From contig VMSR01000282.1 of assembly GCA_013792075.1 (NCBI GenBank), positions 1 to 64,000 on the forward strand: a stretch of DNA of 64,000 nucleotides. Reading direction: 5' to 3'. The notes beneath the pieces are model-generated. The model did not search any database. It was not told the origin of the DNA and worked only from the letters and a program-made list of their open reading frames with translations. Positions 1-64,000 of this stretch are shown piece after piece (positions within the stretch are counted from its first letter, which is position 1; each line of letters starts with the position of its first letter). Position numbers and translations under genes: made by a program. Origin of the DNA: Desulfobacula sp. GTDB lineage: Bacteria > Desulfobacterota > Desulfobacteria > Desulfobacterales > Desulfobacteraceae.

Positions 1-6
1 AATTGG

Positions 7-61
7 TTTATGCACTTAATGCTGATCAGAATAACAAAAATTTTTTTTTTATGCACTTAAT
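7..61. repeat. 14-bp direct repeat pair upstream of hisS
   Basis: TTTATGCACTTAAT occurs at 7-20 and again at 48-61, a period of 41 bp, in AT-rich DNA. The rest of 1-208 before hisS holds only the promoter-like boxes listed separately; no gene is visible. The repeats could be binding sites or the edge of a repeat family that continues outside the window. Confidence 0.5.
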
Positions 62-127
62 TTTCTCAAATTCTTATTCTTTTGGCCGGGGCAATTTTGT
101 CTATTCTGACATACTCCGTATTACATA

Positions 128-157
128 TTGACTAACAGTCTGATTTTAATCTATATA
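128..157 (+). promoter_or_regulatory. Putative sigma-70 promoter of hisS-aspS
   Basis: TTGACT at 128-133 and TATATA at 152-157 are separated by 18 bp, about 50 bp upstream of the hisS start. The match to the -35/-10 consensus is good, but no experimental support can be read from sequence. Confidence 0.45.
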
Positions 158-208
158 TATCGTTTGTATTCATTTTAGGTAATAATTTAGAGAGTAAAGA
201 TAAAGACA

Positions 209-1465
209 ATGCAGACCATAAGAGGATTTAGAGATATCCTGCCGGAACATATATCCCTGTGGCAGAGGGTTGAACAAGAGGCGTTTTCCCTGTTTGAATC
301 CTTTGGATTCAAGGAAATAAGGATACCCGTCCTGGAAAAAACAGACCTGTTTGCCAGGAGTATCGGAGAAACTACCGACATTGTCGAAAAGGAAATGTAC
401 ACCTTTTCCGACAGAAAAGGGGATCTGGTAACCCTGAGACCCGAAGCCACTGCGTCCATTTGCAGGTCCTATATCCAGCATAAAATGTATGCCACCGATC
501 CGGTGAGAAAATTTTATATGACCGGCCCCATGTTTCGGCGGGAAAGGCCCCAGAAAGGAAGGTACCGGCAATTCTACCAGATTGATGCTGAGGTGTTCGG
601 CATCGAATCCGCTTATATTGACAGTGAACTGATTTTTTTGCTCAATGAGTTATTCAAGCGCCTGGGGCTCACAGGGCTTACCGCACATATCAACAGCCTT
701 GGTTGTCCCGAATGCCGCCCCGCCTTTCAAAGGGCATTGCTGGATTTTCTCGGCAAACGAAAACAGGTCCTGTGTGAGAATTGCACCCGGCGAATTCAAA
801 AAAATCCATTGCGGATTCTTGACTGCAAAGTGGACTCCTGCCAGAAAGCTTTAGAGGGTGCACCTGCGACCATTGACCACCTCTGCCAGGCCTGTGATGA
901 TCATTTCACAATTGTCCGGACGACCCTGGAACGCCAGGGGGTTGCGTTTATGGTGGACAAATCCCTTGTCCGGGGACTTGACTATTATACCCGAACTGCC
1001 TGGGAAATCAAAACCACCACCCTGGGTGCCCAGGGTGCCGTGGCCGGCGGCGGCAGGTATGACGGCCTGGTGGAAGAACTGGGGGGACCTGCCACACCTG
1101 CCATCGGCTTTGCCATCGGGTTTGACCGCCTGGTGGAAGTCATGGAACAATTGAAAAAAAATGGCCAAGACCCCCCCCTGGACCTGTTCATTGTTGCCCT
1201 GGGGAATGCGGCCATGGCAAAGGCCTATCACTGGTCCTGCGACCTGAATCTTGCCGGGTTCAGAACCGGGATGGATTCCCGGGGAAAAAGTATGAAAAGC
1301 CTTATGAAAAGGGCAGACAAACTAAATGCTTCCCATGTGCTCATCGCAGGGGAGAATGAATTGAAGGAAAACCAGTTGATACTGAGAAATATGGATACCA
1401 AAGACCAGACCATGATCGCCATTGACAACCTGGTACCCACGCTAATGACACTTTTAACAAAATAA
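209..1465 (+). CDS. hisS: Histidyl-tRNA synthetase
   Basis: Charges tRNA-His with histidine in the cytoplasm (class II aminoacyl-tRNA synthetase). The 418 residues match the usual bacterial length. The N-terminus reads QTIRGFRDILPEH, the typical HisS opening; class II motif 2 is seen around the RPEATASICRSYI and FRRERPQKGRYRQF stretches, and the histidine-binding signatures LVRGLDYYTRTAWE and AVAGGGRYDGL are present in the second half. The C-terminal 95 residues form the anticodon-binding domain. The ATG start has only a weak purine-rich stretch before it. It is followed 37 bp later by aspS, a common bacterial pairing, so the two are probably co-transcribed. The identification is firm. Confidence 0.97.
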   Translation: MQTIRGFRDILPEHISLWQRVEQEAFSLFESFGFKEIRIPVLEKTDLFARSIGETTDIVEKEMYTFSDRKGDLVTLRPEATASICRSYIQHKMYATDPVRKFYMTGPMFRRERPQKGRYRQFYQIDAEVFGIESAYIDSELIFLLNELFKRLGLTGLTAHINSLGCPECRPAFQRALLDFLGKRKQVLCENCTRRIQKNPLRILDCKVDSCQKALEGAPATIDHLCQACDDHFTIVRTTLERQGVAFMVDKSLVRGLDYYTRTAWEIKTTTLGAQGAVAGGGRYDGLVEELGGPATPAIGFAIGFDRLVEVMEQLKKNGQDPPLDLFIVALGNAAMAKAYHWSCDLNLAGFRTGMDSRGKSMKSLMKRADKLNASHVLIAGENELKENQLILRNMDTKDQTMIAIDNLVPTLMTLLTK

Positions 1466-1502
1466 CACTTTTATAAAAATACTTAGGATTAAGGACAAAA
1501 AC

Positions 1503-3290
1503 GTGACTGATTTACTTGGAAATATGAAAAGAACACATACCTGTTCCCAGCTGAGGGATACCCACATAGACCGGGAAGTGGTGCTAATGGGATGGGTGCA
1601 GCACCGCAGGGACCATGGCGGGGTAATATTTATCGATTTGCGGGACAAGGACGGCATTACCCAGATCGTATTCAACCCGGTAATTTCCGAAAGCGTCCAT
1701 GGAAAAGCCCAGGAAATCAGAAGCGAATATGTCCTTGGGATCAGGGGAAAGGTTTCAGCCCGGCCGGGAGATATGCGCAACCCCCATATGGAAACCGGTG
1801 CCATTGAAATTCTTGCGGAGGAACTGAAGATTTTTTCCCGGGCCAAAACCCCTGCCTTCCTGATCGAGGACCGGGTGGAAGCCTCTGAAAGCATCCGCCT
1901 CCAATACCGGTATCTGGACCTAAGGCGACCCCAGCTCAAAAAAAATATCCTGGACCGGCATAAGGCCACCATGGCCATCAGAAACTATCTGGACAGCAAG
2001 GGCTTTATTGATATTGAAACCCCCTTTCTGACCAAAAGCACTCCCGAAGGCGCCAGGGATTATCTGGTTCCCTCCCGGGTCAACCAGGGAGACTTTTATG
2101 CCCTGCCCCAGTCCCCTCAACTTTTCAAACAACTGCTGATGATTGCGGGTTTTGACCGGTATTACCAGATTGTCAGATGCTTCCGGGATGAGGACCTGCG
2201 GGCGGACCGCCAGCCGGAATTCACCCAGATTGACATGGAGCTGTCCTTTGTCAACGAACATGAGATCATGGAAATTGCAGAGGGCCTGATCCGAAAGATC
2301 TTTAAACAGGTTCTCAATTACGAGCTTGCCCCGACCTTTCCCCAAATTACCTATGACGAAGCCATCGACCGGTTCGGCATTGACCGGCCGGACCTGAGAT
2401 TCGGCCTTGAACTGTGCAATGTTTCGGACATTGTAAAGGATGCCGGTTTTAAAGTTTTTGCCGATGTGACAAAAAATGGAGGCCTTGTTAAGGCCATTAA
2501 TGCCAAGGGATGTGCAAGCTTTAGCCGAAAACAGATTGATGAGCTCACCGATTTTGTTTCGGTATACAGGGCCAAGGGACTTGCCTGGATCAAGATCAAG
2601 GAAGACCAGTGGCAGTCACCCATTGCCAAATTTTTTACCGATGATGAACAAAAGGCCCTGAGCAAACGCCTGGATCTTGAACCCGGAGATATTGTCTTTT
2701 TTGTGGCAGACCAGCCCAAGATTACCAATGAGGCCCTGGGCCAGCTGAGAAATGAATTGGGACGCCGCCTGGAATTAATCCGTGACGATGTGTTTGAATT
2801 TACCTGGGTGACAGAATTTCCCTTGTTTGATTACGATGAAACGGAAAAGCGATACCAGTCCCTTCATCATCCCTTTACCGCCCCCCTTGAAAGTGACATT
2901 GATAAAATTTCAACAGCCCCCCTTGAGATCAAATCCCGGGCCTATGACCTGGTGCTCAACGGAATTGAAATCGGCGGCGGCAGTATCCGTATCCATGACT
3001 CAGCTCTCCAGGAACGGGTCCTTAATTGCCTGGGCATTGATGCCGAGGAAGCCCAGGAAAAATTCGGATTCCTCCTGGAAGCCCTGGCATCGGGAGCTCC
3101 CCCCCACGGCGGGATTGCCTTTGGCCTGGACCGGCTGATGATGATCCTTTGCAAAGAAGATTCCATTAGAAACGTCATTGCCTTTCCCAAAACCCAGAAA
3201 GCCACCTGTCTTTTGACCGGCGCACCTTCCAAGGCAGCTCCGTCCCAGCTCCAGGAGCTGGCCATCAAGGTGTCCAAAATTGGAGAATAG
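1503..3290 (+). CDS. aspS: Aspartyl-tRNA synthetase
   Basis: Charges tRNA-Asp (possibly also tRNA-Asn if the organism uses the transamidation route) with aspartate. The 595 residues fit the long bacterial type with a GAD insertion. An N-terminal OB-fold anticodon-binding domain (about 15-110) is followed by the class II core: TPEGARDYLVPSR, the QSPQLFKQLLMIAG stretch, FRDEDLRADRQPEFTQ (motif 2) and the terminal GIAFGLDRLMM (motif 3). The start is GTG at 1503; an AAGGA seven bases upstream supports it over the internal ATG at 1524. It is the second gene after hisS and ends at a strong terminator. Confidence 0.97.
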   Translation: MTDLLGNMKRTHTCSQLRDTHIDREVVLMGWVQHRRDHGGVIFIDLRDKDGITQIVFNPVISESVHGKAQEIRSEYVLGIRGKVSARPGDMRNPHMETGAIEILAEELKIFSRAKTPAFLIEDRVEASESIRLQYRYLDLRRPQLKKNILDRHKATMAIRNYLDSKGFIDIETPFLTKSTPEGARDYLVPSRVNQGDFYALPQSPQLFKQLLMIAGFDRYYQIVRCFRDEDLRADRQPEFTQIDMELSFVNEHEIMEIAEGLIRKIFKQVLNYELAPTFPQITYDEAIDRFGIDRPDLRFGLELCNVSDIVKDAGFKVFADVTKNGGLVKAINAKGCASFSRKQIDELTDFVSVYRAKGLAWIKIKEDQWQSPIAKFFTDDEQKALSKRLDLEPGDIVFFVADQPKITNEALGQLRNELGRRLELIRDDVFEFTWVTEFPLFDYDETEKRYQSLHHPFTAPLESDIDKISTAPLEIKSRAYDLVLNGIEIGGGSIRIHDSALQERVLNCLGIDAEEAQEKFGFLLEALASGAPPHGGIAFGLDRLMMILCKEDSIRNVIAFPKTQKATCLLTGAPSKAAPSQLQELAIKVSKIGE

Positions 3291-3323
3291 GCGATAAAAC
3301 AAAAGCTTTAGGAACCACTCCAT

Positions 3324-3367
3324 AAAAAAAGCGTCTGGTCTTTTATCCAAGACCGGACGCTTTTTTT
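3324..3367. terminator. Bidirectional rho-independent terminator between aspS and minE
   Basis: Twelve-base arms at 3331-3342 and 3349-3360 pair with a single G-T wobble around a six-base loop. They are flanked by seven A on the left and seven T on the right, so the structure can end aspS transcription on plus and minE transcription on minus. Confidence 0.9.
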
Positions 3368-3392
3368 GCAACCCCAAAGAGTTCCAGTGCTC

Positions 3393-3662
3393 CTATGCCT
3401 GTTTTCTTCTCACATGCAAAATAGGGGTGTTAAAGACCAGGGCAGAAACATTATCATCCCGCTTGACCTTTAGTTCCAGGGCCTCCCTGTCAATTTCAAA
3501 ATATTTTGAAATCACGTCCACAATGTCGTTTTGAAGATCAATCAAGGTGGTGTCATTGACTTCGAGTTTGTCATAAATTAAAGAGAACTGAAGCCGTTTT
3601 TTGGCGTCATCTTTGCTTTTTTTCTTCTGCCCTGTAAAGCGTTTCAATAATCCTGATAGCAT
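3393..3662 (-). CDS. minE: Cell division topological specificity factor MinE
   Basis: MinE drives MinD off the membrane and so creates the pole-to-pole Min oscillation that restricts FtsZ rings to midcell. The protein has 89 residues, the normal size. An N-terminal MLSGLLKRF amphipathic membrane-targeting stretch is followed by the KKRLQFSLIYDK MinD-interaction segment and a C-terminal dimerisation domain. An AGGAG-type ribosome site lies just before the ATG. It is the last gene of the minC-minD-minE operon, 13 bp after minD. Confidence 0.95.
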   Translation of the reverse strand: MLSGLLKRFTGQKKKSKDDAKKRLQFSLIYDKLEVNDTTLIDLQNDIVDVISKYFEIDREALELKVKRDDNVSALVFNTPILHVRRKQA

Positions 3663-3675
3663 TAAATTCTCCTTA

Positions 3676-4473
3676 TTATTTTAACCCGAATGATCTGCTG
3701 ATTTTGCTCCACATATTTGTTTTGTCGGTGGGCACTTCAATGGGTACATTTTCTTCACCATTGAGACGGCGGGCAATCCGCCTGAAAGCCTGCCCCGCCT
3801 TTGAGTCGTTCTGGAGCACCAGCGGGGTCCCGGTGTTGGAGGAAATTAACACCTTATCATCCATGGGGACAAGACCTGCCAGCTCTATGGCAAGGACTTC
3901 CACCACATCTTCGTGGCTGAGCATCTCCCCCCGTCTCACCCGGGCAGGCTCAATCCGGTTAACAATCAGCTTGGGCGTGAGAGATCGGGAATACAAAATA
4001 CCAATGACCCGGTCCGCATCCCTGACAGCCGAAACATCCGGGGTACAGACCACCAGAGCTTCATTTGCGCTGACAATGGAATTTTCAAACCCGCGTTCAA
4101 TGCCGGCAGGAGAATCCATGATCACATAATCAAATTGCTTACGCAGTTCCTTTGCCACCCGTTCAACCCCGGCAGTGGTCAGGACGTCTTTGTTGTCACT
4201 CTGGGAAGCGGGGATAAGAAAAAGATTGTCGATTCTTCTGTCCCGGATGGTGGCCTGTTCGATTTTGCACCGTTCCAACACCACATCCACAATATTAAAC
4301 ACGATCCGGTTTTCCAGACCCATGACAACATCGAGGTTTCTCAGGCCAATGTCCATATCCACAATGGCCACGCGATTTCCTTCAAGGGCAAGCGCAGCAC
4401 CAATGGATGAAGTGGCCGTTGTTTTGCCCACCCCCCCTTTTCCCGATGTCACGACAATTATTTTTCCTTCCAA
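3676..4473 (-). CDS. minD: Septum site-determining ATPase MinD
   Basis: Membrane-cycling ATPase that recruits MinC and is released by MinE. The 265 residues show the deviant Walker A GKGGVGKTT near residue 11, the VDMDIGLRNLD switch I region, and a DSPAGIERGF switch II stretch. The C-terminus ends in a short amphipathic helix (MWSKISRSFG), the membrane-targeting sequence of the family. Its position between minC and minE confirms the assignment. Confidence 0.97.
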   Translation of the reverse strand: MEGKIIVVTSGKGGVGKTTATSSIGAALALEGNRVAIVDMDIGLRNLDVVMGLENRIVFNIVDVVLERCKIEQATIRDRRIDNLFLIPASQSDNKDVLTTAGVERVAKELRKQFDYVIMDSPAGIERGFENSIVSANEALVVCTPDVSAVRDADRVIGILYSRSLTPKLIVNRIEPARVRRGEMLSHEDVVEVLAIELAGLVPMDDKVLISSNTGTPLVLQNDSKAGQAFRRIARRLNGEENVPIEVPTDKTNMWSKISRSFGLK

Positions 4474-4500
4474 TTCACACCTCTATCAAAATTTTTATGT

Positions 4501-5190
4501 TTAAATGGCTTCTGGCCAGGGCATTCGCCTGAACGGGCTTGCCTTCATATAGTCTTTCACAACAATTGTGCTATTTTCCACAGATGCAAATTCCGGAATG
4601 CTGGAGGCCCCTTCTTCATTTCCCGAGGCCGCAACACTGCCAATTTTCACATGGCTGGGATTAAATTCAAGGGCAAAGACCATGGCATCATTTTTATCCG
4701 GAAAGCCGGCATGCACCTTGCCGGAAAGTCTTCCCAGCACAATAACATCTCCGCCGGCAACGATTTCAGCCCCTGGATTCACGTCCCCGGTAATTACCAA
4801 ATGTTTTTTGGCATCTATTTTCTGTCCGGACCGAACCCGGCCCCTGAGCATGAGGACTTCACTACGATGGTGATTCCAGCCCTTTGACAGGTCCCGCTGC
4901 CGGATTCTTTCCGTGGGAACCGATCGTTTTACGGGTGTCGTGGAGATGAGGCCCAGGTCAAAATTTTCCCTTAAATAGGTCTTCATTCGCAAGATCAGGT
5001 CTTCATGCCCCTTTGCATCCCCCACATCCAGTACCACATCGGCATTCACGGCCAGGTGCTTCAATTTCCGGATCAGCTTGTCAATTTCGGAAATCAGAAC
5101 CGCTTCGGGAAAGGAGGGATCCAGAGTGATCCAAAATCCTTTGCCCACCCCTTTTAATCTAACCGATCTCACACTTTCAAAATTAATCAT
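4501..5190 (-). CDS. minC: Septum site-determining protein MinC
   Basis: Inhibits FtsZ polymerisation away from midcell when bound to MinD. The 229 residues show the two MinC domains: a divergent N-terminal FtsZ-interacting half (1-105) and the conserved right-handed beta-helix C-terminal half, recognisable by RGRVRSGQKI, GDVNPGAEIVAGGDVIVLGRLSGKVHAG and AGFPDKNDAMVFA. It is the first gene of the min operon, with a strong promoter-like sequence just upstream and a 27-bp gap to minD. Confidence 0.95.
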   Translation of the reverse strand: MINFESVRSVRLKGVGKGFWITLDPSFPEAVLISEIDKLIRKLKHLAVNADVVLDVGDAKGHEDLILRMKTYLRENFDLGLISTTPVKRSVPTERIRQRDLSKGWNHHRSEVLMLRGRVRSGQKIDAKKHLVITGDVNPGAEIVAGGDVIVLGRLSGKVHAGFPDKNDAMVFALEFNPSHVKIGSVAASGNEEGASSIPEFASVENSTIVVKDYMKASPFRRMPWPEAI

Positions 5191-5239
5191 TGTCTACTTT
5201 GGCAAATTGTTTGTTTAAATTTATAAGAATCATCCGGGA

Positions 5240-5268
5240 GTTATAAAAAATCAAGGAAACAGTGTCAA
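5240..5268 (-). promoter_or_regulatory. Putative sigma-70 promoter of minCDE
   Basis: Read on the minus strand, TTGACA (5268-5263) and TATAAC (5245-5240) are separated by exactly 17 bp and lie 50-78 bp upstream of the minC start. Confidence 0.65.
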
Positions 5269-5340
5269 GAACTGAATCTTTTGCCGGTTGGGAGGGAATC
5301 AGGCCAAACCATCTGTGGGCACTTCCTGGCTGGGAAAAAA

Positions 5341-6486
5341 CTATAATTCAAGGACCTCCCGTATCTTATGGGAGAAATCAATCACGGAATAGGGCTTTAA
5401 AATATATCCTTTGCATCCTTTTTTGAGCATTTCCTGGGCTTTTTCATCAATGGAATATCCTGTTGAGAGCAGCACCTTGATATCTGGATTCTGTTTTTTT
5501 AATTCCAAAAATGTCTCAAGGCCATTCATCTCCGGCATGATCATATCCAGAATCACCAGGTTGATTTCCTCTTTTTTCTCGGCATAAATCTGAAGGGCAT
5601 TCTTACCGGAATCTGCAGTAATCACACGATATCCCAATGCTTTACAGATCTCCCTTCCAACGGTTAGGATTCGCTGCTCATCATCCACAAGCAGAACAAA
5701 TTCATTGCCCAACACCAGTTTTTCATCTGCCGAGGGCATGTCAGAAGTTTCAATGGGCGCTGCCAGGGGAAGAATGATGGAAAAAGCCGATCCCACATCC
5801 GGTGAACTCCAGACATCAATCACGCCATTGTGGTTCTGGACAATCTCCCTGGCAAAGGTAAGACCCAGTCCTTTTTTTTCGGGATAATCCCTGTGATTTG
5901 CTGAATAAAAGGGTTTAAAAATTTTTTCCAGGGTCTCAGCATCCATGCCCATGCCCGTATCGGTAATGGTTATCTTGACGAAGAAACCCGTATCCAGGCC
6001 ATAAGCTTCGGCAGTTCCATTCAGAATGGCGGCAGCTTCCGTGGCAACTGAAAGTTTCCCACCCTTGGGCATGGCAAGAAGCGCATTGTCCACAATGGCT
6101 GCGATCACCTGGTTGATTTTATCCGGATCTGCATTGATAACAAGGGGCTTGGTGTCCAGGTCCACGTCCAGCACAACCTTTTTTCCCTTGAGATCAAGGG
6201 TTTCCATTGCCCTTCGAACCAGACGGTTCACATCAATGGAACTGGTATAATAGGCGTCTACCTTGGCGAAGCCCAGGAGTTGGTTGGCAATTTCCGAGCC
6301 TTTGTCAATGCAGTCAATTATTTGTGTAATATGCCCATAAAGCGGGTCAGAGGGGTTGATGCTGTTCATCATCAATGAGGCATGGCCTTTTATGGCTGCC
6401 AAGAGGTTGTTAAAATCGTGGGCAATTCCCCCGGCTAGCGCCTCAACCGCGTCTGGTGACTCATTTTTAAATTGTATATATTCCAT
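5341..6486 (-). CDS. Hybrid histidine kinase without a sensor domain
   Basis: Histidine kinase fused to a receiver domain, 381 residues. It begins almost directly with the H-box ALAGGIAHDFNNLL (about 15-30), followed by a HATPase domain (N box at INQVIAAIVDNALLAM, G boxes at DTGMGMDAETLEKIFKPFYS and GLGLTFAREIV), then a C-terminal REC domain (LVDDEQ, phospho-acceptor in VILDMIMPEMNG, lysine in LKPYS). No transmembrane or PAS input is encoded, so it must sense through a partner or act as a cytoplasmic phosphorelay element. It lies 122 bp downstream of the NarL-type regulator on the same strand and the two probably work together. Confidence 0.88.
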   Translation of the reverse strand: MEYIQFKNESPDAVEALAGGIAHDFNNLLAAIKGHASLMMNSINPSDPLYGHITQIIDCIDKGSEIANQLLGFAKVDAYYTSSIDVNRLVRRAMETLDLKGKKVVLDVDLDTKPLVINADPDKINQVIAAIVDNALLAMPKGGKLSVATEAAAILNGTAEAYGLDTGFFVKITITDTGMGMDAETLEKIFKPFYSANHRDYPEKKGLGLTFAREIVQNHNGVIDVWSSPDVGSAFSIILPLAAPIETSDMPSADEKLVLGNEFVLLVDDEQRILTVGREICKALGYRVITADSGKNALQIYAEKKEEINLVILDMIMPEMNGLETFLELKKQNPDIKVLLSTGYSIDEKAQEMLKKGCKGYILKPYSVIDFSHKIREVLEL

Positions 6487-6608
6487 TTGCCACCTCTTAC
6501 AAATCTCAAAAAAACTTAAATCCGATTTATCCCTAAGATTCTTGCTTATAGCCTATAATTGATTTCCTTTGCAATCAGGGAAACCCTTATTTTAACAAAA
6601 AAAGTTTA

Positions 6609-7259
6609 TTATTCCAGGGATATTATTCCTTCTTTAATGGCAAATTTTGTCAATCCGGCAACGCTGAAAATATTGAGTTTTTTCATAATATTTCTGCGGT
6701 GGGTTTCAATGGTTTTAATGCTCACACTCAATTCTTCGGCAATGTCCCGGGTCGTCTCCCCTTCAGCCACCAGTTGGAGAATTTCCCGTTCTTTTTTGGA
6801 TATTTTATTAAATTTCGGAAATTCCGTACTGCTGGAAAAGATATCTCCCTGGCTGTCCACATACATTCTGGCGATAGACGGCGTCAGATAAAAATTACCG
6901 CTTAGCACTTCCTGGATTGCATCATACAACTCACTGAAGGCAGACTCTTTAAGGATATACCCGGATGCGCCGGCTGCAAACATTTTGTCAATATTGGTTT
7001 TGCTTGAATGCATGGACAAGGCAATAATTTTTATGTGGGGAACTTCCTGCTTGATTCTGGCGGTTGCTTCCACGCCATTAAGACCAGGCATGGAAATATC
7101 CATCAGCATGACATCGGGCTTCAGGGCAATGGCCTTTTCCACGGCCTCCCTGCCGTTCTGGGCAATATCCAGCACCTGTATCCCTTTTTTTTCCAGCAAA
7201 CTTTTCAACCCTTCCCGAATAATTGCATGGTCATCTGCTATGATGGCTTTTATTTCCAT
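6609..7259 (-). CDS. NarL/FixJ-family response regulator
   Basis: Two-component transcription factor of 216 residues. The N-terminal receiver domain has the acidic pair in IIADDHAIIREGL and the phospho-acceptor Asp in VMLMDISMPGLNG; Ser and Lys switch residues follow (ALSMH, YILKE). A LuxR-type HTH occupies about 150-210 (LSKREREI-like KKEREILQLVAEGETTRDIAEELSVS, then VETHRRNIMKKL-like ETHRRNIMKKL). It precedes the sensor-less hybrid kinase and diverges from aroF. Target genes are not evident. Confidence 0.92.
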   Translation of the reverse strand: MEIKAIIADDHAIIREGLKSLLEKKGIQVLDIAQNGREAVEKAIALKPDVMLMDISMPGLNGVEATARIKQEVPHIKIIALSMHSSKTNIDKMFAAGASGYILKESAFSELYDAIQEVLSGNFYLTPSIARMYVDSQGDIFSSSTEFPKFNKISKKEREILQLVAEGETTRDIAEELSVSIKTIETHRRNIMKKLNIFSVAGLTKFAIKEGIISLE

Positions 7260-7339
7260 ATCCTCCCGTCACCGCTTAATTTTAAGGAAGTCTATCCCGA
7301 AGACAAATGAAAATCAAATGTTAATTTTGACTTTTTTTA

Positions 7340-7367
7340 TTGACAATCGTTTTATTCTCTCTATAAT
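7340..7367 (+). promoter_or_regulatory. Strong sigma-70 promoter of aroF-aroB
   Basis: A perfect TTGACA (7340-7345) and perfect TATAAT (7362-7367) are 16 bp apart. Transcription would start near 7374, leaving a leader of about 260 nt before the aroF start codon at 7635. That length is unusual and points to leader-mediated control. Confidence 0.75.
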
Positions 7368-7381
7368 GCTTTTTTATTATG

Positions 7382-7498
7382 ATGTTCCTGTACACAGAAA
7401 CAAAAAAAGCGCAACAAAGCGCTTTCCGCAAAATGGCAGATTCTTCCTGGCGATGGTGGCACAGCCACAACTGCGGCACTGCTTTCTGTCTGACATGA
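7382..7498 (+). promoter_or_regulatory. Candidate leader peptide with a Trp-Arg-Trp-Trp run ahead of aroF
   Basis: A 38-codon open frame starts at ATG 7382 (a second in-frame ATG is at 7433) and ends with TGA at 7496-7498. It carries tryptophan codons at 7448, 7454 and 7457, separated by only one Arg codon. The codons sit over a short hairpin (GTGGC 7456-7460 with GCCAC 7464-7468). Further downstream lies a terminator-like stem (7522-7547). CAGCC at 7462-7466 could instead pair with GGCTG at 7524-7528, which would break that stem. This is the layout of a tryptophan attenuator controlling DAHP synthase. The weak point is the lack of a clear Shine-Dalgarno sequence before either ATG. Confidence 0.45.
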
Positions 7499-7521
7499 AT
7501 CCATAAAAGACAAAAGAACCC

Positions 7522-7553
7522 AAGGCTGCAGGAAAAACGGCAGCCTTTGTTAT
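7522..7553 (+). terminator. Terminator-like hairpin in the aroF leader
   Basis: AAGGCTGC (7522-7529) pairs perfectly with GCAGCCTT (7540-7547) around a ten-base loop and is followed by a moderately T-rich tract. It lies 87 bp upstream of the aroF start, between promoter and gene, where an attenuator would be. The T-tract is interrupted, so unaided termination may be weak. Confidence 0.5.
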
Positions 7554-7634
7554 TTCAGGGTTGTCATTAATCTCCCGCCTTTTTTATTGCCCATTGAATT
7601 GAATGCTGATACAAACCCTTATTGGAGGTACGAA

Positions 7635-8648
7635 ATGTTAGTTGTATTAAAAAAAGGCACGACAGAAGAACAAGTCCAGGCAATTGTCCGGACCATTGAA
7701 AAACGAGGATATATGGCCCGGCCCATACCCGGAGGCGACAGGGTTTCCATTGGTATCCTGCACAATAAAGGATCCGTGGATGCAGCCCATTTCCTTGGGC
7801 TTGACGGTGTAAAGGAGGTTATTCCGGTGACAAAACCCTATAAGCTTGTCAGCCGGGAGTTCAGGCAGGAAAACACCCAGGTCAAAATAGGTGACGCTGT
7901 TTTCGGCAATGGAACCATGCCCGTGATTGCCGGCCCCTGTGCTGTTGAAAGTTTAGAACAGGTACTCTCCATTGCCAGGTCTGTACAAAAGGCGGGTGCA
8001 ACCCTTTTCAGGGGTGGGGCATTCAAACCCAGAACATCCCCCTATTCCTTCCAGGGATTGGGAGAAAAGGGCCTTGAATTCTTAGCAAAAGTTCGGGAAG
8101 AAACTGGCCTGCCGGTTGTGACCGAAGTCATGGATGTTGAAACTTTTGATATTGTGGAGGCCTATGTGGACGTGGTCCAGATCGGCACCCGAAACATGCA
8201 GAACTTTTCCCTGCTCAGACGGGCTGGAAGATCTAAAAAACCCGTGATCCTAAAACGGGGCATGTCCGCCATGCTCGAAGAATGGCTCATGGCAGCGGAA
8301 TATATAATGGAAGAGGGCAATTCCAATGTCATCCTTTGTGAGCGGGGGGTCAGAACCTTTGTCCGCCACAGCCGGAACACCCTGGACCTGTCCGTGGTGC
8401 CCGCCGTAAAAAAGGAAAGCCATCTGCCCATTATTGTGGATCCCAGCCATGCCGCCGGCGTTAGAGACCAGGTGATCCCCCTGGCCTATGCCTGCGCCGC
8501 CCTGGGAGCAGACGGGCTGATGATCGAGGTCCATAACCATCCGGATGAAGCCCTGAGTGACGGAGCCCAATCTCTTTATCCCGACCAGTTCACTGCTGTC
8601 ATGAAAAAAATGACCGCCATCCGCTCAATTCTTGGAGCCGATGAATGA
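7635..8648 (+). CDS. aroF: 3-deoxy-7-phosphoheptulonate (DAHP) synthase, type I-beta with N-terminal regulatory domain
   Basis: Condenses phosphoenolpyruvate and erythrose 4-phosphate, the first step of the shikimate pathway. The start is taken at 7635 (LVVLKKGTTEEQ follows the Met), seven bases after GGAGG; an upstream ATG at 7587 lacks such a site. The protein then has 337 residues: a ferredoxin/ACT-like N-terminal domain (1-70) as in Thermotoga DAHP synthase, then the barrel with AGPCAVES, GGAFKPRTSPYSFQG, IGTRNMQN, KPVILKRGM, CERGVRTF and DPSHAAG, which carry metal and PEP ligands. It overlaps aroB by four bases (ATGA). A possible tryptophan leader precedes it. Confidence 0.95.
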   Translation: MLVVLKKGTTEEQVQAIVRTIEKRGYMARPIPGGDRVSIGILHNKGSVDAAHFLGLDGVKEVIPVTKPYKLVSREFRQENTQVKIGDAVFGNGTMPVIAGPCAVESLEQVLSIARSVQKAGATLFRGGAFKPRTSPYSFQGLGEKGLEFLAKVREETGLPVVTEVMDVETFDIVEAYVDVVQIGTRNMQNFSLLRRAGRSKKPVILKRGMSAMLEEWLMAAEYIMEEGNSNVILCERGVRTFVRHSRNTLDLSVVPAVKKESHLPIIVDPSHAAGVRDQVIPLAYACAALGADGLMIEVHNHPDEALSDGAQSLYPDQFTAVMKKMTAIRSILGADE

Positions 8649-9715
8649 AAAGTTTTCAGGTGAATGGCCTTCAAGGGCTTTCTTCCATCCATGTGGGGGA
8701 AAGCCTTTCAAATATCGGCGCCTATCTTCCTGCAGGCGTAACCCCCATCATCATCACGGATGAGACTATAAAAACGCTGTATGGGAAAAATTTTCCCGAC
8801 GGCCCTGTACTCACCATCGGTACCGGGGAAAAAATCAAAACCCTTGCCACGGTGGAAACCCTTCTAAGGGAATTGATCCGTCTCTCCTGCGATAGGACAA
8901 GTTTTATCTTAGGGATTGGGGGGGGCATCGTCAGTGATATTACAGGCTTTGTTGCCTCTGTTTTTTTGCGGGGTGTGGATTTTGGCTTTGTCTCCACCTC
9001 GCTGCTCTCCCAGGTGGATGCCAGCGTGGGCGGAAAAAACGGGGTCAATCTGGATTCTTTTAAAAACATGGTGGGTGTCTTTAACCAGCCAAAATTTGTC
9101 ATCTGCGATATTGATCTTCTACAAACCCTGCCCAAAACAGAAATTTCCAACGGCCTTGCCGAGATTGTCAAACATGGCCTGATCTGCGATGCAGACATGC
9201 TCAGCTTTCTTGAGAATAACAGACAAAAAGCCCTGGATCTGGACCCAGACATCATTTTCCGGCTGGTGGCAGATTCCGTTGCCATCAAATCCCGGGTGGT
9301 TGGAGAGGATGAAAAGGAAGCAGGGAAGCGGCGAATCCTCAACTTCGGCCACACCATCGGCCATGCAGTTGAAACCCTGAATCAGACAAAACAGACCCAG
9401 GAGAAAATGGGTCTGGCAGGCCATGGCCGGGCAATCTCACTGGGCATGGTGGCGGCCGCCATGTTTTCCCAAAGAAAAAAACTGATCTCCCCAGATGAGG
9501 TGGACCGGATAACCAGCCTTTTAAGAGGACTTAATCTTCCGGTGGATCTGGATTACAGGGCAGACCAAATCATCGCAGCCGCTTCCAGGGACAAGAAAAA
9601 ACAGGGAAGCAGCCTGCATTACGTATTCCTTGAAGCCATAGGGACAGCACGGGTGGAGAAGATTCCTTATGATGAAATGAACGACTTTATCCGTTCTGTG
9701 TTCACCGGATCTTAA
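8645..9715 (+). CDS. aroB: 3-dehydroquinate synthase
   Basis: Converts DAHP to 3-dehydroquinate, the second shikimate-pathway step, using NAD and a divalent metal. The 356 residues show the NAD-binding GIGGGIVSDITGFVAS, the substrate loop STSLLSQVDASVGGKNGVN, the metal ligands in NGLAEIVKHGLI, and NFGHTIGHAVE with a second metal-binding histidine pair. The start codon overlaps the aroF stop (ATGA), so translation is coupled and both steps share one operon and leader. Confidence 0.96.
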   Translation: MKSFQVNGLQGLSSIHVGESLSNIGAYLPAGVTPIIITDETIKTLYGKNFPDGPVLTIGTGEKIKTLATVETLLRELIRLSCDRTSFILGIGGGIVSDITGFVASVFLRGVDFGFVSTSLLSQVDASVGGKNGVNLDSFKNMVGVFNQPKFVICDIDLLQTLPKTEISNGLAEIVKHGLICDADMLSFLENNRQKALDLDPDIIFRLVADSVAIKSRVVGEDEKEAGKRRILNFGHTIGHAVETLNQTKQTQEKMGLAGHGRAISLGMVAAAMFSQRKKLISPDEVDRITSLLRGLNLPVDLDYRADQIIAAASRDKKKQGSSLHYVFLEAIGTARVEKIPYDEMNDFIRSVFTGS

Positions 9716-9739
9716 AAAACGCTTCTTTTTTTTACAATT

Positions 9740-10777
9740 CTACCGGTCTTCTCTTTTCAGCACCAGTCGAAAACCGATATGAGCGCTTTTCATGTTGGGG
9801 ATGGCGCTCTGCCGTGCCGAACACCGCAAGGAATCTGTATTATCGACAAAGGATCCTCCCCGGACCACCCGTTCCTTACCCTCTTTCCGGTGCAGGGGAT
9901 TGTCCGGTGACTGGGTGGCATAGGCATTTTTGTCATATACATCCCGGCACCATTCCCTGACATTGCCGCCCATGTCGTAAAGCCCCATATCATTGGGAAG
10001 AAAGCTTCCCGTGGCCGCAGTTCGACCCCGTAACGTTCCGACATTGCACGTGCCGCAGTTTTCCTCGGGAAGATAGGCCTCCTTTCCCCAGGGATAGGGT
10101 ATCTTACGTCCCCCGTTTCGGCAGGCGTACTCCCACTGTGCCTCTGTGGGAAGAGAAAATTCAACCCCTGTATCTGCTTTCAGGGTTCGGATAAAATTGC
10201 GAACATCCTCAAAAGAAACCTGTTCCACGGGATGTTCCGGGGTTAGGACAAACCGAGAGGGGTTGGTTCCCATAACCGCCTCCCATTGGCCCTGGGTCAC
10301 TTCAAAAGTCGCCATCCAGAAGCCGTCCAGACAAACCCTGTGGGCCGGCATCTCATTTTTTTCGCACCTGCCTGCGTCCCCATGGCATCCCATGGAAAAA
10401 CATCCCCCGGCCACCCATACAAAGATTATACCCGTTACAGGTTCCCGGTATCTTTCCCCGGAGCGGTATTGGGGGGAAGGTTCATCATCAAAGGAAAGAT
10501 CGCACTTTCCCGAGTACTGCCACAAAGACAATTCCTCCCAGATTTTCCCGGCCCGCCTTGACCCCTGATCGTGGGCCTTTTTAGCCCAGCACTTGGCTTT
10601 AAACGGGTCTTTCAACACCCCGTCACCATGGTAATAGGCCAGAGCCAGGTCGCACATAGCCCTGGTATCTCCCTGCCTGGATTGTTCAATCAGAGAGGAC
10701 ACCCCATCGTTGTTTCCGGCCAGGCAAAGGGAAATGCTAAGGCCAAAAACCAAAAGGCTTTCAACTAGTTGTTTCAT
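9740..10777 (-). CDS. Secreted SUMF1/FGE-like protein with a Sel1-type N-terminal repeat
   Basis: A 345-residue protein with an N-terminal signal peptide (hydrophobic to about residue 20), a Sel1-like repeat (ALAYYHGDGVLKDPFKAKCWAKKA, about 45-70) and a formylglycine-generating-enzyme-type domain (about 115-340) recognisable by PVEQVSFEDVRNF, LPTEAQWEYACRNG, DMGGNVREWCRDVY, RVVRGGSF and HIGFRL. True formylglycine generators have two catalytic cysteines five residues apart after the GGSW/F motif; here only the second is visible (DSLRCSARQ), so this is more likely a non-FGE member of the family, a class often found as periplasmic or ligand-binding proteins. It stands alone between aroB and the Fur-type gene. 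Confidence 0.8.
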   Translation of the reverse strand: MKQLVESLLVFGLSISLCLAGNNDGVSSLIEQSRQGDTRAMCDLALAYYHGDGVLKDPFKAKCWAKKAHDQGSRRAGKIWEELSLWQYSGKCDLSFDDEPSPQYRSGERYREPVTGIIFVWVAGGCFSMGCHGDAGRCEKNEMPAHRVCLDGFWMATFEVTQGQWEAVMGTNPSRFVLTPEHPVEQVSFEDVRNFIRTLKADTGVEFSLPTEAQWEYACRNGGRKIPYPWGKEAYLPEENCGTCNVGTLRGRTAATGSFLPNDMGLYDMGGNVREWCRDVYDKNAYATQSPDNPLHRKEGKERVVRGGSFVDNTDSLRCSARQSAIPNMKSAHIGFRLVLKREDR

Positions 10778-10845
10778 TTGTCCTCCAGGTTGTTTATAGG
10801 ATCAGAAAATAGCGGCATTCTTCTTGACCGATGCATGAAAAAGGT

Positions 10846-10875
10846 TTGACAAATAGGATCAAATCCTATTTACTA
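10846..10875 (+). promoter_or_regulatory. Promoter with embedded palindromic operator for the Fur/PerR-type gene
   Basis: TTGACA at 10846-10851 is followed 17-18 bp later by the -10-like TTTACT/TTACTA around 10869-10875. Between them sits a perfect inverted repeat with nine-base arms (10851-10859 and 10863-10871) around CAA, reading AATAGGAT-CAA-ATCCTATT in its core. A repressor bound here would block polymerase, so the gene product probably controls itself. Confidence 0.7.
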
Positions 10876-10885
10876 TTTCAAACAA

Positions 10886-11332
10886 ATGATATCAAGGAAA
10901 ATTAATTTGGATCGGTTTTATCAAAAATGCAAACAGCATTCTCTCAAGATTACCCCCCAGCGAACAGCGGTTTATAAAACGCTGGAAGCTTCGTCATCCC
11001 ATCCTTGTGCCGATATGATTCACAAGGTCCTGCAAAAGGAATTCCCCAATATCTCCCTTGATACCGTCAACCGGACCCTGATTACCTTTTCAAAGGTCAA
11101 TATCATTGATGTGGTGGAAGGCCGGGGTGACCCCAGGCGATTTGACCCGAACCTGGACGCCCATCATCATTTCCACTGTCTGGCATGCAATAAAATTTTT
11201 GATTTCCATGATACCGCCCTGGACCAGATAACGCCCTCTTCAGACATTGCCAAAAAATTTATCATTACCGGAAAAAAAATTGTCCTGAAGGGGTATTGTG
11301 ACAACTGCCGCAGCCAGGCCAGTACGCTGTAA
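10886..11332 (+). CDS. Fur-family repressor, PerR-like
   Basis: Metal-dependent transcriptional repressor of 148 residues. A winged-helix N-terminal half (LKITPQRTAVYKTLEAS, SLDTVNRTLITF) is followed by the metal domain with the DAHHHFHCLACNKIFDFHD histidine cluster and two CxxC pairs (CLAC, CDNC) that form the structural zinc site. Gene context next to rubrerythrin suggests a PerR role in peroxide response rather than iron uptake. The ATG at 10886 has no clear ribosome site; an in-frame TTG at 10907 follows AAGGA at a good distance and may be the true start, which would remove seven residues. Confidence 0.88.
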   Translation: MISRKINLDRFYQKCKQHSLKITPQRTAVYKTLEASSSHPCADMIHKVLQKEFPNISLDTVNRTLITFSKVNIIDVVEGRGDPRRFDPNLDAHHHFHCLACNKIFDFHDTALDQITPSSDIAKKFIITGKKIVLKGYCDNCRSQASTL

Positions 11333-11419
11333 ATTTTATGAACCCAAAACGTGAAACTAAAACAGGAAAAACAAAAACCTGTTCCAATTCGTAGACCTTA
11401 AAACAGGAGGAATAAACGT

Positions 11420-11995
11420 ATGGCAAGCTTAAAAGGAACCCAGACCGAAAAAAATCTATTAACTGCCTTTGCCGGGGAATCCCAAGCCCGGAACCGGTAT
11501 ACTTATTTTGCCAGCGCAGCAAAAAAAGAAGGGTACATCCAGATATCAGAGATCTTTACAGAAACTGCCAGCCAGGAGAAAGAACATGCCAAACGGTTCT
11601 TTAAATTTCTTGAAGGCGGCGAGGTGGAGATCATTGGGGTCTTTCCCGCCGGTGTGATCGGCACCACCCTTGAAAACCTGAAAGCAGCTGCTGCCGGAGA
11701 AGAATTTGAATGGACCCAGATGTATCCCGGCTTTGCAGCCATTGCAAAGAAAGAGGGATTTGATGCCGTTGCCACGGTTTTTGAAATGATCTCAATCGCT
11801 GAAAAACAGCACGAAAAACGCTATAAAGAACTTGCCGCCAATGTGGAGGCCGGTAAGGTGTTCAAAAAAAAGACCCGTATAAAATGGCGCTGCCGCAACT
11901 GCGGATATGTCCATGAAGGGGAAGAAGCTGTTGAGTTGTGTCCGGCCTGTGAACACCCCCAGGCCCATTTCGAGGTGCTTGCGGAAAACTGGTAG
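11420..11995 (+). CDS. rbr: Rubrerythrin
   Basis: Non-haem di-iron peroxidase that detoxifies hydrogen peroxide in anaerobes. The 191 residues hold a four-helix ferritin-like domain (1-145) with the di-iron ligand motifs ESQARNRYTYFA and ETASQEKEHAKRF in the first half and EKQHEKRY near 125, and a C-terminal rubredoxin domain with two metal-binding knuckles (CRNCGY and CPACEH). An AGGAGG site precedes the start. It follows the Fur/PerR-type repressor by 87 bp and is probably under its control. Confidence 0.97.
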   Translation: MASLKGTQTEKNLLTAFAGESQARNRYTYFASAAKKEGYIQISEIFTETASQEKEHAKRFFKFLEGGEVEIIGVFPAGVIGTTLENLKAAAAGEEFEWTQMYPGFAAIAKKEGFDAVATVFEMISIAEKQHEKRYKELAANVEAGKVFKKKTRIKWRCRNCGYVHEGEEAVELCPACEHPQAHFEVLAENW

Positions 11996-12127
11996 GCTAA
12001 AAAAAGTTGCACACACCCGAAAAACGAAAGACCCCAGAGACCAGGCCCTGTATCCGGAATCGCCCAAAAGGCAAATTCCCATGCGGATGCAGGGCTTGAA
12101 TTCATTTGGGGTTGCCCCATTGATCAT

Positions 12128-12156
12128 TTGACAAAAAACAAATATGAACATATATT
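12128..12156 (+). promoter_or_regulatory. Putative sigma-70 promoter of trxA-trxB-bamD
   Basis: TTGACA (12128-12133) and TATATT (12151-12156) are separated by exactly 17 bp, 38 bp upstream of the trxA start. Confidence 0.65.
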
Positions 12157-12193
12157 TACAGGCAATTTTTAATATAGAAATAGGATAGGTGTC

Positions 12194-12520
12194 ATGGCAG
12201 ATAATATTTTAGAAATTGACGACGAGTCATTCGAAGAAACGGTTTTAAAATCAGAAAAACCGGTTATGGTGGATTTCTGGGCGCCCTGGTGCGGTCCCTG
12301 TAAAGCCATTGGACCCACTGTGGAAGCCCTTAGCAAGACCTACGGCGACCAGATGACCTTTACAAAGGTAAATGTGGACGAGAACCCCCTAAGCCCCAGC
12401 AAATACGGCGTACAGGCCATTCCAACCCTTATTTTCTTTAAAAACGGCAAAATTGCCGAACAGATAACCGGTATGGTTGCCAAAGAAAAGCTTGAGGAGA
12501 CCATCAAAGGGGTTTTGTAA
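12194..12520 (+). CDS. trxA: Thioredoxin
   Basis: Small disulfide reductant of 108 residues. The active-site motif FWAPWCGPCK lies at about 28-37, with the cis-proline in VQAIPTLIFF and the closing GMVAKEKLEE segment in their family positions. It is 12 bp upstream of the thioredoxin reductase gene, so a complete NADPH-thioredoxin system is encoded together. A promoter-like sequence sits immediately upstream. Confidence 0.96.
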   Translation: MADNILEIDDESFEETVLKSEKPVMVDFWAPWCGPCKAIGPTVEALSKTYGDQMTFTKVNVDENPLSPSKYGVQAIPTLIFFKNGKIAEQITGMVAKEKLEETIKGVL

Positions 12521-12532
12521 GGAGTTGTTACC

Positions 12533-13453
12533 ATGGCAGATACGAATTATGATCTTGTGATTATCGGCGCAGGTCCGGCAGGACTTACAGCCGGTCTTTA
12601 TGCCGCAAGAGCAAGAATGAACGTACTTCTCCTTGAAAAATCAGTCCCGGGCGGCCAGATTCTTGTCACAGACTGGATTGAAAACTACCCGGGATTTCCC
12701 GAAGGCATCAGCGGGTATGACCTGGCTGAAAAGATGAGAATACAGGCCCAAGACCTGGGGTTGAAAATAGAAACCGCCCAGGTCCACTCTCTGAACCTTT
12801 CGGCCGACATAAAGGAAATAGTTCTCAAAGACCGGAGTATACGGACAAAAAGCCTGATCATTGCATCGGGAGCCTCGCCCAAAAAACTGGGCATCGGTGA
12901 AGACAAATACATGGGCAAAGGTATTTCCTTTTGTGCCACCTGCGATGCTCCTTTTTTCCGGGACAAAATTGTTGTGGCCGTTGGCGGTGGAGACACCGCT
13001 GTGCAAGAAGCCATATTCCTAACCAAATTTGCTAAAAAAGTGTACCTGGTCCATCGGAGAGATGAGCTTCGGGCAGCCAAGATTCTCCAGGAAAGAGCCT
13101 TTGCCAATGATAAAATTGAGTTTATCTGGGATTCCGTGGTAACCGGTGTGGAAGGTTTTTTCGGCATTGAAGGCGTCCTTGTGAAAAATATAAAGACCAA
13201 CGAAGAAAAAACCATTAAAGCAGACGGCTGCTTCATATGGGTGGGAATTTTACCCAATACCGAATTTGTAAAAGGAAGTGTTAAAACCGATGAATTCGGT
13301 TTTATCCTTGCAGATGCAAAAATGCAGACCAGTGTTCCCGGTGTTTACGTAGCCGGGGATGTCCGGGACACCCCCCTTCGGCAGATAGCCACCGCCGTGG
13401 GTGACGGTGCCATTGCAGCGGTTTGTGCTGAACATTATATTGAGAATCTATAG
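12533..13453 (+). CDS. trxB: Thioredoxin reductase
   Basis: FAD- and NAD(P)H-dependent reductase of thioredoxin, 306 residues. The FAD-binding GAGPAGLTAGLYAAR lies near the N-terminus, the redox-active CATCDAPFF near residue 135, the NADPH-binding VGGGDTAVQEA after it, and the closing FAD motif VPGVYVAGDVRDTPLRQIATAVGDGAIAA is split over its usual region. It follows trxA and abuts bamD with two bases between them. Confidence 0.96.
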   Translation: MADTNYDLVIIGAGPAGLTAGLYAARARMNVLLLEKSVPGGQILVTDWIENYPGFPEGISGYDLAEKMRIQAQDLGLKIETAQVHSLNLSADIKEIVLKDRSIRTKSLIIASGASPKKLGIGEDKYMGKGISFCATCDAPFFRDKIVVAVGGGDTAVQEAIFLTKFAKKVYLVHRRDELRAAKILQERAFANDKIEFIWDSVVTGVEGFFGIEGVLVKNIKTNEEKTIKADGCFIWVGILPNTEFVKGSVKTDEFGFILADAKMQTSVPGVYVAGDVRDTPLRQIATAVGDGAIAAVCAEHYIENL

Positions 13454-13455
13454 CA

Positions 13456-14121
13456 ATGAGACATTTATTAGTTTTGGGAATTTTACTTTTTTTTATCTCT
13501 GGATGCTCCCTTTTTGACGATTCCCGCCAGATGAATAAAAATGCAGAACAATTGGCTGCAGAAGGGGCCGCAGCTTTCATGAACAAGGACTACAAAGATG
13601 CTGTCAAGGCTTACACAGACCTGAAAGACTGGTATCCCTTCAGCAAGTACGCTATTTTAGCCGAGCTTAAGATCGCAGATGCCCAGTTTCAGTTAAAGCA
13701 ATATGCGGAAGCCATCTTGGCCTATGAATCTTTTGAAAAAATGCATCCGAGAAACGAGGCCGTTCCCTATGTGATCAATCAGATAGGTCTGTGCTGGTTT
13801 AACCAGATGGATACCATTGACAGGGATCCTTCCCCTGCCAAAAATGCCCTGGCCCAGTTCCAGAGACTTCTGGATCAATACCCCGATAGTATCCATGTCA
13901 AGGAAGCCGGTGAAAGTATTGCAAAGTGCATCGACAATATTGCCGGCCATGAACTCTATGTGGCTGACTTTTATCTGAAAACAAAAAAGTACAAAGCAGC
14001 CCTAAAGCGATATGAGTATATTGTCGAATATTTTCCCGGAACCCAGCAAAGCGAGACTGCTCTGGGCAAAATCCCGGAATGTACGGCCCTGGTAAACAAA
14101 CAAAAGCCCGACAAAAAATAA
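13456..14121 (+). CDS. bamD: Outer membrane assembly lipoprotein BamD
   Basis: Component of the BAM complex that inserts beta-barrel proteins in the outer membrane. The 221 residues start with a lipoprotein signal peptide whose lipobox ends ISGC (Cys at 17), followed by about five TPR-like helical pairs (MNKDYKDAVKAYTDLKDWYP, LKQYAEAILAYESFEKMHP, ALAQFQRLLDQYPDS, KKYKAALKRYEYIVEYFP). The length and YfiO-type repeat pattern fit BamD. It is the third gene after trxA-trxB, two bases from trxB, so it is probably co-transcribed. Confidence 0.88.
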   Translation: MRHLLVLGILLFFISGCSLFDDSRQMNKNAEQLAAEGAAAFMNKDYKDAVKAYTDLKDWYPFSKYAILAELKIADAQFQLKQYAEAILAYESFEKMHPRNEAVPYVINQIGLCWFNQMDTIDRDPSPAKNALAQFQRLLDQYPDSIHVKEAGESIAKCIDNIAGHELYVADFYLKTKKYKAALKRYEYIVEYFPGTQQSETALGKIPECTALVNKQKPDKK

Positions 14122-14205
14122 TTGGCCTTTACTTTTATTTCGGACTGGTGTATTAATTCCGGGTTATTATTTTGTTATAAGAGTTTTTCTTTGAGGAGTT
14201 AAGAT

Positions 14206-14400
14206 ATGTCAAAACAATGCGCTATTTGCGGTAAAAAACCAATGGTCGGCAATAATGTCAGCCACGCACACAATTTAAACAAAAGAGTCTTCAACCCGAA
14301 CCTTCAGAGAGTCCGTGCAGTTATTAAAGAAGGGTGTGTTAGAAAGATTGATGTATGCACCAGTTGTATTAAGGCAGGTAAGGTCACAAAATCCGCTTGA
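14206..14400 (+). CDS. rpmB: Ribosomal protein bL28
   Basis: Large-subunit ribosomal protein of 64 residues with the typical opening [19 protein letters not shown] and the RRVFNPNLQ-like block [13 protein letters not shown]. It keeps a pair of CxxC-type cysteines (CAIC and CTSC), so this is the zinc-binding form. A GAGGAG ribosome site precedes the ATG, and a terminator follows. Confidence 0.95.
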
Positions 14401-14462
14401 TTGTGCTTGTTTATCAGCTCTGCCCATTAATGGGCGGCTGGTTCCAGCATCTATAAAATATT

Positions 14463-14513
14463 ACAGGTTCGGGCATTTTCTTTTTGGTTAGATGTCCGAA
14501 CCTGTTTATTTTT
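14463..14513 (+). terminator. Rho-independent terminator of rpmB
   Basis: Fourteen-base arms (14463-14476 and 14492-14505) pair with one G-T wobble and are followed by a T-rich tract ending at 14513. It lies in the convergent gap between rpmB and the PhoH-like gene. A separate perfect 14-bp palindrome (14422-14435) lies just upstream. Confidence 0.85.
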
Positions 14514-14518
14514 AGGGT

Positions 14519-15838
14519 CTACAATATTTTTGCGGCAAGCTCTGCAAGCTCCGAGCGTTCCCCTTTTTCCAGATTGATATGGGCATATAATCTCTGGCCT
14601 TTCATCTTCTCGATAATATAAGCCAAACCGTTTGTCTGGCTGTCCAGATAAGGGTGATCGATCTGAAAAATATCCCCGGTAAATACAATTTTTGTTCCTT
14701 CTCCAGCCCTTGTAATAATGGTTTTTACCTCGTGGGGGGTCAGGTTCTGGGCCTCATCCACAATAAAAAAAATTTTAACAAGACTGCGCCCCCGGATATA
14801 GGAAAGGGGCGTGATCACAATTTTTTCTTCTTCAATGAGCTCTTTTATCGGTTTGGTCTGGGAATTGTTGTCATTATATTGGTTCTGAATCACGGAAAGG
14901 TTATCATACAGGGGCTGCATATAGGGATCTAATTTTGAAGCCACGTCCCCGGGCAAAAAGCCCAGGTCTTTGTTGCTAAGGGGAACCACGGGCCTGGCGA
15001 TAAAAATCTGACGATAAAATTGTTTCTTGGCAAGGGCGGCGGCAAGGGCAAGAAGGGTCTTGCCGGTTCCTGCCTTTCCAGAAACCGTGACCAGAGAGAT
15101 CTCTGGATTGAGCATGGCATTCAGGGCAAATGTCTGCTCTGAATTTCTGGGCTGGATCCCATAGCAAATCCTTGGCTGAATCAATCGAATGGTCTGATTG
15201 TTACTGTCATAAAAGGCCAGGGCCGACTTGGACCCGTTTTTTAAAATCACATTCTCATTGGAAAAAAATTCAATTGTTTTCCCCAGGCGAGATTTCTTTG
15301 TTTCATAGGGTTTTTTATACAGGTCGTCAAACACATCCGCGTTTATATTTTCAAGTACTTTCATACCGGTATATATATCAGAGAGGTCTTCAACAAATCT
15401 AGAATTATAATTTTCCGTTCTCAGACCAATGGACCGGGCCTTCAACCGCAGGTTGACGTCCTTGGTTACAAAAATTACATTTTTAAACCGTTTTTTCCTG
15501 GCAATGGAAAAGGCGATGTTTAAAATTTTAATATCCGGGGTAATCTCTATAAAGTTCTCCTTGATCTTGTCCTCCAGGGGAGAGTCAAGGCAGATGGCAA
15601 TACGCCCCTTTCCTTTATCAATGGACACACCTCCGTTGAGCATCTGATCACCGGACAGCGCATCCAGAGCTCGTAAAAAATCCCGGGCATTGCAATTGAT
15701 GACATTGTTCCCCTTCTTAAACTTGTCCAGCTCTTCAATGACGGTTATGGGAATACAAATATCATTGTCATCAAACTGGTGGATACAGCTGCTGTCATGG
15801 AGGATAACATTGGTGTCCAGAACAAAAATTTTTTTCAT
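14519..15838 (-). CDS. PIN domain fused to PhoH-type ATPase
   Basis: A 439-residue protein joining an N-terminal PIN-type RNase fold (VLDTNVILHD, acidic residues through VTKDVNLRLKA, to about 150) to a PhoH-like P-loop domain (Walker A GKAGTGKTLLALAAALA, Walker B FFIVDEAQNLTPHE, GEGTKIVFTGD). Such PhoH2-type proteins unwind and cut RNA in an ATP-dependent way in the cases studied. The start is set at the ATG at 15838, six bases after a GGAG, rather than at 15844. It follows the Rsh gene by about 11 bp as last gene of the ispG-proS-rsh operon. Confidence 0.9.
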   Translation of the reverse strand: MKKIFVLDTNVILHDSSCIHQFDDNDICIPITVIEELDKFKKGNNVINCNARDFLRALDALSGDQMLNGGVSIDKGKGRIAICLDSPLEDKIKENFIEITPDIKILNIAFSIARKKRFKNVIFVTKDVNLRLKARSIGLRTENYNSRFVEDLSDIYTGMKVLENINADVFDDLYKKPYETKKSRLGKTIEFFSNENVILKNGSKSALAFYDSNNQTIRLIQPRICYGIQPRNSEQTFALNAMLNPEISLVTVSGKAGTGKTLLALAAALAKKQFYRQIFIARPVVPLSNKDLGFLPGDVASKLDPYMQPLYDNLSVIQNQYNDNNSQTKPIKELIEEEKIVITPLSYIRGRSLVKIFFIVDEAQNLTPHEVKTIITRAGEGTKIVFTGDIFQIDHPYLDSQTNGLAYIIEKMKGQRLYAHINLEKGERSELAELAAKIL

Positions 15839-15849
15839 ACACATCTCCG

Positions 15850-18018
15850 CTATTCGTTTCTCACGATCCGTTTGACATCCGTGACCTTTTTGACCCGCCT
15901 GATTTCAGACATTATTTTACGCAATTGGGCCGAGCTTTCCACCATAATGGTAAAATAAAACAACCCGATTCCGGCTTCGGATGTTTCACTCCGGGCACTT
16001 AAAATATTGGACTTTGATTTGCTGATAACCGCTGCAATGTCTGCCAAAAGCCCATGCCGGTCATCGGTCTTAACCCGAATGCTGGCGGGGTAGGATTCTG
16101 TGACATCTTCACTCCACTGCACCTCAATTTTTCGTTCACTGCTCATTTTCATGACATTGATACAATTTTTGCTGTGAATGGTCACCCCCTGGCCCTGGGT
16201 AATAAATCCTGTAATGGGATCTCCCGGCAAGGGATTGCAGCATTTGGAAAACTTGACCAGGATATCGTGGAGGCCCTTAACGATGATACCGGTGTCTGTT
16301 TTCCTTTTTCCCCGGCTGGCAAGTTTTTGGAGAAAACTTACTTTTTCTTCCCTGGGGTCTCGTTCAAGATCCGGCAGTACTTTTTTTAAAACCTGCAAAG
16401 GGGTCAGTTTGCCAAATCCCACATGGGCGATCAAATCATCCACGGTTTTAAACCCGTAGAATTCCGATACCGCCTTTATTTCACCGGATTTGACCAGAGC
16501 ATTAAAATTCTGGTTCTTTTTCCTGAAAATTTTTTCACACATTTCCCGGCCCAGAGAATAGCTGCGCTCTTTTTCCCGGGCATTGATATAGGCCCTAATC
16601 TTTGTCTTGGCCTTTACGGTTTTGACAAAATTGAGCCAATCCGCACTGGGGTGGTGCCCTTTGGTGGTAATAATCTCAACAGTATCCCCGGTTTTAAGCC
16701 GATGGGTCAGAGGCACCAACTTGCCGCTGACTTTGGCGCCCGTGCACGTGGCCCCAACCTCTGTATGGATCATATAAGCGAAATCCACAGGCGTTGCCTT
16801 TTTGGGCAGGGTCTTTATCTCGCCCTGGGGGGTGAACACATATATCTCGCCAGGGTATAGATCAATGCGGACATTTTCCAGGAACTCATCTGGATCATTA
16901 TAATTTTCCTGGTTCTCCACCAGATTCCGGATCCAGGCAAACAATTCTCCGGTATTCTCATCAATCTTGGAGCCTTCTTTATAGCTCCAGTGGGCAGCAA
17001 TACCGGATTCGGCAATCCGGTCCATGTCATGGGTCCGGATCTGAATTTCCACCCGATCTCCCTTGGGGCCGACCACAGTGGTGTGAATGGACTGGTACAT
17101 ATTGGGTTTGGGATTGCCGATATAATCTTTTATCTTGTAGTAGATGGGTTTCCACATGGAGTGAATGGCACCCATGGCGGCATAGCACTGGGGCACGGTA
17201 TCCAGAATAATCCTGAAGGCAATGATGTCATAGACCTCTTCAAATTCCAGACTCTGGGATATCATTTTCTGGTAGATACTGTAATGCTGTTTATACCGGC
17301 CCTTTATCTCACAGGGCAAATTCATTTCCTCCATTTTATAATGAAGGCTGGTATTGACCTCTTTGATGTAATCCTCTTTCTCTTCCTTGGCCCGGTTCAC
17401 CAGGGCATCAATCCGTTCGTGCTCATCCCTTAGGGTATAGTAAAAGGCAATTTCTTCCAGCTCGTGCTTGATCCAGAAGATCCCCAGCCGGGAGGCAATG
17501 GGGGCATAGATATCCAGGGTTTCCTGGGCAATTGCCGCCTGCTTTTCAGGGTTTCTATGATATTTCAGGGTGCGCATATTATGGATACGGTCTGCCAGTT
17601 TGATGAGCACTACACGGATATCATCGGCCATGGCAAGGATCATCTTCCGCAAAGACTCGGCCTGCTGGGCAATCTTGGTGGCAGTGGAAGTGGAAAACGG
17701 CAGGCTGGACAGCTTGGTGACCCCTTCAACAATATGGGCCACCCCGGACCCGAACATATTTTCAATATCCTCTTTGGTGGCCGGCGTATCCTCAATCACG
17801 TCATGGAGCAGGGCTGCGGCAATACTCTCCACATCCAGCTTCATGTCGGCCAGGATATCGGCCACTTCCAGGGGGTGGGACAGGTAAGGTTCCCCGGAAA
17901 GCCGTACCTGTCCTTCATGGACCCGTGCCGAATAGATATAGGCCCGCTCGATGATGTCCAGGTCGGCACCGGGATTGTACTCCTGAATTTTATCCAATAT
18001 GTCGGTAATTCGAATCAT
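15850..18018 (-). CDS. rsh: Bifunctional (p)ppGpp synthetase/hydrolase, Rsh family
   Basis: Controls the stringent response. The 722 residues contain in order an HD hydrolase domain with an intact HD pair (AALLHDVIEDT, about 68-80), the synthetase domain (YQSIHTTVVGPKG and EIQIRTHDMDRIAESGIAAHW, about 240-350), a TGS domain (IYVFTPQGEIKTLPKKATPVDF, about 395), a helical/zinc-finger region (CCNPLPGDPITGFIT) and a C-terminal ACT domain. Both catalytic halves look complete, so it should both make and degrade (p)ppGpp. It is 32 bp downstream of proS in the same operon. Confidence 0.95.
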   Translation of the reverse strand: MIRITDILDKIQEYNPGADLDIIERAYIYSARVHEGQVRLSGEPYLSHPLEVADILADMKLDVESIAAALLHDVIEDTPATKEDIENMFGSGVAHIVEGVTKLSSLPFSTSTATKIAQQAESLRKMILAMADDIRVVLIKLADRIHNMRTLKYHRNPEKQAAIAQETLDIYAPIASRLGIFWIKHELEEIAFYYTLRDEHERIDALVNRAKEEKEDYIKEVNTSLHYKMEEMNLPCEIKGRYKQHYSIYQKMISQSLEFEEVYDIIAFRIILDTVPQCYAAMGAIHSMWKPIYYKIKDYIGNPKPNMYQSIHTTVVGPKGDRVEIQIRTHDMDRIAESGIAAHWSYKEGSKIDENTGELFAWIRNLVENQENYNDPDEFLENVRIDLYPGEIYVFTPQGEIKTLPKKATPVDFAYMIHTEVGATCTGAKVSGKLVPLTHRLKTGDTVEIITTKGHHPSADWLNFVKTVKAKTKIRAYINAREKERSYSLGREMCEKIFRKKNQNFNALVKSGEIKAVSEFYGFKTVDDLIAHVGFGKLTPLQVLKKVLPDLERDPREEKVSFLQKLASRGKRKTDTGIIVKGLHDILVKFSKCCNPLPGDPITGFITQGQGVTIHSKNCINVMKMSSERKIEVQWSEDVTESYPASIRVKTDDRHGLLADIAAVISKSKSNILSARSETSEAGIGLFYFTIMVESSAQLRKIMSEIRRVKKVTDVKRIVRNE

Positions 18019-18050
18019 TTATACTGTCATATCTCTCAATATCTGCGCAC

Positions 18051-19556
18051 TTAATACGCTTTGGCAAACAAGACTCTTCTTTTGCTTCCATTGCCGCAGC
18101 AGATACAAGCCCCCTCTTCCGCAGGACTGTCAAAGGGAATGCAGCGGATGGTCACGGAAAGGTCTTTTTTAATGGTTTCCTCGCACACTTTGGATCCACA
18201 CCAATGGGAGTAGACAAAAGCGCCGTTCTCATACCCGGTTGCCCCTTTATAAAGCGTGTAAAACTTTTCTTTGGAATCGATGGAAAGCGTGTGGGCCTTG
18301 CGAAAGTCCAACGCCCTTTGAAACAGGGTTCCCTGGATATCATCCAGAAGATCAATAATCCCGTTAATAAAAGCATCTCTGTCCATGGCCTTTTTCTCAT
18401 TGGTGTCCCGACGGGCCATGAACACAGCATTGTTGGCAATATCCTTTGGTCCCAGTTCAATGCGGACGGGGATTCCTTTTTTCACCCAGTCCCAGCCACG
18501 GGCCCCTCCGATATCCCTGGCATCGATTTCCACTTCCACCCGGCGGCCATGGTAAATCTTTGCATTTAAGGCTTGTTTCAGGGCGTTGGTGCTTTCCATC
18601 ACCTCTGCGTTGTCCCCGCCTTTTTTGATAATGGGCAGAATCACCACATGGGCCGGTGCCACACGGGGGGGCATGATCAGACCATCATCATCGGAATGGA
18701 CCATGATCATGCCGCCGATCATCCGGGTTGAAGTGCCCCAGGAGGTGGTCCAGGCATAGGCTTCCTGCCCCTCTTCATTCTGAAATTTGATATTGGACCC
18801 CTTGGCAAAATTTTGCCCCAAAAAATGGGAAGTCCCGGCCTGGAGGGCTCTTTTATCCTGCATCATGGCTTCAATACAGGTGGTATTATCGGCCCCTGGA
18901 AAACGTTCCGATTCGGTTTTTCGGCCGCAAATCACGGGCATGGCCAAATAGTCTTCCACAAAACGTGTATACACATCCAACATCTGGAGGGTTCTTTCCT
19001 GGGCTTCGGCTTTTGTGGCATGGGCAGTATGACCTTCCTGCCATAAAAACTCGCTGGTTCTCAAGAACATCCGGGTCCGCATCTCCCACCTGACCACATT
19101 TGCCCATTGGTTGAGCAAAATAGGCAGATCCCGGTAGGAGGTGGTCCATTTTGACATGGATTCACCAATAATGGTTTCTGAAGTGGGACGTACAATCAGG
19201 GGTTCTGCAAGCTCTCCTGCCGGTACAAGGCGCCCGTCCGCCCCTTTTTCCAGTTTGTGGTGGGTCACCACTGCGCATTCCTTTGCAAACCCGTCCACAT
19301 GCTCGGCCTCCCGTTCAAGATAGCTCAATGGAATAAACAGGGGAAAATAAGTATTTCGGACACCGGTCTCCTTGAACATTGCATTCATTTCGTACATGAT
19401 ATTTTCCCACAGCGCAAACCCCCAGGGCTTGATCACCATGCAGCCCCTGACAGGAGAATTTTCCGCCATGTCAGATGCTTTTATAACTTCCTGATACCAC
19501 TGGGAATAGTCTTCTTCCCGGGTCGGGGTGATTGCTGTCTTAATCTTCTTTGCCAT
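18051..19556 (-). CDS. proS: Prolyl-tRNA synthetase, archaeal/eukaryotic-like type without editing insertion
   Basis: Charges tRNA-Pro. The 501 residues match the short ProS type 3, with no INS editing domain: class II motif regions are GCMVIKPWGFALWENI, RPTSETIIGESMSKW, RWEMRTRMFLRTSEFLWQEGHTAH and TSWGTSTRMIGGMIM; an anticodon-binding domain follows and the C-terminal zinc-like extension ends CICCGNGSKRRVLFAKAY. Its first codons overlap the end of ispG by 17 bases, so the two are translationally linked. Confidence 0.95.
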   Translation of the reverse strand: MAKKIKTAITPTREEDYSQWYQEVIKASDMAENSPVRGCMVIKPWGFALWENIMYEMNAMFKETGVRNTYFPLFIPLSYLEREAEHVDGFAKECAVVTHHKLEKGADGRLVPAGELAEPLIVRPTSETIIGESMSKWTTSYRDLPILLNQWANVVRWEMRTRMFLRTSEFLWQEGHTAHATKAEAQERTLQMLDVYTRFVEDYLAMPVICGRKTESERFPGADNTTCIEAMMQDKRALQAGTSHFLGQNFAKGSNIKFQNEEGQEAYAWTTSWGTSTRMIGGMIMVHSDDDGLIMPPRVAPAHVVILPIIKKGGDNAEVMESTNALKQALNAKIYHGRRVEVEIDARDIGGARGWDWVKKGIPVRIELGPKDIANNAVFMARRDTNEKKAMDRDAFINGIIDLLDDIQGTLFQRALDFRKAHTLSIDSKEKFYTLYKGATGYENGAFVYSHWCGSKVCEETIKKDLSVTIRCIPFDSPAEEGACICCGNGSKRRVLFAKAY

Positions 19557-20634
19557 TCAGTTCCTCCGAATTTTGAGTCATCTTGTCTATTTCATCTAAC
19601 AATTGAGCAACCAGCTGATCCTGGGCCACCCGTTTGAATACCTTTCCGTGTTTAAACAAAATACCGATCCCGTCCCCGCCGGCTATCCCGATATCTGCTT
19701 CCTTTGCCTCTCCCGGGCCATTGACCACACACCCCATAATCGCAACTTTAATCTTACTGGAACGTTCAAGTAAAGCTTTTTCTGTCTGTTCGGCAATTTT
19801 AAACAAATCGATTTTGCACCGGCCGCAGGTGGGGCATGAAATCAGCTCAGGTCCCCGGCTTCGGATGCCAAGGGCCCGCAAAATTTCAAAGCCTGTCCGG
19901 ATCTCTTCCACGGGGTCCCGGGTCAATGAGACCCTTATGGTGTCGCCAATCCCCTCGGACAGGAGCATGCCGATGCCGATGGCGGATTTGGTAATCCCGG
20001 CGTAGAGTCCGCCGGCCTCGGTCACCCCCACATGGAAGGGCACATCGGTGAGTGGGGCCAGCAGGCGATAGGCTTCCACCGTCCGGGTCACATCCGAGGC
20101 TTTAAGAGACACCTTGATGTCATAAAACCCCAATTTTTCCAAAATGCGGATATTGGACAGGGCGCTTTCCACCATGGCCGCAGCCGTGGTGCCCAACCTT
20201 TTTTCAATCTCTTTTTCCAGGGAGCCCGCATTGACCCCCACCCGGATGGGAATTCCATGGGCCTTTGCAGAATCCACCACGGCCCTTATTTTTCGGTGTT
20301 CCCCGATATTGCCGGGATTGATCCTCAAACCGTCGGCACCTGCCTCGGCTGACGCCAGGGCCAGCCTGAAATCAAAATGAATGTCGGCTATCAAAGGAAT
20401 ATGAATCTTATCCTTGATCTGTTGAATGGCAAGGGCGGCTTTCATATCCGGAACCGCCACCCGCACAATCTCGCACCCGGCCTTTTCAAGGGACAAAATC
20501 TGTCCCACCGTGGCATCCACATCCTGGGTATCGGTATTGGTCATGGACTGGACTGACACCTGGGTATCGGAGCCCACCCCAACCTTGCCCACACAAATTT
20601 GCCTGGTTTTTCTTCTCTCTTGAACCAGTGACAT
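19540..20634 (-). CDS. ispG: 4-hydroxy-3-methylbut-2-enyl diphosphate synthase (flavodoxin/ferredoxin)
   Basis: Penultimate enzyme of the MEP isoprenoid pathway, a 4Fe-4S protein converting MEcPP to HMBPP. The 364 residues open with the substrate-binding VQSMTNTDTQDVDATV and ADIHFDFRLA, and have the cluster cysteines in ISCPTCGRC (about 270) and MGCVVNGPGEAKEADIGIAGG (about 305). The lack of the large internal insertion is typical of bacteria. First gene of ispG-proS-rsh-phoH-like on the minus strand, after a leader with a terminator-like hairpin. Confidence 0.96.
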   Translation of the reverse strand: MSLVQERRKTRQICVGKVGVGSDTQVSVQSMTNTDTQDVDATVGQILSLEKAGCEIVRVAVPDMKAALAIQQIKDKIHIPLIADIHFDFRLALASAEAGADGLRINPGNIGEHRKIRAVVDSAKAHGIPIRVGVNAGSLEKEIEKRLGTTAAAMVESALSNIRILEKLGFYDIKVSLKASDVTRTVEAYRLLAPLTDVPFHVGVTEAGGLYAGITKSAIGIGMLLSEGIGDTIRVSLTRDPVEEIRTGFEILRALGIRSRGPELISCPTCGRCKIDLFKIAEQTEKALLERSSKIKVAIMGCVVNGPGEAKEADIGIAGGDGIGILFKHGKVFKRVAQDQLVAQLLDEIDKMTQNSEELNGKED

Positions 20635-20660
20635 TGTTTTACTTGTCCTGTCTTAAACAT

Positions 20661-20691
20661 TAAAAGCCTGCAGGAAACAAAATCGGCAGGC
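20661..20691 (-). terminator. Hairpin with T-tract between tonB and ispG
   Basis: On the minus strand GCCTGC (20691-20686) pairs with GCAGGC (20671-20666) around 14 bases and is followed by TTTTA. It lies about 30 bp before ispG and about 235 bp after tonB. It can be either the end of the exbB-exbD-tonB transcript or an attenuator of ispG. The remainder of 20692-20926 shows no gene. Confidence 0.5.
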
Positions 20692-20926
20692 AGACCACAT
20701 CCCATAAAAATTTCTGTTTGAGAATACCATATTGCCACAGGTTTATTCAAGACAACTCTGCCGAATTCAGCAACCCACCCTGCAATCGTATTGATACCGT
20801 AACCCACCTGAGCCGACTTTTCAGCCGGGAATGGGTATCTCCACTTTGAGGATAACAGGGTGGTGCCAACACTTGAATTCAATGGAAAATGGAAGGAGGG
20901 TAAGGTTTATAACCAGAAACAGCCTG

Positions 20927-21625
20927 TCACACAAGCTCAAACAGGATATCGATCTGAAGGGTCACAGGGGTTTTAATAAGAGACCCAGGCGGCCTCGGGA
21001 AAGGCGACGCCCGTTTAATGGCATCCATTGCCGCCTCATCCAAGTTACCATGGCGTGAACTCTTTAAGATTTTTATCTGCGTGAGGCTGCCGTCGTCTGT
21101 CAAAACAAACTGAATTTTGACCCGTCCTTCAATATGATTTATTTTTGCAGCGTCCGGATATTTCTTAAACCGATGAATCCGCATTTGAAGCATGTCAAAA
21201 TAATCCTGGGCGCTGGCAAACTCCATGGGCGCATCCTGATCCCCAGCAGGTCCTGGCAGATGAAGTCCCGGCACCAAGAGCCCGGATACATTCATACGAT
21301 CCGGCAATTGCGGAAAATCAATTTTCGCATAGGACGGATCAATTTTCTGATCCAAAATTTTCTCCATCCGGATGGGAGGAATCTGAATTTTCGGGGCCTG
21401 AATTGCTTTTACTTGGGAAACAATGGACGGCTTTGGCCGGATTCGGGGCGAAGGGATTTTCCGGGCATCGGGAGAAGACAGTTGCTGCATGGACAATTCA
21501 ATATAGGAGATTGCCCGGCTCTCATAAATCCCTGCAATATGCAGAAAGATAAAAACATGGATCACAAGCGATAGGACAATAAACCCATATAGCAGGAAAT
21601 TGGGTCTGTGGAATGCCGCTGCCAT
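20927..21625 (-). CDS. tonB: TonB-family energy transducer
   Basis: Transmits the proton-motive force harnessed by ExbB/ExbD to outer membrane receptors. One N-terminal membrane helix (FLLYGFIVLSLVIHVFIFLHIAGI) is followed by a proline-rich periplasmic spacer and a C-terminal TonB domain (YPDAAKINHIEGRVKIQFVLTDDGS, SSRHGNLDEAAMDAIKRASPFP, about 160-232). The start is placed at ATG 21625, 8 bp after exbD; an in-frame TTG at 21661 would add 12 residues. Last gene of the exbB-exbD-tonB operon and likely partner of the receptor encoded divergently at 24648. Confidence 0.92.
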   Translation of the reverse strand: MAAAFHRPNFLLYGFIVLSLVIHVFIFLHIAGIYESRAISYIELSMQQLSSPDARKIPSPRIRPKPSIVSQVKAIQAPKIQIPPIRMEKILDQKIDPSYAKIDFPQLPDRMNVSGLLVPGLHLPGPAGDQDAPMEFASAQDYFDMLQMRIHRFKKYPDAAKINHIEGRVKIQFVLTDDGSLTQIKILKSSRHGNLDEAAMDAIKRASPFPRPPGSLIKTPVTLQIDILFELV

Positions 21626-21633
21626 GACCGGGG

Positions 21634-22041
21634 TTAAAGCCCTTTTTCCGTTGCCAGGCAAAGCCTTGAGGCGCCTGCGGCCTTGGCAATGTCCATCACT
21701 TTTACCGCTTTGTTCAGGATCACGGTTTTATCGGCCTTTACCACCACCAGTCGGTCGGTATCATTGCCGATCATCTGCCGTATCTGTGTATAAAGAGCAT
21801 CAATTGAAATTTTTTCATTTGCAATATAGGTGGCTCCTTCTTTGTCAACAAAAATAGTGATTTCCTGTTTTACCTGGGGAGCTGCAGCTTTGGCATTGGG
21901 AAGTTTCACCGTGATCCCCTCTTCCACGATAAAATTGGTGGTCAGCATAAAATAGATCAACAACAAAAAAACAATGTCAATCAGTGAGGTTAATGGCGCC
22001 TGAATCTGGTATCTATTTTTTTTGGATTTAAATGCCTTCAT
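21634..22041 (-). CDS. exbD: Biopolymer transport protein ExbD
   Basis: Proton-channel subunit of the TonB motor. With the start at 22041 (two bases after the exbB stop) it has 135 residues: a single membrane helix PLTSLIDIVFLLLIYFML carrying the essential Asp of the family (in LIDIVF), and a periplasmic domain from residue 45. An in-frame start further upstream inside exbB is less likely. It couples with ExbB and TonB encoded on either side. Confidence 0.94.
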   Translation of the reverse strand: MKAFKSKKNRYQIQAPLTSLIDIVFLLLIYFMLTTNFIVEEGITVKLPNAKAAAPQVKQEITIFVDKEGATYIANEKISIDALYTQIRQMIGNDTDRLVVVKADKTVILNKAVKVMDIAKAAGASRLCLATEKGL

Positions 22042-22043
22042 GT

Positions 22044-22655
22044 CTATAAGGGCCTTTTGGCAACGACCTTTAAAAAGGCGACACACCCATCCTGGAGCCT
22101 GGCCTCATAGGTGTCGACCTTGGCAATCAAATAACTATGGGCCACCATAGTGGGCAATGCCACGGCAAGCCCAAGGGCGGTTGTCAACATGGCTTCCCAG
22201 ATCCCGCCGGCAAGGACAGCTGCATTGACCTTGCCCCCCATCTGCTGAATCACCATAAAGGCCTTTATCATTCCGATAATGGTCCCGAGAAGCCCCAGCA
22301 AGGGAGCAATGTTGCCAATGGTGGCCAGGGTTTGAAGATAGGCGGACAACGCCCGGACTTCATTTTCAACGGCGTTTGCAATAACCGACTCCAGCATGCG
22401 GGTTTTCAAGTCTTTGGCACCAATGGCCTTGGCCAGCACCCGGCCCATGGGCGAATTGTTTTGCTGTGAAAGCCTCAGTGCCCCTTGAATATCCCCCTGG
22501 GCAACCAGCGTTGCCACTTTGTGTTCAATATCCTTTCCCCGGCTCCGGTTGATGGCATATTGAATGATCCGTTCACAGAAAATTGCCAGCACCAATACCG
22601 AGCAAAACAATATCGGAATCACCAGTATCCCGCCCTTTGATAAAAATTCCAGCAT
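22044..22655 (-). CDS. exbB: ExbB/TolQ-family proton channel protein
   Basis: Inner membrane motor protein that forms a pentamer around ExbD. The 203 residues contain three predicted membrane helices: one N-terminal (GGILVIPILFCSVLVLAIFCE), and two in the conserved MotA/TolQ/ExbB domain (LATIGNIAPLLGLLGTIIGMIKAF and GGIWEAMLTTALGLAVALPTMVAHSYL). GGAGG precedes the ATG at a normal distance. It lies 15 bp after the repeat protein gene and 2 bp before exbD. Confidence 0.95.
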   Translation of the reverse strand: MLEFLSKGGILVIPILFCSVLVLAIFCERIIQYAINRSRGKDIEHKVATLVAQGDIQGALRLSQQNNSPMGRVLAKAIGAKDLKTRMLESVIANAVENEVRALSAYLQTLATIGNIAPLLGLLGTIIGMIKAFMVIQQMGGKVNAAVLAGGIWEAMLTTALGLAVALPTMVAHSYLIAKVDTYEARLQDGCVAFLKVVAKRPL

Positions 22656-22670
22656 AACGCCTCCGGCTGA

Positions 22671-24242
22671 TCAGCTGCCTGCCGCAACCTGTTCATTTAC
22701 ATCCACAAAATCAGGTATGCCGTCAAAATCAAGATCCTTCTCCCGTTTCACGACTGCCTGGGCTTCATCATATTCTTCCCACAAATCCGGTTTTCCATCC
22801 CCATTGGTATCTTCCTGCACGCACTTCAAGATTCCCTTTTCATAAAGATACCAGATCTCCACCGTCCCATCCCGGTTTCTGTCTTCTTCCCCCCGGACCA
22901 AAATTTCCTGTTCATCATAAAACCAGGTGATAATGGTTATTCCCTGGTTTTTTTCTTCCAGGCGCTCAAGGTTTCCGGTTTGCGTGTAGTGCTCCACACA
23001 CTCCAGAAGGCCGTCGGAATTTTCATCCAGCTCCTTTCGCCTGAGCACATCACCCGCATAAAAGGAGCGGACGTCCACAATCTTATCCCCATTGATATCC
23101 TGGGACAAAACCATGGACCCCTCTTGGGGCCCATAGGTTTGAGAGGTCTCAAAATATCCGTCAAAGTCCGTGTCCTTTACCAGGGAAATCTTCTCCCCAT
23201 TTTTATAGGTCACGATTAGGTCCGGCCGGGTGTCTTTATTTTCATCTTTTTCAAACCGTGACAGCCGGTTGTTCGCATAAAATTGCCAGACATCGTTTTT
23301 CCCGTCAAAATCCGAGTCGCTGACCCATGATATTGTTTTTTGATTTTCATCAAAGAACACTTCTGTATCCGGCCTGCCATCCTGGTTTTTGTCAATGATC
23401 TTCTTAAAAATTTTATCCTTTTTGATCAAAGAAACGGTTTCAAAAATCTGGTTTCCGTCCGTGTCTGTCTCAATTTTAAAAAGCCTGCCTGCCCGATAAT
23501 GCCGGACCCGGTCAATGTATCCTTTTTTTTGTGTGTCTTCCCGGGTTTTTGCAAGCAGACCGGCTTCATCATAGGCGGCATAATAATCGGGTTTTCCGTC
23601 AAAATTCAGATCTTTTTCCTGGGCGGACAACAGGCCCTTTGAAAACCATGTCCACACGTCAATGCGGCCGTCAAAATTGGTATCCTGCTTTTGTTCCGCG
23701 GGCAGCTGGTTTTCATAGGTTGTCCAGAGATTGATCTGTCCGTTATCGTCCGTTTCCCTGGTGGAAGAAACCAGGTTGCCATTGGTAAAGTGATAAAGGG
23801 TATCAAAGCGTTGGTTGCCCGTGGTGTCTTTTTTCATCAGACAAAGCTGCTCTTTTTCATCAAAAAAAGAGACCTGTACCAGATGATTGTCAGGGTCCAG
23901 CCTTTCCTGGCGAACCCTTTGCCCTTTTTCAATATAATCGATGCTATCACGGCTTTTGTCGGCATCCGTGTCCCTTTCAATGCGTATCAATTGCCCGTTA
24001 TTGTAAATCTGGAATGTCTCAAACACAGCGTCATGGTCTGCATCGGTTTCTACCCGCAATAGGGTTCCGCTGTCATCGTAAACCAGAACCTGGTCCTTAT
24101 TTCCATCCCCGTCCAAATCCTTTTCCATACGTTTGTCGGCCATAACCGGCGCCATCCACAACCAACAGATGACCACCAGGAAAACCCATTGCACTCTCTT
24201 TGGAATTCTTTTTTTTTTGTTGACCTGTTTTTGAATGTTCAT
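22671..24242 (-). CDS. Secreted protein built of about twenty DxDxDG-type calcium-loop repeats
   Basis: A 523-residue protein of unknown function. The start is the ATG at 24242 with GGAGAGG four bases upstream. A basic N-terminus and hydrophobic stretch (WVFLVVICWLWMAPVMA) form a signal peptide. The rest is a regular array with a period near 24 residues: each unit has an acidic loop like DTNFDGRIDV, DLNFDGKPDY, DSDFDGKNDV or DTNGDGKPDL, followed by a short aromatic beta segment and a turn. Such loops bind calcium in EF-hand and thrombospondin type 3 proteins. It heads the operon with exbB, exbD and tonB, so it may be a periplasmic or surface accessory of TonB-dependent uptake, but this is inference from position only. 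Confidence 0.8.
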   Translation of the reverse strand: MNIQKQVNKKKRIPKRVQWVFLVVICWLWMAPVMADKRMEKDLDGDGNKDQVLVYDDSGTLLRVETDADHDAVFETFQIYNNGQLIRIERDTDADKSRDSIDYIEKGQRVRQERLDPDNHLVQVSFFDEKEQLCLMKKDTTGNQRFDTLYHFTNGNLVSSTRETDDNGQINLWTTYENQLPAEQKQDTNFDGRIDVWTWFSKGLLSAQEKDLNFDGKPDYYAAYDEAGLLAKTREDTQKKGYIDRVRHYRAGRLFKIETDTDGNQIFETVSLIKKDKIFKKIIDKNQDGRPDTEVFFDENQKTISWVSDSDFDGKNDVWQFYANNRLSRFEKDENKDTRPDLIVTYKNGEKISLVKDTDFDGYFETSQTYGPQEGSMVLSQDINGDKIVDVRSFYAGDVLRRKELDENSDGLLECVEHYTQTGNLERLEEKNQGITIITWFYDEQEILVRGEEDRNRDGTVEIWYLYEKGILKCVQEDTNGDGKPDLWEEYDEAQAVVKREKDLDFDGIPDFVDVNEQVAAGS

Positions 24243-24647
24243 GGTACCTCTCCTGTTCCCGCACAAAAAAACCAAATATGATTTCTGGTTATTTTTGTCA
24301 AGTATTCTTCAATATATATCTCTATACAAACCATAACTCTTTAATTATTACACACAATCAGATAAAAATTATGGTATTTGCTTTTCGATGCACCCGATTG
24401 ATAAAAATTTTCTTCCCTGGAAAGAGGGAAAAGAGTGTATCAGACATCAAGCGACCCGGATATATGGTTATTTTTGGTATGTTTTGGTATAAGTTTAAAA
24501 AATTTATATTATTTTAGAACTTATATTGACAATTAGCTACAACATAACTATATCGAGATATTCTTTTAAAAAGAAGAAATTGCAGACCCACAGACAGGGA
24601 TTTAACGTTTGGGACAACAAAAATTGATCTATTTTACGGAGGAAACT
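24243..24647. other. Divergent intergenic region between the ExbBD operon and the receptor operon
   Basis: About 400 bp of AT-rich DNA without a convincing gene. It contains a tandem 10-bp repeat (TTTTGGTAT at 24472-24480 and 24482-24490) and a promoter pointing toward the receptor gene. I looked for a cobalamin riboswitch and saw no B12-box-like core. Confidence 0.6.
24526..24554 (+). promoter_or_regulatory. Putative sigma-70 promoter of the TonB receptor operon
   Basis: TTGACA (24526-24531) and TATATC (24549-24554) are separated by 17 bp, about 95 bp upstream of the receptor start. The tandem TTTTGGTAT repeats lie 36-54 bp upstream of the -35 box, a position suited to a transcription activator. 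Confidence 0.6.
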
Positions 24648-26675
24648 ATGAAAGTGACAACGCGCGTATTGTTTTATCTGATTCTCTTGATGATGATACC
24701 TGTCGGCCTGGTGCTGGCAGCAGAGGAGCAGGCAAGCCAGGTATTTGACCTGGGCCAGGTGCTGGTGGTTGGCAAATCAGATAAAACCGACAAAATCACC
24801 ACCATTGATGTGGTGTCCATGGAGGACATAAAGATGCAGGGGGCCCAGACAGCAGCTGATGCGCTGGAGCTTGTACCGGGTGTGGATATCCAGACTGCCA
24901 ACAAGGGTCAGGCAAGCCTAAAGCTTCGGGGGTTTGATCAAAGGGATGTAAAACTTTTGATTGACGGAGTTCCCGCCCATGTTTCCTATAACGGGTCCCT
25001 GGATCTCAGCCAGATTCCCGTGGATACCATCGCCAGAATCGAGGTAGTCAAAGGGGCTTCCTCTGTATTATACGGCCCCAACACCATGGGCGGGGTGATC
25101 AATATCATTACCAAAAAAGGGGGAGCGAAACCCTATACCCAAGTGTCCACCTCTTTTGGGGAAAACAATACCCAGAACTATGTGGCAAACCATGGCGGAT
25201 CTGTTGGAAAATTCAATTATTGGATCACCGGCAGCCACCGGGAATCCGACGGGTTTGAGCTGTCCGGCGATTTTAATCCCAACAATCTTCGGACAGGCCT
25301 TGGCACTGAATACAATGAAGACGGCGGCACCCGGGATTTAAGCTATTATGACAACAACACCTTTAACTCAAAAATCGGGTATGAGTATGATGCCTCCTCA
25401 AAGCTCTACCTGTCCTTTGACTACCATGACAATAAAAAGGGCTGTCCCACGGAAACCAACCGCTACTGGGAGTTTGACGAATGGAAGCAATGGCACCTGA
25501 ACCTGGTGGGCGAGCATGATTTCACCGACATTTTGACCATGAAGGCAAGGGCCTATTATGTGGACCACAATGACAGCCTCAAGGATGTGAGCTGGGATGC
25601 AAATCACACCACCAAAAGAAAATGGTTTGAAGAAAGTTCCTACGATGACTATACCCTGGGCGGGGATGTCCAGGCATACCTGGATTTTGGAGACGCAAGC
25701 CTTGTGAAGATGGGGATCACCTATATGAAGGACAACCATATCCAGCAGGACTTATACGATGCCACCACCTGGGACGTTGTCAAAAGTGGTGCCTCGGTGG
25801 GGCTTCAGCCCGAACAGGAGTATGAAGTGGATGTATACTCGGTGGGCATTGAAGATGAGGTTCGTTTTTTTGAAAAGCTATTGGTCAAGGCCGGGGTCAG
25901 CTATGATGTCCATGACCCGATCAAGGCCCATGGCGGCATAGACAGGGACAAGACCAGCACCTGGAACCCCCAGACAGGTATTGCCTATGATGTGACCGAT
26001 GATTTCAATCTCTATGCTTCCGTGGGTAAAAAGACCCGCTTCCCCCAGATGCAGGAGCTGTACAGCACCCTGTCCGGCGGAAACAAGGACCTTAAACCCC
26101 AGAAAACCATTGCCTACGAAATCGGCGGGGACAAGCGCTTTGGCGAATATGTCACATTTTCCGCAGCCGTCTTTTTCAATGATATCCAAGACAGGATTGT
26201 CAATGAAACAATTGCCGGGGTCAAAACCCAGTTAAACAAGGGAGAAACCGATATCAAAGGGATTGAAACCAGCCTGCGCATCATGACTCCCTGGCGCCTG
26301 GATGTCGGCCTGGGATATACCTATCTTACGGCCAAAGAGAGGGCAGACAGCGCCAGTGCTGAAAGGGATGCGGAATTCATCCCCGAGCACAAGGCAACCC
26401 TGGATGCCCGGTACGCCTTTGACTTTGGTTTGTCCGCCTCCTTCCAGACCATATACACGGGCGAACAGACCGATTATGACAATTCCAACAATCCGGTGAC
26501 CCTGGATGATTTTGTTCTGTGCAACTTCAAACTGAATCAGGAATTTTCATTGACGCCAAAATTGTCCACAAACATTTTCATTGAAGTTAAAAATATTTTT
26601 GATGAAGATTACGAAGAAGGCCATGGCCCCTTACCCGGCCGGGGCTTTTTGGTGGGTGCGTCACTGACCTTTTAA
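24648..26675 (+). CDS. TonB-dependent outer membrane receptor
   Basis: Outer membrane gated channel, 675 residues from the ATG at 24648, which has GGAGG just upstream. A signal peptide (to the alanines near residue 24) is followed by a TonB-box-like LGQVLVVG, a plug domain (QTAADALELVPGVDIQ, LKLRGFDQRDVKLLIDGVP, IARIEVVKGASSVLYGPNTMGGVINIITKK) and a 22-strand-type barrel ending in the outer membrane signature ...GFLVGASLTF with terminal Phe. The plug most resembles BtuB/cobalamin and siderophore receptors, but sequence alone does not fix the ligand. It heads a long co-directional gene series with importers and radical SAM enzymes. Confidence 0.95.
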   Translation: MKVTTRVLFYLILLMMIPVGLVLAAEEQASQVFDLGQVLVVGKSDKTDKITTIDVVSMEDIKMQGAQTAADALELVPGVDIQTANKGQASLKLRGFDQRDVKLLIDGVPAHVSYNGSLDLSQIPVDTIARIEVVKGASSVLYGPNTMGGVINIITKKGGAKPYTQVSTSFGENNTQNYVANHGGSVGKFNYWITGSHRESDGFELSGDFNPNNLRTGLGTEYNEDGGTRDLSYYDNNTFNSKIGYEYDASSKLYLSFDYHDNKKGCPTETNRYWEFDEWKQWHLNLVGEHDFTDILTMKARAYYVDHNDSLKDVSWDANHTTKRKWFEESSYDDYTLGGDVQAYLDFGDASLVKMGITYMKDNHIQQDLYDATTWDVVKSGASVGLQPEQEYEVDVYSVGIEDEVRFFEKLLVKAGVSYDVHDPIKAHGGIDRDKTSTWNPQTGIAYDVTDDFNLYASVGKKTRFPQMQELYSTLSGGNKDLKPQKTIAYEIGGDKRFGEYVTFSAAVFFNDIQDRIVNETIAGVKTQLNKGETDIKGIETSLRIMTPWRLDVGLGYTYLTAKERADSASAERDAEFIPEHKATLDARYAFDFGLSASFQTIYTGEQTDYDNSNNPVTLDDFVLCNFKLNQEFSLTPKLSTNIFIEVKNIFDEDYEEGHGPLPGRGFLVGASLTF

Positions 26676-26685
26676 AAAAAAAGAT

Positions 26686-26724
26686 AACTCCCGGCCCCGG
26701 GATTAATGACCGGGGCCGGGAGTT
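26686..26724 (+). other. Very stable GC-rich intercistronic hairpin
   Basis: Perfectly complementary 15-base arms at 26686-26700 and 26710-26724 enclose a nine-base loop. It lies 11 bp after the receptor stop and just before the first binding-protein gene. There is no T-tract on the plus strand, so it is more likely an mRNA stabiliser, processing site or partial attenuator that sets receptor expression above that of downstream genes. On the minus strand the stem is followed by a T-rich run. Confidence 0.75.
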
Positions 26725-26740
26725 GAAAGACACCACACCC

Positions 26741-27853
26741 ATGACAAAAAAACGAATTTTCCGGCTCTTTGTTTCTATCTTTTTTATACTCGGCCTGGCC
26801 AGGCTTTATCTTACCCCAGGTGCTGATACACCGGTCGGGAAAGCATCCCGCACCATTACGGACATGAAGGGCCGCACCTTTGACGTGGCAGATCCTTTGG
26901 AGCGCATCGCCCTGCTGGGAGGCCCCACGGGCCAGGTGGCCTTTATTCTCGGCATCCAGGACAGGCTCTGCGCCGTGACCCATACCCTGAAAATGTCAAA
27001 ACTGGTTCAGGAAAACTATCCGCCCATCCGGAACCTGCCCGGCCCCCGGACCACCTCGGGCAGCATCAATATTGAAGAACTGATTTTGTCAAACCCGGAT
27101 CTTGCCATTGCCGGGGACATTGACGGCGGGATTGTCCTTACAAAAACCCAGATCCCCGTGGCCTTTCTGGAGGATAGCATGGGAGAGGGGATGGTGGATA
27201 TCAAGCGGGAAATCCGGTTTTACGGGTATCTTTTTGAGACCCCGGAACGGGCGGGGGCCTATGTGGCCTTTCTGGACAGGATCATGGCTCTGGTAAGGGA
27301 AAGAACAAAGGATATCCCTGCAGCACAGCGCAAAAAGGTCTTCCAGGGATACAGCCCCAGCCACCTGGTGACTCTGGGGGGGGACACCTTTATGCAGGAA
27401 CGGATAGCGCTTGCCGGCTGCCGGAATGCAGCCGAGACCGTCACCACCATCGGCCAGCGGACCGGACTGCATTCCGGCCTGGGTGAGATCTCCATGGAAC
27501 AGGTTTTGGACTGGAACCCGGATATTCTCATCATCAATTCCGGCACTGTGGAAGATATCACCCAAAATTCCCAATGGCAAAATATCCGAGCGGTGCAACA
27601 CCGGCAGATTTATGCCCAGCCGGCCGGGGTCTTTATTTTCAACCGGCCCACGGCGGAATCGGCAGTGATTTTCCCCCTATGGCTGGCCAGCATTGCCTAT
27701 CCGGAACGGTTTGCAGATCTGTCCGTGCCGGCTCTGGTCAAAGAATTTTACAAAGACATTTTTACCTTTGACCTGAGTGACCGGCAGGTCAAAGATATTT
27801 TGTCGGGCACCTATGAATTTAGGATGATGAAGGGGATTAAAAATAAAGGATAA
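26741..27853 (+). CDS. Periplasmic substrate-binding protein of a BtuF/FecB-type importer (set 1)
   Basis: Binding component of an ABC importer, 370 residues from ATG 26741 (an in-frame TTG at 26723 is the alternative). A hydrophobic N-terminal segment (FRLFVSIFFILGLARLYL) without a lipobox cysteine suggests either cleavage or a membrane anchor. The body is of the class III helical-backbone type: TITDMKGRTFDV and LERIALLGGPTG start the N-lobe, NPDLAIAG ends it, and NPDILIINSG marks the C-lobe. It ends just before the permease gene. The closing region reads FNRPTAESAV, unlike the WDxPxP motif of the other two binding proteins here, so its ligand may differ. Confidence 0.88.
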   Translation: MTKKRIFRLFVSIFFILGLARLYLTPGADTPVGKASRTITDMKGRTFDVADPLERIALLGGPTGQVAFILGIQDRLCAVTHTLKMSKLVQENYPPIRNLPGPRTTSGSINIEELILSNPDLAIAGDIDGGIVLTKTQIPVAFLEDSMGEGMVDIKREIRFYGYLFETPERAGAYVAFLDRIMALVRERTKDIPAAQRKKVFQGYSPSHLVTLGGDTFMQERIALAGCRNAAETVTTIGQRTGLHSGLGEISMEQVLDWNPDILIINSGTVEDITQNSQWQNIRAVQHRQIYAQPAGVFIFNRPTAESAVIFPLWLASIAYPERFADLSVPALVKEFYKDIFTFDLSDRQVKDILSGTYEFRMMKGIKNKG

Positions 27854-27854
27854 C

Positions 27855-28880
27855 ATACAAAAACCCGTCAAACCCGCCCTGACACCGGAATCCTGGATCC
27901 GTGTCTTTCTGATCCTCCTTGTGCTGGTCGTATTTTTCTCCCTATGCCTTGGCCGGGTGACCATTCCCTTTGCCACGGTAGTCAAAATTTTATTTTCATC
28001 CATCCTGCCCCTGGAGCCGGATTGGTCGGCCACGACCTATTCCGTGGTTGTTGACGTTCGGCTCCCGCGAATTCTGGCAGGCCTTATGGTGGGAGCGGCC
28101 CTTTCCATATCCGGGGCCTCTTTCCAGGGAGTGTTTCAGAATCCTCTGGTCAGCCCCCACATCCTGGGCGTGGCATCGGGTGCCGGATTCGGGGCTGGTC
28201 TTGCCATTCTTTTGTTTGACAATCTTGTGCTGGTCCACCTGGTCTCTTTTGCCTTCGGCCTTGTGTCCGTTGGCATGACCTATGCCCTGTCCCGGGTGTA
28301 TAAAACCACCCCCATCCTCATGCTGGTCCTTTCGGGCATTGTGGTGGGGTCTTTATTTTCCGCTTTAACCTCGTTTTTAAAATATATTGCCGATCCCATG
28401 AACAAGATGCCGGCCATTGTTTTCTGGCTTTTGGGATCTTTAAACCATGTATCTTTCAAGGATATTTTGATTACGACCCCGATCTTTATTGTCTGTATTG
28501 CAACCCTGCTCATGGTCCGCTGGCAGATCAACCTGCTGGCCATGGGAGAAGAGGATGCAAAATCCCTGGGGGTCAACACGGAAATCCTGAAAACCCTTAT
28601 CATTGTCAGTGCCACCATTGCCACGGCATCGGCTGTTTGCATCTCCGGCATCATCGGCTGGATCGGCATCATGATTCCCCATATCGGGCGCCTGATTGTG
28701 GGACCGGACCACAAATATCTTCTGCCCATCTCCATGCTCATCGGGGCCGCCTACCTGGTCGCCGTGGATACCATTGCCAGGACCGCCCTTGCAACCGAAA
28801 TCCCCATCGGCATTTTAACCGCCATTTTCGGTGCCCCCGTGTTTGCCTTTTTGCTCAGAAAAACCCAGAAGGCAGGGTGA
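27855..28880 (+). CDS. BtuC/FecCD-type ABC permease (set 1), start uncertain
   Basis: Inner membrane channel subunit with about ten helices. Family signatures are VVDVRLPRILAGLMVGAALSISGASFQGVFQNPLVSPHILGVASGAGFG and GIIGWIGIMIPHIGRLIVG. The first standard start codon in frame is GTG at 27921, but it lies inside the first membrane helix and would remove its front half. No ATG, GTG or TTG occurs between the in-frame TGA at 27828 and 27921. The frame is open upstream and an ATA at 27855 follows AAGGA by four bases, so a non-standard start there (341 residues) or a CTG at 27879 is plausible; coordinates here use 27855. The minimum supported extent is 27921-28880. Confidence 0.85.
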   Translation: MQKPVKPALTPESWIRVFLILLVLVVFFSLCLGRVTIPFATVVKILFSSILPLEPDWSATTYSVVVDVRLPRILAGLMVGAALSISGASFQGVFQNPLVSPHILGVASGAGFGAGLAILLFDNLVLVHLVSFAFGLVSVGMTYALSRVYKTTPILMLVLSGIVVGSLFSALTSFLKYIADPMNKMPAIVFWLLGSLNHVSFKDILITTPIFIVCIATLLMVRWQINLLAMGEEDAKSLGVNTEILKTLIIVSATIATASAVCISGIIGWIGIMIPHIGRLIVGPDHKYLLPISMLIGAAYLVAVDTIARTALATEIPIGILTAIFGAPVFAFLLRKTQKAG

Positions 28881-28883
28881 ACC

Positions 28884-29759
28884 ATGGCAGGCAGCATTAA
28901 AATTAAAAACCTCTCCTTCAGTTATACGAATACCAGACAAGATTTGATTTTTTCACAGGTCAGTTTTGATCTTTCTGCGGGAGAGGTCTTTTGTCTGCTG
29001 GGCCCCAACGGATCGGGAAAATCCACCCTGCTCAAGTGCATTGCCAGGCTGCTGACCCCCTTGACCGGAAGCGTGCTGCTGGATGGTGAAAACCTGAGCC
29101 AGGCCAGGCCTTCAAAAATTGCCAGGCTGCTGGGATTCGTTCCCCAGAGCCTTGTGTCCGCCTTCCCCTTTACCGTGGCCGATATTGTGATCATGGGACG
29201 GGCCTCCCGGATCGGCATGGTCTCTTCCCCGTCCAAAATAGACCGGGACCATGCATGGGCTTCCATGGAAAGGATCGGCATTGCCCATCTGGCCAAAAGA
29301 CCCTGTAACCGCTTGTCCGGCGGAGAATGGCAGATGGTTCTGATTGCACGGGCCCTGACCCAGTCCCCCAGGGTGCTGCTTTTGGACGAACCCACCTCCC
29401 ATCTGGACCTGGGCAACCAGATCAAAATTCTTCAAGTGGTGGACAGCCTTTCCAGGGAGGGCATGACCATCCTCATGGCATCCCATTTTCCAGACCATGC
29501 CTTTTTAAATGCCCACAAGGTGGGTATCCTCAAAGACCAGTCCCTGATCGCCCTGGGGGATCCGGACCAGGTGCTGACCCAAGAGATCCTGGCGGCCACC
29601 TATGGCATTGCCATACGCGTGCTCCGGGTCCTTGACGGCGTGGACCGGAAGATCTGTGTGCCCCTGTTAAAAAAAACAAATAATTGCCATAAAGCCCAAG
29701 AAGAAAACCCTTCCGGTGCTTGCCGCATAAAGATGAAAGGTGACAAATGGAACAGCTGA
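28884..29759 (+). CDS. BtuD/FecE-type ABC ATPase (set 1)
   Basis: ATP-binding subunit of the first importer, 291 residues. Walker A is GPNGSGKSTLL (near 40), the Q-loop is FVPQSLVSAFP, the signature is LSGGEWQMVLIARA (Trp where Arg is usual), and Walker B is VLLLDEPTSHLDLG with a switch histidine in MASHFP. A C-terminal tail of about 35 residues after the core is rich in Lys, Cys and Asn and unlike the family. Start ATG lies three bases after the permease stop; its end overlaps the methyltransferase start. Confidence 0.93.
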   Translation: MAGSIKIKNLSFSYTNTRQDLIFSQVSFDLSAGEVFCLLGPNGSGKSTLLKCIARLLTPLTGSVLLDGENLSQARPSKIARLLGFVPQSLVSAFPFTVADIVIMGRASRIGMVSSPSKIDRDHAWASMERIGIAHLAKRPCNRLSGGEWQMVLIARALTQSPRVLLLDEPTSHLDLGNQIKILQVVDSLSREGMTILMASHFPDHAFLNAHKVGILKDQSLIALGDPDQVLTQEILAATYGIAIRVLRVLDGVDRKICVPLLKKTNNCHKAQEENPSGACRIKMKGDKWNS

Positions 29760-30583
29760 CCGATTGGTTTCGATTATGGGAACAGCTTTCGGACATTCAA
29801 TCCCGGGCCTTTGAAAGGCAAAGGGAACACCGGGAAGAAGATTTCTGGAAACACAAGGCCCGGCAGTTTGACAAAATGGTGGAAGACCGGTGGGCCAAAC
29901 CGGATTCGTCCCGGGATTTTCTTGTGGAAAAATTCAAGGAGAATCCCGGTTCAACCCTGCTGGACATTGGGGCCGGAACGGGCAAATGGTCCCTTCTGGT
30001 CGCCCCCCATGCGTCAAAGGTCACGGCCCTGGAGCCCTCATCGGCCATGCAGCAGGTATTAAGAGAAAAAATTCTGGGAGAACAGATCGCCAATATTGAG
30101 ATTCTCACCGGCACCTGGCCCGAACACCCCATCACCCCCCATGATTATGTCCTGGCCTCCCATTCCATGTACGGGGTAAAAGATTTCAGGGGTTTTGTTG
30201 ACAAAATGACGGCCACCGCCACCCGGGCCTGTATCCTGCTGCTGCGGGCGCCCCTTGCCGATGCCGTCATGGCCAAAGCCTCTCTCAGGGTCTTTGGCCA
30301 GCCCTATGACAGCCCCAACTTCCAGGTGGCCTATAACATGCTGCTGGCCATGGATATCTATCCGGATGTGATCATGGAAGCCGACGGCACCTGGCCGGAC
30401 TGGACCCATCCTTCTTTTGAAGAGGCCCTGGCGGATCTGAAAAACCGCCTGGACCTTGGGGAGAACCGTGAACATGACACCTTTTTGTCAACCCTATTGG
30501 AAAAAAATCTCAGCTGGACTGACGGCAGGGCTGTCTGGCCTTCGGGCAACCGGTCCGCCCTGGTGTATTGGGAGGTGGGATGA
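29747..30583 (+). CDS. Class I SAM-dependent methyltransferase (between the two importers)
   Basis: A 278-residue cytoplasmic methyltransferase. The SAM-binding motif I LLDIGAGTGKWSLL is at about 66-79, followed by VTALEPSSAMQQ (motif II acidic residue) and a YVLASHSMYGVKD motif-IV-like stretch. An N-terminal helical extension (FERQREHREEDFWKHKARQF) precedes the fold. It overlaps the ATPase gene by 13 bases and the next binding protein by four (ATGA), so it is an integral part of the importer operon. The substrate is unknown; methylating or demethylating the imported ligand is the simplest guess. Confidence 0.88.
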   Translation: MEQLTDWFRLWEQLSDIQSRAFERQREHREEDFWKHKARQFDKMVEDRWAKPDSSRDFLVEKFKENPGSTLLDIGAGTGKWSLLVAPHASKVTALEPSSAMQQVLREKILGEQIANIEILTGTWPEHPITPHDYVLASHSMYGVKDFRGFVDKMTATATRACILLLRAPLADAVMAKASLRVFGQPYDSPNFQVAYNMLLAMDIYPDVIMEADGTWPDWTHPSFEEALADLKNRLDLGENREHDTFLSTLLEKNLSWTDGRAVWPSGNRSALVYWEVG

Positions 30584-31608
30584 AGGATCTTAACAGCATC
30601 AGAATATTTTTGGCTTTGGGTTTATTCCTTTTGTGCATCCCCGGGTGCACGTTTTCAGACGATCCTGGTAAAAACCTTGTCACCATCACGGATCAGCTGG
30701 GCCGGCAGGTGGCTGTTCCCAAAAAGCCTGCACGCATTGTAGCCCTCCACCATTTTGGCGGAAAAATCATCTATGCCCTGAACCAGCAGCATCTGCTGGT
30801 TGAACGCAGCATCTACGGCAGGGAGGCCATTGCCAGAAGCCGTGTGGACAAGGTGTTTGCCGCCCTTCCCAGCATGATCCAGAACCATGGCTATAATGTC
30901 GAAGGCCTGGTCAGCCTGAATCCGGACCTTGTTTTTGCCTATGCCTCCATGGGCCCGTCTGAAATGAAACTATTTGAAAATACCGGTATACCGGTGGTTG
31001 CCGTAAAAGGTGAAACCTTTGAAGAAAGCATTGAAGCCATCCGGTTGATGGCAGGCATCCTTGGGTGCAGGGAAAAGGGGGATGCCTATATCCGCGCCTG
31101 CCAGAATCTTCTGGACAGGGTGCGGCAACGGTTAAAAGGCCAGGTCACCCACCCCCGAAAAGTGATGTTTGCAGGCCCCAAAAGCATTTATTCCGTGGCC
31201 ACGGGCAACATGCTTCAAAGCCAGATCCTGGCCCTTTCCGGCGGGATAAATGTGGCCGTTGAACTCAGCGGATTCTGGGCGGATGTCTCCCCAGAACAGA
31301 TCGCCCGATGGAATCCGGATGTTATTTTTTTAGGATCATACCTGGATGTCTATGGCAAAGAAAAAATTTATGCCAATCCCCAGTTTGCGACCATCTCGGC
31401 CGTTAAAAACAAACAAATCCATACGTTTCCCTCCAATGTGGGATGGTGGGATTATCCGGCCCCCCATTGCGTGCTGGGGGTGGTCTGGTCTGCCAAAACC
31501 CTTTATCCAAAACTCTTCTCGGATATGGACATGAAAGAAGTGGCCAATACCTTTTATGAAAACTTTGGGGGGATTTCCTTTGAAGCCCTGGGGGGAAAGC
31601 TCAATTGA
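30580..31608 (+). CDS. Lipoprotein substrate-binding protein of a BtuF/FecB-type importer (set 2)
   Basis: A 342-residue binding protein. The ATG at 30580 follows GGAGG and overlaps the preceding stop. The signal peptide ends in a lipobox CIPGC (about residue 23), so it is lipid-anchored. The N-lobe starts ITDQLGRQVAVPKKPARIVALHHFGG and the C-lobe contains NPDVIFLGSYLDVYG and the motif WWDYPAPHCVLGVVWSAKTLYP. This last motif recurs in the third binding protein and in the radical SAM fusion downstream. Its stop overlaps the TTG start of the permease. Confidence 0.92.
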   Translation: MKDLNSIRIFLALGLFLLCIPGCTFSDDPGKNLVTITDQLGRQVAVPKKPARIVALHHFGGKIIYALNQQHLLVERSIYGREAIARSRVDKVFAALPSMIQNHGYNVEGLVSLNPDLVFAYASMGPSEMKLFENTGIPVVAVKGETFEESIEAIRLMAGILGCREKGDAYIRACQNLLDRVRQRLKGQVTHPRKVMFAGPKSIYSVATGNMLQSQILALSGGINVAVELSGFWADVSPEQIARWNPDVIFLGSYLDVYGKEKIYANPQFATISAVKNKQIHTFPSNVGWWDYPAPHCVLGVVWSAKTLYPKLFSDMDMKEVANTFYENFGGISFEALGGKLN

Positions 31609-32624
31609 AAAAAAAATGGGGACTCATACTCTTGGTGTTGCTTTCAGCAGTGTTCTTCTGCCTGTGCATCGGGCGCTATCCCATCCTTCCCGCCCATGTG
31701 GCAGGACTTTTGCTGGCAGGCCTCGGCATTGAAACCCGCTCCTTTGAGGTACCCCGGGAGATGATGATGATTTTCTGGAATATCCGGGTCCCCAGAATTA
31801 TCCTGAGCCTTTTGGTGGGAGGGGGCATTTCAACGGCCGGAGCCGTCTTCCAGGCATTGTTCAGAAACCCCCTGGCTGCCCCTGATATCCTAGGGGTGAC
31901 CGCAGGCGCCTCTTTTGGCGCGGCCACGGCCATCATGGTGCTTGCACCCCTGGCCTGGGTCATTCAAACCAGCGCCTTTGTTTTTGGCATTACCGCCGTA
32001 TTCCTGGCCTATGTCCTGGCCTCCTGGAGCCGGGACCATTCGCCTTCGGTGCTGGTGATTTCAGGGATTGTTATCTCTGCTGTCTTCCAGGCCGGGCTGT
32101 CGTTTACAATGTATCTGGCCAATCCCTATGACCAGCTGGCCCAGATCATCTTCTGGACCATGGGCAGCTTTAATGCCGCCTCCTGGACCAAGGTGGGGAT
32201 ACTGCTTTTTCTGGTTACACCGGGTGTCATTTTGATGGTTGTTTTTTCCTGGCGCCTGAACCTCATGACCCTTGAAGAAGAGGATGCGCTGTCCATGGGC
32301 ATCCATATTGTCCAATGGCGCATCTTTTACGTCCTTTTGGCCACCCTCATGGTGGCCTGTTGTGTGGCCTCGGTGGGATCGGTTGCCTGGATCGGCCTCA
32401 TCGTCCCCCATATTGCAAGGTATCTGGCAGGGTCGGAACATGGCAGACTCATCCCTGTCACCGCCGTCCTGGGAGCCATTTTTCTCATGGTCATGGACAC
32501 CATGGCCAGAAGCATCATGCTGTCTGAAATTCCCATCAGCATTGTGACTTCCATATTTGGGGCGCCCTTTTTGGGATACCTGGTCATCCGTACAGGGAAA
32601 GAAAGCGTGAAACATGAATCTTAA
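31605..32624 (+). CDS. BtuC/FecCD-type ABC permease (set 2)
   Basis: Ten-helix inner membrane channel of 339 residues. It starts at TTG 31605, overlapping the stop of the binding protein gene (TTGA); no ATG lies near in frame. Signatures include IRVPRIILSLLVGGGISTAGAVFQALFRNPLAAPDILGVTAGASFG and SVAWIGLIVPHIARYLAG. It resembles the set-1 permease along its whole length, so the two sets probably arose by duplication followed by divergence. Confidence 0.93.
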   Translation: MKKKWGLILLVLLSAVFFCLCIGRYPILPAHVAGLLLAGLGIETRSFEVPREMMMIFWNIRVPRIILSLLVGGGISTAGAVFQALFRNPLAAPDILGVTAGASFGAATAIMVLAPLAWVIQTSAFVFGITAVFLAYVLASWSRDHSPSVLVISGIVISAVFQAGLSFTMYLANPYDQLAQIIFWTMGSFNAASWTKVGILLFLVTPGVILMVVFSWRLNLMTLEEEDALSMGIHIVQWRIFYVLLATLMVACCVASVGSVAWIGLIVPHIARYLAGSEHGRLIPVTAVLGAIFLMVMDTMARSIMLSEIPISIVTSIFGAPFLGYLVIRTGKESVKHES

Positions 32625-33417
32625 GGTTGACACCCTGTCCGCGGGATATGGAAAAACCCCTGTGCTGCGCCAGATCAGCCTTTGCGTGGGGCCGGGGAAA
32701 ATCTGTGCCCTCATGGGCCGGAACGGGTCGGGCAAAACCACCCTGCTGCGCTGTATCAACGGGGTGCTGCCGCCACGGGCCGGTCAGGTGTTGCTCATGG
32801 GGCAGGATATCACCCTTCTGAACCGCAAGAGGATCTCCCGGCATATCAGCCTGGTTCCCCAGGTGTATGTTTCCCCTTTTTCCTTTTTGTGCATGGACAT
32901 GGTGCTCATGGCCTGTGCCCCGCGGATCCATCCCTGGGCGGCCCCGGGTAAAATCGACCGAAAAAAAGCACTGAAAGTGATGGCAGAAACCGGCATTGAC
33001 CATATGGCCCAACGTCCGTTCAACCTGCTTTCCGGAGGTGAGCGCCAACTGGTCATGCTGGCCCGGGGGCTGTTCCAGGACACTCCCATCCTTCTTTTGG
33101 ACGAGCCCACCGCCCACCTTGATTTTACCAACCAGCACCGGATCATGGCCCTGGTGCGCAAACTGGCCAAAAAAAGACAGATGACCGTGCTTATCACACT
33201 CCACGACCCCAATCTGGCCCTTTACTATTGCGATGAGGTGATCCTGATCCACGCGGGACAGGTGGCAGCCTTTGGTCCGACAAAACCCACCTTGACCGAT
33301 TCGGTTCTGTCCACGGTGCTGGGAGACAATATCCAAAGGGATATCACCCACAAAGGTCTGAGTGTCGTTACCCCGAAACAGATAATATCCAAAAAAAATA
33401 CAGAGGTGACCCCATGA
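32614..33417 (+). CDS. BtuD/FecE-type ABC ATPase (set 2)
   Basis: A 267-residue ATPase with a complete motif set: Walker A GRNGSGKTTLLRC (about 37-49), Q-loop LVPQVYVSPF, signature LSGGERQLVMLARG, Walker B ILLLDEPTAHLDF and switch histidine in ITLHDPN. It starts within the end of the permease gene and overlaps the first radical SAM gene by four bases (ATGA). Confidence 0.95.
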   Translation: MNLKVDTLSAGYGKTPVLRQISLCVGPGKICALMGRNGSGKTTLLRCINGVLPPRAGQVLLMGQDITLLNRKRISRHISLVPQVYVSPFSFLCMDMVLMACAPRIHPWAAPGKIDRKKALKVMAETGIDHMAQRPFNLLSGGERQLVMLARGLFQDTPILLLDEPTAHLDFTNQHRIMALVRKLAKKRQMTVLITLHDPNLALYYCDEVILIHAGQVAAFGPTKPTLTDSVLSTVLGDNIQRDITHKGLSVVTPKQIISKKNTEVTP

Positions 33418-34436
33418 AGTGTAATTATTGTGAACGAAAGTGTGAGCTTGCCAATGGCAAAAGCTTTTGCGGCATGTTTCAGGAAGAAAAGGGAGCCGTG
33501 GTTGAAAAATACCCGGACAAATGGTCTACCTATTTTGCCTCCCGGGTGGAATCGGTCCCGTTTTACCACGCCTATCCGGGCTCCCGGTCCATGATCATCG
33601 GGACGGCCGGCTGCAATTTCCGGTGTCGGTACTGCGCCAATGGATTTATTGCCTGTCAGAACCCGGACCATGTACAGGACGTGATGTATGAGTTTGCCCC
33701 TGAAAAGCTGGTGGCCATGGCCCAAAAGCTCGGGTGCCACAACATCATTTTCAATGTGAACGAACCGGCCGTGTCCCTGCCCAGTCTTTTGCGGGTAAAA
33801 AGATATGCACAAAAGGCAGATATCCCCATGGGATGTCTGACCAACGGGTACACCACCCAAGAGGCCACCCGCACGATGGCCGAGATTTTTTCTTTTGTCC
33901 ATGTGGGGCTCAAGGGATTTTCAGATGCCTTTTACCAAAAATATGTGGGCATAGATTCTATTGATCCCATTCTTCGCAACATCAACATGTTTGCAGACCG
34001 CTGCCATGTGGAAATTGCCTCTCCGGTGATCGAAGATGTCAACGACCATGAATTGCATGAAATTGCCCAGTTTATCCACGACATCGACCCGCAAATTCCC
34101 TGGCACGTGTTCAGGCTTCTGCCCGAGCACAATATGAAAGGCTCTTTGTATCCGAATATTGAACGCATGAGCCTGGCCCTTGAATCCTCCAGAAAATTAT
34201 TGCCCTATATCTATTTTCATAATTTTGTAGGCTCGGACTGGGTGAACACCCTGTGCCCCCATTGCAAGACCCCTGTCATCAAACGCTTCAGCCTGGGCTG
34301 TTCAGGTGACCGCCTGGACAAATTTTTAGCCCCGGACAATATCTGTTTTGTGTGCAAAACACCCATTGCCATGCTGGGCACCAAGGTGGCCTGGGATGCG
34401 AATCAGAAAAAACAAAAAGGAGAACAAACAATATGA
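33414..34436 (+). CDS. Radical SAM enzyme, AmmeMemoRadiSam/PflA-related
   Basis: A 340-residue radical SAM protein. The 4Fe-4S motif CNFRCRYC is at C67, C71 and C74. An N-terminal four-cysteine knot (C3, C6, C10, C19) and a C-terminal group (CPHC, then CFVC, about 280-325) suggest auxiliary metal or Fe-S sites. Other barrel motifs are IIFNVNEPAVSLPSLL and MGCLTNGYTT. The arrangement is like the AmmeMemoRadiSam/PflA-like proteins, but no MEMO or AMMECR1 partner lies nearby. It is embedded between the importer ATPase and the unassigned 397-residue protein, overlapping both. Confidence 0.88.
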   Translation: MKCNYCERKCELANGKSFCGMFQEEKGAVVEKYPDKWSTYFASRVESVPFYHAYPGSRSMIIGTAGCNFRCRYCANGFIACQNPDHVQDVMYEFAPEKLVAMAQKLGCHNIIFNVNEPAVSLPSLLRVKRYAQKADIPMGCLTNGYTTQEATRTMAEIFSFVHVGLKGFSDAFYQKYVGIDSIDPILRNINMFADRCHVEIASPVIEDVNDHELHEIAQFIHDIDPQIPWHVFRLLPEHNMKGSLYPNIERMSLALESSRKLLPYIYFHNFVGSDWVNTLCPHCKTPVIKRFSLGCSGDRLDKFLAPDNICFVCKTPIAMLGTKVAWDANQKKQKGEQTI

Positions 34437-35626
34437 GCCTGGCAATTATTGATGCACGGGAATGGCAGAACCAGTTTGACCTTGAAACAGGCCAGAAAAA
34501 ACAGGACACTGATCCTCTGGTCCAAATGGTGAGCCGGGTGCTTCATGACAACCCCTATCCCGGGGATGTGGACAAACAGGCCAATGCCTGGGTCACCCGG
34601 ACGGCCTTGGATCTGATAGACGGCTATCACCCGGATCTGGTCTGCTTAAGTTATGTCCAGCAGTTTTTTGCCAACCGCCATTTTGATCATCCCAAACAGA
34701 TCCGGGAAAAAATGTATGGCGCGGCCATGGGGGAAGCCCAAAAATTTATCCAGACCTCGGGATATACACCGGTGATTGTCGGCACAGGCGGCCTGGTTCC
34801 CCTGGAGGGGGAGATGGATTTATCCGGCCTGGACGGTCTTGCCATTTGTTCCAACTGGTCGGCCCGTTACTGCGGGATTCATTCCCCCAGCTTACGGGAC
34901 CTGGACGTGATTGCATCCCTCAAATCCCTTGGAAAAATTGAGGTCATGATTTCCAAAGAAGAATGGATCAACCTGTTTTTATCCCAACAGCCAGATCTTG
35001 ACATGCCCCAGGATGAAGGTCTCATGCCGGATTTTCTGGTGGCGGCCAGACAGGGCCTGGCCTTTAAGACCATGGGTACCACCCTGAGAAAACCCATAAA
35101 CATTCCGGAAAACAATTTTCAGGTTCCCGTGTACACCCCCCTGGGAAAGGTTGAGGATCTGAGGGATATCAAAAACTTGATCCGATCCAACCTATCCAAC
35201 CATAAAATCGCCCTGATCCTGGTGGAAGGGGTGGGATCTGCCCATTTTCCAGACAACACCTTTTCGTGTAAAAACGGGGTAAACTGGTTCTGCAACGAAC
35301 CGGGGGATGCCTTTTACCTGACCCTTTCCACGGGAAAACACCAGGTGTTTGCCTATCCTGCCGGATACCGCTCCTTTGACCAGGATGCAGAAAACATCCG
35401 CTTCCCCTTTTCCGGTTACATGACCGCCATCCCCCAAAACACCCTGGCCCTGGATTTGCCGGAAAAAAGCATTGCCGTTGGTAACCGAAGCATGTTCATG
35501 CACATGGTATTCGGCGCCGATATCGGGATCGAATGCTTTGCCCGGAACCTGTTCAACCAAGGCTGCATGGGTGTTATCCACGACAAATCCAAATATGGAC
35601 AGCCGCCAAAAGGAAAACTTCGATGA
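34433..35626 (+). CDS. Protein of unknown function in the radical SAM operon
   Basis: I do not recognise this 397-residue protein with confidence. It starts at ATG 34433 after AAGGAG and has no signal peptide or membrane helix, so it is cytoplasmic. A segment YHPDLVCLSYVQQFFANRH and an ensuing VIVGTGGLVPLEGEMDLSGLDG stretch faintly recall alkaline-phosphatase-superfamily phosphodiesterases. The C-terminal third has conserved-looking NRSMFMHMVFGADIGIECFARNLFNQGCMG. The gene overlaps its neighbours by four bases on both sides, so its product is made with the radical SAM enzyme and the exported deaminase-like protein. Confidence 0.55.
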   Translation: MSLAIIDAREWQNQFDLETGQKKQDTDPLVQMVSRVLHDNPYPGDVDKQANAWVTRTALDLIDGYHPDLVCLSYVQQFFANRHFDHPKQIREKMYGAAMGEAQKFIQTSGYTPVIVGTGGLVPLEGEMDLSGLDGLAICSNWSARYCGIHSPSLRDLDVIASLKSLGKIEVMISKEEWINLFLSQQPDLDMPQDEGLMPDFLVAARQGLAFKTMGTTLRKPINIPENNFQVPVYTPLGKVEDLRDIKNLIRSNLSNHKIALILVEGVGSAHFPDNTFSCKNGVNWFCNEPGDAFYLTLSTGKHQVFAYPAGYRSFDQDAENIRFPFSGYMTAIPQNTLALDLPEKSIAVGNRSMFMHMVFGADIGIECFARNLFNQGCMGVIHDKSKYGQPPKGKLR

Positions 35627-36285
35627 TCCGAAAAACTTTTTGTGTCTGCCTTGGGCTGGTATTTGTAGCCGGCACCCTCTGGGCCAGGACCAAGGAACCC
35701 CAGGAAAAACTGAACCTGCTGGAAAAAAGAATCCTTGCCTACCAGATCCTTCCGGCGTTTTCAGATGACATTTATGGGTTGATGGTGGTAAAAGCGGCCC
35801 TGCAGTCCCTGGAAGAAGGATCCGGCGGCATCGGGGCCTGTCTGGTGGACACCACCAGCGGCAGGGTGGTTGAAACAGGACGGAACCGCCAGTTTTCACC
35901 CCATTTCAGAAGCGACCTCCATGGAGAAATGGATCTGCTCAACCGTTACGAAGACCGGGTTGAAAAAACAAACACCCCCCAGAATGGCGAAGACCCAAGG
36001 GCGTGTAAAAACCTGGTTTTAATCACCTCGGTGGAACCCTGTCCCATGTGCCTGACCCGGATCATCAACTCAGGCATTAAAACCGTGCTCTATGTGGTGG
36101 CAGACGAACAGGGAGGCATGGCCACCCGGTTGGACCATCTTCCGCCCTTCTGGCGGGAGTTTGCCGCTGACCGGGAATTCAAACAGGCCGACTGCGCCCC
36201 CGAACTGCGGCAGATCGCCCATGAGCTGTTTCATTTTTCCAACAGAAGTTTTGCCAAAAACCGAAAAAAGGAAGCAGAAAAATGA
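35623..36285 (+). CDS. Cytidine-deaminase-fold protein with an N-terminal signal peptide
   Basis: A 220-residue zinc-dependent deaminase-like protein. The catalytic motif is HGE (H100, G101, E102) where HAE is usual, with the second zinc site PCPMC (139-143), so the active site looks intact. Unlike cytosolic deaminases it begins with a basic and hydrophobic stretch (RKTFCVCLGLVFVAGTLWA) that ends in an ALWAR-type cleavage site, so the protein is probably exported to the periplasm. The start is the ATG at 35623 overlapping the previous stop; an in-frame start at 35533 would hide the signal peptide. The substrate is unknown, but its position suggests it acts on the ligand before or during import. 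Confidence 0.82.
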   Translation: MIRKTFCVCLGLVFVAGTLWARTKEPQEKLNLLEKRILAYQILPAFSDDIYGLMVVKAALQSLEEGSGGIGACLVDTTSGRVVETGRNRQFSPHFRSDLHGEMDLLNRYEDRVEKTNTPQNGEDPRACKNLVLITSVEPCPMCLTRIINSGIKTVLYVVADEQGGMATRLDHLPPFWREFAADREFKQADCAPELRQIAHELFHFSNRSFAKNRKKEAEK

Positions 36286-36938
36286 ACAACCCGTATACCG
36301 ATGACAGCAAAGACCGAAAAGCGGCCATGGACATGGACACTATTTCCAAAACGGTTTTTGCCAAGGTCTATCCGCTGATTGCCCGGCAGATCCTGGTTGA
36401 TCATAAAATTTGCGCCGGAACCTGTATCGATCTTGGCAGCGGCCCTGGGACCCTGTCCATTTGCCTTGCCCAAATCACGGACCTGCAAATTTTTGCCCTG
36501 GACCAGTCCCGGCACAGCCATGCCATTGCAACTGCCAACATCAGGGAACAGGGCCTGGAAAAAAGGATCACCCCGGTGACGTCAGATATTTGCGACCTGC
36601 CCTTTGGGGACAATTATGCAGATCTCATGGTGTCAAGGGGGTCCATCTTTTTCTGGCAAGACCTGAAGGGTGCCTTCAACGAAATATACCGGGTGTTGAA
36701 GCCCGGCGGGAAAACCCATATCGGTGGGGGCTTTGGTTCCAAAGAATTAAAAGTATCCATTTTTGAACAAATGGCCAAAAAAGGGGACTCCTTTGCCAGA
36801 CAAAGCAAAGACCGGATGAGCCCTGAAACCCTTGACCGGATCAAAACCGCCCTGGACAACTCCCATGCCTCCCGCTACACCATCAGTCTCTCCGGTGGCG
36901 GGTTCTGGATTCACATCACCAAAGAGGAACATTTATGA
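36282..36938 (+). CDS. Class I SAM-dependent methyltransferase (second of the operon)
   Basis: A 218-residue methyltransferase with motif I CIDLGSGPGTLSICLAQ (about 48-64), a VTSDICDLPFGDNYADLMVSRGSIFFW motif III/IV region and RVLKPGGKTHIGGG (typical UbiE/Methyltransf_11 post-motif). No sign of a signal peptide, so it acts in the cytoplasm. It overlaps the deaminase gene and the second radical SAM gene by four bases each, and probably modifies a product of the radical SAM step. Confidence 0.9.
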   Translation: MNNPYTDDSKDRKAAMDMDTISKTVFAKVYPLIARQILVDHKICAGTCIDLGSGPGTLSICLAQITDLQIFALDQSRHSHAIATANIREQGLEKRITPVTSDICDLPFGDNYADLMVSRGSIFFWQDLKGAFNEIYRVLKPGGKTHIGGGFGSKELKVSIFEQMAKKGDSFARQSKDRMSPETLDRIKTALDNSHASRYTISLSGGGFWIHITKEEHL

Positions 36939-38671
36939 AATGCCGAATTTGCGAATTGGGCTGTGAAATCAAACAAGGCGGCGTGGGCAGATGCCGCATG
37001 ATGACCCATCAAGACACTGAAATTAAGGAAAGGTTTCCCCACAGCTATTCCACCCTGTTTCCCATTTCCATTGAAACCATGCCCTGCCTGCATTTTTATC
37101 CCAACCATAAATTTTTGCAGGTTTCCTCCATGGGCTGCAATTTCTCCTGCCCCGGATGTATTTCCGAGATCCTGACCATGGGGGAGGACGCCATCTTCGG
37201 GGCATTGAAAAAACAGACCCCTGAAAAAATCATTGAGAAGGCCTTAAAAGAAAAGTGTAAAGGCATTGCCTTTTGCATCAATGATCCCACAGTCTCATTT
37301 TTCAGTTTTCTTGAGCTGGCCCGAATCTCCCGGAAAAACAATCTTCTGGTGGGGTTTTCAACCAATGGATATTTCACCGAACAGGCCCTGGAACACCTTA
37401 TTCCCCTGACGGATTTTGTCAACATCGGGTTTAAAGGGGCTTCGGATGATGCCTATAAAGACTGCGGAGTACCGTCGTCTGCACCGGTTTTCAGAAACTT
37501 CAAACGCTTGTTTGAGGCGGGCATTCATGTGGAAGCCGCCATCATCCACATGAAAGACCGGGAAGATGACGTTCAGAAAATTGCCCGGTTCGTCGCCGCT
37601 TTGTCCAGGGATATCCCCCTCCAGGTCATGCGCTTTGTCCCCTTTGGAGAAGCCGATATAAAATTTGAACCCACCATCAAAGAATCGACTGCCCTGTGCG
37701 AAACAGTGGGCCAAACAATGCCTTATGTCTATTTGTTCAACGCCCCGGGAACTTCCCTGTTGAACACCCGCTGTCCGGACTGCAAAACCCCTGTGATCTT
37801 CCGGGAATTGTTCGGCCCCATGGGCGCCCGAAACATGCAGGCCCTGCCCGATGCCGCCTGCGCCTGCGGCAAACCGGTTCCCTTTAAAGGGGGGTATGCC
37901 CTAAACAGATACGATGAACACGGTTTTTTCGGGGGCTACCGCACGACCCGGGCGTTTGAAATGCTCCACGCAATTCTGGTCTGCATTGGTGCCGATGATC
38001 CTGAAAAAATATCCCGCTTGTGGGCAGACCTCATGGAAACCGACTATCTGAAAGACTTTCATGACCTGGTTCAATTGCCCCACGCCTATGGAAAAATTAT
38101 TGACCGCCTGGCCGAAAAAACCCATTGTATTGAACGGGGCAATCTGCTCAAGAACACCCTCCAAAAGACACTGGACCTGATCACGTCCAAAAGCCGTAAT
38201 CTCACCCGGCCCAAGGTTTACTATGCCATGGGCTATCCCTTGTTTGCCCTGAATGCAGAACGCTTTGAAACCAACCTGGTCGAGGCTGCCGGCGGCACCT
38301 GCACGAACAAAGGCCTGACCCGGAAGGGCAAACCCGGCGTGACCATCTCCCGGGAGGAATTCATGGCAATGAACCCGGATATTATCTTTATTTCAGGCTT
38401 TTTGTCCTGCCCGGTATCTGATTTTTATGACGATTGCATCACCCGTGACCTCGGGGTTCCTGCCGTTAAAAACCGGCAAATTTATGATCACTTTCCCCTC
38501 TGGGATTTTGGCAGCCCCCGGTGGATGCTGGGATTGATGCACATTGCCAATACCCTTCACCCCGAAATTTTTAATTTTGACATGGAAAAAGAAGCAAACG
38601 CCTTTTATACCCTTTTTTTTAACCGGCCCTTTGACGCAAAAAAAGCCAACCGCTCCTTCTACAGGGTGTGA
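36935..38671 (+). CDS. Radical SAM enzyme fused to the C-terminal lobe of a BtuF-type binding protein
   Basis: A 578-residue two-part protein. Residues 1-320 are a radical SAM enzyme of the same type as the one at 33414: N-terminal cysteines C3, C6, C10, C20, the cluster motif CNFSCPGC (C68, C72, C75), and C-terminal CPDC and CAC groups (280-311). Residues from about 385 to 578 match the linker helix and C-lobe of the operon's substrate-binding proteins, including NPDIIFISGF and WDFGSPRWMLGLMHIANTLHP; the N-lobe of that fold is missing and about 65 unassigned residues lie between. No signal peptide is present, so this binding-like lobe sits in the cytoplasm. Last gene of the operon. Confidence 0.85.
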   Translation: MKCRICELGCEIKQGGVGRCRMMTHQDTEIKERFPHSYSTLFPISIETMPCLHFYPNHKFLQVSSMGCNFSCPGCISEILTMGEDAIFGALKKQTPEKIIEKALKEKCKGIAFCINDPTVSFFSFLELARISRKNNLLVGFSTNGYFTEQALEHLIPLTDFVNIGFKGASDDAYKDCGVPSSAPVFRNFKRLFEAGIHVEAAIIHMKDREDDVQKIARFVAALSRDIPLQVMRFVPFGEADIKFEPTIKESTALCETVGQTMPYVYLFNAPGTSLLNTRCPDCKTPVIFRELFGPMGARNMQALPDAACACGKPVPFKGGYALNRYDEHGFFGGYRTTRAFEMLHAILVCIGADDPEKISRLWADLMETDYLKDFHDLVQLPHAYGKIIDRLAEKTHCIERGNLLKNTLQKTLDLITSKSRNLTRPKVYYAMGYPLFALNAERFETNLVEAAGGTCTNKGLTRKGKPGVTISREEFMAMNPDIIFISGFLSCPVSDFYDDCITRDLGVPAVKNRQIYDHFPLWDFGSPRWMLGLMHIANTLHPEIFNFDMEKEANAFYTLFFNRPFDAKKANRSFYRV

Positions 38672-38698
38672 AACAATGATCCCGGTTCTGCTGGAAAC

Positions 38699-39742
38699 TT
38701 ATTTTTCAATATAATTTTCAGTTGCCCGGCCAAAGGATTCATAAATGGCCGGTAGTGCCATCCTTCGCTGGGCAAGGGAGAACTCTCTGATGGCAACAAT
38801 ACACTGGTTGTTCGTGCGTATGGGAATCTGGTTGGCCCGGATTTTTTTCTCGAGTATGGTTTGGGCCATTTTTGCCGCCACTTCGCCCTGCTCAAAGGGG
38901 GAGACCCCGATGCAGATCATGGCACCATCCTCAACATTAAAAGACTGGATACCCACCACAGGGGTTTTGGAATTTTTATCCGTCCATGACATGACCTCTT
39001 TCGGGTCTGCATAGGTCGGATCTGATTCAGACACCGGCAGTTTCCGATAATTGGCAACAATGATATAATCTGCTCCAGGTCCCTTTTCCAGGATGATTTT
39101 TTTCCAGTCGTCAAAGGTCTGGGCAACAATTGATCCGGAATAGCGGATGGGTGCCCAGGCAAACGCATCAATGGAGGCCCTGTCTTTTTCCAGAGAGAGG
39201 GACGGATCCAGAACATATATCAATTTTGGGTGGGGATCGGGGGGCACTTTATTGTTCTCAAGGGCCAGAATGGCGTCCCTGACGGCACCCAACTGCTTGC
39301 GCTCATAGATCCCGGTGACGTTGACTGCCCCGGGATACCCATAGGGCTCAATGGACCCGTTCACACCGGCAAAAACAATCTCCATGTTTGGATCATTGAC
39401 AAAATATTGGGCTGCCAGGGACTGGGCCAGATCATCAATGGCTATCAAAACCTTGGGATTTGTCCGTTCGATGGCCCGCCTGGCAATGATCCCCGATCTC
39501 CTGAGCCATTCGGGATCTGAATGTTGTTTTGTGGCCATATAGTGCCAGGTGACCGAGTACCCGGTCCAGTTGTCAACAACCCTGCCCAGGCCGATATCCA
39601 CATCCCGGGTCCAGGCATATCCCGGGTTATAGCTGTGCAGGATCATCACCCGGGGCTTGGATGTATTATAATAAACTGCAGCAACAAAGATTGCCAAAAG
39701 AAAAACCAGGCTTAAGAAATAGCTTAGATGTTTGGTCTTCAT
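38699..39742 (-). CDS. Orphan periplasmic binding protein, ABC_sub_bind-like
   Basis: A 347-residue secreted or anchored protein. The start is the ATG at 39742, which overlaps the transporter stop (ATGA); a hydrophobic N-terminal helix (YFLSLVFLLAIFVAAVYY) follows. The body begins RVMILHSYNPGYAWTRDVDIGLGRV, like the sensor domain of the SpoIIE-type phosphatase at the head of this operon, and belongs to the PF04392-like binding-protein fold. No ABC permease or ATPase is nearby, so it may serve signalling or capture for the neighbouring carrier. Confidence 0.75.
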   Translation of the reverse strand: MKTKHLSYFLSLVFLLAIFVAAVYYNTSKPRVMILHSYNPGYAWTRDVDIGLGRVVDNWTGYSVTWHYMATKQHSDPEWLRRSGIIARRAIERTNPKVLIAIDDLAQSLAAQYFVNDPNMEIVFAGVNGSIEPYGYPGAVNVTGIYERKQLGAVRDAILALENNKVPPDPHPKLIYVLDPSLSLEKDRASIDAFAWAPIRYSGSIVAQTFDDWKKIILEKGPGADYIIVANYRKLPVSESDPTYADPKEVMSWTDKNSKTPVVGIQSFNVEDGAMICIGVSPFEQGEVAAKMAQTILEKKIRANQIPIRTNNQCIVAIREFSLAQRRMALPAIYESFGRATENYIEK

Positions 39743-41151
39743 AATACCCCTATGCTTCGCCAGAAGGGAATGGAGGCCAAAATTGCCCCAAGCTTTACCA
39801 GAACCAGCCAAGCGTGGAAAATCTGAACCTTTCTTTCCGAGTAGGGCACGCAGGTCAAATTCCGGAACAAAAGAATATAGGGAGACTGGTATCCAAAAAA
39901 TGCGGTTTCAGACATGATCAGGATAATAAACCCCACCACCCAGGGGCTGATGCCCGCTCCTGCAGCCAGGGGCAGCAGGGCTGCTGAAAGGATCAGAATG
40001 GCAGAATTCAAGGGGATAAAAATCCTGACCACAAGCGTCACCCCGGTCAAGGCCAAAACAAATCTGGCAAAATCCAGGCGCATGAACTCTTTGAGTCCGT
40101 CAAACCGGGCAACCAGGGTTTTGTCCAGCCCCATATGGTTCATGCTGGCCATGAACCCGATCATGGAGGCCAGCAAAAACAAAAAGGCCCAGTCGATCTT
40201 TTCAATAAAAACTTCCCGGGGCAGAGCCCCGATGATCAATAAAAAACAAATGATGCTGAAGGTTATAAGGGGAATGGAAATCTTGTGCAAGGGACTTGTC
40301 ACAATACCCAGGGTCAGCAAAAAAATAGCGATCAGGGCCGCCCATTCGGGCCAGCTCATTTTTTCCAGCTGCCGCCATTTTTTTTCAATATCTTTTTTTT
40401 CAATTTTAACCCGCTGGTACCCCCTGAAATAAAGGGCGGTCAGCATAAAATAACCCACCAGCAGAATCACGCCGGTAATGGAGGCGGCAAAGGCCCAGGA
40501 CATAAATTGAAAGGCCATCTGTTCCTGTAAGGGAAAAAGGCCAAACACCATTAGGTTGGCCGGTGCAGCTGTCAGAAAAACAGGGGACAATAAATTAATG
40601 CCGTCCAGTCCGCTTAAATACAAAAGGGTGGATGATTTTTCCCGGGTCGGCCCATCCAGGTGATCCACAATATTGTTTAAAATCGGTCCGGTAATGACCG
40701 CCCTGGCGGTAATGGTCGGCATGACCGGGTTCAAAACAAACCCGGTGAAAAAAATAGCCACCTGGTAGGCAAAGGTATGGGCGGGAATGGTTTTTAATAA
40801 CCACAGGGTATATCGGTGGGCAAGCCCGGATGCGCTGATCACAGCTCCCAGTCCCATCACGCTGAAGGCGATGAGAAACCCGTCGGAGGAAAACCCGGAC
40901 AGGGCCACCCGGTTGGGTACCAGTCCAAAAAGCAGCAGCAGCAGCAGGGCCAGCAGGGCCGGAACAAAATCCGCCACCAAGGAAAACATCCAGCAGATCA
41001 GGGTAACACAGACAATGGCCAGAAAAATGGCGGTTTCCTGGGCAACCCCCTGGTGGGACAGATAAAAAAACAAGGCAAAGGGGGCAATGATGACCCCAAG
41101 CCAGGTAACGGGTTTGTCGGCAACCCATTGTGTCGGTTTTACGTCTGCCAT
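39739..41151 (-). CDS. SLC13/DASS-family anion symporter
   Basis: A 470-residue inner membrane carrier with about 11-13 predicted helices and the family's duplicated SNT/SNA-type hairpin regions (PVMPTITARAVITGPILNN and IPLNSAILILSAALLPLAAG). Relatives move sulfate, dicarboxylates or sulfonates with sodium. It begins directly after the histidine phosphatase stop, with no gap, and follows a phosphosulfolactate synthase gene, which favours a C3-sulfonate such as sulfolactate as cargo, but that is inference. Confidence 0.85.
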   Translation of the reverse strand: MADVKPTQWVADKPVTWLGVIIAPFALFFYLSHQGVAQETAIFLAIVCVTLICWMFSLVADFVPALLALLLLLLFGLVPNRVALSGFSSDGFLIAFSVMGLGAVISASGLAHRYTLWLLKTIPAHTFAYQVAIFFTGFVLNPVMPTITARAVITGPILNNIVDHLDGPTREKSSTLLYLSGLDGINLLSPVFLTAAPANLMVFGLFPLQEQMAFQFMSWAFAASITGVILLVGYFMLTALYFRGYQRVKIEKKDIEKKWRQLEKMSWPEWAALIAIFLLTLGIVTSPLHKISIPLITFSIICFLLIIGALPREVFIEKIDWAFLFLLASMIGFMASMNHMGLDKTLVARFDGLKEFMRLDFARFVLALTGVTLVVRIFIPLNSAILILSAALLPLAAGAGISPWVVGFIILIMSETAFFGYQSPYILLFRNLTCVPYSERKVQIFHAWLVLVKLGAILASIPFWRSIGVL

Positions 41152-41700
41152 TTATTTTCCTGTTGTTGTCATAAGTTGAATAATCTGGTTATTTTCCACC
41201 GACATCCTGTTCATTTCCCTGATGCTCCCGGTTTTTACAAAGGACAATAGGGCCCTTATCCATGCCCCGTGTCCGAATATTAAAATTTTTGAACCCGGAC
41301 AGGTTACGGCAGAATAGGTTTCCACAAATTTTTTGACTCTGTTTTCAAGTTCCCCAAGCGGTTCTCCAAGGGTGAGAAGATCCGGGCAACTTGTCCATAA
41401 AGGCTGTTCCCGAATCAGATCGCTTTTTTTTCGACCCTCGTATTCTCCAAAGTCCAGTTCATCCAGAAGGGGCTCAATGGCAAAGCTGTCCACATAAAGC
41501 GTTGCCGTCATCCGGGTCCGCTGCAATGTGCTCACAAGAACATGGTCAAAGGGTTTTTCATCATTGAGGATGCGTTTGTTCAGGAGGATGGCGTCTGCCT
41601 GGTCCTCCCGGGGTGCAAGAATGGGGATATCCTTTTTTCCCTGCAATATGCCCTGACGATTGTATTGGGTTTTCATATGCCGCAGCAGCAGCAGTTTCAT
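41152..41700 (-). CDS. Histidine phosphatase superfamily protein
   Basis: A 182-residue phosphoglycerate-mutase-like phosphatase. The catalytic RHM (RHG in most relatives) is at residues 7-9, with the second catalytic His in FGHGAWIRAL (about 150), and ELDFGEYEGR present. It could dephosphorylate phosphosulfolactate in place of ComB, or alpha-ribazole phosphate as CobC; its placement between comA and the carrier favours the former. No ComB-type gene is seen. Confidence 0.82.
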   Translation of the reverse strand: MKLLLLRHMKTQYNRQGILQGKKDIPILAPREDQADAILLNKRILNDEKPFDHVLVSTLQRTRMTATLYVDSFAIEPLLDELDFGEYEGRKKSDLIREQPLWTSCPDLLTLGEPLGELENRVKKFVETYSAVTCPGSKILIFGHGAWIRALLSFVKTGSIREMNRMSVENNQIIQLMTTTGK

Positions 41701-41727
41701 ATGGTCCTGCCCCTTTACCAGGGAAAT

Positions 41728-42507
41728 TCACATGCCCTGGGATACAAAAAAGGTGTTTTCCCGCAATCCCTGGCGCTGGGATTCCAATAACAGCAGATCT
41801 CTGACAAAAATATTTCCCAGATTCACATTGCCCCCCAGCAGATTGATGACCTGGCTCTGGCTTCTGGCTGTAGGGGCTTCAATAATAAGGCGCTCCTGAT
41901 CCACCGTTGCAAGAATCTGCCGGATCAGTGCCCGGTCCAGCCGGCCGCCAGCATCATAAATGCCGGCATCTGCCGTGTTCCTGCCTTCCAGAACCACATA
42001 GGCGGATCCGGCAGTTAAGGCATCCAGGGTCTGCCGGGTCCAGTCATCGCTTGTAAAATCAAGGGTTTCTTCTTTTTTTCCGACCTCTGTCAATACCTTG
42101 AAATTTTGGCCCACGCGTTCAATTATCCGGATCATTTCTTCGGGCTGCATATCAATGGTACCGTCGGATACCTCTATCCATTCAATGCCCAGATCGTCCA
42201 GAAAACACAGGTAGTCATCCAGTTTGGCCTGGTGATAATATTTTTCAAACAGCGTGCCGCCAAAGTAGACGGGAATGTCATGGTCTGCATACAGCTTTAT
42301 TTTTTCCCGGAGACAGGGTTCTATGTAGGCAGACCCGACCCCCAGTTTGGCCAGGTCAACAAACGAATGATAGGACCCAAGAATATGAACCAATTCCCCC
42401 AGGGGAACCCCGATATCTGTAATGGCTGTCAGGCCTTTTTCCCTCGGTTTTTCATATCGTTTGGTTAATGTAAGGGTTTTTCCCACTGGCGTTTTTTGTT
42501 TTTTCAT
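41728..42507 (-). CDS. comA: Phosphosulfolactate synthase, ComA-like
   Basis: ComA joins sulfite to phosphoenolpyruvate to give (R)-phosphosulfolactate, first step of archaeal coenzyme M synthesis and of bacterial sulfolactate formation. The 259 residues match the family: KPREKGLTAITDIG start, VDLAKLGVGSAYI, YFGGTLFEKYY, GIEWIEVSDGTIDM, FKVLTEVGKKE, LEGRNTADAGIYD and LIIEAPTARSQ stretches, as expected of the (beta/alpha)8 barrel. It lies 24 bp after the SpoIIE-type gene and 27 bp before the phosphatase. A sulfate reducer makes sulfite internally, which fits such a product. Confidence 0.85.
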   Translation of the reverse strand: MKKQKTPVGKTLTLTKRYEKPREKGLTAITDIGVPLGELVHILGSYHSFVDLAKLGVGSAYIEPCLREKIKLYADHDIPVYFGGTLFEKYYHQAKLDDYLCFLDDLGIEWIEVSDGTIDMQPEEMIRIIERVGQNFKVLTEVGKKEETLDFTSDDWTRQTLDALTAGSAYVVLEGRNTADAGIYDAGGRLDRALIRQILATVDQERLIIEAPTARSQSQVINLLGGNVNLGNIFVRDLLLLESQRQGLRENTFFVSQGM

Positions 42508-42531
42508 ATTCTCTCTTGTCCCGGGGGTGGA

Positions 42532-44814
42532 TTACACTCTGACAAACAGCATGGTGATGTCATCTGACTGGGCCGCCCCATCAACAAACACCTGGAGATC
42601 TTTAATGATCTGATCGTTGAGGTGCCTGGCAGTTGCCGCGGCATTTGTTTCCAAAACCGCTTTCAGCCGGTTTTCACCGTATTCTTCATTGTCCTTGTTC
42701 ATGGCTTCGGTTACGCCGTCTGAGTAAACATAGAGGCCGTCACCCCCATTCAGCGTTGTCTGCTCGACCCGATAGAGGCCGCCCTCAAATCCGCCCAGCA
42801 CAAAGCCGGGAATAGGATTGATCTGGCGAACGCTGCCATCGGCAGCCACAATATAAGGCGGATTGTGGCCGGCACTGGTATAGGAAAGCACCCGGGTTTC
42901 CATATTGTAAATGGCCAGAAACACGGTCACGAACATGGACTGCTCATTGTCCCGGCACAATGCATTGTTGGCCTTTGAAATAATCTGGTCCGGTCGGATA
43001 TTGTCTTCGGCAGCAGAACGGATCAGACTTTTTGCCATGGCCATAAACAGGGCGGCCGGAACCCCTTTTCCCGAGACATCTCCCACCACAAAGCACAGAT
43101 GTTCCTTGTCCACGGCAAAGAAATCGTAGAGATCTCCACCGATCTCCTTGGCAGGGGATAAAAATGCATGGAGGTCCACCCCGTGCTTTTCAGAAAATTC
43201 TTCAAAAAACTTGGGCAGCATGCTCATCTGTATCTGTTTTGCCGTTTCAAGTGATTTTTCGATCTTATGCTTTTCTATGTTTTCGATGGACATGGTCACA
43301 TTGTTGGCAAAAATTTCCAAAAGATCCCTGTCCAGATCATCCATTCCCCTCTCCCCCTGGAGATAGATCATGTTGCCCGGCAGATGTCGGCTTTTAAAAA
43401 AGGCCACCCCGTTTTTCCGGCTGACAAAGCATTTCTCCTCCTTTAATGCATTGAGGATCAGTTTGGCTGCCTTTTCGGGCATTTCATTCATGGCCGTCTC
43501 ATCGGATTTACTGACAGGATTCGGGAAAATCGCTGTTTCCGACGGCGGATCCAAAGGTTTGTGATTAAAAAAGAGCAGACGCTTTCGTATGGGAAGCAGC
43601 TGGCCCAATTGCTGGGTCAGTTGTTTTCTGAAGCTGTCCAGGGACTGGTAATCCAATATGGACGCCGTGGCACTGATAATGGTCTGGAGTCCTTTTTGGG
43701 CTCGGATTCTTTTTTTGATATTAAACAACAACACAATGATGAATCCCAGCAGACCCAAGAATACACCGGTCGTAACCCAGATCAATCGTTTATAGCGATA
43801 GTAGAATGTTTCCGGTTCGTTGATAATCAGACTTTTCGGGGGTAACAATTTCCGATTGATTTGTCTGGCCATAAGCTGGTGGTAATCAAACATATATTGA
43901 TTGGGGCTTTTGAGCACCACGGGAATGCCGGCCACATCCTGTCCCCCAAGAATCTTCATGGCAAGGTTTGCGGCTGTTTCTCCCTGGAAATAACTGCTTT
44001 TCAGCATCCCGCCGACAATTCCAAGACCCAGCATATAGTCAACCGCCCCGTACATGGGAACCGAGGATGCCCGTGAAATAAGCGGAATGGCTTCTTCCGG
44101 CGTATAGGTTTTGCCGGTATTGTCCTTAAAAAAAGACAAATAAAAAACAAGGCTGTCCCCGGGCAGACCCGAGACTTTTGATATCAGGTCTGCCATGGAG
44201 ATATTGTCCAGATACTCAAACTGGAGACGCCCCTCATAGTCCCGGGCGGCATCTGCGAATTCCTTTTTTAAAAAACCGGCTGTTGTCATTTGGTCGTTGA
44301 TGACATACATCTTCGTTGTTTTGGGGTGAAGCGTGAGCAGAAGCGATAAATTGGTGTTAAAATCAGCGGCTTCGTTGACACCCGTGTACCGGGAAAACCC
44401 TTCGAGCTTGGCAGGCGTGAAATTGTTCACCCCGCAAAAAACAACAGGAACTCCCGGAAAAAGGTCTTCTCTGTAAGTTTGCAGAAATTTCAGGGCATCA
44501 TCATCACTTGAAATAATGACATCCAGCTTACGACCCGAATATTTAGTGGCATACAATTCATTGAGCAATAAGTAATACAGATCCGTATTACTTACTTTTG
44601 TGTCCATGTATTCAACCTTGAGGATAATATCCTCTCCTTTCAGCAGGACATCCTCCACACCCCTGACCACGTTGTCGGTCCAGGAATATCCTTTGCTGTA
44701 AGAATTTAAAAGCAAGACATGTTTTTTTGTTTTCGGAACGATGGTTTCTGAGGCCGATAGCGGCGATGCGACAAGGGATACGAACAAGAAAAAGACGATC
44801 AATAATTTTTTCAT
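42532..44814 (-). CDS. SpoIIE/RsbU-type PP2C phosphatase with periplasmic ABC_sub_bind-like sensor
   Basis: A 760-residue membrane signalling protein. A signal peptide is followed by a periplasmic binding-protein-like domain (HVLLLNSYSKGYSWTDNVVRGVEDVL to about 315), one membrane helix (WVTTGVFLGLLGFIIVLLF, about 345-365), a poorly conserved linker region, and a C-terminal SpoIIE phosphatase domain (EIGGDLYDFFAV, VGDVSGKGVPAALFMAM, YTSAGHNPPY, YVYSDGVTEAMN). These proteins usually dephosphorylate anti-sigma antagonists. Its sensor domain is of the same family as the orphan binding protein at the other end of the operon, hinting at a shared ligand. Confidence 0.9.
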   Translation of the reverse strand: MKKLLIVFFLFVSLVASPLSASETIVPKTKKHVLLLNSYSKGYSWTDNVVRGVEDVLLKGEDIILKVEYMDTKVSNTDLYYLLLNELYATKYSGRKLDVIISSDDDALKFLQTYREDLFPGVPVVFCGVNNFTPAKLEGFSRYTGVNEAADFNTNLSLLLTLHPKTTKMYVINDQMTTAGFLKKEFADAARDYEGRLQFEYLDNISMADLISKVSGLPGDSLVFYLSFFKDNTGKTYTPEEAIPLISRASSVPMYGAVDYMLGLGIVGGMLKSSYFQGETAANLAMKILGGQDVAGIPVVLKSPNQYMFDYHQLMARQINRKLLPPKSLIINEPETFYYRYKRLIWVTTGVFLGLLGFIIVLLFNIKKRIRAQKGLQTIISATASILDYQSLDSFRKQLTQQLGQLLPIRKRLLFFNHKPLDPPSETAIFPNPVSKSDETAMNEMPEKAAKLILNALKEEKCFVSRKNGVAFFKSRHLPGNMIYLQGERGMDDLDRDLLEIFANNVTMSIENIEKHKIEKSLETAKQIQMSMLPKFFEEFSEKHGVDLHAFLSPAKEIGGDLYDFFAVDKEHLCFVVGDVSGKGVPAALFMAMAKSLIRSAAEDNIRPDQIISKANNALCRDNEQSMFVTVFLAIYNMETRVLSYTSAGHNPPYIVAADGSVRQINPIPGFVLGGFEGGLYRVEQTTLNGGDGLYVYSDGVTEAMNKDNEEYGENRLKAVLETNAAATARHLNDQIIKDLQVFVDGAAQSDDITMLFVRV

Positions 44815-45027
44815 TTTCAGCGTTTCGTTTTATTAAAATCAGTTAAAATGCCTAAAATTCTATGGGCATATTAGGACGGCCTCCGGGTTTATGTCAATAG
44901 AAAATAAACAGAAATCCTTAGATTCACAGGCATTTCATAGCTTAGGCCCCCATGGGGAATTTCCTTCCCAACAGATCGCTTTTTTAGAAAAACTTCCTGC
45001 TGGATTTGTTGGAAGACCATCCTGGTT
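44815..45027. other. Gap between the efflux operon and the SpoIIE-headed operon
   Basis: About 210 bp. It carries a clear promoter for the SpoIIE-headed operon and, on the minus strand after the last permease gene, a weak 5-bp stem followed by TTTTTCT that may end the efflux transcript. No gene is visible; a 64-codon frame on plus has no supporting features. Confidence 0.6.
44868..44897 (-). promoter_or_regulatory. Putative sigma-70 promoter of the SpoIIE-comA operon
   Basis: Read on minus, TTGACA (44897-44892) and TAATAT (44873-44868) are 18 bp apart, about 55-80 bp upstream of the SpoIIE-type start. Confidence 0.65.
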
Positions 45028-46182
45028 TTACATTGCAAAACAGTTCTTTCTCCGGGTTAACAATAAAAATGCTGCTAGGCCATAGACTGCCGTTAGAATC
45101 GTCAGATGAACGACCTGGGGAAAAATCTGGCGAAAATCAGCACCCATCTGGTTGAGAAGAATAAAGGCCTTGATTGCCGGCACAGCCGGAATCAATTGCA
45201 TCAGGATATTTATGGGAGCAGGAATGGCGGATATCGGCCAGACAAAGCCGCAGGCAAAGACCAGGGGCATGGAGGAGAGCAGAACTATCAGTGTGGCAAG
45301 CTCACGCCTGGGCAGAACAGCCCCCAGACAAATCCCCAAAAAAGAGACCGGCAGCAGGAAAACAAGATTCAGCAGGGCCAGGTCCCCCATGGCGGCCAGA
45401 CGTGGAATATCATAGTACACATAGGCCGGACCATAATAATAGAGGGAAAGCAGGGTATATATAATCATAAAAATCAGGGTTCTGGCCAACAACAGGGCCG
45501 CTGGGGAGGCGGTCTGCCAATGGCCTGTTTTTCCTTCCTTCTGCTGCTCATTTTCACTGCCGCCCAGAATTCCCATTCCCATGATCAGGGTCTGGTGGAG
45601 GATCAAAACAAATACAGCCGGAATAACATAATTAACATAGCCTTGGGTCTCGTTGAACATGGCATGGAGGCCAAGGGTTATGGCACTATATTGTTCTTGT
45701 GCCAACGCCAGGGCTTGACCTGACATCAGCAATTGTGTCACCTTTATTTCGGCGGCAAGGGTCATGCCTGCCGCACCCATGCCTTCCAGCACCGTGCCAA
45801 ATACCAGAAAATAACTGGCATCTCCGGCAAAGGCCAGGGTGGGCTGTCTGCCCAGGAGCAGATCCCGGTAAAAATTTTCCGGAACAACCAGGATACCGGC
45901 CAGTTTTTTTTCAATCAGCCGCTCTCTGGCCTGGGCAAGGGATGGGGCTTCACTGTGGATTTGAACCTGGGGCGTTGCATCCACCATGCGCACAAGGCGC
46001 CGGGCAAGCAGACTGTCGTCAAGGTTGACCACCACCACCTGCTGCTCCCTGGGAACCTGGGTGACATAGGGCAATGGATAGAGAAAGCTGTAAAAAAGCA
46101 CTCCGCCAAAGACGGTCAAAAGGAGCGCTATATTGGTGAATACAGCGCCCACTTCCGCCTTGAAAAGCTGAAAAAAACTCAC
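45028..46182 (-). CDS. ABC-2 type permease (second subunit, YhhJ/YbhR-like)
   Basis: A 384-residue export permease. It starts at GTG 46182, which overlaps the preceding stop (GTGA). An N-terminal helix (VFTNIALLLTVFGGVLFYSFLY) is followed by a large extracytoplasmic domain (about 45-165) and a bundle of five further helices to the end, the ABC2_membrane_3 layout. Its partner is the permease just upstream. No ATP-binding subunit is encoded in the operon. Confidence 0.88.
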   Translation of the reverse strand: MSFFQLFKAEVGAVFTNIALLLTVFGGVLFYSFLYPLPYVTQVPREQQVVVVNLDDSLLARRLVRMVDATPQVQIHSEAPSLAQARERLIEKKLAGILVVPENFYRDLLLGRQPTLAFAGDASYFLVFGTVLEGMGAAGMTLAAEIKVTQLLMSGQALALAQEQYSAITLGLHAMFNETQGYVNYVIPAVFVLILHQTLIMGMGILGGSENEQQKEGKTGHWQTASPAALLLARTLIFMIIYTLLSLYYYGPAYVYYDIPRLAAMGDLALLNLVFLLPVSFLGICLGAVLPRRELATLIVLLSSMPLVFACGFVWPISAIPAPINILMQLIPAVPAIKAFILLNQMGADFRQIFPQVVHLTILTAVYGLAAFLLLTRRKNCFAM

Positions 46183-47336
46183 ACGGCCACCTCTGCCCCA
46201 AAACGGGTGCGCGATATCCTGACAGCAAGGATGCAGGCCGCCAGGCCGGGAAGAATAAAGAGCACAAGATAGCCGACCTGGGGAAGGGAAAGCATCGGGA
46301 CTGCACCATAATTGACCTGGGCGATCTGGATATCCATATAGTGACTGATCGGCATCAGGCTGCGCCAGACCCTTGCCAAAAACGTCATGTCGGTTGCAGG
46401 AAAGGTTACCCCCATAAAAGCAAGCCCCGGAGCGCAATAGGCGGCAGCAAACCCCACCCCCCGGGCGGCATCCCTGAAAAGAAAAAAAATGAGTGCCCCT
46501 GCACACTGGCAGGCAATGACGGTGATTAACTGGCAGAAAATCAGAAAAACAAGGTTGCCGTGCAGGGGCCAGCCAAGGACAAAAACCATTGTCAGCAAAA
46601 ACACCAGGCCATGGAGCCAGAACAACAGGCCATAGGGCGCCAATTTTTCAACGAGCGCACGGACAGGACGGTCTTTGAGCCACCCTGCCAACCCGTCACG
46701 GCGCAACTCTGTTGCCATGGACAAAACCGTTGTCATCACAATAAATATCTGCCACAGGGCCGGGATAACGGCAGAAACAAGAAATTGTGCATAATTGGTG
46801 TTGCTGTTAAAAAGAGGCGTTGCCTGGATGCCGACGGGAACGGCTCTTGCCAGGGCCTGGCCCATGACAGGGGCATGGGCACCCAGGTGTTTGAGGGTAT
46901 CTATTTTGGCCAAGGCTGTTTCATGGGCCTGGAGGATGGCTGTTTTGACCTGCTTGCCGATCAGAAGAAACTGGCTGTTGTAAAAGGCTTCAATTGATGG
47001 CGGACGGCCAAGAACTGCATTTTTTTCTGTGTCGGCTGGGATGATCAAAAGGCCGTAAATCTCACCCCCGCGCATGGCCTTTATCCCTGCCAGGGCATCA
47101 GGGTAGTTTTGGGCCAGGGTAATGGTGGGGCTGGCATCATAATAGCGGATCAGGGTGCGGGACAGGGTGCTGTGATCCAGATCCACCACCCCGACGGGCA
47201 GATTGCGGGCCATTCCCTGGGAGAAAATGGCATAGATCATGACAAACAATAGGGGCGGCAGCCAGGTGACCAGGGACACAAGCCATGGATCTTCAACCAG
47301 CAGACGCCATTCAGAGGCTCTCTTTTCCATTTTCAT
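46179..47336 (-). CDS. ABC-2 type permease (first subunit, YhhJ/YbhS-like)
   Basis: A 385-residue permease from the ATG at 47336 (next in-frame ATG 47330). It has an N-terminal helix (WLVSLVTWLPPLLFVMIYAIF), a periplasmic loop domain to about 185, and five more helices (IVMTTVLSMATEL through YLVLFILPGLAACILAVRI). It starts about 10 bp after the HlyD stop. With the next gene it forms a heterodimeric efflux permease. Confidence 0.88.
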   Translation of the reverse strand: MKMEKRASEWRLLVEDPWLVSLVTWLPPLLFVMIYAIFSQGMARNLPVGVVDLDHSTLSRTLIRYYDASPTITLAQNYPDALAGIKAMRGGEIYGLLIIPADTEKNAVLGRPPSIEAFYNSQFLLIGKQVKTAILQAHETALAKIDTLKHLGAHAPVMGQALARAVPVGIQATPLFNSNTNYAQFLVSAVIPALWQIFIVMTTVLSMATELRRDGLAGWLKDRPVRALVEKLAPYGLLFWLHGLVFLLTMVFVLGWPLHGNLVFLIFCQLITVIACQCAGALIFFLFRDAARGVGFAAAYCAPGLAFMGVTFPATDMTFLARVWRSLMPISHYMDIQIAQVNYGAVPMLSLPQVGYLVLFILPGLAACILAVRISRTRFGAEVAV

Positions 47337-47346
47337 CTGTTGCCCA

Positions 47347-48324
47347 TCACTGCACCAGCAGCACTCCCATGCCGACCCGAAGGCCGTCAATGGGTTTTGC
47401 CGGCCGTGCTTCAATCTCAAAGGTCCGCATGTCAAATCCTTTTTGGGTATTGGTGGCGCGCCAGGTGGCAAAATCACCCATAACCGCAACATGACCGATG
47501 ATGAACGGATACTTTTTTTCTCCCAATGCCGGAATCTGAACCAGAATCTGACGCCCCTTGGGGTATTGGCTGAGCATATCCTCCCTGATATGGAAAATTG
47601 CCCAGGAATCGTTCATATCCAGAATACTGACAATGGGAAAGCCCGGGGGGGCAAGCTCGCCGCTCTGGAGCAGAATCTGGGAAACTTCACCGTCATGCCA
47701 GGAATCAATGCGGGTATCCGCCGCATAGGCCTCAACTTCGGCCACGGCACCGGCGGCCATTTTGGCCTTGCCTGCGGCGGCTTTTTTGGTCTCTTCCCGG
47801 GCCCCTTCCCGGGCCATGCCATAGAGCTGCAATGCCCCATTTTCAGTGAAACGGGCCGCCTGCATCTGAGCATAAACCTCATCCCTTTTCTGCTCGGGCA
47901 TCACCCCATCGCGATACAAATTTTCAATCCGCTGATAGGTCTTTTCCAAAAGATCGGCCGCGGCTTTTGCCTGTTGCCACCTGTCCCGGGCAGCCGTTAT
48001 TTCCTGGGATCTTGCCCCCTTCTGGGCCTGTTCTGACATGGCATCTGCTGCATCACGGGAGGCCCGGGCCTGGGTCAGCTTTGCCTCTATTTCCGGACTG
48101 TATAGGGTAAAAATGAGTTGCCCCTTGGTTACCCGGTCCCCTTTTTTGACCATAATTTTATCGATCCGGCCGGCCACCTTGGAGGAAATATTATACTGCT
48201 GGGCCTCTATCTGTCCCTGGACCATAACCGGAACAGGCTGGTATGCCAGCCAGAAGTTGTAACAAAGCCATCCCACCATCGCTCCGCTAAACAGGACCAG
48301 GGCCGATATTTTGATGAATCGCAT
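47347..48324 (-). CDS. HlyD-family membrane fusion protein
   Basis: Periplasmic adaptor of 325 residues linking the ABC-2 permeases to TolC. One N-terminal membrane helix (ISALVLFSGAMVGWLCYNFWL) precedes a biotinyl-lipoyl-type region (VQGQIEAQQYNISSKVAGRIDKIMVKKGDRVTKGQLIFTLYSP), a long coiled-coil (KLTQARASRDAADAMSEQAQKGARS to about 180) and a beta-barrel end. It starts 3 bp after the TolC stop. Confidence 0.93.
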   Translation of the reverse strand: MRFIKISALVLFSGAMVGWLCYNFWLAYQPVPVMVQGQIEAQQYNISSKVAGRIDKIMVKKGDRVTKGQLIFTLYSPEIEAKLTQARASRDAADAMSEQAQKGARSQEITAARDRWQQAKAAADLLEKTYQRIENLYRDGVMPEQKRDEVYAQMQAARFTENGALQLYGMAREGAREETKKAAAGKAKMAAGAVAEVEAYAADTRIDSWHDGEVSQILLQSGELAPPGFPIVSILDMNDSWAIFHIREDMLSQYPKGRQILVQIPALGEKKYPFIIGHVAVMGDFATWRATNTQKGFDMRTFEIEARPAKPIDGLRVGMGVLLVQ

Positions 48325-48327
48325 GGT

Positions 48328-49821
48328 TTAATCCTTTAGTGTGCTCGCTTGATAATATTGCGTAAATTCATTGGTCTGACCGCTGATGGCCAAAAGTTTT
48401 GCAAGCTCCATGACATAGGTGTAGGCGGCATGGGCCCGCTGGATTTTAACACCGGCAACATAGAGCCTTGCATCCACCACGTCAAGGGAGGTGGAAAGCC
48501 CCTGGGCAAATGCCTTTTCCCTCAGCTCCACGGTCTTTTCAGCCAGTTGCTGGCTCGAGACCAGGCCATTATGCTCGGCAATGGCCTGTTCGATAAGGCC
48601 ATAGGTCTTTTCCACAACAAGGGCAAGATCCTGCCTGGCCTGGCGGCGCAGGGCCGCAATTTGTGCAATCTGACTTTTGGCAGCCTTAACCCTGCCGCTG
48701 CGGCCGGAACGATCTATCAGCGGAAGGCTGACAGAGATACCGACACCCCAATCCGGCATCAGGTCTGCGGCAAGGGAATTTTCTTCATAGAGGTTGTAAT
48801 TTCCGACCAGGGCAACCTCCGGATAATATTTGCCCTCTTCGACCGTCACCAGTCCTGTTGCCATTTCTTCCTTTGCATCCAGAACACCGAGCCCGGCATA
48901 CCCGTTAAGGGTTTTTTTTGTAATGGTTTCAAGCAAGGGAAGCTTGGAATTAACAAAAAGCTTTGTGGTTGGACGGGCCGTGGTCTCTTCCTGCAAAAAC
49001 CGGGTCAAAGCGGCCTCGGTAATACCCAGATCACTGGCTGTCTTTTGCCTGTCCACCCTTGCCCTGTCATGGGAGGCTTCTGCCTGAAGTCTCTCAACCT
49101 CCGCAATCTGCCCGTTTTTTACCAAAAGAGACGCATGTTCAAGATGCAATTTCAGACTCTCTTCCACTTCAATGCGGGCGGCAAGTATCTGGCCGGTCAG
49201 AACAACGCCGAAATACCGCTGGCAAAGCGTCTCAAACTGACCGTCAACCTTTAATTCGTGTTGTTGTTTCGCCTCCTCAACCGAGGCTTTGGCGATCTTT
49301 TGGGCAGCAGTGATACGGCCGCCCGTATATACCGGCCAGAGAAGGTTCACCGAGCTGCTGCTGATATTCCTTTCACTGATGGTTGAGGTAAGTCCGGCAG
49401 AGGCCTGGCTGTGGGACATGCCGCCTGGTAACATCCCGTAAAAGACAGATTCGGCGAGGGCGCCTGCCGGCATGCTGTCAAATATGGCATCCGGACCCAG
49501 GGTGACAGCCTCATCAAGGCGAAGATAACCGGCAGAAAGGGTGACCTGGGGCAGATACAAATCCCGGGTGGCGCTTTGCTGGTGGGCCGCCTGATCCATA
49601 TTGGCCTGTTCCGCCTTTAAGACATGGCTTTTTTGGCGCACCTGCTCCCAGGCAGCGTTAAAATCAAAATCCCTGGCTGCAACCGGTGGTGCCTGGGCAA
49701 TCCCTGCCAGAACCACTGCCACCAAAAGAATCCTTTGAAAATAAGGCGTTAAAAACGTCATCATCCAAACTTTTTTTATCTTCAACTGCTTACCGTCCTT
49801 TTTAAACATCATTTCTTTCAT
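48328..49821 (-). CDS. TolC-family outer membrane efflux protein
   Basis: A 497-residue outer membrane tunnel subunit. A signal peptide (to the AAR near residue 50, after a basic start) precedes two copies of the TolC alternating helical/strand unit (for example FDFNAAWEQVRQKSHVLKAEQANMDQA and the VGISVSLPLIDRSGRSGRVKAAKSQIAQ half). It is 20 bp downstream of the large sensor kinase and just upstream of HlyD, so the operon encodes both a sensor and the pump. Confidence 0.92.
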   Translation of the reverse strand: MKEMMFKKDGKQLKIKKVWMMTFLTPYFQRILLVAVVLAGIAQAPPVAARDFDFNAAWEQVRQKSHVLKAEQANMDQAAHQQSATRDLYLPQVTLSAGYLRLDEAVTLGPDAIFDSMPAGALAESVFYGMLPGGMSHSQASAGLTSTISERNISSSSVNLLWPVYTGGRITAAQKIAKASVEEAKQQHELKVDGQFETLCQRYFGVVLTGQILAARIEVEESLKLHLEHASLLVKNGQIAEVERLQAEASHDRARVDRQKTASDLGITEAALTRFLQEETTARPTTKLFVNSKLPLLETITKKTLNGYAGLGVLDAKEEMATGLVTVEEGKYYPEVALVGNYNLYEENSLAADLMPDWGVGISVSLPLIDRSGRSGRVKAAKSQIAQIAALRRQARQDLALVVEKTYGLIEQAIAEHNGLVSSQQLAEKTVELREKAFAQGLSTSLDVVDARLYVAGVKIQRAHAAYTYVMELAKLLAISGQTNEFTQYYQASTLKD

Positions 49822-49841
49822 ACTTTAACCGGGCCACGATA

Positions 49842-52800
49842 TCACACAATATTGGATCCAGACCCATTTGTCTTGCCCAGGGGAAGACAAATGATAAAGT
49901 TTGCCCCTTTGCCGGGAGCAGACACCACCTCCATGGTACCCCCGTGATTTTCCGTTATGATAAAATAGGAAACTGAAAGGCCCAAACCCGTTCCAATACC
50001 AATGGGCTTGGTGGTAAAAAAGGGTTCAAAGATTCGCCTGCGAACCGCTTCTTTCATACCAGGCCCATTGTCTTCGATCTCAATACAAAGCATGTTGTTC
50101 CCCGGTTTCTTTAAAAGCCTGACGTTAAAACAGGGGATAGATTCATTCCCGGTATCGGACAACATGGCCTGGGCACCGTTCCTGAGAATATTAAGGAGAA
50201 CCTGCTGTATTTTACCGGCGTCACAGGACAGGCAAGGCAGATTCTTTTCATATTCCTTTATGATTTTAATGGCTTTGAAATCATATTGTTCCTTCAGGTT
50301 ATAGTCTGCCCTTGCAAGGGCCAGGGTTTTATCCATCAGATCCGCCAGATCTGCCGGGGAAAAATCGGCATCACTCTTTCTGGCAAAGCTGAGCATATTG
50401 GTCACAATATTTGCCACCCGTTCTCCTGCCGCCATGATGGTATTCAACATTTTGGGAATACCCCGGGCTTCCATAAAGGCATGAATGGCTTCCATGGTGA
50501 TACCGGCATCTGCTGCGGCACGTTTATTGGCCGGCAACCCAACACTGGTCAGGCGGCTTTTCACAAGGCTTGCAGTCTGCATCACACCGGCAATGGGGTT
50601 GTTGATCTCATGGGCCATGCCGGCTGCAAGCCCTCCCACGGACAGCATTTTCTCGCTTTGGATGATCATCTCCTGCATCCGAACCTGCTCTGTTACGTCA
50701 TCAATCCGTATAACCGCACCCTGCAACCCATTGGCGATTAATGGATAAATGGTGACATCTTCATACCGGGTTTCCCCCTTGTCCTGCCGGGATCTTTTGG
50801 GATACATGCGAACCTGCCGCTTGTCCAGGGCCTCTTTCACCCATTCCATTTCATCGGTCATCCCGGGAAACATCTGTGCCAGGGGCTGTCCCAGGGCTTG
50901 TTCCCTGGTAAGGCCCGTCAGTTTCTGGGCTTCAATATTCCATTGGGTCACCCCAAGGTCCGGGTCCACCCCCACCAAAGCAGAGGGCATGGAATCAACG
51001 ATGTTGGATATAAGATTCCGGGCCTGGTTCAATTTGTCCTCGGCCTGTTTGCGGTCGGTAATATCGGAATGGGTGCCGATAAACCGTAGAGGGTTCCCTT
51101 TTGCGTCGCGGGTCACCAGTTTTCCCCTTGTCCGAATCCACATATGGGTTCCGTTTTTTTGCAGAAACCTGAATTCCTCATCAAAGGTGTCGATTCCTTG
51201 CGCAATGCAGCGGTCAATGGCCGCAATTACCCGCTTAAGGTCCTCGGGATGAACCCGCTTGGCCCATTCTTTTTTTGTGCACGGAAATTCATCGGGATCA
51301 TAACCGGCCATGGTAAAATACCGGGCATCAAAAAAGTGTGTCCCCTTGCCCAGGTCGATATCCCATATGCCGTCATTGGCAACGGACATGGCAAGATCAA
51401 GGCGCTCCTCGCTGCGCCGGATCACCTGGGTCTGGCGGAAAACTGTCCGGCGCAGAAGATAGTTCCAGAAAATGACCAGCAGGATAATTCCCCCAATGAC
51501 CGCGCCGGCCGCAACGACAAGGGCAATGGATTTTGTGTCAATGCCGGTTTGTCCTTTGACATGAACCCATTTGTCCCTTATTTCCTTATGCTTGCGGTCC
51601 GGGATGGCGTTTAAAAATTTTTGCAGGATATTTCCAAAAATTATATTTTCCTTTTGGGTGGCCAGGGACAACTCACTGACCAGGCCGGTATCACCGACCA
51701 CCCTGAGATTGGAAATCCCCAGAGTTTCGATCAGCCAGCTGCAATGGAACAGATCTCCCACAAAAACCGTATCCTCTTCAAAGGCAACCTTCATCAGGCC
51801 GCTCCGATGGTCGGGAACCGTCTCCATCCGGATATCTGGATAGTGCTCTTGGATATATTTTTCAATGCTATATCCTTTTATAACCAGAACCCTTTTTTCG
51901 GAAAGATCTGCCAGTTTAAGTTCCTGTTTTTGGGTTCTTCTGGCAATCAGCACATAGGGAAAACTAAAAAAGGACTTGGTAAAGAGAAACTCTTTTTCCC
52001 GCTCCTTCGAAGCCTGCATCATCGTAAGGGAAATCTCTCCTTTCCGGCAGGCCTCCAATACGCTTGCCCAGGTTTTGGCGCAGGTCCAGTTTATGGGGAC
52101 ATTGAGCTGTTGCCGCATAAGGTCAATATAATCAAGGGCAACCCCCCTGTATTTGCCCCTAGCATCGGTAAAGGACATGGGAGGGGCTTCCATACAATTG
52201 GTAAGGGTGATCGCGTGTGTATCCAGCCAGTTTTGTTCTTCTTGGGTCAGGTGAATCTGGCCCGTGGAAAAGTGCAGCATCAGGAAAATCGCGCCTCCTG
52301 AAACCATTACAATGGAAAGGGCGATGTACACGGCCTTGAAATGGTTCCTGGAAACCTCCATAATTTTTTTCCTGAAAACAAAACAGGACAGTAGGAAAAC
52401 AAGGAAAGCAAAAACGCCTGCCGCAAGGGTGAAATAATCTGTATCAACACCATCTTGCTCAAGATGAATCCAGCGGTTGAACATTTGCCGTCTTTCGTCC
52501 CGGGTGATGGCATCCAGGGTTTTGTCCACCAATCCAACCAGGACAGCATCTTTTTTCAATGTGCCAAAGGCCAGTGCATTTATAAAATCGGTCTGATCGG
52601 AAATGATTAATCGATCAAATTTGGATTCCTCGATTAACCGGGTGGCATAAGCCAGGTTGATACCGCAGGCCTCTGCCTTCCCCTGGTCCACCATCCTGAG
52701 GGCGTCCTGATTGTTGTCGGCAAAAACAATGGTGATACCAGGATATTTCTGGCGGATATAATCGGCAAAAAGATATCCCTTTGCCACGGCAAGTTCCTTG

Positions 52801-53234
52801 ATGACGTCAAGCCTGCGGTTTTCCTTTTTCCGGCTGACAATCACATAGGGAATTTCAATATAGGGCTTGCTAAAGGCAAACGCCTGTGCCCTGTCCCTGG
52901 AATGCTGCATGCTGATAATATCAACCCTGCCGTTTTCCAAGAAGGTGACGCTCTCCTGCCAATTGGCGACCGGAACCGGCTCAAAGCGGACTTTCAGCTT
53001 TTTTGCCATAAGATTTTGAAAATCTATGGAAAGCCCCTGATCCTTTCCCCTTTCGTCTGTAAACGCCAATGGGGGTGCTGCCACGCCGCTGGGAAAGCGG
53101 ATGGTATAATTATGGTCCCTAAGCCAGGCTTCTTCCCCGGAGGTCAGCAAAATTCCAGAAGAGCACCCCCAAAGAGAAATCAAAACCGGCACAAGGATTG
53201 CCCAATATCGAATCCTAAGGCTTATGCTTCCCAC
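49842..53234 (-). CDS. Sensor histidine kinase with two tandem SBP_bac_3 domains and PAS repeats
   Basis: A membrane kinase of 1130 residues. A signal peptide with CSSG is followed by a first periplasmic amino-acid-binding-type domain (about 35-265), two hydrophobic segments (about 270-320), a second such domain (about 330-560), another membrane helix (IALVVAAGAVIGGIILLVIFWNYLL), two PAS/PAC units (about 620-860), a HisKA domain (VGGLAAGMAHEINNPIAGV) and a HATPase domain (LLNILRNGAQAML, IEDNGPGMKEAV, FFTTKPIGIGTGLGLSVSYFI). It has no receiver domain and no response regulator lies nearby. It heads the efflux operon, so ligand sensing and export are probably linked. Confidence 0.92.
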   Translation of the reverse strand: MGSISLRIRYWAILVPVLISLWGCSSGILLTSGEEAWLRDHNYTIRFPSGVAAPPLAFTDERGKDQGLSIDFQNLMAKKLKVRFEPVPVANWQESVTFLENGRVDIISMQHSRDRAQAFAFSKPYIEIPYVIVSRKKENRRLDVIKELAVAKGYLFADYIRQKYPGITIVFADNNQDALRMVDQGKAEACGINLAYATRLIEESKFDRLIISDQTDFINALAFGTLKKDAVLVGLVDKTLDAITRDERRQMFNRWIHLEQDGVDTDYFTLAAGVFAFLVFLLSCFVFRKKIMEVSRNHFKAVYIALSIVMVSGGAIFLMLHFSTGQIHLTQEEQNWLDTHAITLTNCMEAPPMSFTDARGKYRGVALDYIDLMRQQLNVPINWTCAKTWASVLEACRKGEISLTMMQASKEREKEFLFTKSFFSFPYVLIARRTQKQELKLADLSEKRVLVIKGYSIEKYIQEHYPDIRMETVPDHRSGLMKVAFEEDTVFVGDLFHCSWLIETLGISNLRVVGDTGLVSELSLATQKENIIFGNILQKFLNAIPDRKHKEIRDKWVHVKGQTGIDTKSIALVVAAGAVIGGIILLVIFWNYLLRRTVFRQTQVIRRSEERLDLAMSVANDGIWDIDLGKGTHFFDARYFTMAGYDPDEFPCTKKEWAKRVHPEDLKRVIAAIDRCIAQGIDTFDEEFRFLQKNGTHMWIRTRGKLVTRDAKGNPLRFIGTHSDITDRKQAEDKLNQARNLISNIVDSMPSALVGVDPDLGVTQWNIEAQKLTGLTREQALGQPLAQMFPGMTDEMEWVKEALDKRQVRMYPKRSRQDKGETRYEDVTIYPLIANGLQGAVIRIDDVTEQVRMQEMIIQSEKMLSVGGLAAGMAHEINNPIAGVMQTASLVKSRLTSVGLPANKRAAADAGITMEAIHAFMEARGIPKMLNTIMAAGERVANIVTNMLSFARKSDADFSPADLADLMDKTLALARADYNLKEQYDFKAIKIIKEYEKNLPCLSCDAGKIQQVLLNILRNGAQAMLSDTGNESIPCFNVRLLKKPGNNMLCIEIEDNGPGMKEAVRRRIFEPFFTTKPIGIGTGLGLSVSYFIITENHGGTMEVVSAPGKGANFIICLPLGKTNGSGSNIV

Positions 53235-53314
53235 AGACCGTTGCTCTCGTCTGATTTATAGTGTTTGGTCATTGCGTTCCCAGATTTTTATGATGTTCCA
53301 ATGGTAAGGTATAT

Positions 53315-53343
53315 ATAATAGACTGACCCGCATTCTGTGTCAA
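53315..53343 (-). promoter_or_regulatory. Putative sigma-70 promoter of the kinase-efflux operon
   Basis: Read on minus, TTGACA (53343-53338) and TATTAT (53320-53315) are exactly 17 bp apart, about 80 bp upstream of the kinase start. Confidence 0.7.
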
Positions 53344-53402
53344 GGTTGCCCGGGGCATATCCATACCAGCCCTTGTGGGGAGACGGCTGTCGGCTGTGGG
53401 AT

Positions 53403-54431
53403 TTATATCTTATATTTTGTTTTCAGCAGGCAAGAAAGGTCATTCACTTGACGAAAGGCCTTTTCAACGGTCTTTCCCCCGTCCGGGTTAACCAGACAGC
53501 AGGTTGCAGGGCTCAGCATGCTGTTTGCCAGGAGCTGATCCAGGTCAATTCCCTTTTTGCCCAGATGTTTCCAGATGTTTTCCAGGGTCATGGCCAGAAA
53601 AGACAGATTTTCCCGTTCATAGGCTTCAAATCCAGTGGGTACGATGCCCCACACGAGAATGCCGCCATGATCCAGAAACCCTTTGATGGAGGTGGCACAG
53701 GCGGCAAAAATTTCTGCGTTGGTATAAATATCCATGGAAAGGATATCCATATCCAGGTTCAGGAGAAAATCCCAGTCAGGATTGCCGCAAAGGTGGATAC
53801 CCCGGGGTCCCTCAATCATGGAGAAAAACACATCCAGATCCTTTTTCGCCTTTTGGTCATCGTACCCGGACATTGCCGAAAAAATAAATTGCAGCCCAGG
53901 CTCATCAATGAACATGAACGCATTGGGATTGAGGGTTTTCAGGCGGCTCAACTGGACATTGATCCGCTTGGCCATGAATTCAAACATAAAGGGGCGAACC
54001 GTATCATCAAACAGGATGGGACGCTTATCCTGGTCAAGGACATTAAACCCGAAGCTGACAGGGCCTTCAAGCTGTCCGCGAATGGCCGGCCGGTCGGAAA
54101 GATCAAGGGCTAAGAACCGATGGTAGACCGCAGAATAGGTTGCGCTGATATCAAAATAACCGGGGTCATCGAACCGGGCCAGGGTCTCTTCAAATTCTTC
54201 AACAAACTTGTCCATTGAAAACCCCAGGGTCCGGTTGTCCACATCCAGAAGAATACCGGGAAAATGTTCTGCTGCCTGGACATACATGTCTTCATAATAG
54301 CTGTAATTGGGCAACTGGGGCCAGAACGGGACATCGAGGGTCATGGCCGTTTTGAGAGCCTGGTCAACATCCGTGTGGGGCATGACGGCCATGGCCGTGG
54401 TCAGCAGATTTCCCGGGATGGGCATGGGCAA
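53403..54431 (-). CDS. MetE/UROD-superfamily protein, methyltransferase-like
   Basis: A 342-residue (beta/alpha)8 barrel protein of the cobalamin-independent methionine synthase/uroporphyrinogen decarboxylase superfamily. It has IDEP (175-178) and the zinc-site-like HLC (H213, C215) with a further CC pair at 311-312, the usual layout for thiol-activating methyltransferases of this group. It lacks the long N-terminal half of MetE. It lies 21 bp downstream of a membrane 4Fe-4S protein in the same operon. The acceptor thiol and donor are unknown; a corrinoid-linked role is possible. Confidence 0.7.
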   Translation of the reverse strand: MPMPIPGNLLTTAMAVMPHTDVDQALKTAMTLDVPFWPQLPNYSYYEDMYVQAAEHFPGILLDVDNRTLGFSMDKFVEEFEETLARFDDPGYFDISATYSAVYHRFLALDLSDRPAIRGQLEGPVSFGFNVLDQDKRPILFDDTVRPFMFEFMAKRINVQLSRLKTLNPNAFMFIDEPGLQFIFSAMSGYDDQKAKKDLDVFFSMIEGPRGIHLCGNPDWDFLLNLDMDILSMDIYTNAEIFAACATSIKGFLDHGGILVWGIVPTGFEAYERENLSFLAMTLENIWKHLGKKGIDLDQLLANSMLSPATCCLVNPDGGKTVEKAFRQVNDLSCLLKTKYKI

Positions 54432-54452
54432 CTCCCGATTAAAAAGTTAAGG

Positions 54453-55556
54453 TTATTGAGGCGGCGGCATCTGCCTGCGCATTTTTTCGATCATTCTTCT
54501 CATTTTTTCCGGGTCCATCTTGGCCGGTATTCTTTCGGGCATCCGGCCGAAAAGGACATGCTGCCGGTAGGCCTGGACACTGGTATTATTCTGCCAGTGT
54601 CCGGTCCCTTTGGCAATCGTTATTCCCCCCATAAAAAAAACAATGAGCACCAGGGCAATTTTCTTCTGGTTCAGGATCATCCTCCCGGAAAAAAGGGAGA
54701 AGCCAATGGCGTTTTTACTGGGGCATACATCCACACAGCCAAGACAGGCAGAACATTCCAGGGAATGGACCCTTCCCTTGTCCATGAGGGAAATTTTTCC
54801 GGGACAGACGCTTTCACAATTTCCGCATTTTATGCAGTTTTCATTGTTCCGTTGGATTTTACCCATGCTCAAAAATCCAAGAACCCCCAGAATGGAACCA
54901 TAGGGACACAGGTAGCGGCACCAGAAATGTTTAATAAGAACGGACAATACCAGCAAAGCGGTAATCACCCAAAAGGAGGTAATGGAAATTTTTGTAAAAA
55001 ATTCCAGCATCTTGATGTCTGCAAAGGTGTTGTAGGGGCTTTGAATAAATTGCTCAATTGCGGCAACGGGCATTTTAAAAAAAATGCTCCACACAAAAAA
55101 TCCGGCGACACTATATTTAAGTGTTCTCAAAAAAAAATCCGCCCATGGGGGAACATCCCAACGGCGTTTGAAAAAATACCCATTCAATTTTGCCAGAAAA
55201 TCGGACACAAGGCCCAAAGGACAGATCCAGCTGCAGAAGCCTTTTTTAACCACAAGGGCCGTGGCGCAGATGATGAGAAAAAGAACCAACGCCGATGGAT
55301 GCACCCGGTTGAAGATGCCGGTGAACAAAAAATATTTCAGGCTGACCAGGGCGCTTATGGGCAGAAAGGCTTCCACACCGGGAGGTCTTTCCAGGGTCGG
55401 CATGGCACCGGATCCAAGCTGGGCAACAAACAGATAAAATTTAATGCCCAAAAAGAGGGTAATCGTCAAAAAAAGAAACTGCACCCCCTTTCTCAGGGAG
55501 ACCCCTTTTTTTGCCCTGCCAGGGATTGTCTTTACGGGTATTAATGGCGCTGTCAT
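54453..55556 (-). CDS. NapH/MauN-type membrane 4Fe-4S ferredoxin
   Basis: A 367-residue inner membrane iron-sulfur protein with about five or six helices. It has CxxxCP motifs at membrane borders (CSWICPLG and CRYLCPYG, typical of NapH/NosR/CcoG relatives) and two cytoplasmic 4Fe-4S clusters (CIKCGNCESVCPG and CSACLGCVDVCPS). A Pro/Met/Arg-rich tail follows. It presumably passes electrons from the membrane pool to the co-encoded MetE/UROD-type protein or to another reductive step. It diverges from the third importer. Confidence 0.88.
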   Translation of the reverse strand: MTAPLIPVKTIPGRAKKGVSLRKGVQFLFLTITLFLGIKFYLFVAQLGSGAMPTLERPPGVEAFLPISALVSLKYFLFTGIFNRVHPSALVLFLIICATALVVKKGFCSWICPLGLVSDFLAKLNGYFFKRRWDVPPWADFFLRTLKYSVAGFFVWSIFFKMPVAAIEQFIQSPYNTFADIKMLEFFTKISITSFWVITALLVLSVLIKHFWCRYLCPYGSILGVLGFLSMGKIQRNNENCIKCGNCESVCPGKISLMDKGRVHSLECSACLGCVDVCPSKNAIGFSLFSGRMILNQKKIALVLIVFFMGGITIAKGTGHWQNNTSVQAYRQHVLFGRMPERIPAKMDPEKMRRMIEKMRRQMPPPQ

Positions 55557-55874
55557 TTATCGGCTTTCCTTTGCTGATCCATCGATGTGTGTCTTCTTTG
55601 TCTCCTGTTTGCTTGTACCACACCCCAATGGAAAAAAAAATTGATTCAGATCAAGACATCCCCGGTTCAACAACCTTATTTTTTTCATCGGAATCTTTGG
55701 GCGGTCCGTTAAAAGCACGAAAGCATCAATTGTAATAATTGGTCTGTTTTAGTCTGTTTTGTCTGTATATCAATCTTACCTTGACAGAAAGCACCAAAAA
55801 TCATAACAAAATAGCCTCAAAGGGAGATACTAAGGGAAAACGCTGGGGTTAGCCCCACGGAAAAGGACAGGGCC
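55557..55874. other. Divergent gap with a triple GTCTG repeat
   Basis: About 318 bp between the 4Fe-4S protein (minus) and importer set 3 (plus). GTCTG occurs at 55742-55746, 55752-55756 and 55761-55765, about one helix turn apart, just upstream of a TTGACA. A small TGGGG/CCCCA hairpin at 55844-55857 precedes the ribosome site. No gene is visible. Confidence 0.6.
55781..55809 (+). promoter_or_regulatory. Putative promoter of importer set 3
   Basis: TTGACA (55781-55786) with the weak -10-like TAACAA (55804-55809) at 17 bp, 66 bp before the binding protein gene. The three GTCTG repeats end 15 bp upstream of the -35 box, a placement typical of activator sites. Confidence 0.45.
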
Positions 55875-56909
55875 ATGGTAAAAAAATCAGTGATATGGGG
55901 AAGCCTTTTTTTTCTTCTGGCCCTCTCTGCCGCATCCGGCAACCAGATACCGAACGGGCGCAGGGTGACGGACCAGGCCGGTCGTCAGGTAATGATACCG
56001 GACAAGGTCCATAAAATTGTCACCACATTCAAACCCGCCACCCTTTGTGTGCTCTCCCTGGGGCTTGCCCCAAGACTTGTGGGTGTTGACACCTCTTCAA
56101 AACGCGACAGGCTTTCCCAGGCGGTTTTTCCGGGAATTACCCAGGTGGCCGGTGTTGGCAACAAGTCCATGGGCATCAATTTTGAAACCCTGGTTTCCCT
56201 GGAACCGGACCTGGTGATCCTCTACTCCCAGAAAGACGGGCTGCAAATGGCAGATCGCCTGGCTGCCCTTGGTATCTCCGCCATTGTGATTTTGCCGGAA
56301 ACCTTTGAGACCATCCAGGCCTCTTTGGCGCTGATTGCCCGGGCCGTGGGGGAAGAGACCACCACCCTGGCCGTGACCCGGCATATGGACCTGATCCTTG
56401 ACCTGATCCGGAACCGCCTCAAAAACCTTCCCCCAAAAGAGCGAAAAACAGGATATTTTGCCTCGTCCAGGGGAGTCTTCAGCACCACCACCGGCAATAT
56501 GATCCAGAACGAAATTTTTACCACAGCCGGTATTGACAATGTATCCGGCAGCCTTGCCGGGTATTTCCAGGATATTTCCCCGGAGCAGCTGTTTAATTGG
56601 AACCCGGATATCATGGTGTTGTCCCGGCATATGAAAAAAGCCGAGGCAAGCCGGCTCTCCACCAGGGCCCTGGCCCAGGTTTCGGCCATATCAACCGGCC
56701 GGGTATATCGCTGCCCCTCCAGCCTGTCCCCCTGGGATTTTCCCTCTCCCTTGTCTGTGCTGGCAAGCCTATGGCTTGCCAAACGAGTCTATCCAACCTA
56801 TTTTTCAGACATTGACCTGGCGGACACGGTCAATGACTTTCACAAGGCCCTGTTCGGCAAGACCATGGATCAGATGGGCGGACTTATGGACGATACCGTT
56901 CAATGGTAA
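55875..56909 (+). CDS. Periplasmic substrate-binding protein of a BtuF/FecB-type importer (set 3)
   Basis: A 344-residue protein with a signal peptide (SVIWGSLFFLLALSAASG). The N-lobe opens VTDQAGRQVMIPDKVHKIVTTFKP; NPDIMVLSRH and the SPWDFPSPLSVLASLWLAKRVYP motif mark the C-lobe, close to set 2 and to the radical SAM fusion. Its stop overlaps the permease start by seven bases. Confidence 0.92.
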   Translation: MVKKSVIWGSLFFLLALSAASGNQIPNGRRVTDQAGRQVMIPDKVHKIVTTFKPATLCVLSLGLAPRLVGVDTSSKRDRLSQAVFPGITQVAGVGNKSMGINFETLVSLEPDLVILYSQKDGLQMADRLAALGISAIVILPETFETIQASLALIARAVGEETTTLAVTRHMDLILDLIRNRLKNLPPKERKTGYFASSRGVFSTTTGNMIQNEIFTTAGIDNVSGSLAGYFQDISPEQLFNWNPDIMVLSRHMKKAEASRLSTRALAQVSAISTGRVYRCPSSLSPWDFPSPLSVLASLWLAKRVYPTYFSDIDLADTVNDFHKALFGKTMDQMGGLMDDTVQW

Positions 56910-57940
56910 AAGGCCCACCCATCTCCTTTAACACCAAAGGCACACTTTTGGCCCTGACCTTGCTTTTGGCGATTGTCTTTCTGGCATCCGTCTCCATGGG
57001 CCGGGTCTTTATCCACGGAGCAGATCTGTTCACCCTTGTTGCCAATTTTATTTCCGGCAATGGGAACCCCCGGGATCTGTTGTCCCAGGAGCTGGTGTTC
57101 TGGTGGATCCGTGTTCCCAGGTGTGTCATGGCCATCTTGGTGGGAGCGGGCCTGGCCATTTCCGGGGCCGTTTACCAGGCCTTGTTCCGGAATCCCCTGG
57201 TTTCCCCGGACATTCTGGGGGTTTCTGCCGGCTGCACCTTTGGGGCAGCGTTGGGGCTGGTTTTGCCCTTTGATTCTTTCTACCTGGTCCATGTCATGTC
57301 CTTTGGTTTCGGGCTTGCTGCCGTGTCCATGAGTGTGGCCCTGGCCCGGGTGATCGGCGTTAAAGCCGTGATGATTCTGGTGCTGGCCGGCATGGTGGTG
57401 CTTTCTTTTTTCAATGCCCTGCTCATGATCCTGAAATATTTTTCAGATCCCTATGAGCAATTGCCCAGTATTATTTTCTGGGTCATGGGCAGCCTGTCCC
57501 GGGTGACCTGGGAAAATGTCCTGGTCATGGCACCCTTTACCCTGGTGGGAATTGTCCTGTTCATTGCCCTGGGGTTCCGGCTCAATATCCTCTCCCTGGG
57601 TGATATCCAGGCCAAGTCCCTGGGGCTTTCCCCGGTGGTTTTCAGGCGGCTGCTCATTGTGGCCAGTTCGTTTATGGTGGCAATCTCGGTGGCCACCTGC
57701 GGCCAAATTGCCTGGATCGGCCTGATTATTCCCCACATGGCCCGGGCCATTGCCGGGCCGGAACATGAACGAATGATCCCCATAACCGCTCTGTTGGGCG
57801 CCATTTTTTTATTGACAGCCGATACCATTGCCAGAACCCTATCAACTGCTGAAATCCCCGTGGGCATCATCACCGCCCTTACCGGCGCCCCGATATTCGG
57901 CTATCTCATGATCAAAAACAGGGGAAGCGGATGGCTGTAA
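56903..57940 (+). CDS. BtuC/FecCD-type ABC permease (set 3)
   Basis: A ten-helix permease of 345 residues with IRVPRCVMAILVGAGLAISGAVYQALFRNPLVSPDILGVSAGCTFG and GQIAWIGLIIPHMARAIAG. It overlaps both neighbours, so binding protein, channel and ATPase are made together. Confidence 0.94.
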   Translation: MVKGPPISFNTKGTLLALTLLLAIVFLASVSMGRVFIHGADLFTLVANFISGNGNPRDLLSQELVFWWIRVPRCVMAILVGAGLAISGAVYQALFRNPLVSPDILGVSAGCTFGAALGLVLPFDSFYLVHVMSFGFGLAAVSMSVALARVIGVKAVMILVLAGMVVLSFFNALLMILKYFSDPYEQLPSIIFWVMGSLSRVTWENVLVMAPFTLVGIVLFIALGFRLNILSLGDIQAKSLGLSPVVFRRLLIVASSFMVAISVATCGQIAWIGLIIPHMARAIAGPEHERMIPITALLGAIFLLTADTIARTLSTAEIPVGIITALTGAPIFGYLMIKNRGSGWL

Positions 57941-58755
57941 CCCTTGAATGCAGGGATCTTAAGTTTACCTACCAAAACCTGCCCGTTCTGGACGACATTT
58001 CATTTAAAATCCATTCCGGCCGGTTTTGTGCGATCCTGGGACGGAACGGTTCGAGCAAGACCACCCTGCTCCATTGTTTAAACCGGATTTTATCCCCGGA
58101 TACCGGCAAAATTCTGGTCCATGGCCAGGATATCCGGGCCATGGATCAAAAAAAAATTGCCCAACAGATCAGCCTGGTCCCCCAGGAACATCTGGACATC
58201 TTTCCCTACCGGGTTCTGGATGTGGTGGTCATGGGAAGAGCGCCTTATTTAAGGCTGGTCCAACGGCCGGACAGGTCTGACTATGAACTGGCCAAAAAGG
58301 CGTTGTGTCTCCTGAATGCAGAATATCTGGCCCAAAAAAATTTTAACCGGATTTCAGGGGGAGAGCGCCAGATGTGTCTGCTGGCTAGGGCCGTGACCCA
58401 GGAGGCCTGCATTATGCTCCTGGATGAACCCACCAACCACCTGGATTTTAACAACCAATACCATCTGTTGACGGCCATGAAATCTTTGTGCCGCTCCAAA
58501 AATATCAGTATTGTGGCAACCCTGCATGATCCCAATATGGCCGCCCTGTTTGCCGATGATCTGATCCTGATCAAAAAAGGGGGTATCCTGGCCCAGGGTC
58601 CTGTTAATGAGGTGATGACACAAACACTTGTCTCGGCCCTGTATGACACCCCCTTGGGACAGATAAGCATCCATGGCCACAAAAAATTATTTTTCCCCCA
58701 AACCGTTTTAACCGGACAGAAAGACCGGATAGAGACAAAGGACACTATAAAATGA
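57931..58755 (+). CDS. BtuD/FecE-type ABC ATPase (set 3) with altered Walker A
   Basis: A 274-residue ATPase. Q-loop (LVPQEHLDIFP), signature (ISGGERQMCLLARA), Walker B (IMLLDEPTNHLDF) and switch histidine (ATLHDPN) are all present, but Walker A reads GRNGSSKT: Ser42 (codon AGC at 58054-58056) replaces the glycine just before the catalytic Lys43. That glycine is nearly invariant. AGC differs from GGC by one base, so a recent mutation, a tolerated variant or a sequencing error are all possible. The stop overlaps the start of the next gene. Confidence 0.9.
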   Translation: MAVTLECRDLKFTYQNLPVLDDISFKIHSGRFCAILGRNGSSKTTLLHCLNRILSPDTGKILVHGQDIRAMDQKKIAQQISLVPQEHLDIFPYRVLDVVVMGRAPYLRLVQRPDRSDYELAKKALCLLNAEYLAQKNFNRISGGERQMCLLARAVTQEACIMLLDEPTNHLDFNNQYHLLTAMKSLCRSKNISIVATLHDPNMAALFADDLILIKKGGILAQGPVNEVMTQTLVSALYDTPLGQISIHGHKKLFFPQTVLTGQKDRIETKDTIK

Positions 58756-59483
58756 TACCTGATTTGCCTTTGGTGATATATTGGCTCGTCACAGGGATGG
58801 CGGTGCTTGAACTTCTTGCCGCAGGAGCACATCTCCCTAATTTATATGGGGTGTTTTTAACCCTTCGGATCTGTACCTGCCTTGCCGGGGTTGTGTTCAT
58901 TGCCGTCTGTGTTGGAAGGCCCCCCTTGTTCGGTCCCTTTGAAGCCGCCATTTATATTGTTTTTGTCATGGGGGTCCTGGCCCGGGTCTTCCAAAAAAAT
59001 TGGGGCTATCAAACCGCTTTTGTCCTGTTCAACAGCCTTGGGGTTCTGATCATCCTGCTCTTGCAGCAGGGCAAACCCATGGCCTTAAACGAAGATTATT
59101 TCATGTACGGCAATCTCTGGGTCAATCTGTTTTTCAATTTAAGGCTGCTGGCAGCAGCCTTCCTGGCCCACGGTGCCAGCCAATACCTGGGCCACATGGT
59201 TGAAAAAGAACAAAGGGATCTTCTGTCGACAGGTGGGCGGAACACGCTTTTGGCCGGTGCCTGTGTCTATCTTACCAGTGAATGGGCAGGGTCCCTTTGG
59301 TGCCTGAACTGGTTCGGAGATTCCTGGCAATGGAGTCGGGGTTTCTTCAAGGCCTCCATCCTTTTTCTCCTTATCATGGTTGTCTGCCACCTGCCTTCTT
59401 TCATCAACAGAAACAAACGCATCCAGGGAATATCAGGCATGCTGCCGGGCCTTTTTATTTTATGGATGATTTTTTATCATTAA
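58752..59483 (+). CDS. CcsA/CcmC-like polytopic membrane protein (degenerate WWD motif)
   Basis: A 243-residue membrane protein with about seven or eight helices. The stretch WFGDSWQWSRGFFKAS near residue 190 resembles the WGxxWxWD haem-handling motif of CcsA/CcmC, with Asp replaced by Ser. Helix order and the paired ResB-like gene support a system-II-like origin. It overlaps the importer ATPase gene (ATGA) and precedes the ResB-like gene by 11 bp. It may handle haem or another tetrapyrrole delivered by the importer. Confidence 0.6.
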   Translation: MIPDLPLVIYWLVTGMAVLELLAAGAHLPNLYGVFLTLRICTCLAGVVFIAVCVGRPPLFGPFEAAIYIVFVMGVLARVFQKNWGYQTAFVLFNSLGVLIILLLQQGKPMALNEDYFMYGNLWVNLFFNLRLLAAAFLAHGASQYLGHMVEKEQRDLLSTGGRNTLLAGACVYLTSEWAGSLWCLNWFGDSWQWSRGFFKASILFLLIMVVCHLPSFINRNKRIQGISGMLPGLFILWMIFYH

Positions 59484-59494
59484 GGGATGTTACC

Positions 59495-60295
59495 ATGATT
59501 CAGCGCCTGGGTTCTGTCACCCTCACCTTTTATACGCTTGTTGTCCTGATTTGGCTCATGGGAGCGGGTGTGTTTTTCAGCACCGCCCATGGGGAAATCT
59601 TCCTTCACATGAATGAGGTTCACATCTGTGACTGGATCATGGCAACCTGGGAAAAAGCCCCTCTCCCGGTGGTCTGGTTCCTGTCATTGTGCCTGGGTGC
59701 CGCTATTTTGTTCATGAACGCATTGTGTTGCAGCATGGGCCGGCAATGGTCCCTGGCCAAAAAATCCGGCCTTTTCAAAAACTGGCTCTTTTTTTTCCTC
59801 CACTGCCTGTTTATAGTGGTCTTGGCCTGCCATGGGTTGATCCTGGCCCTGGGAGAAAAACAAAGCCGGGTTCACCTGTTCCCGGGCCAGGACCATTCCT
59901 TTGGACCCTATGAAATTCAGCTCACCGATGTGGTCTTCACCGACGATCTAACCATCTTAAAGACCCCGAAAAAACGACAACGGGCCCTGATGACCCGGAA
60001 AAACATCCACATCCATGAAAATCATGCCCTCCTGACCCTTGTGAAAAATGACCACACCCTTGCCCGACAAAAAATAAGGATGCTGTCCCCCCTGCGGTAC
60101 AAGTCTGTCCAGGTCACCCTGGTCGAATTTGTGATTCAAGGTGCAGACGACCGGCTCGGGGTAGTGCTGAACCTGACCGACAATTTTCTGAACAGGTTCT
60201 TTTTTCTGGCGTACGCCATCATGATCCTTTCGCTGGCCGTATTTACCGCCATTACCTGGAAAAGACCTTCCTGCACAATGGGAAAACAAAGATGA
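59495..60295 (+). CDS. ResB/CcsB-like membrane protein
   Basis: A 266-residue protein from the ATG at 59495. It has three N-terminal helices (LGSVTLTFYTLVVLIWLMGAGVFF; PLPVVWFLSLCLGAAILFMNALCC; LFKNWLFFFLHCLFIVVLACHGLILALG), a periplasmic beta-rich domain (about 120-235) and a final helix (FFFLAYAIMILSLAVFTAITW), matching the layout of ResB, which with CcsA forms the system II haem delivery and attachment complex. It is shorter than standard ResB. Last of the five-gene importer set 3 operon. Confidence 0.65.
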   Translation: MIQRLGSVTLTFYTLVVLIWLMGAGVFFSTAHGEIFLHMNEVHICDWIMATWEKAPLPVVWFLSLCLGAAILFMNALCCSMGRQWSLAKKSGLFKNWLFFFLHCLFIVVLACHGLILALGEKQSRVHLFPGQDHSFGPYEIQLTDVVFTDDLTILKTPKKRQRALMTRKNIHIHENHALLTLVKNDHTLARQKIRMLSPLRYKSVQVTLVEFVIQGADDRLGVVLNLTDNFLNRFFFLAYAIMILSLAVFTAITWKRPSCTMGKQR

Positions 60296-60326
60296 CCCTT
60301 CTTTCCGGAACCAAGGGGAAAAGGGT

Positions 60327-60412
60327 GGACGCAGACAAGCCCAGATACCGCCGGATTAATTTTCCGACAGGTCTGCACGCTTCTGCGTCCTGATATGAAA
60401 AACCGCCTCAGC
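60327..60412. terminator. Convergent gap with stem-loops
   Basis: Between the ResB-like gene (plus) and the cytochrome gene (minus). GGACGCAGA (60327-60335) pairs with TCTGCGTCC (60382-60390) around a long loop, with an alternative GCAGAC (60331-60336)/GTCTGC (60371-60376) pairing. Closer to the cytochrome gene, a CCGC/GCGG stem on minus is followed by TTTTT, likely its terminator. Confidence 0.5.
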
Positions 60413-60415
60413 GGC

Positions 60416-60751
60416 TTATTTGCATTTGGCCGGCGTTGGCGAGTCAAATGCATATTGATGCAAATAGGCAAAAATATCCAGCCGGTCCGGCTCCGGGATC
60501 TTGACCCATTCGTCTTTGCAGACCAATTTTTCATATTTCCCCGGTGCAAATACCCTTTCCCACTGGGCCTGGGTCTTGCTGTCCGGACTAAGGGACATGG
60601 CTGTCCCAGTATCATTGTGGCAACTGCGGCAGCTTTTTTTAAAGGTGTATTTTCCCTTCCGGGAATTTCCTTTGTCTGCTGAAAAGCCCATGCTGGCAAA
60701 TCCAACAACAAGGGCGATCAATAATAAAATAAAGCTTAATTTTTTAAACAT
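60416..60751 (-). CDS. Mono-haem c-type cytochrome
   Basis: A 111-residue periplasmic cytochrome. Signal peptide (LSFILLLIALVVGFASMGFSA) followed by one CxxCH haem site, CRSCH (about residue 40-44), and a helical tail typical of small class I cytochromes (EWVKIPEPDRLDIFAYLHQYA). It lies 40 bp downstream of the porin gene and both read on minus. It may be a substrate of, or electron carrier linked to, the CcsA/ResB-like pair encoded next to it. Confidence 0.88.
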   Translation of the reverse strand: MFKKLSFILLLIALVVGFASMGFSADKGNSRKGKYTFKKSCRSCHNDTGTAMSLSPDSKTQAQWERVFAPGKYEKLVCKDEWVKIPEPDRLDIFAYLHQYAFDSPTPAKCK

Positions 60752-60791
60752 TTTTTCCCCTTCTCTTAAATTCGTATATAAAAAAGACGCT

Positions 60792-62513
60792 TTAAAATCT
60801 CACGGTTGCCGACAGATAGGCATTCCATACCTTGTCCACAACAGGAAACAGGGTATCCATGGAATTGGCAGCCGATATTTTAACCGGTTCTCCCAGAGGA
60901 TTTCCACTTCCCGTGTAGTCATAATCATAATACCTGGCACCCAGTTTTACGAAAAAGTTGTCCGTAAAAATCGGCTGGATATAATAGCTTTCCAACACCT
61001 GGCCCCGTGCAGCCAGCTTGCTGTCCACAAGGGAATCTTCCGCACCGGTAAAGTTAAACCAGTACTGGGAGCCCCAATTGTATTCAAATCCCAGGCGAGC
61101 ATCAAAGGGCATGGGGAAGATGGCGCCGGCATAGACGCTGTACCCGTCCCTGTCTTCAAGACTCCCATTGGAATTGAGCAACCCATACCCCAGCAGGTTA
61201 TAGAACGGATGGGCTGATGTCTGGTCAGGACTGGTATGGCTCCACCCGAATGACAGAAAAAGATCGATGTCCTTATCTGTTTGTTCCATCAGGTTGGTTC
61301 TGAGCAAGAGCGTTGCCGCATCCCAGTCCCCGAGATTTGTGGTGGGCTCAGTCCGGCTGATAAAACCCCCTGTGTTCTGGGCAAAGGTATAGGCACCGGT
61401 TGAAGGATTCACGCTTGCCGTAAACGGCATGACCGTTTGTCCGGTAAACCCGTCCGTAATATCAAAGGCATGGGCATAGTTCAAAACAGCACTGGTGGTC
61501 TCATTGTTAAACAGATCGGCAATGAATCCGAACAAATGCACATCATCCAGTTGTTTGTCTGCGGTAAGGGAGTTGCTGTTTCCCCAGTCGCTCTCAAATC
61601 CAACCCCATAGCAGAGTTTAAATGCAGATCCCGTGATACCGGTAACCTCTTCCAACCCCATGCTTAAAGAGGCCCCGTCAAACTGCCAGTTAATGAGATG
61701 GGCCATGGGAGACCCGCCTTCCAGATCATAATTCCCGTATTCCAGGGGAGGCCCTTCCGTGGAAGGACGGCGGCCCAGGGAAAAGTTCACAGGGACATCT
61801 CCCACGGCATTTTTATAATTGAAATAGGCCCGTTCCAGGTGGATGGAATCATCATTGGGAAGACTTGAGGTGGTGCCGTCCAGGGTGACGTCACTCATAC
61901 CGCCCTGGTAATTCTGGACCCCGGAGCTGTCCCCCCACACCTTATAAACAGCCATGCGACCCCCAAAACTTAAACTGGGATTTATTTTGGCCTTCATCTC
62001 CATCCGGAACCGGCTGGTATAAAGGATATCATTGTCAATATCATTTTTTACCGGCACATTCAGCGGGCTTGTTGCCAAGCCTGCCATGCCCGCCTGGATC
62101 TGGGCTGCGGTTGCCCCGTTAAATCCGCCGCCCGGCGCGCCGGTATAGGGCGTAAAAAAAGCGCCCATCAAGGCTGGCGGCGCTGACAGCATATCCTCAT
62201 AGTGAATCGAATCTGCACGGCTTCGAAGTTCTATGCCCAGGGACAATTTGTCCGTCGACGTATGCATTTCCGCCTCATTCAGCCGTTCATCCATCTCCTT
62301 AATTTCAGTGGCTTTGTTTACACTTTTTTCTTCCATTTCAGCCAATTTTTTTTCAACATTCTGCATCATCTCCGTCAATTCGCTCAATTGTTTTTTCAGG
62401 GCGTCTACTTCTGTGTCTGCCCATAGAAGCGTCGGTGAGAGCATCGCCATCAGAAAAAGGCCTGCCCAAAACGACATTAACACTTTGCGGGTACCTGGTT
62501 TTTTCTTTTTCAT
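60792..62513 (-). CDS. Outer membrane porin with N-terminal coiled coil (DUF3373-like)
   Basis: A 573-residue outer membrane barrel. Signal peptide (to LLWA, about residue 32), a coiled coil of about 45 residues (VDALKKQLSELTEMMQNVEKKLAEMEEK), then a barrel with alternating aromatic strands ending in ...YLSATVRF with terminal Phe. The pattern fits the DUF3373 putative porins of anaerobic proteobacteria. It precedes the mono-haem cytochrome gene on minus, and diverges from the sigma-54 activator. Confidence 0.8.
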   Translation of the reverse strand: MKKKKPGTRKVLMSFWAGLFLMAMLSPTLLWADTEVDALKKQLSELTEMMQNVEKKLAEMEEKSVNKATEIKEMDERLNEAEMHTSTDKLSLGIELRSRADSIHYEDMLSAPPALMGAFFTPYTGAPGGGFNGATAAQIQAGMAGLATSPLNVPVKNDIDNDILYTSRFRMEMKAKINPSLSFGGRMAVYKVWGDSSGVQNYQGGMSDVTLDGTTSSLPNDDSIHLERAYFNYKNAVGDVPVNFSLGRRPSTEGPPLEYGNYDLEGGSPMAHLINWQFDGASLSMGLEEVTGITGSAFKLCYGVGFESDWGNSNSLTADKQLDDVHLFGFIADLFNNETTSAVLNYAHAFDITDGFTGQTVMPFTASVNPSTGAYTFAQNTGGFISRTEPTTNLGDWDAATLLLRTNLMEQTDKDIDLFLSFGWSHTSPDQTSAHPFYNLLGYGLLNSNGSLEDRDGYSVYAGAIFPMPFDARLGFEYNWGSQYWFNFTGAEDSLVDSKLAARGQVLESYYIQPIFTDNFFVKLGARYYDYDYTGSGNPLGEPVKISAANSMDTLFPVVDKVWNAYLSATVRF

Positions 62514-62880
62514 CCATTTCTCCTTTTTGGTTTATCTATCTTTCCTTTTGCGGCAATCTCCAAGGGCTTGATTTTCCAAGAAATATACTTTTTTTGATTC
62601 TGGAAAAACAAAATACCCACTCATTGGAGACCGCCATTTGAAACGGTATCGCCATCATGAATAGCAAAATGTGTACCCGATAGAGAAATCTTCTAATTTG
62701 AATGAAACAGCTTGAAAAACAAGAACAATCGTCACACTTGGGTATTGTTTTGTTCCCTTACAACTGTTAAGATTAACAAGTGTAAAGGTAGCAAGTGTAA
62801 AGACAGCAGAAATTAATATAGATAATACAATTGCGAAAATATCAAGTCAATAATTTAATATTAAAACAACAGGATAAAAT
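62514..62880. other. Divergent gap between porin and sigma-54 activator with CAAGTGT repeats
   Basis: About 365 bp, no gene visible. CAAGTGTAAAG occurs at 62777-62787 and 62792-62802 (15 bp apart), and the reverse-complement core ACACTTG at 62734-62740. I found no convincing sigma-54 promoter (GG-N10-GC) facing the porin. Confidence 0.6.
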
Positions 62881-64000
62881 GGACATTTCAAAGCATTGGA
62901 AGCGGATAATAGATACCCTTCAGGAAGGAATTCTTGTGTTGGACACCTCAGGCGTTATTCAGGCAACCAACCCAGCTGCCGAAAGACTTACCGGATATCC
63001 CATGGCAGAGTTGACAGGTGCCTCCTGTCGAATTTTAAATTGTACCGGGTGCAAGATCACTGGAAAAGGGAAGGGAAAAGATTTTTGCAAATTATTTATG
63101 GTCGGACGGTCGAAAGTTAAAAAATGCAGGATCAAGAACAAGCAGAATCTTTCGGTTCACATTCTCAAGACCGCCTCTGTTTTGGAGAATGACCAGGGAG
63201 AAGCAATTGGTGCGGTTGAAGTCCTGACGGATATGACAGACCTGGTTAAAAAACAGCAGGAAATCGAATCTCTCAAACATATGTTCCACCTGGATGATGG
63301 TTTTAACGGTATCCTGGGCAAAACCCCGGTTATGGAAAATCTGTTTCAATTGATATCCAGTGTTGCCCAATCCGATGCGCCGGTACTCATCCAGGGAGAA
63401 AGCGGTACCGGAAAGGAATTGGTGGCCCTGGCCATACATGAAAACAGTCCCCGGAAAAACCAACCCTTTATAAAGGTCAATTGTGCAGCCCTGAACGAAA
63501 GCCTCCTGGAAAGTGAGCTGTTCGGCCACGTCAAAGGATCCTTTACTGGTGCAGACAAGGATCGTGTTGGAAGATTTGAAGCTGCCAATACAGGGACCAT
63601 TTTTCTGGATGAAATTGGGGATATCCCTTTGTCCACCCAAGTAAAACTGCTCCGGGTTTTGGAAGAAAAAGAGGTGGAACGGGTGGGGGATCACCATCCG
63701 TTCCCGGTTGATATACGGATTATTACCGCCACCAACAGGGATCTTGAGCGATTGATCACAACGGGCGCTTTTCGGAAAGACCTTTTTTTCAGAATCAATG
63801 TGTTTCCCCTTAATTGCCCTTCTCTGACAGACCGAAAAGAGGACATTCCCCTGATTGTTCAAAATTTTATCCGTCGAAATTGTGCCAAAAACCAAAAAAA
63901 TATCCTGGAGGTTTCCGCCGATGCCATGGAAATTTTTCTGGGCTATCATTGGCCCGGGAATGTCCGTGAACTTCGGAATGCAATAGAATATGCGTCTGTC
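62881..64000 (+). CDS. PAS domain sigma-54-dependent transcriptional activator (partial, runs off the window)
   Basis: An NtrC-type enhancer-binding protein; 373 residues are visible and the 3' end lies outside the window. A PAS domain (about 5-125, WKRIIDTLQEGILVLDTSGVIQATN, with a cysteine-rich CRILNCTGCKITGKGKGKDFC patch) is followed by the AAA+ domain: Walker A GESGTGKEL, the sigma-54 contact loop GSFTGA (GAFTGA in most relatives), Walker B GTIFLDEIGDIP, and the arginine finger region FRKDLFFRINVFPL. The expected C-terminal Fis-type HTH is not seen in the window. It diverges from the porin-cytochrome pair and may control it. Confidence 0.92.

Follow-up and report, generated by a model that had tools for sequence, protein, structure and literature searches.

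A conserved operon of a sulfate reducer joins TonB and type II ABC uptake genes with radical SAM enzymes, methyltransferases and a deaminase-fold protein

In sulfidic water molybdenum (Mo) and tungsten (W) become sparse and difficult to use, yet sulfate reducers depend on enzymes that contain them, formate dehydrogenase among these. To our knowledge, the uptake routes known for the two metals carry bare oxyanions. One of them is MolBC-A of Haemophilus influenzae (HI1470-1472), a type II ABC importer of molybdate and tungstate for which we know of no TonB receptor, radical SAM enzymes, methyltransferases or deaminase. Its substrate-binding protein (SBP), MolA, serves a BtuCD-type importer and binds molybdate and tungstate, and the system imports the free oxyanion (PMC4031551). 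Structural-genomics papers of 2010 had already placed loci of anaerobes in which metal transporters occur with FmdE or DUF364 in a tungstate/molybdate context (PMC2954201, PMC2954224). We found no functional characterization of these loci in the literature.

The operon described here lies in the window, the whole 64,000-nucleotide stretch of a Desulfobacula sp. contig that was analysed. With MolBC-A it has in common a FecCD-type permease, an ABC ATPase and a TroA-type SBP; unlike that system, it is proposed below to take up a metal complex. With the loci of 2010 it shares FecBCD importers and methyltransferases, and DUF364 and FmdE are found near related loci. However, neither family, nor any Mo gene, is present inside the window's own operon, which adds a radical SAM protein paired with a 397-residue protein, a radical SAM-SBP fusion and an exported deaminase, none of them mentioned in the passages of the two papers that were consulted. 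An earlier note on this DNA had held that known loci lack such enzymes; this was right only in part, as transporter loci with FmdE or DUF364 had already been described. We found no publication describing such an operon in the open-licence literature.

Organization and conservation of the operon

Thirteen genes run head to tail on the plus strand at 24648-38671. The earlier note had counted fourteen; its single-strand run stands, its number does not.

24648..26675, +, TonB-dependent outer membrane receptor (PF07715 plug, PF00593 barrel)
26741..27853, +, SBP1, type II (TroA/BtuF-like) substrate-binding protein (PF01497; profile match to MolA 3psa, E 2.1e-37)
27843..28880, +, permease 1, FecCD family (PF01032; start uncertain, first canonical start GTG 27921)
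28884..29759, +, ABC ATPase 1 (PF00005)
29747..30583, +, MT1, class I SAM methyltransferase (PF13489/PF13649; 49% identical homologue in genome G537)
30580..31608, +, SBP2, lipoprotein type II substrate-binding protein (PF01497; MolA 3psa, E 1.8e-42; invariant lipobox Cys)
31605..32624, +, permease 2, FecCD family (PF01032)
32614..33417, +, ABC ATPase 2 (PF00005)
33414..34436, +, rS1, radical SAM protein (PF04055; relative of TIGR04337, 134 bits against a cut-off of 220)
34433..35626, +, U397, degenerate and apparently circularly permuted protein like those of the alkaline phosphatase superfamily (no Pfam or NCBIfam match; model pLDDT 83)
35623..36285, +, exported deaminase-fold protein, zinc site intact (PF00383)
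36282..36938, +, MT2, class I SAM methyltransferase (PF08241)
36935..38671, +, rS2-SBP, radical SAM protein fused to most of an SBP fold, no signal peptide (PF04055 and PF01497 C-lobe)

By Pfam the operon thus encodes a TonB-dependent receptor and two full importers of FecBCD/BtuFCD type. It also holds two each of class I methyltransferases and radical SAM proteins, an exported deaminase-fold protein, and a further protein (U397) that neither Pfam nor NCBIfam matches. This content agrees with the earlier parts list, except that the last gene is now seen to encode a fusion and the 397-residue protein is no longer simply unassigned. Genes overlap at every junction from the first ATPase on, seven by 4 nt and two by 11 and 13 nt, where the same note had reported overlaps at most of them. 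Upstream of 24648 there are no inverted repeats, promoter and terminator scans of the sequence stayed close to shuffled background, and a search of plasmid records gave no match.

The system is wider than the interval first proposed. In a relative (G522) the whole set forms one unbroken run of 24 plus-strand genes, which additionally holds DUF364, ExbB/ExbD/TonB and a further importer. With the exception of DUF364, orthologues of these extras lie in the window on either side of the operon, those at 20927-24275 being divergent from it:

20927..21661, -, TonB (PF03544; orthologue co-operonic in G522)
21634..22086, -, ExbD (76% identical orthologue co-operonic in G522)
22044..22655, -, ExbB (PF01618; 73% identical orthologue co-operonic in G522)
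22671..24275, -, exported protein of 534 residues with abundant D-x-D-x-D-G repeats (in G522, orthologue of 38% identity located between DUF364 and ExbB)
55875..56909, +, third-importer SBP (60% identity with the SBP of the G522 operon)
56903..57940, +, third-importer permease (69% identity with its G522 operon counterpart)
57931..58755, +, third-importer ATPase (62% identity with its G522 operon counterpart)

Judged by these identities, the genes at 55875-58755 encode a third importer that belongs to this system and has been separated from the rest of it in this genome. The receptor with plug and barrel, the TonB-ExbB-ExbD set and the sets of SBP, permease and ATPase together make up a TonB-dependent type II ABC (BtuFCD/FecBCD) uptake system.

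The earlier note had made its reading depend on the genes occurring together in other genomes, and a census of loci covering the Desulfobacterota found that they do. A core of SBP, permease, ATPase, rS1 and U397 recurs in several families and in another order, and the operon is a real, conserved gene set in sulfate-reducing bacteria.

Radical SAM proteins and associated enzymes

The cluster motif C-x3-C-x2-C is intact in both radical SAM proteins, as CNFRCRYC in rS1 and CNFSCPGC in rS2. Both match TIGR04337, the radical SAM family of the AmmeMemoRadiSam system, along almost the entire domain, with the N-terminal cysteine motif included. Their scores, the 134 bits of rS1 and 102 bits for rS2, fall below the cut-off of 220; in a tree both stand outside the generic clade. 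The partners in that system, MEMO and AMMECR1, are not among the operon's Pfam matches.

Both radical SAM enzymes are unusual, and rS2 additionally carries the type of binding domain that the importers use. Its radical SAM part spans residues 1 to ~330 and is followed by most of a periplasmic-binding-protein fold. Structure comparison matched residues 34-267 to PFL-AE (VIA Z 18.9) and residues 340-567 to the SBP 4hn9 (VIA Z 20.6), with Z 18.0 to MolA 3psa. The full-length fusion occurs in at least eight further genomes. Because rS2 has a binding-protein fold and no signal peptide, the operon's enzymes would be expected to act on the transported ligand.

U397 was found in the loci examined only directly after rS1 or fused to it, the two forming one protein in one other lineage. 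By sequence it has no match in Pfam, NCBIfam or PDB sequences, in either natural or permuted order. Profile comparison with the alkaline phosphatase superfamily gives weak blocks in permuted order, and in the predicted model residues 6-255 superpose on residues 146-407 of 1ei6, from the phosphonoacetate hydrolase/NPP branch (VIA Z 9.8 over 215 residues, a match confined to that part of U397). In contrast to that branch, the two halves seem swapped and the D-H of the metal-binding SDHG motif is replaced, giving GTGG/GTGD or similar; this D-H pair of the two-metal catalytic site is absent from the aligned stretch in every U397 homologue. Thus, U397 looks like a circularly permuted relative of the superfamily with a degenerate metal site, apparently so on the evidence of the model.

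The deaminase-fold protein carries a signal peptide and a zinc motif (H100-x-E102, P139-C140-x-x-C143) that is invariant in five homologues. The MT1 homologue of G537 adjoins a ModABC-FmdE-FecBCD cluster.

Binding proteins and gene context

In profile searches MolA is the best characterized solved relative of SBP2 and SBP1, at the E-values listed above, although this proximity does not fix the ligand because the subfamily is broad and also includes binders of nickel and iron-siderophores. A nickel SBP matches less well (2.7e-23 for SBP2, 1.1e-17 for SBP1). The SBP at 55875..56909 was considered as a control on the MolA match and set aside: MolA ranks third there too, and as a member of the same system this protein is not an independent control.

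Genes linked with Mo and W occur around related loci in a non-random way. Of 21 loci, 8 have DUF364, described as "putative heavy-metal chelation", within 20 kb (0.41 expected), 5 have FmdE (0.56 expected) and 2 have ModA (0.24 expected). In 6 of 21 cases FmdE and ModA are no more than 5 kb apart (0.14 expected); the simulated probabilities for these counts are optimistic because related genomes were pooled. Neither DUF364 nor FmdE is within 20 kb of 13 of the 21 loci. Individual genomes add a MOT1 molybdate transporter within the gene run (G532), ModABC and a PBP_like regulator adjoining rS2-SBP (G252), molybdopterin oxidoreductases, ModA, FmdE and the MT1 homologue near U397 (G537), and a Mo hydroxylase upstream (G522); a formate dehydrogenase gene is sometimes found near related loci. 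This context suggests that the ligand's metal is probably Mo or W. The idea that the operon is the genome's sole Mo/W importer was dropped: ModA is absent from the genome, but a TupA-type tungstate importer with the TTTS motif is encoded, and W supply therefore does not depend on the operon.

Proposed function and alternatives

We tentatively hypothesize that the operon serves TonB-dependent and type II ABC uptake of a rare-metal complex, most likely Mo or W on an organic ligand, together with its processing by enzymes that remodel or release the ligand. The neighbouring ExbB-ExbD-TonB would power entry of the complex by way of the TonB-dependent receptor, and the exported deaminase may remove an amino group of the ligand in the periplasm. 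MolA-type SBPs would then pass the complex to the FecCD-type importers. Both radical SAM enzymes and both methyltransferases would alter or break the ligand once it has reached the cytoplasm, in the direction of breakdown rather than synthesis, so that the metal is freed. The binding-protein fold that rS2 carries could let this enzyme recognize the complex. rS1 would work with U397, and the phosphatase-like fold of U397, having lost its metal site, may serve to hold either the ligand or an oxyanion.

The chemistry might also run the other way, the enzymes making a small metallophore (e.g., a pterin- or flavin-like chelator) that is exported elsewhere and reimported metal-loaded through the receptor and importers. 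We consider this somewhat unlikely. Metallophore loci often keep synthesis and uptake together, methyltransferases and radical SAM enzymes are frequent in biosynthesis, and those of the operon would fit such a role; QueE, a pterin-related enzyme, is among the fold matches of the radical SAM part in structure comparison. In addition, a structure-based proposal gives DUF364, which is linked to the system, a role in the synthesis of pterin- or flavin-type chelators (PMC2954201). However, an exporter is missing from the operon, as is any enzyme that would form a scaffold (NRPS, opine synthase, RiPP precursor), the deaminase has a signal peptide, and an SBP fold on a cytoplasmic enzyme is no less consistent with recognition of a ligand that has been imported.

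Uptake of an iron-siderophore or haem, with the enzymes stripping iron from its ligand, appears quite improbable. A TonB receptor with FecBCD is the classic layout for it and Peripla_BP_2/FecCD are known chiefly from iron uptake, but haem and siderophore SBPs score far below MolA in the profile searches with SBP1 and SBP2, the window has no Fur-box match with up to three mismatches allowed, and the neighbouring genes indicate Mo/W, not iron. The earlier note had inferred uptake of a metal chelate or a tetrapyrrole with chemical change. Its chelate branch, including the processing, is supported by the conserved co-occurrence and by the attachment of an importer-type binding domain to a radical SAM enzyme of the cytoplasm. 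Its tetrapyrrole branch, in which a corrinoid or other tetrapyrrole is salvaged and the ligand remodelled after uptake, is very improbable despite the BtuFCD type of the importers, the fusion, near rS1-U397 in G224, of a tetrapyrrole methylase domain with a SUOX-like one, and CbiK and CbiL with a cobalamin riboswitch adjoining the rS2-SBP of G280. That riboswitch, placed after rS2-SBP and before CbiK, is the sole match: the window contains no cobalamin riboswitch or other Rfam control, and 19 of 20 other related loci scanned lack a cobalamin riboswitch, a form of control that is common, if not invariable, among cobalamin uptake and salvage operons. BtuF is also a much poorer match than MolA to both SBPs (E 5.7e-10 for SBP2, 2.5e-5 for SBP1).

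Carried further, the uptake and processing of a Mo/W complex would mean that sulfate reducers and related anaerobes import these metals also in organic form, as a dedicated metallophore or shed metal-pterin, through a TonB receptor, the complex being dismantled in the cytoplasm by a radical enzyme bearing the importer's recognition fold. This wider proposal is speculative and, in our estimate, unlikely. If true, it would revise the view of Mo/W acquisition in anaerobes by adding a TonB-dependent route in which enzymes process the ligand, and it would give a testable function to the orphan families sharing such loci (DUF364, FmdE, TIGR04337-like radical SAM proteins and the 397-residue family). 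The rS2-SBP fusion is a direct handle, as importer and enzyme should bind the same ligand. Among fused forms of the 397-residue family, an apparent triple fusion of permease, rS1 and U397 (L016/L017) was rejected: its N-terminal part had been read in the wrong frame, the real start is MNYPLTTLYPG, and the real fusion is rS1-U397.

Organization of the operon and its associated blocks

The operon comprises 13 genes running head-to-tail on the forward strand, the arrangement described in the earlier note, whose stated total of fourteen overshoots by one (the parts it lists sum to thirteen). Every junction from ATPase 1 onward overlaps by 4 to 13 nt, bearing out what had been proposed for these junctions. 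The encoded proteins form parts of a transport route from the outer membrane to the cytoplasm. The exported deaminase-fold protein has an intact zinc site, and both radical SAM enzymes have intact cluster motifs.

20927-24275, divergent from the operon: ExbB-ExbD-TonB block
24648-38671 (+): operon, in order TonB receptor, substrate-binding protein SBP1, permease 1, ATPase 1, methyltransferase MT1, SBP2, permease 2, ATPase 2, radical SAM protein rS1, the 397-residue protein U397, exported deaminase-fold protein, methyltransferase MT2, second radical SAM protein (rS2-SBP)
55875-58755: third FecBCD-type importer

In G522, a comparison genome from the same family, the whole system lies unbroken on one strand. 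Its 24 genes, a count that takes in an extra importer ahead of MT1, start with DUF364, a D-x-D-x-D-G protein, ExbB, ExbD, TonB, an importer and the TonB receptor, followed by all later genes. We count the window's ExbB-ExbD-TonB block and third importer, whose counterparts sit within this run, as parts of the system; the three proteins of the latter are 60-69% identical to those of the importer in the G522 operon.

Two membrane proteins without an assigned role follow the importer at 55875-58755. A TiaS-like protein (DDTD...GTG motif) adjoins the TonB/DUF364 part at two comparison loci (L014 13499-14278 and L079 8393-9292). Beyond the operon, one run at 38699-42507 (-) encodes a ComA-like phosphosulfolactate synthase, a histidine-phosphatase-like protein, an SLC13-type anion transporter and an ABC_sub_bind protein; together these may make up a sulfolactate pathway and its transporter.

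U397 and the distribution of the conserved core

U397 matched no family in searches of Pfam, NCBIfam and PDB sequences. Wherever it was found, it lies directly 3' of rS1 or is fused to it, the fusion of ~668 residues occurring in one order. In an AlphaFold model built with 15 homologues (pLDDT 83), residues 6-255 align structurally with residues 146-407 of phosphonoacetate hydrolase (Z 9.8), and the majority of the other listed superpositions pair the N-terminal part of U397 with the C-terminal part of enzymes of the NPP branch of the alkaline phosphatase (AP) superfamily. A separate profile comparison gave the same permuted order with weak scores (P 0.01 and 0.07), matching the C-terminal part of U397 to the AP-type N-terminus and its middle to the AP-type C-terminal half. 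The metal-site D-H pair is not conserved, the motif being GTGG, GTGD or similar. On the model, U397 is probably a circularly permuted, catalytically altered member of the AP fold class.

Desulfobacteraceae and Desulfotignum assemblies share the core SBP2-permease 2-ATPase 2-rS1-U397, as do G522 and genomes of another order. Within the one phylum surveyed, the core is rare, being found in 5 of 297 evenly sampled genomes, 2/242 genomes of the window's order and 8/24 of the order of comparison genome G230; this patchiness suggests horizontal movement or loss.

In several loci of one order (L017, L034-L038), the operon is followed by a small P-loop NTPase, THEP1-like in L034, which lies beside the last binding protein. 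Near rS1-U397 in G224 (L014 3602-5353), a SUOX-like Oxidored_molyb domain is fused to a tetrapyrrole methylase domain.

Binding proteins and the rS2-SBP fusion

Once uncharacterised structural-genomics entries are set aside, the best profile match of both SBP2 (1.8e-42) and SBP1 (2.1e-37) is MolA, a molybdate/tungstate binder that partners a BtuCD-type importer (PMC4031551). Nickel binders score far lower (2.7e-23 for SBP2, 1.1e-17 for SBP1), as do haem and B12 binders. This sequence relationship supports a Mo/W ligand without fixing it, since the subfamily is broad.

The final gene of the operon encodes a fusion protein. Its first ~330 residues form a radical SAM enzyme (Z 18.9 to pyruvate formate-lyase activating enzyme, 16.6 to NifB), and ~215 residues between 340 and about 570 superpose on type II ABC substrate-binding proteins (Z 20.6 to 4hn9, 18.0 to MolA). 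Its N-terminus, MKCRICELGC, lacks a signal peptide, and the binding-protein fold should therefore be cytoplasmic and tethered to the enzyme. At least eight other genomes of this phylum encode full-length relatives, and in most cases a TonB receptor, an importer and an MT2 homologue are adjacent.

The rS2-SBP gene in G280 (L064 9640-12030) contains an in-frame TAG, a broken gene or assembly error, and adjoins CbiK and CbiL genes accompanied by a cobalamin riboswitch. In G252 (L059 7363-9732), an SBP_bac_6 protein that seems to lack a signal peptide, a permease-less orphan ABC ATPase and a CobW/HypB-type GTPase lie beside rS2-SBP, a set that looks like cytoplasmic metal handling.

Ligand and relation to known systems

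We sought three marker families within 20 kb of 21 rS1-U397 and rS2-SBP loci from 19 genomes. DUF364 ('putative heavy-metal chelation') lay near 8 of the loci (expectation 0.41), FmdE near 5 (0.56) and ModA near 2 (0.24), and FmdE lay ≤5 kb from ModA in 6/21 cases (0.14 expected); the loci are interrelated, making the associated probabilities optimistic. Structural-genomics work has reported that DUF364 genes neighbour tungstate, molybdate and vanadium transporters and that DUF364 may make pterin- or flavin-type chelators (PMC2954201), and has placed metal-ion transporters beside most FmdE genes (PMC2954224). Individual genomes carry a MOT1-type molybdate transporter inside the gene run (G532), ModABC and an HTH-PBP_like regulator adjoining rS2-SBP (G252), or a Mo hydroxylase upstream of the operon (G522). 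Within ~20 kb of U397, G537 encodes two molybdopterin oxidoreductase parts, ModA, FmdE, an MT1 homologue and a FecBCD importer. The genome from which the window comes has one FmdE gene adjoining MobB. It also encodes TupA, so the system is not the sole Mo/W route.

We infer a Mo or W complex as the ligand. The exported deaminase would edit it outside, and inside it would be modified by the radical SAM enzymes and methyltransferases, freeing the metal. One leaderless enzyme of the operon bears an importer-type ligand domain. The main rival is that the same enzymes synthesise a metallophore, but an exporter and a scaffold-forming enzyme are absent, which favours processing, though not strongly. 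Iron or haem and corrinoid ligands are both less likely, given that the corresponding regulatory sites are missing and that the binding proteins match such binders poorly.

As a transport system, the locus falls in the class that combines TonB with a type II ABC importer. Both radical SAM proteins are relatives of the AmmeMemoRadiSam family rather than members, falling below its cut-off, in separate clades and without its partner proteins. Our search of open-licence literature found no description of the rS1-U397 or rS2-SBP architecture, and the whole locus is a new form of a functionally uncharacterised type of metal-uptake locus.
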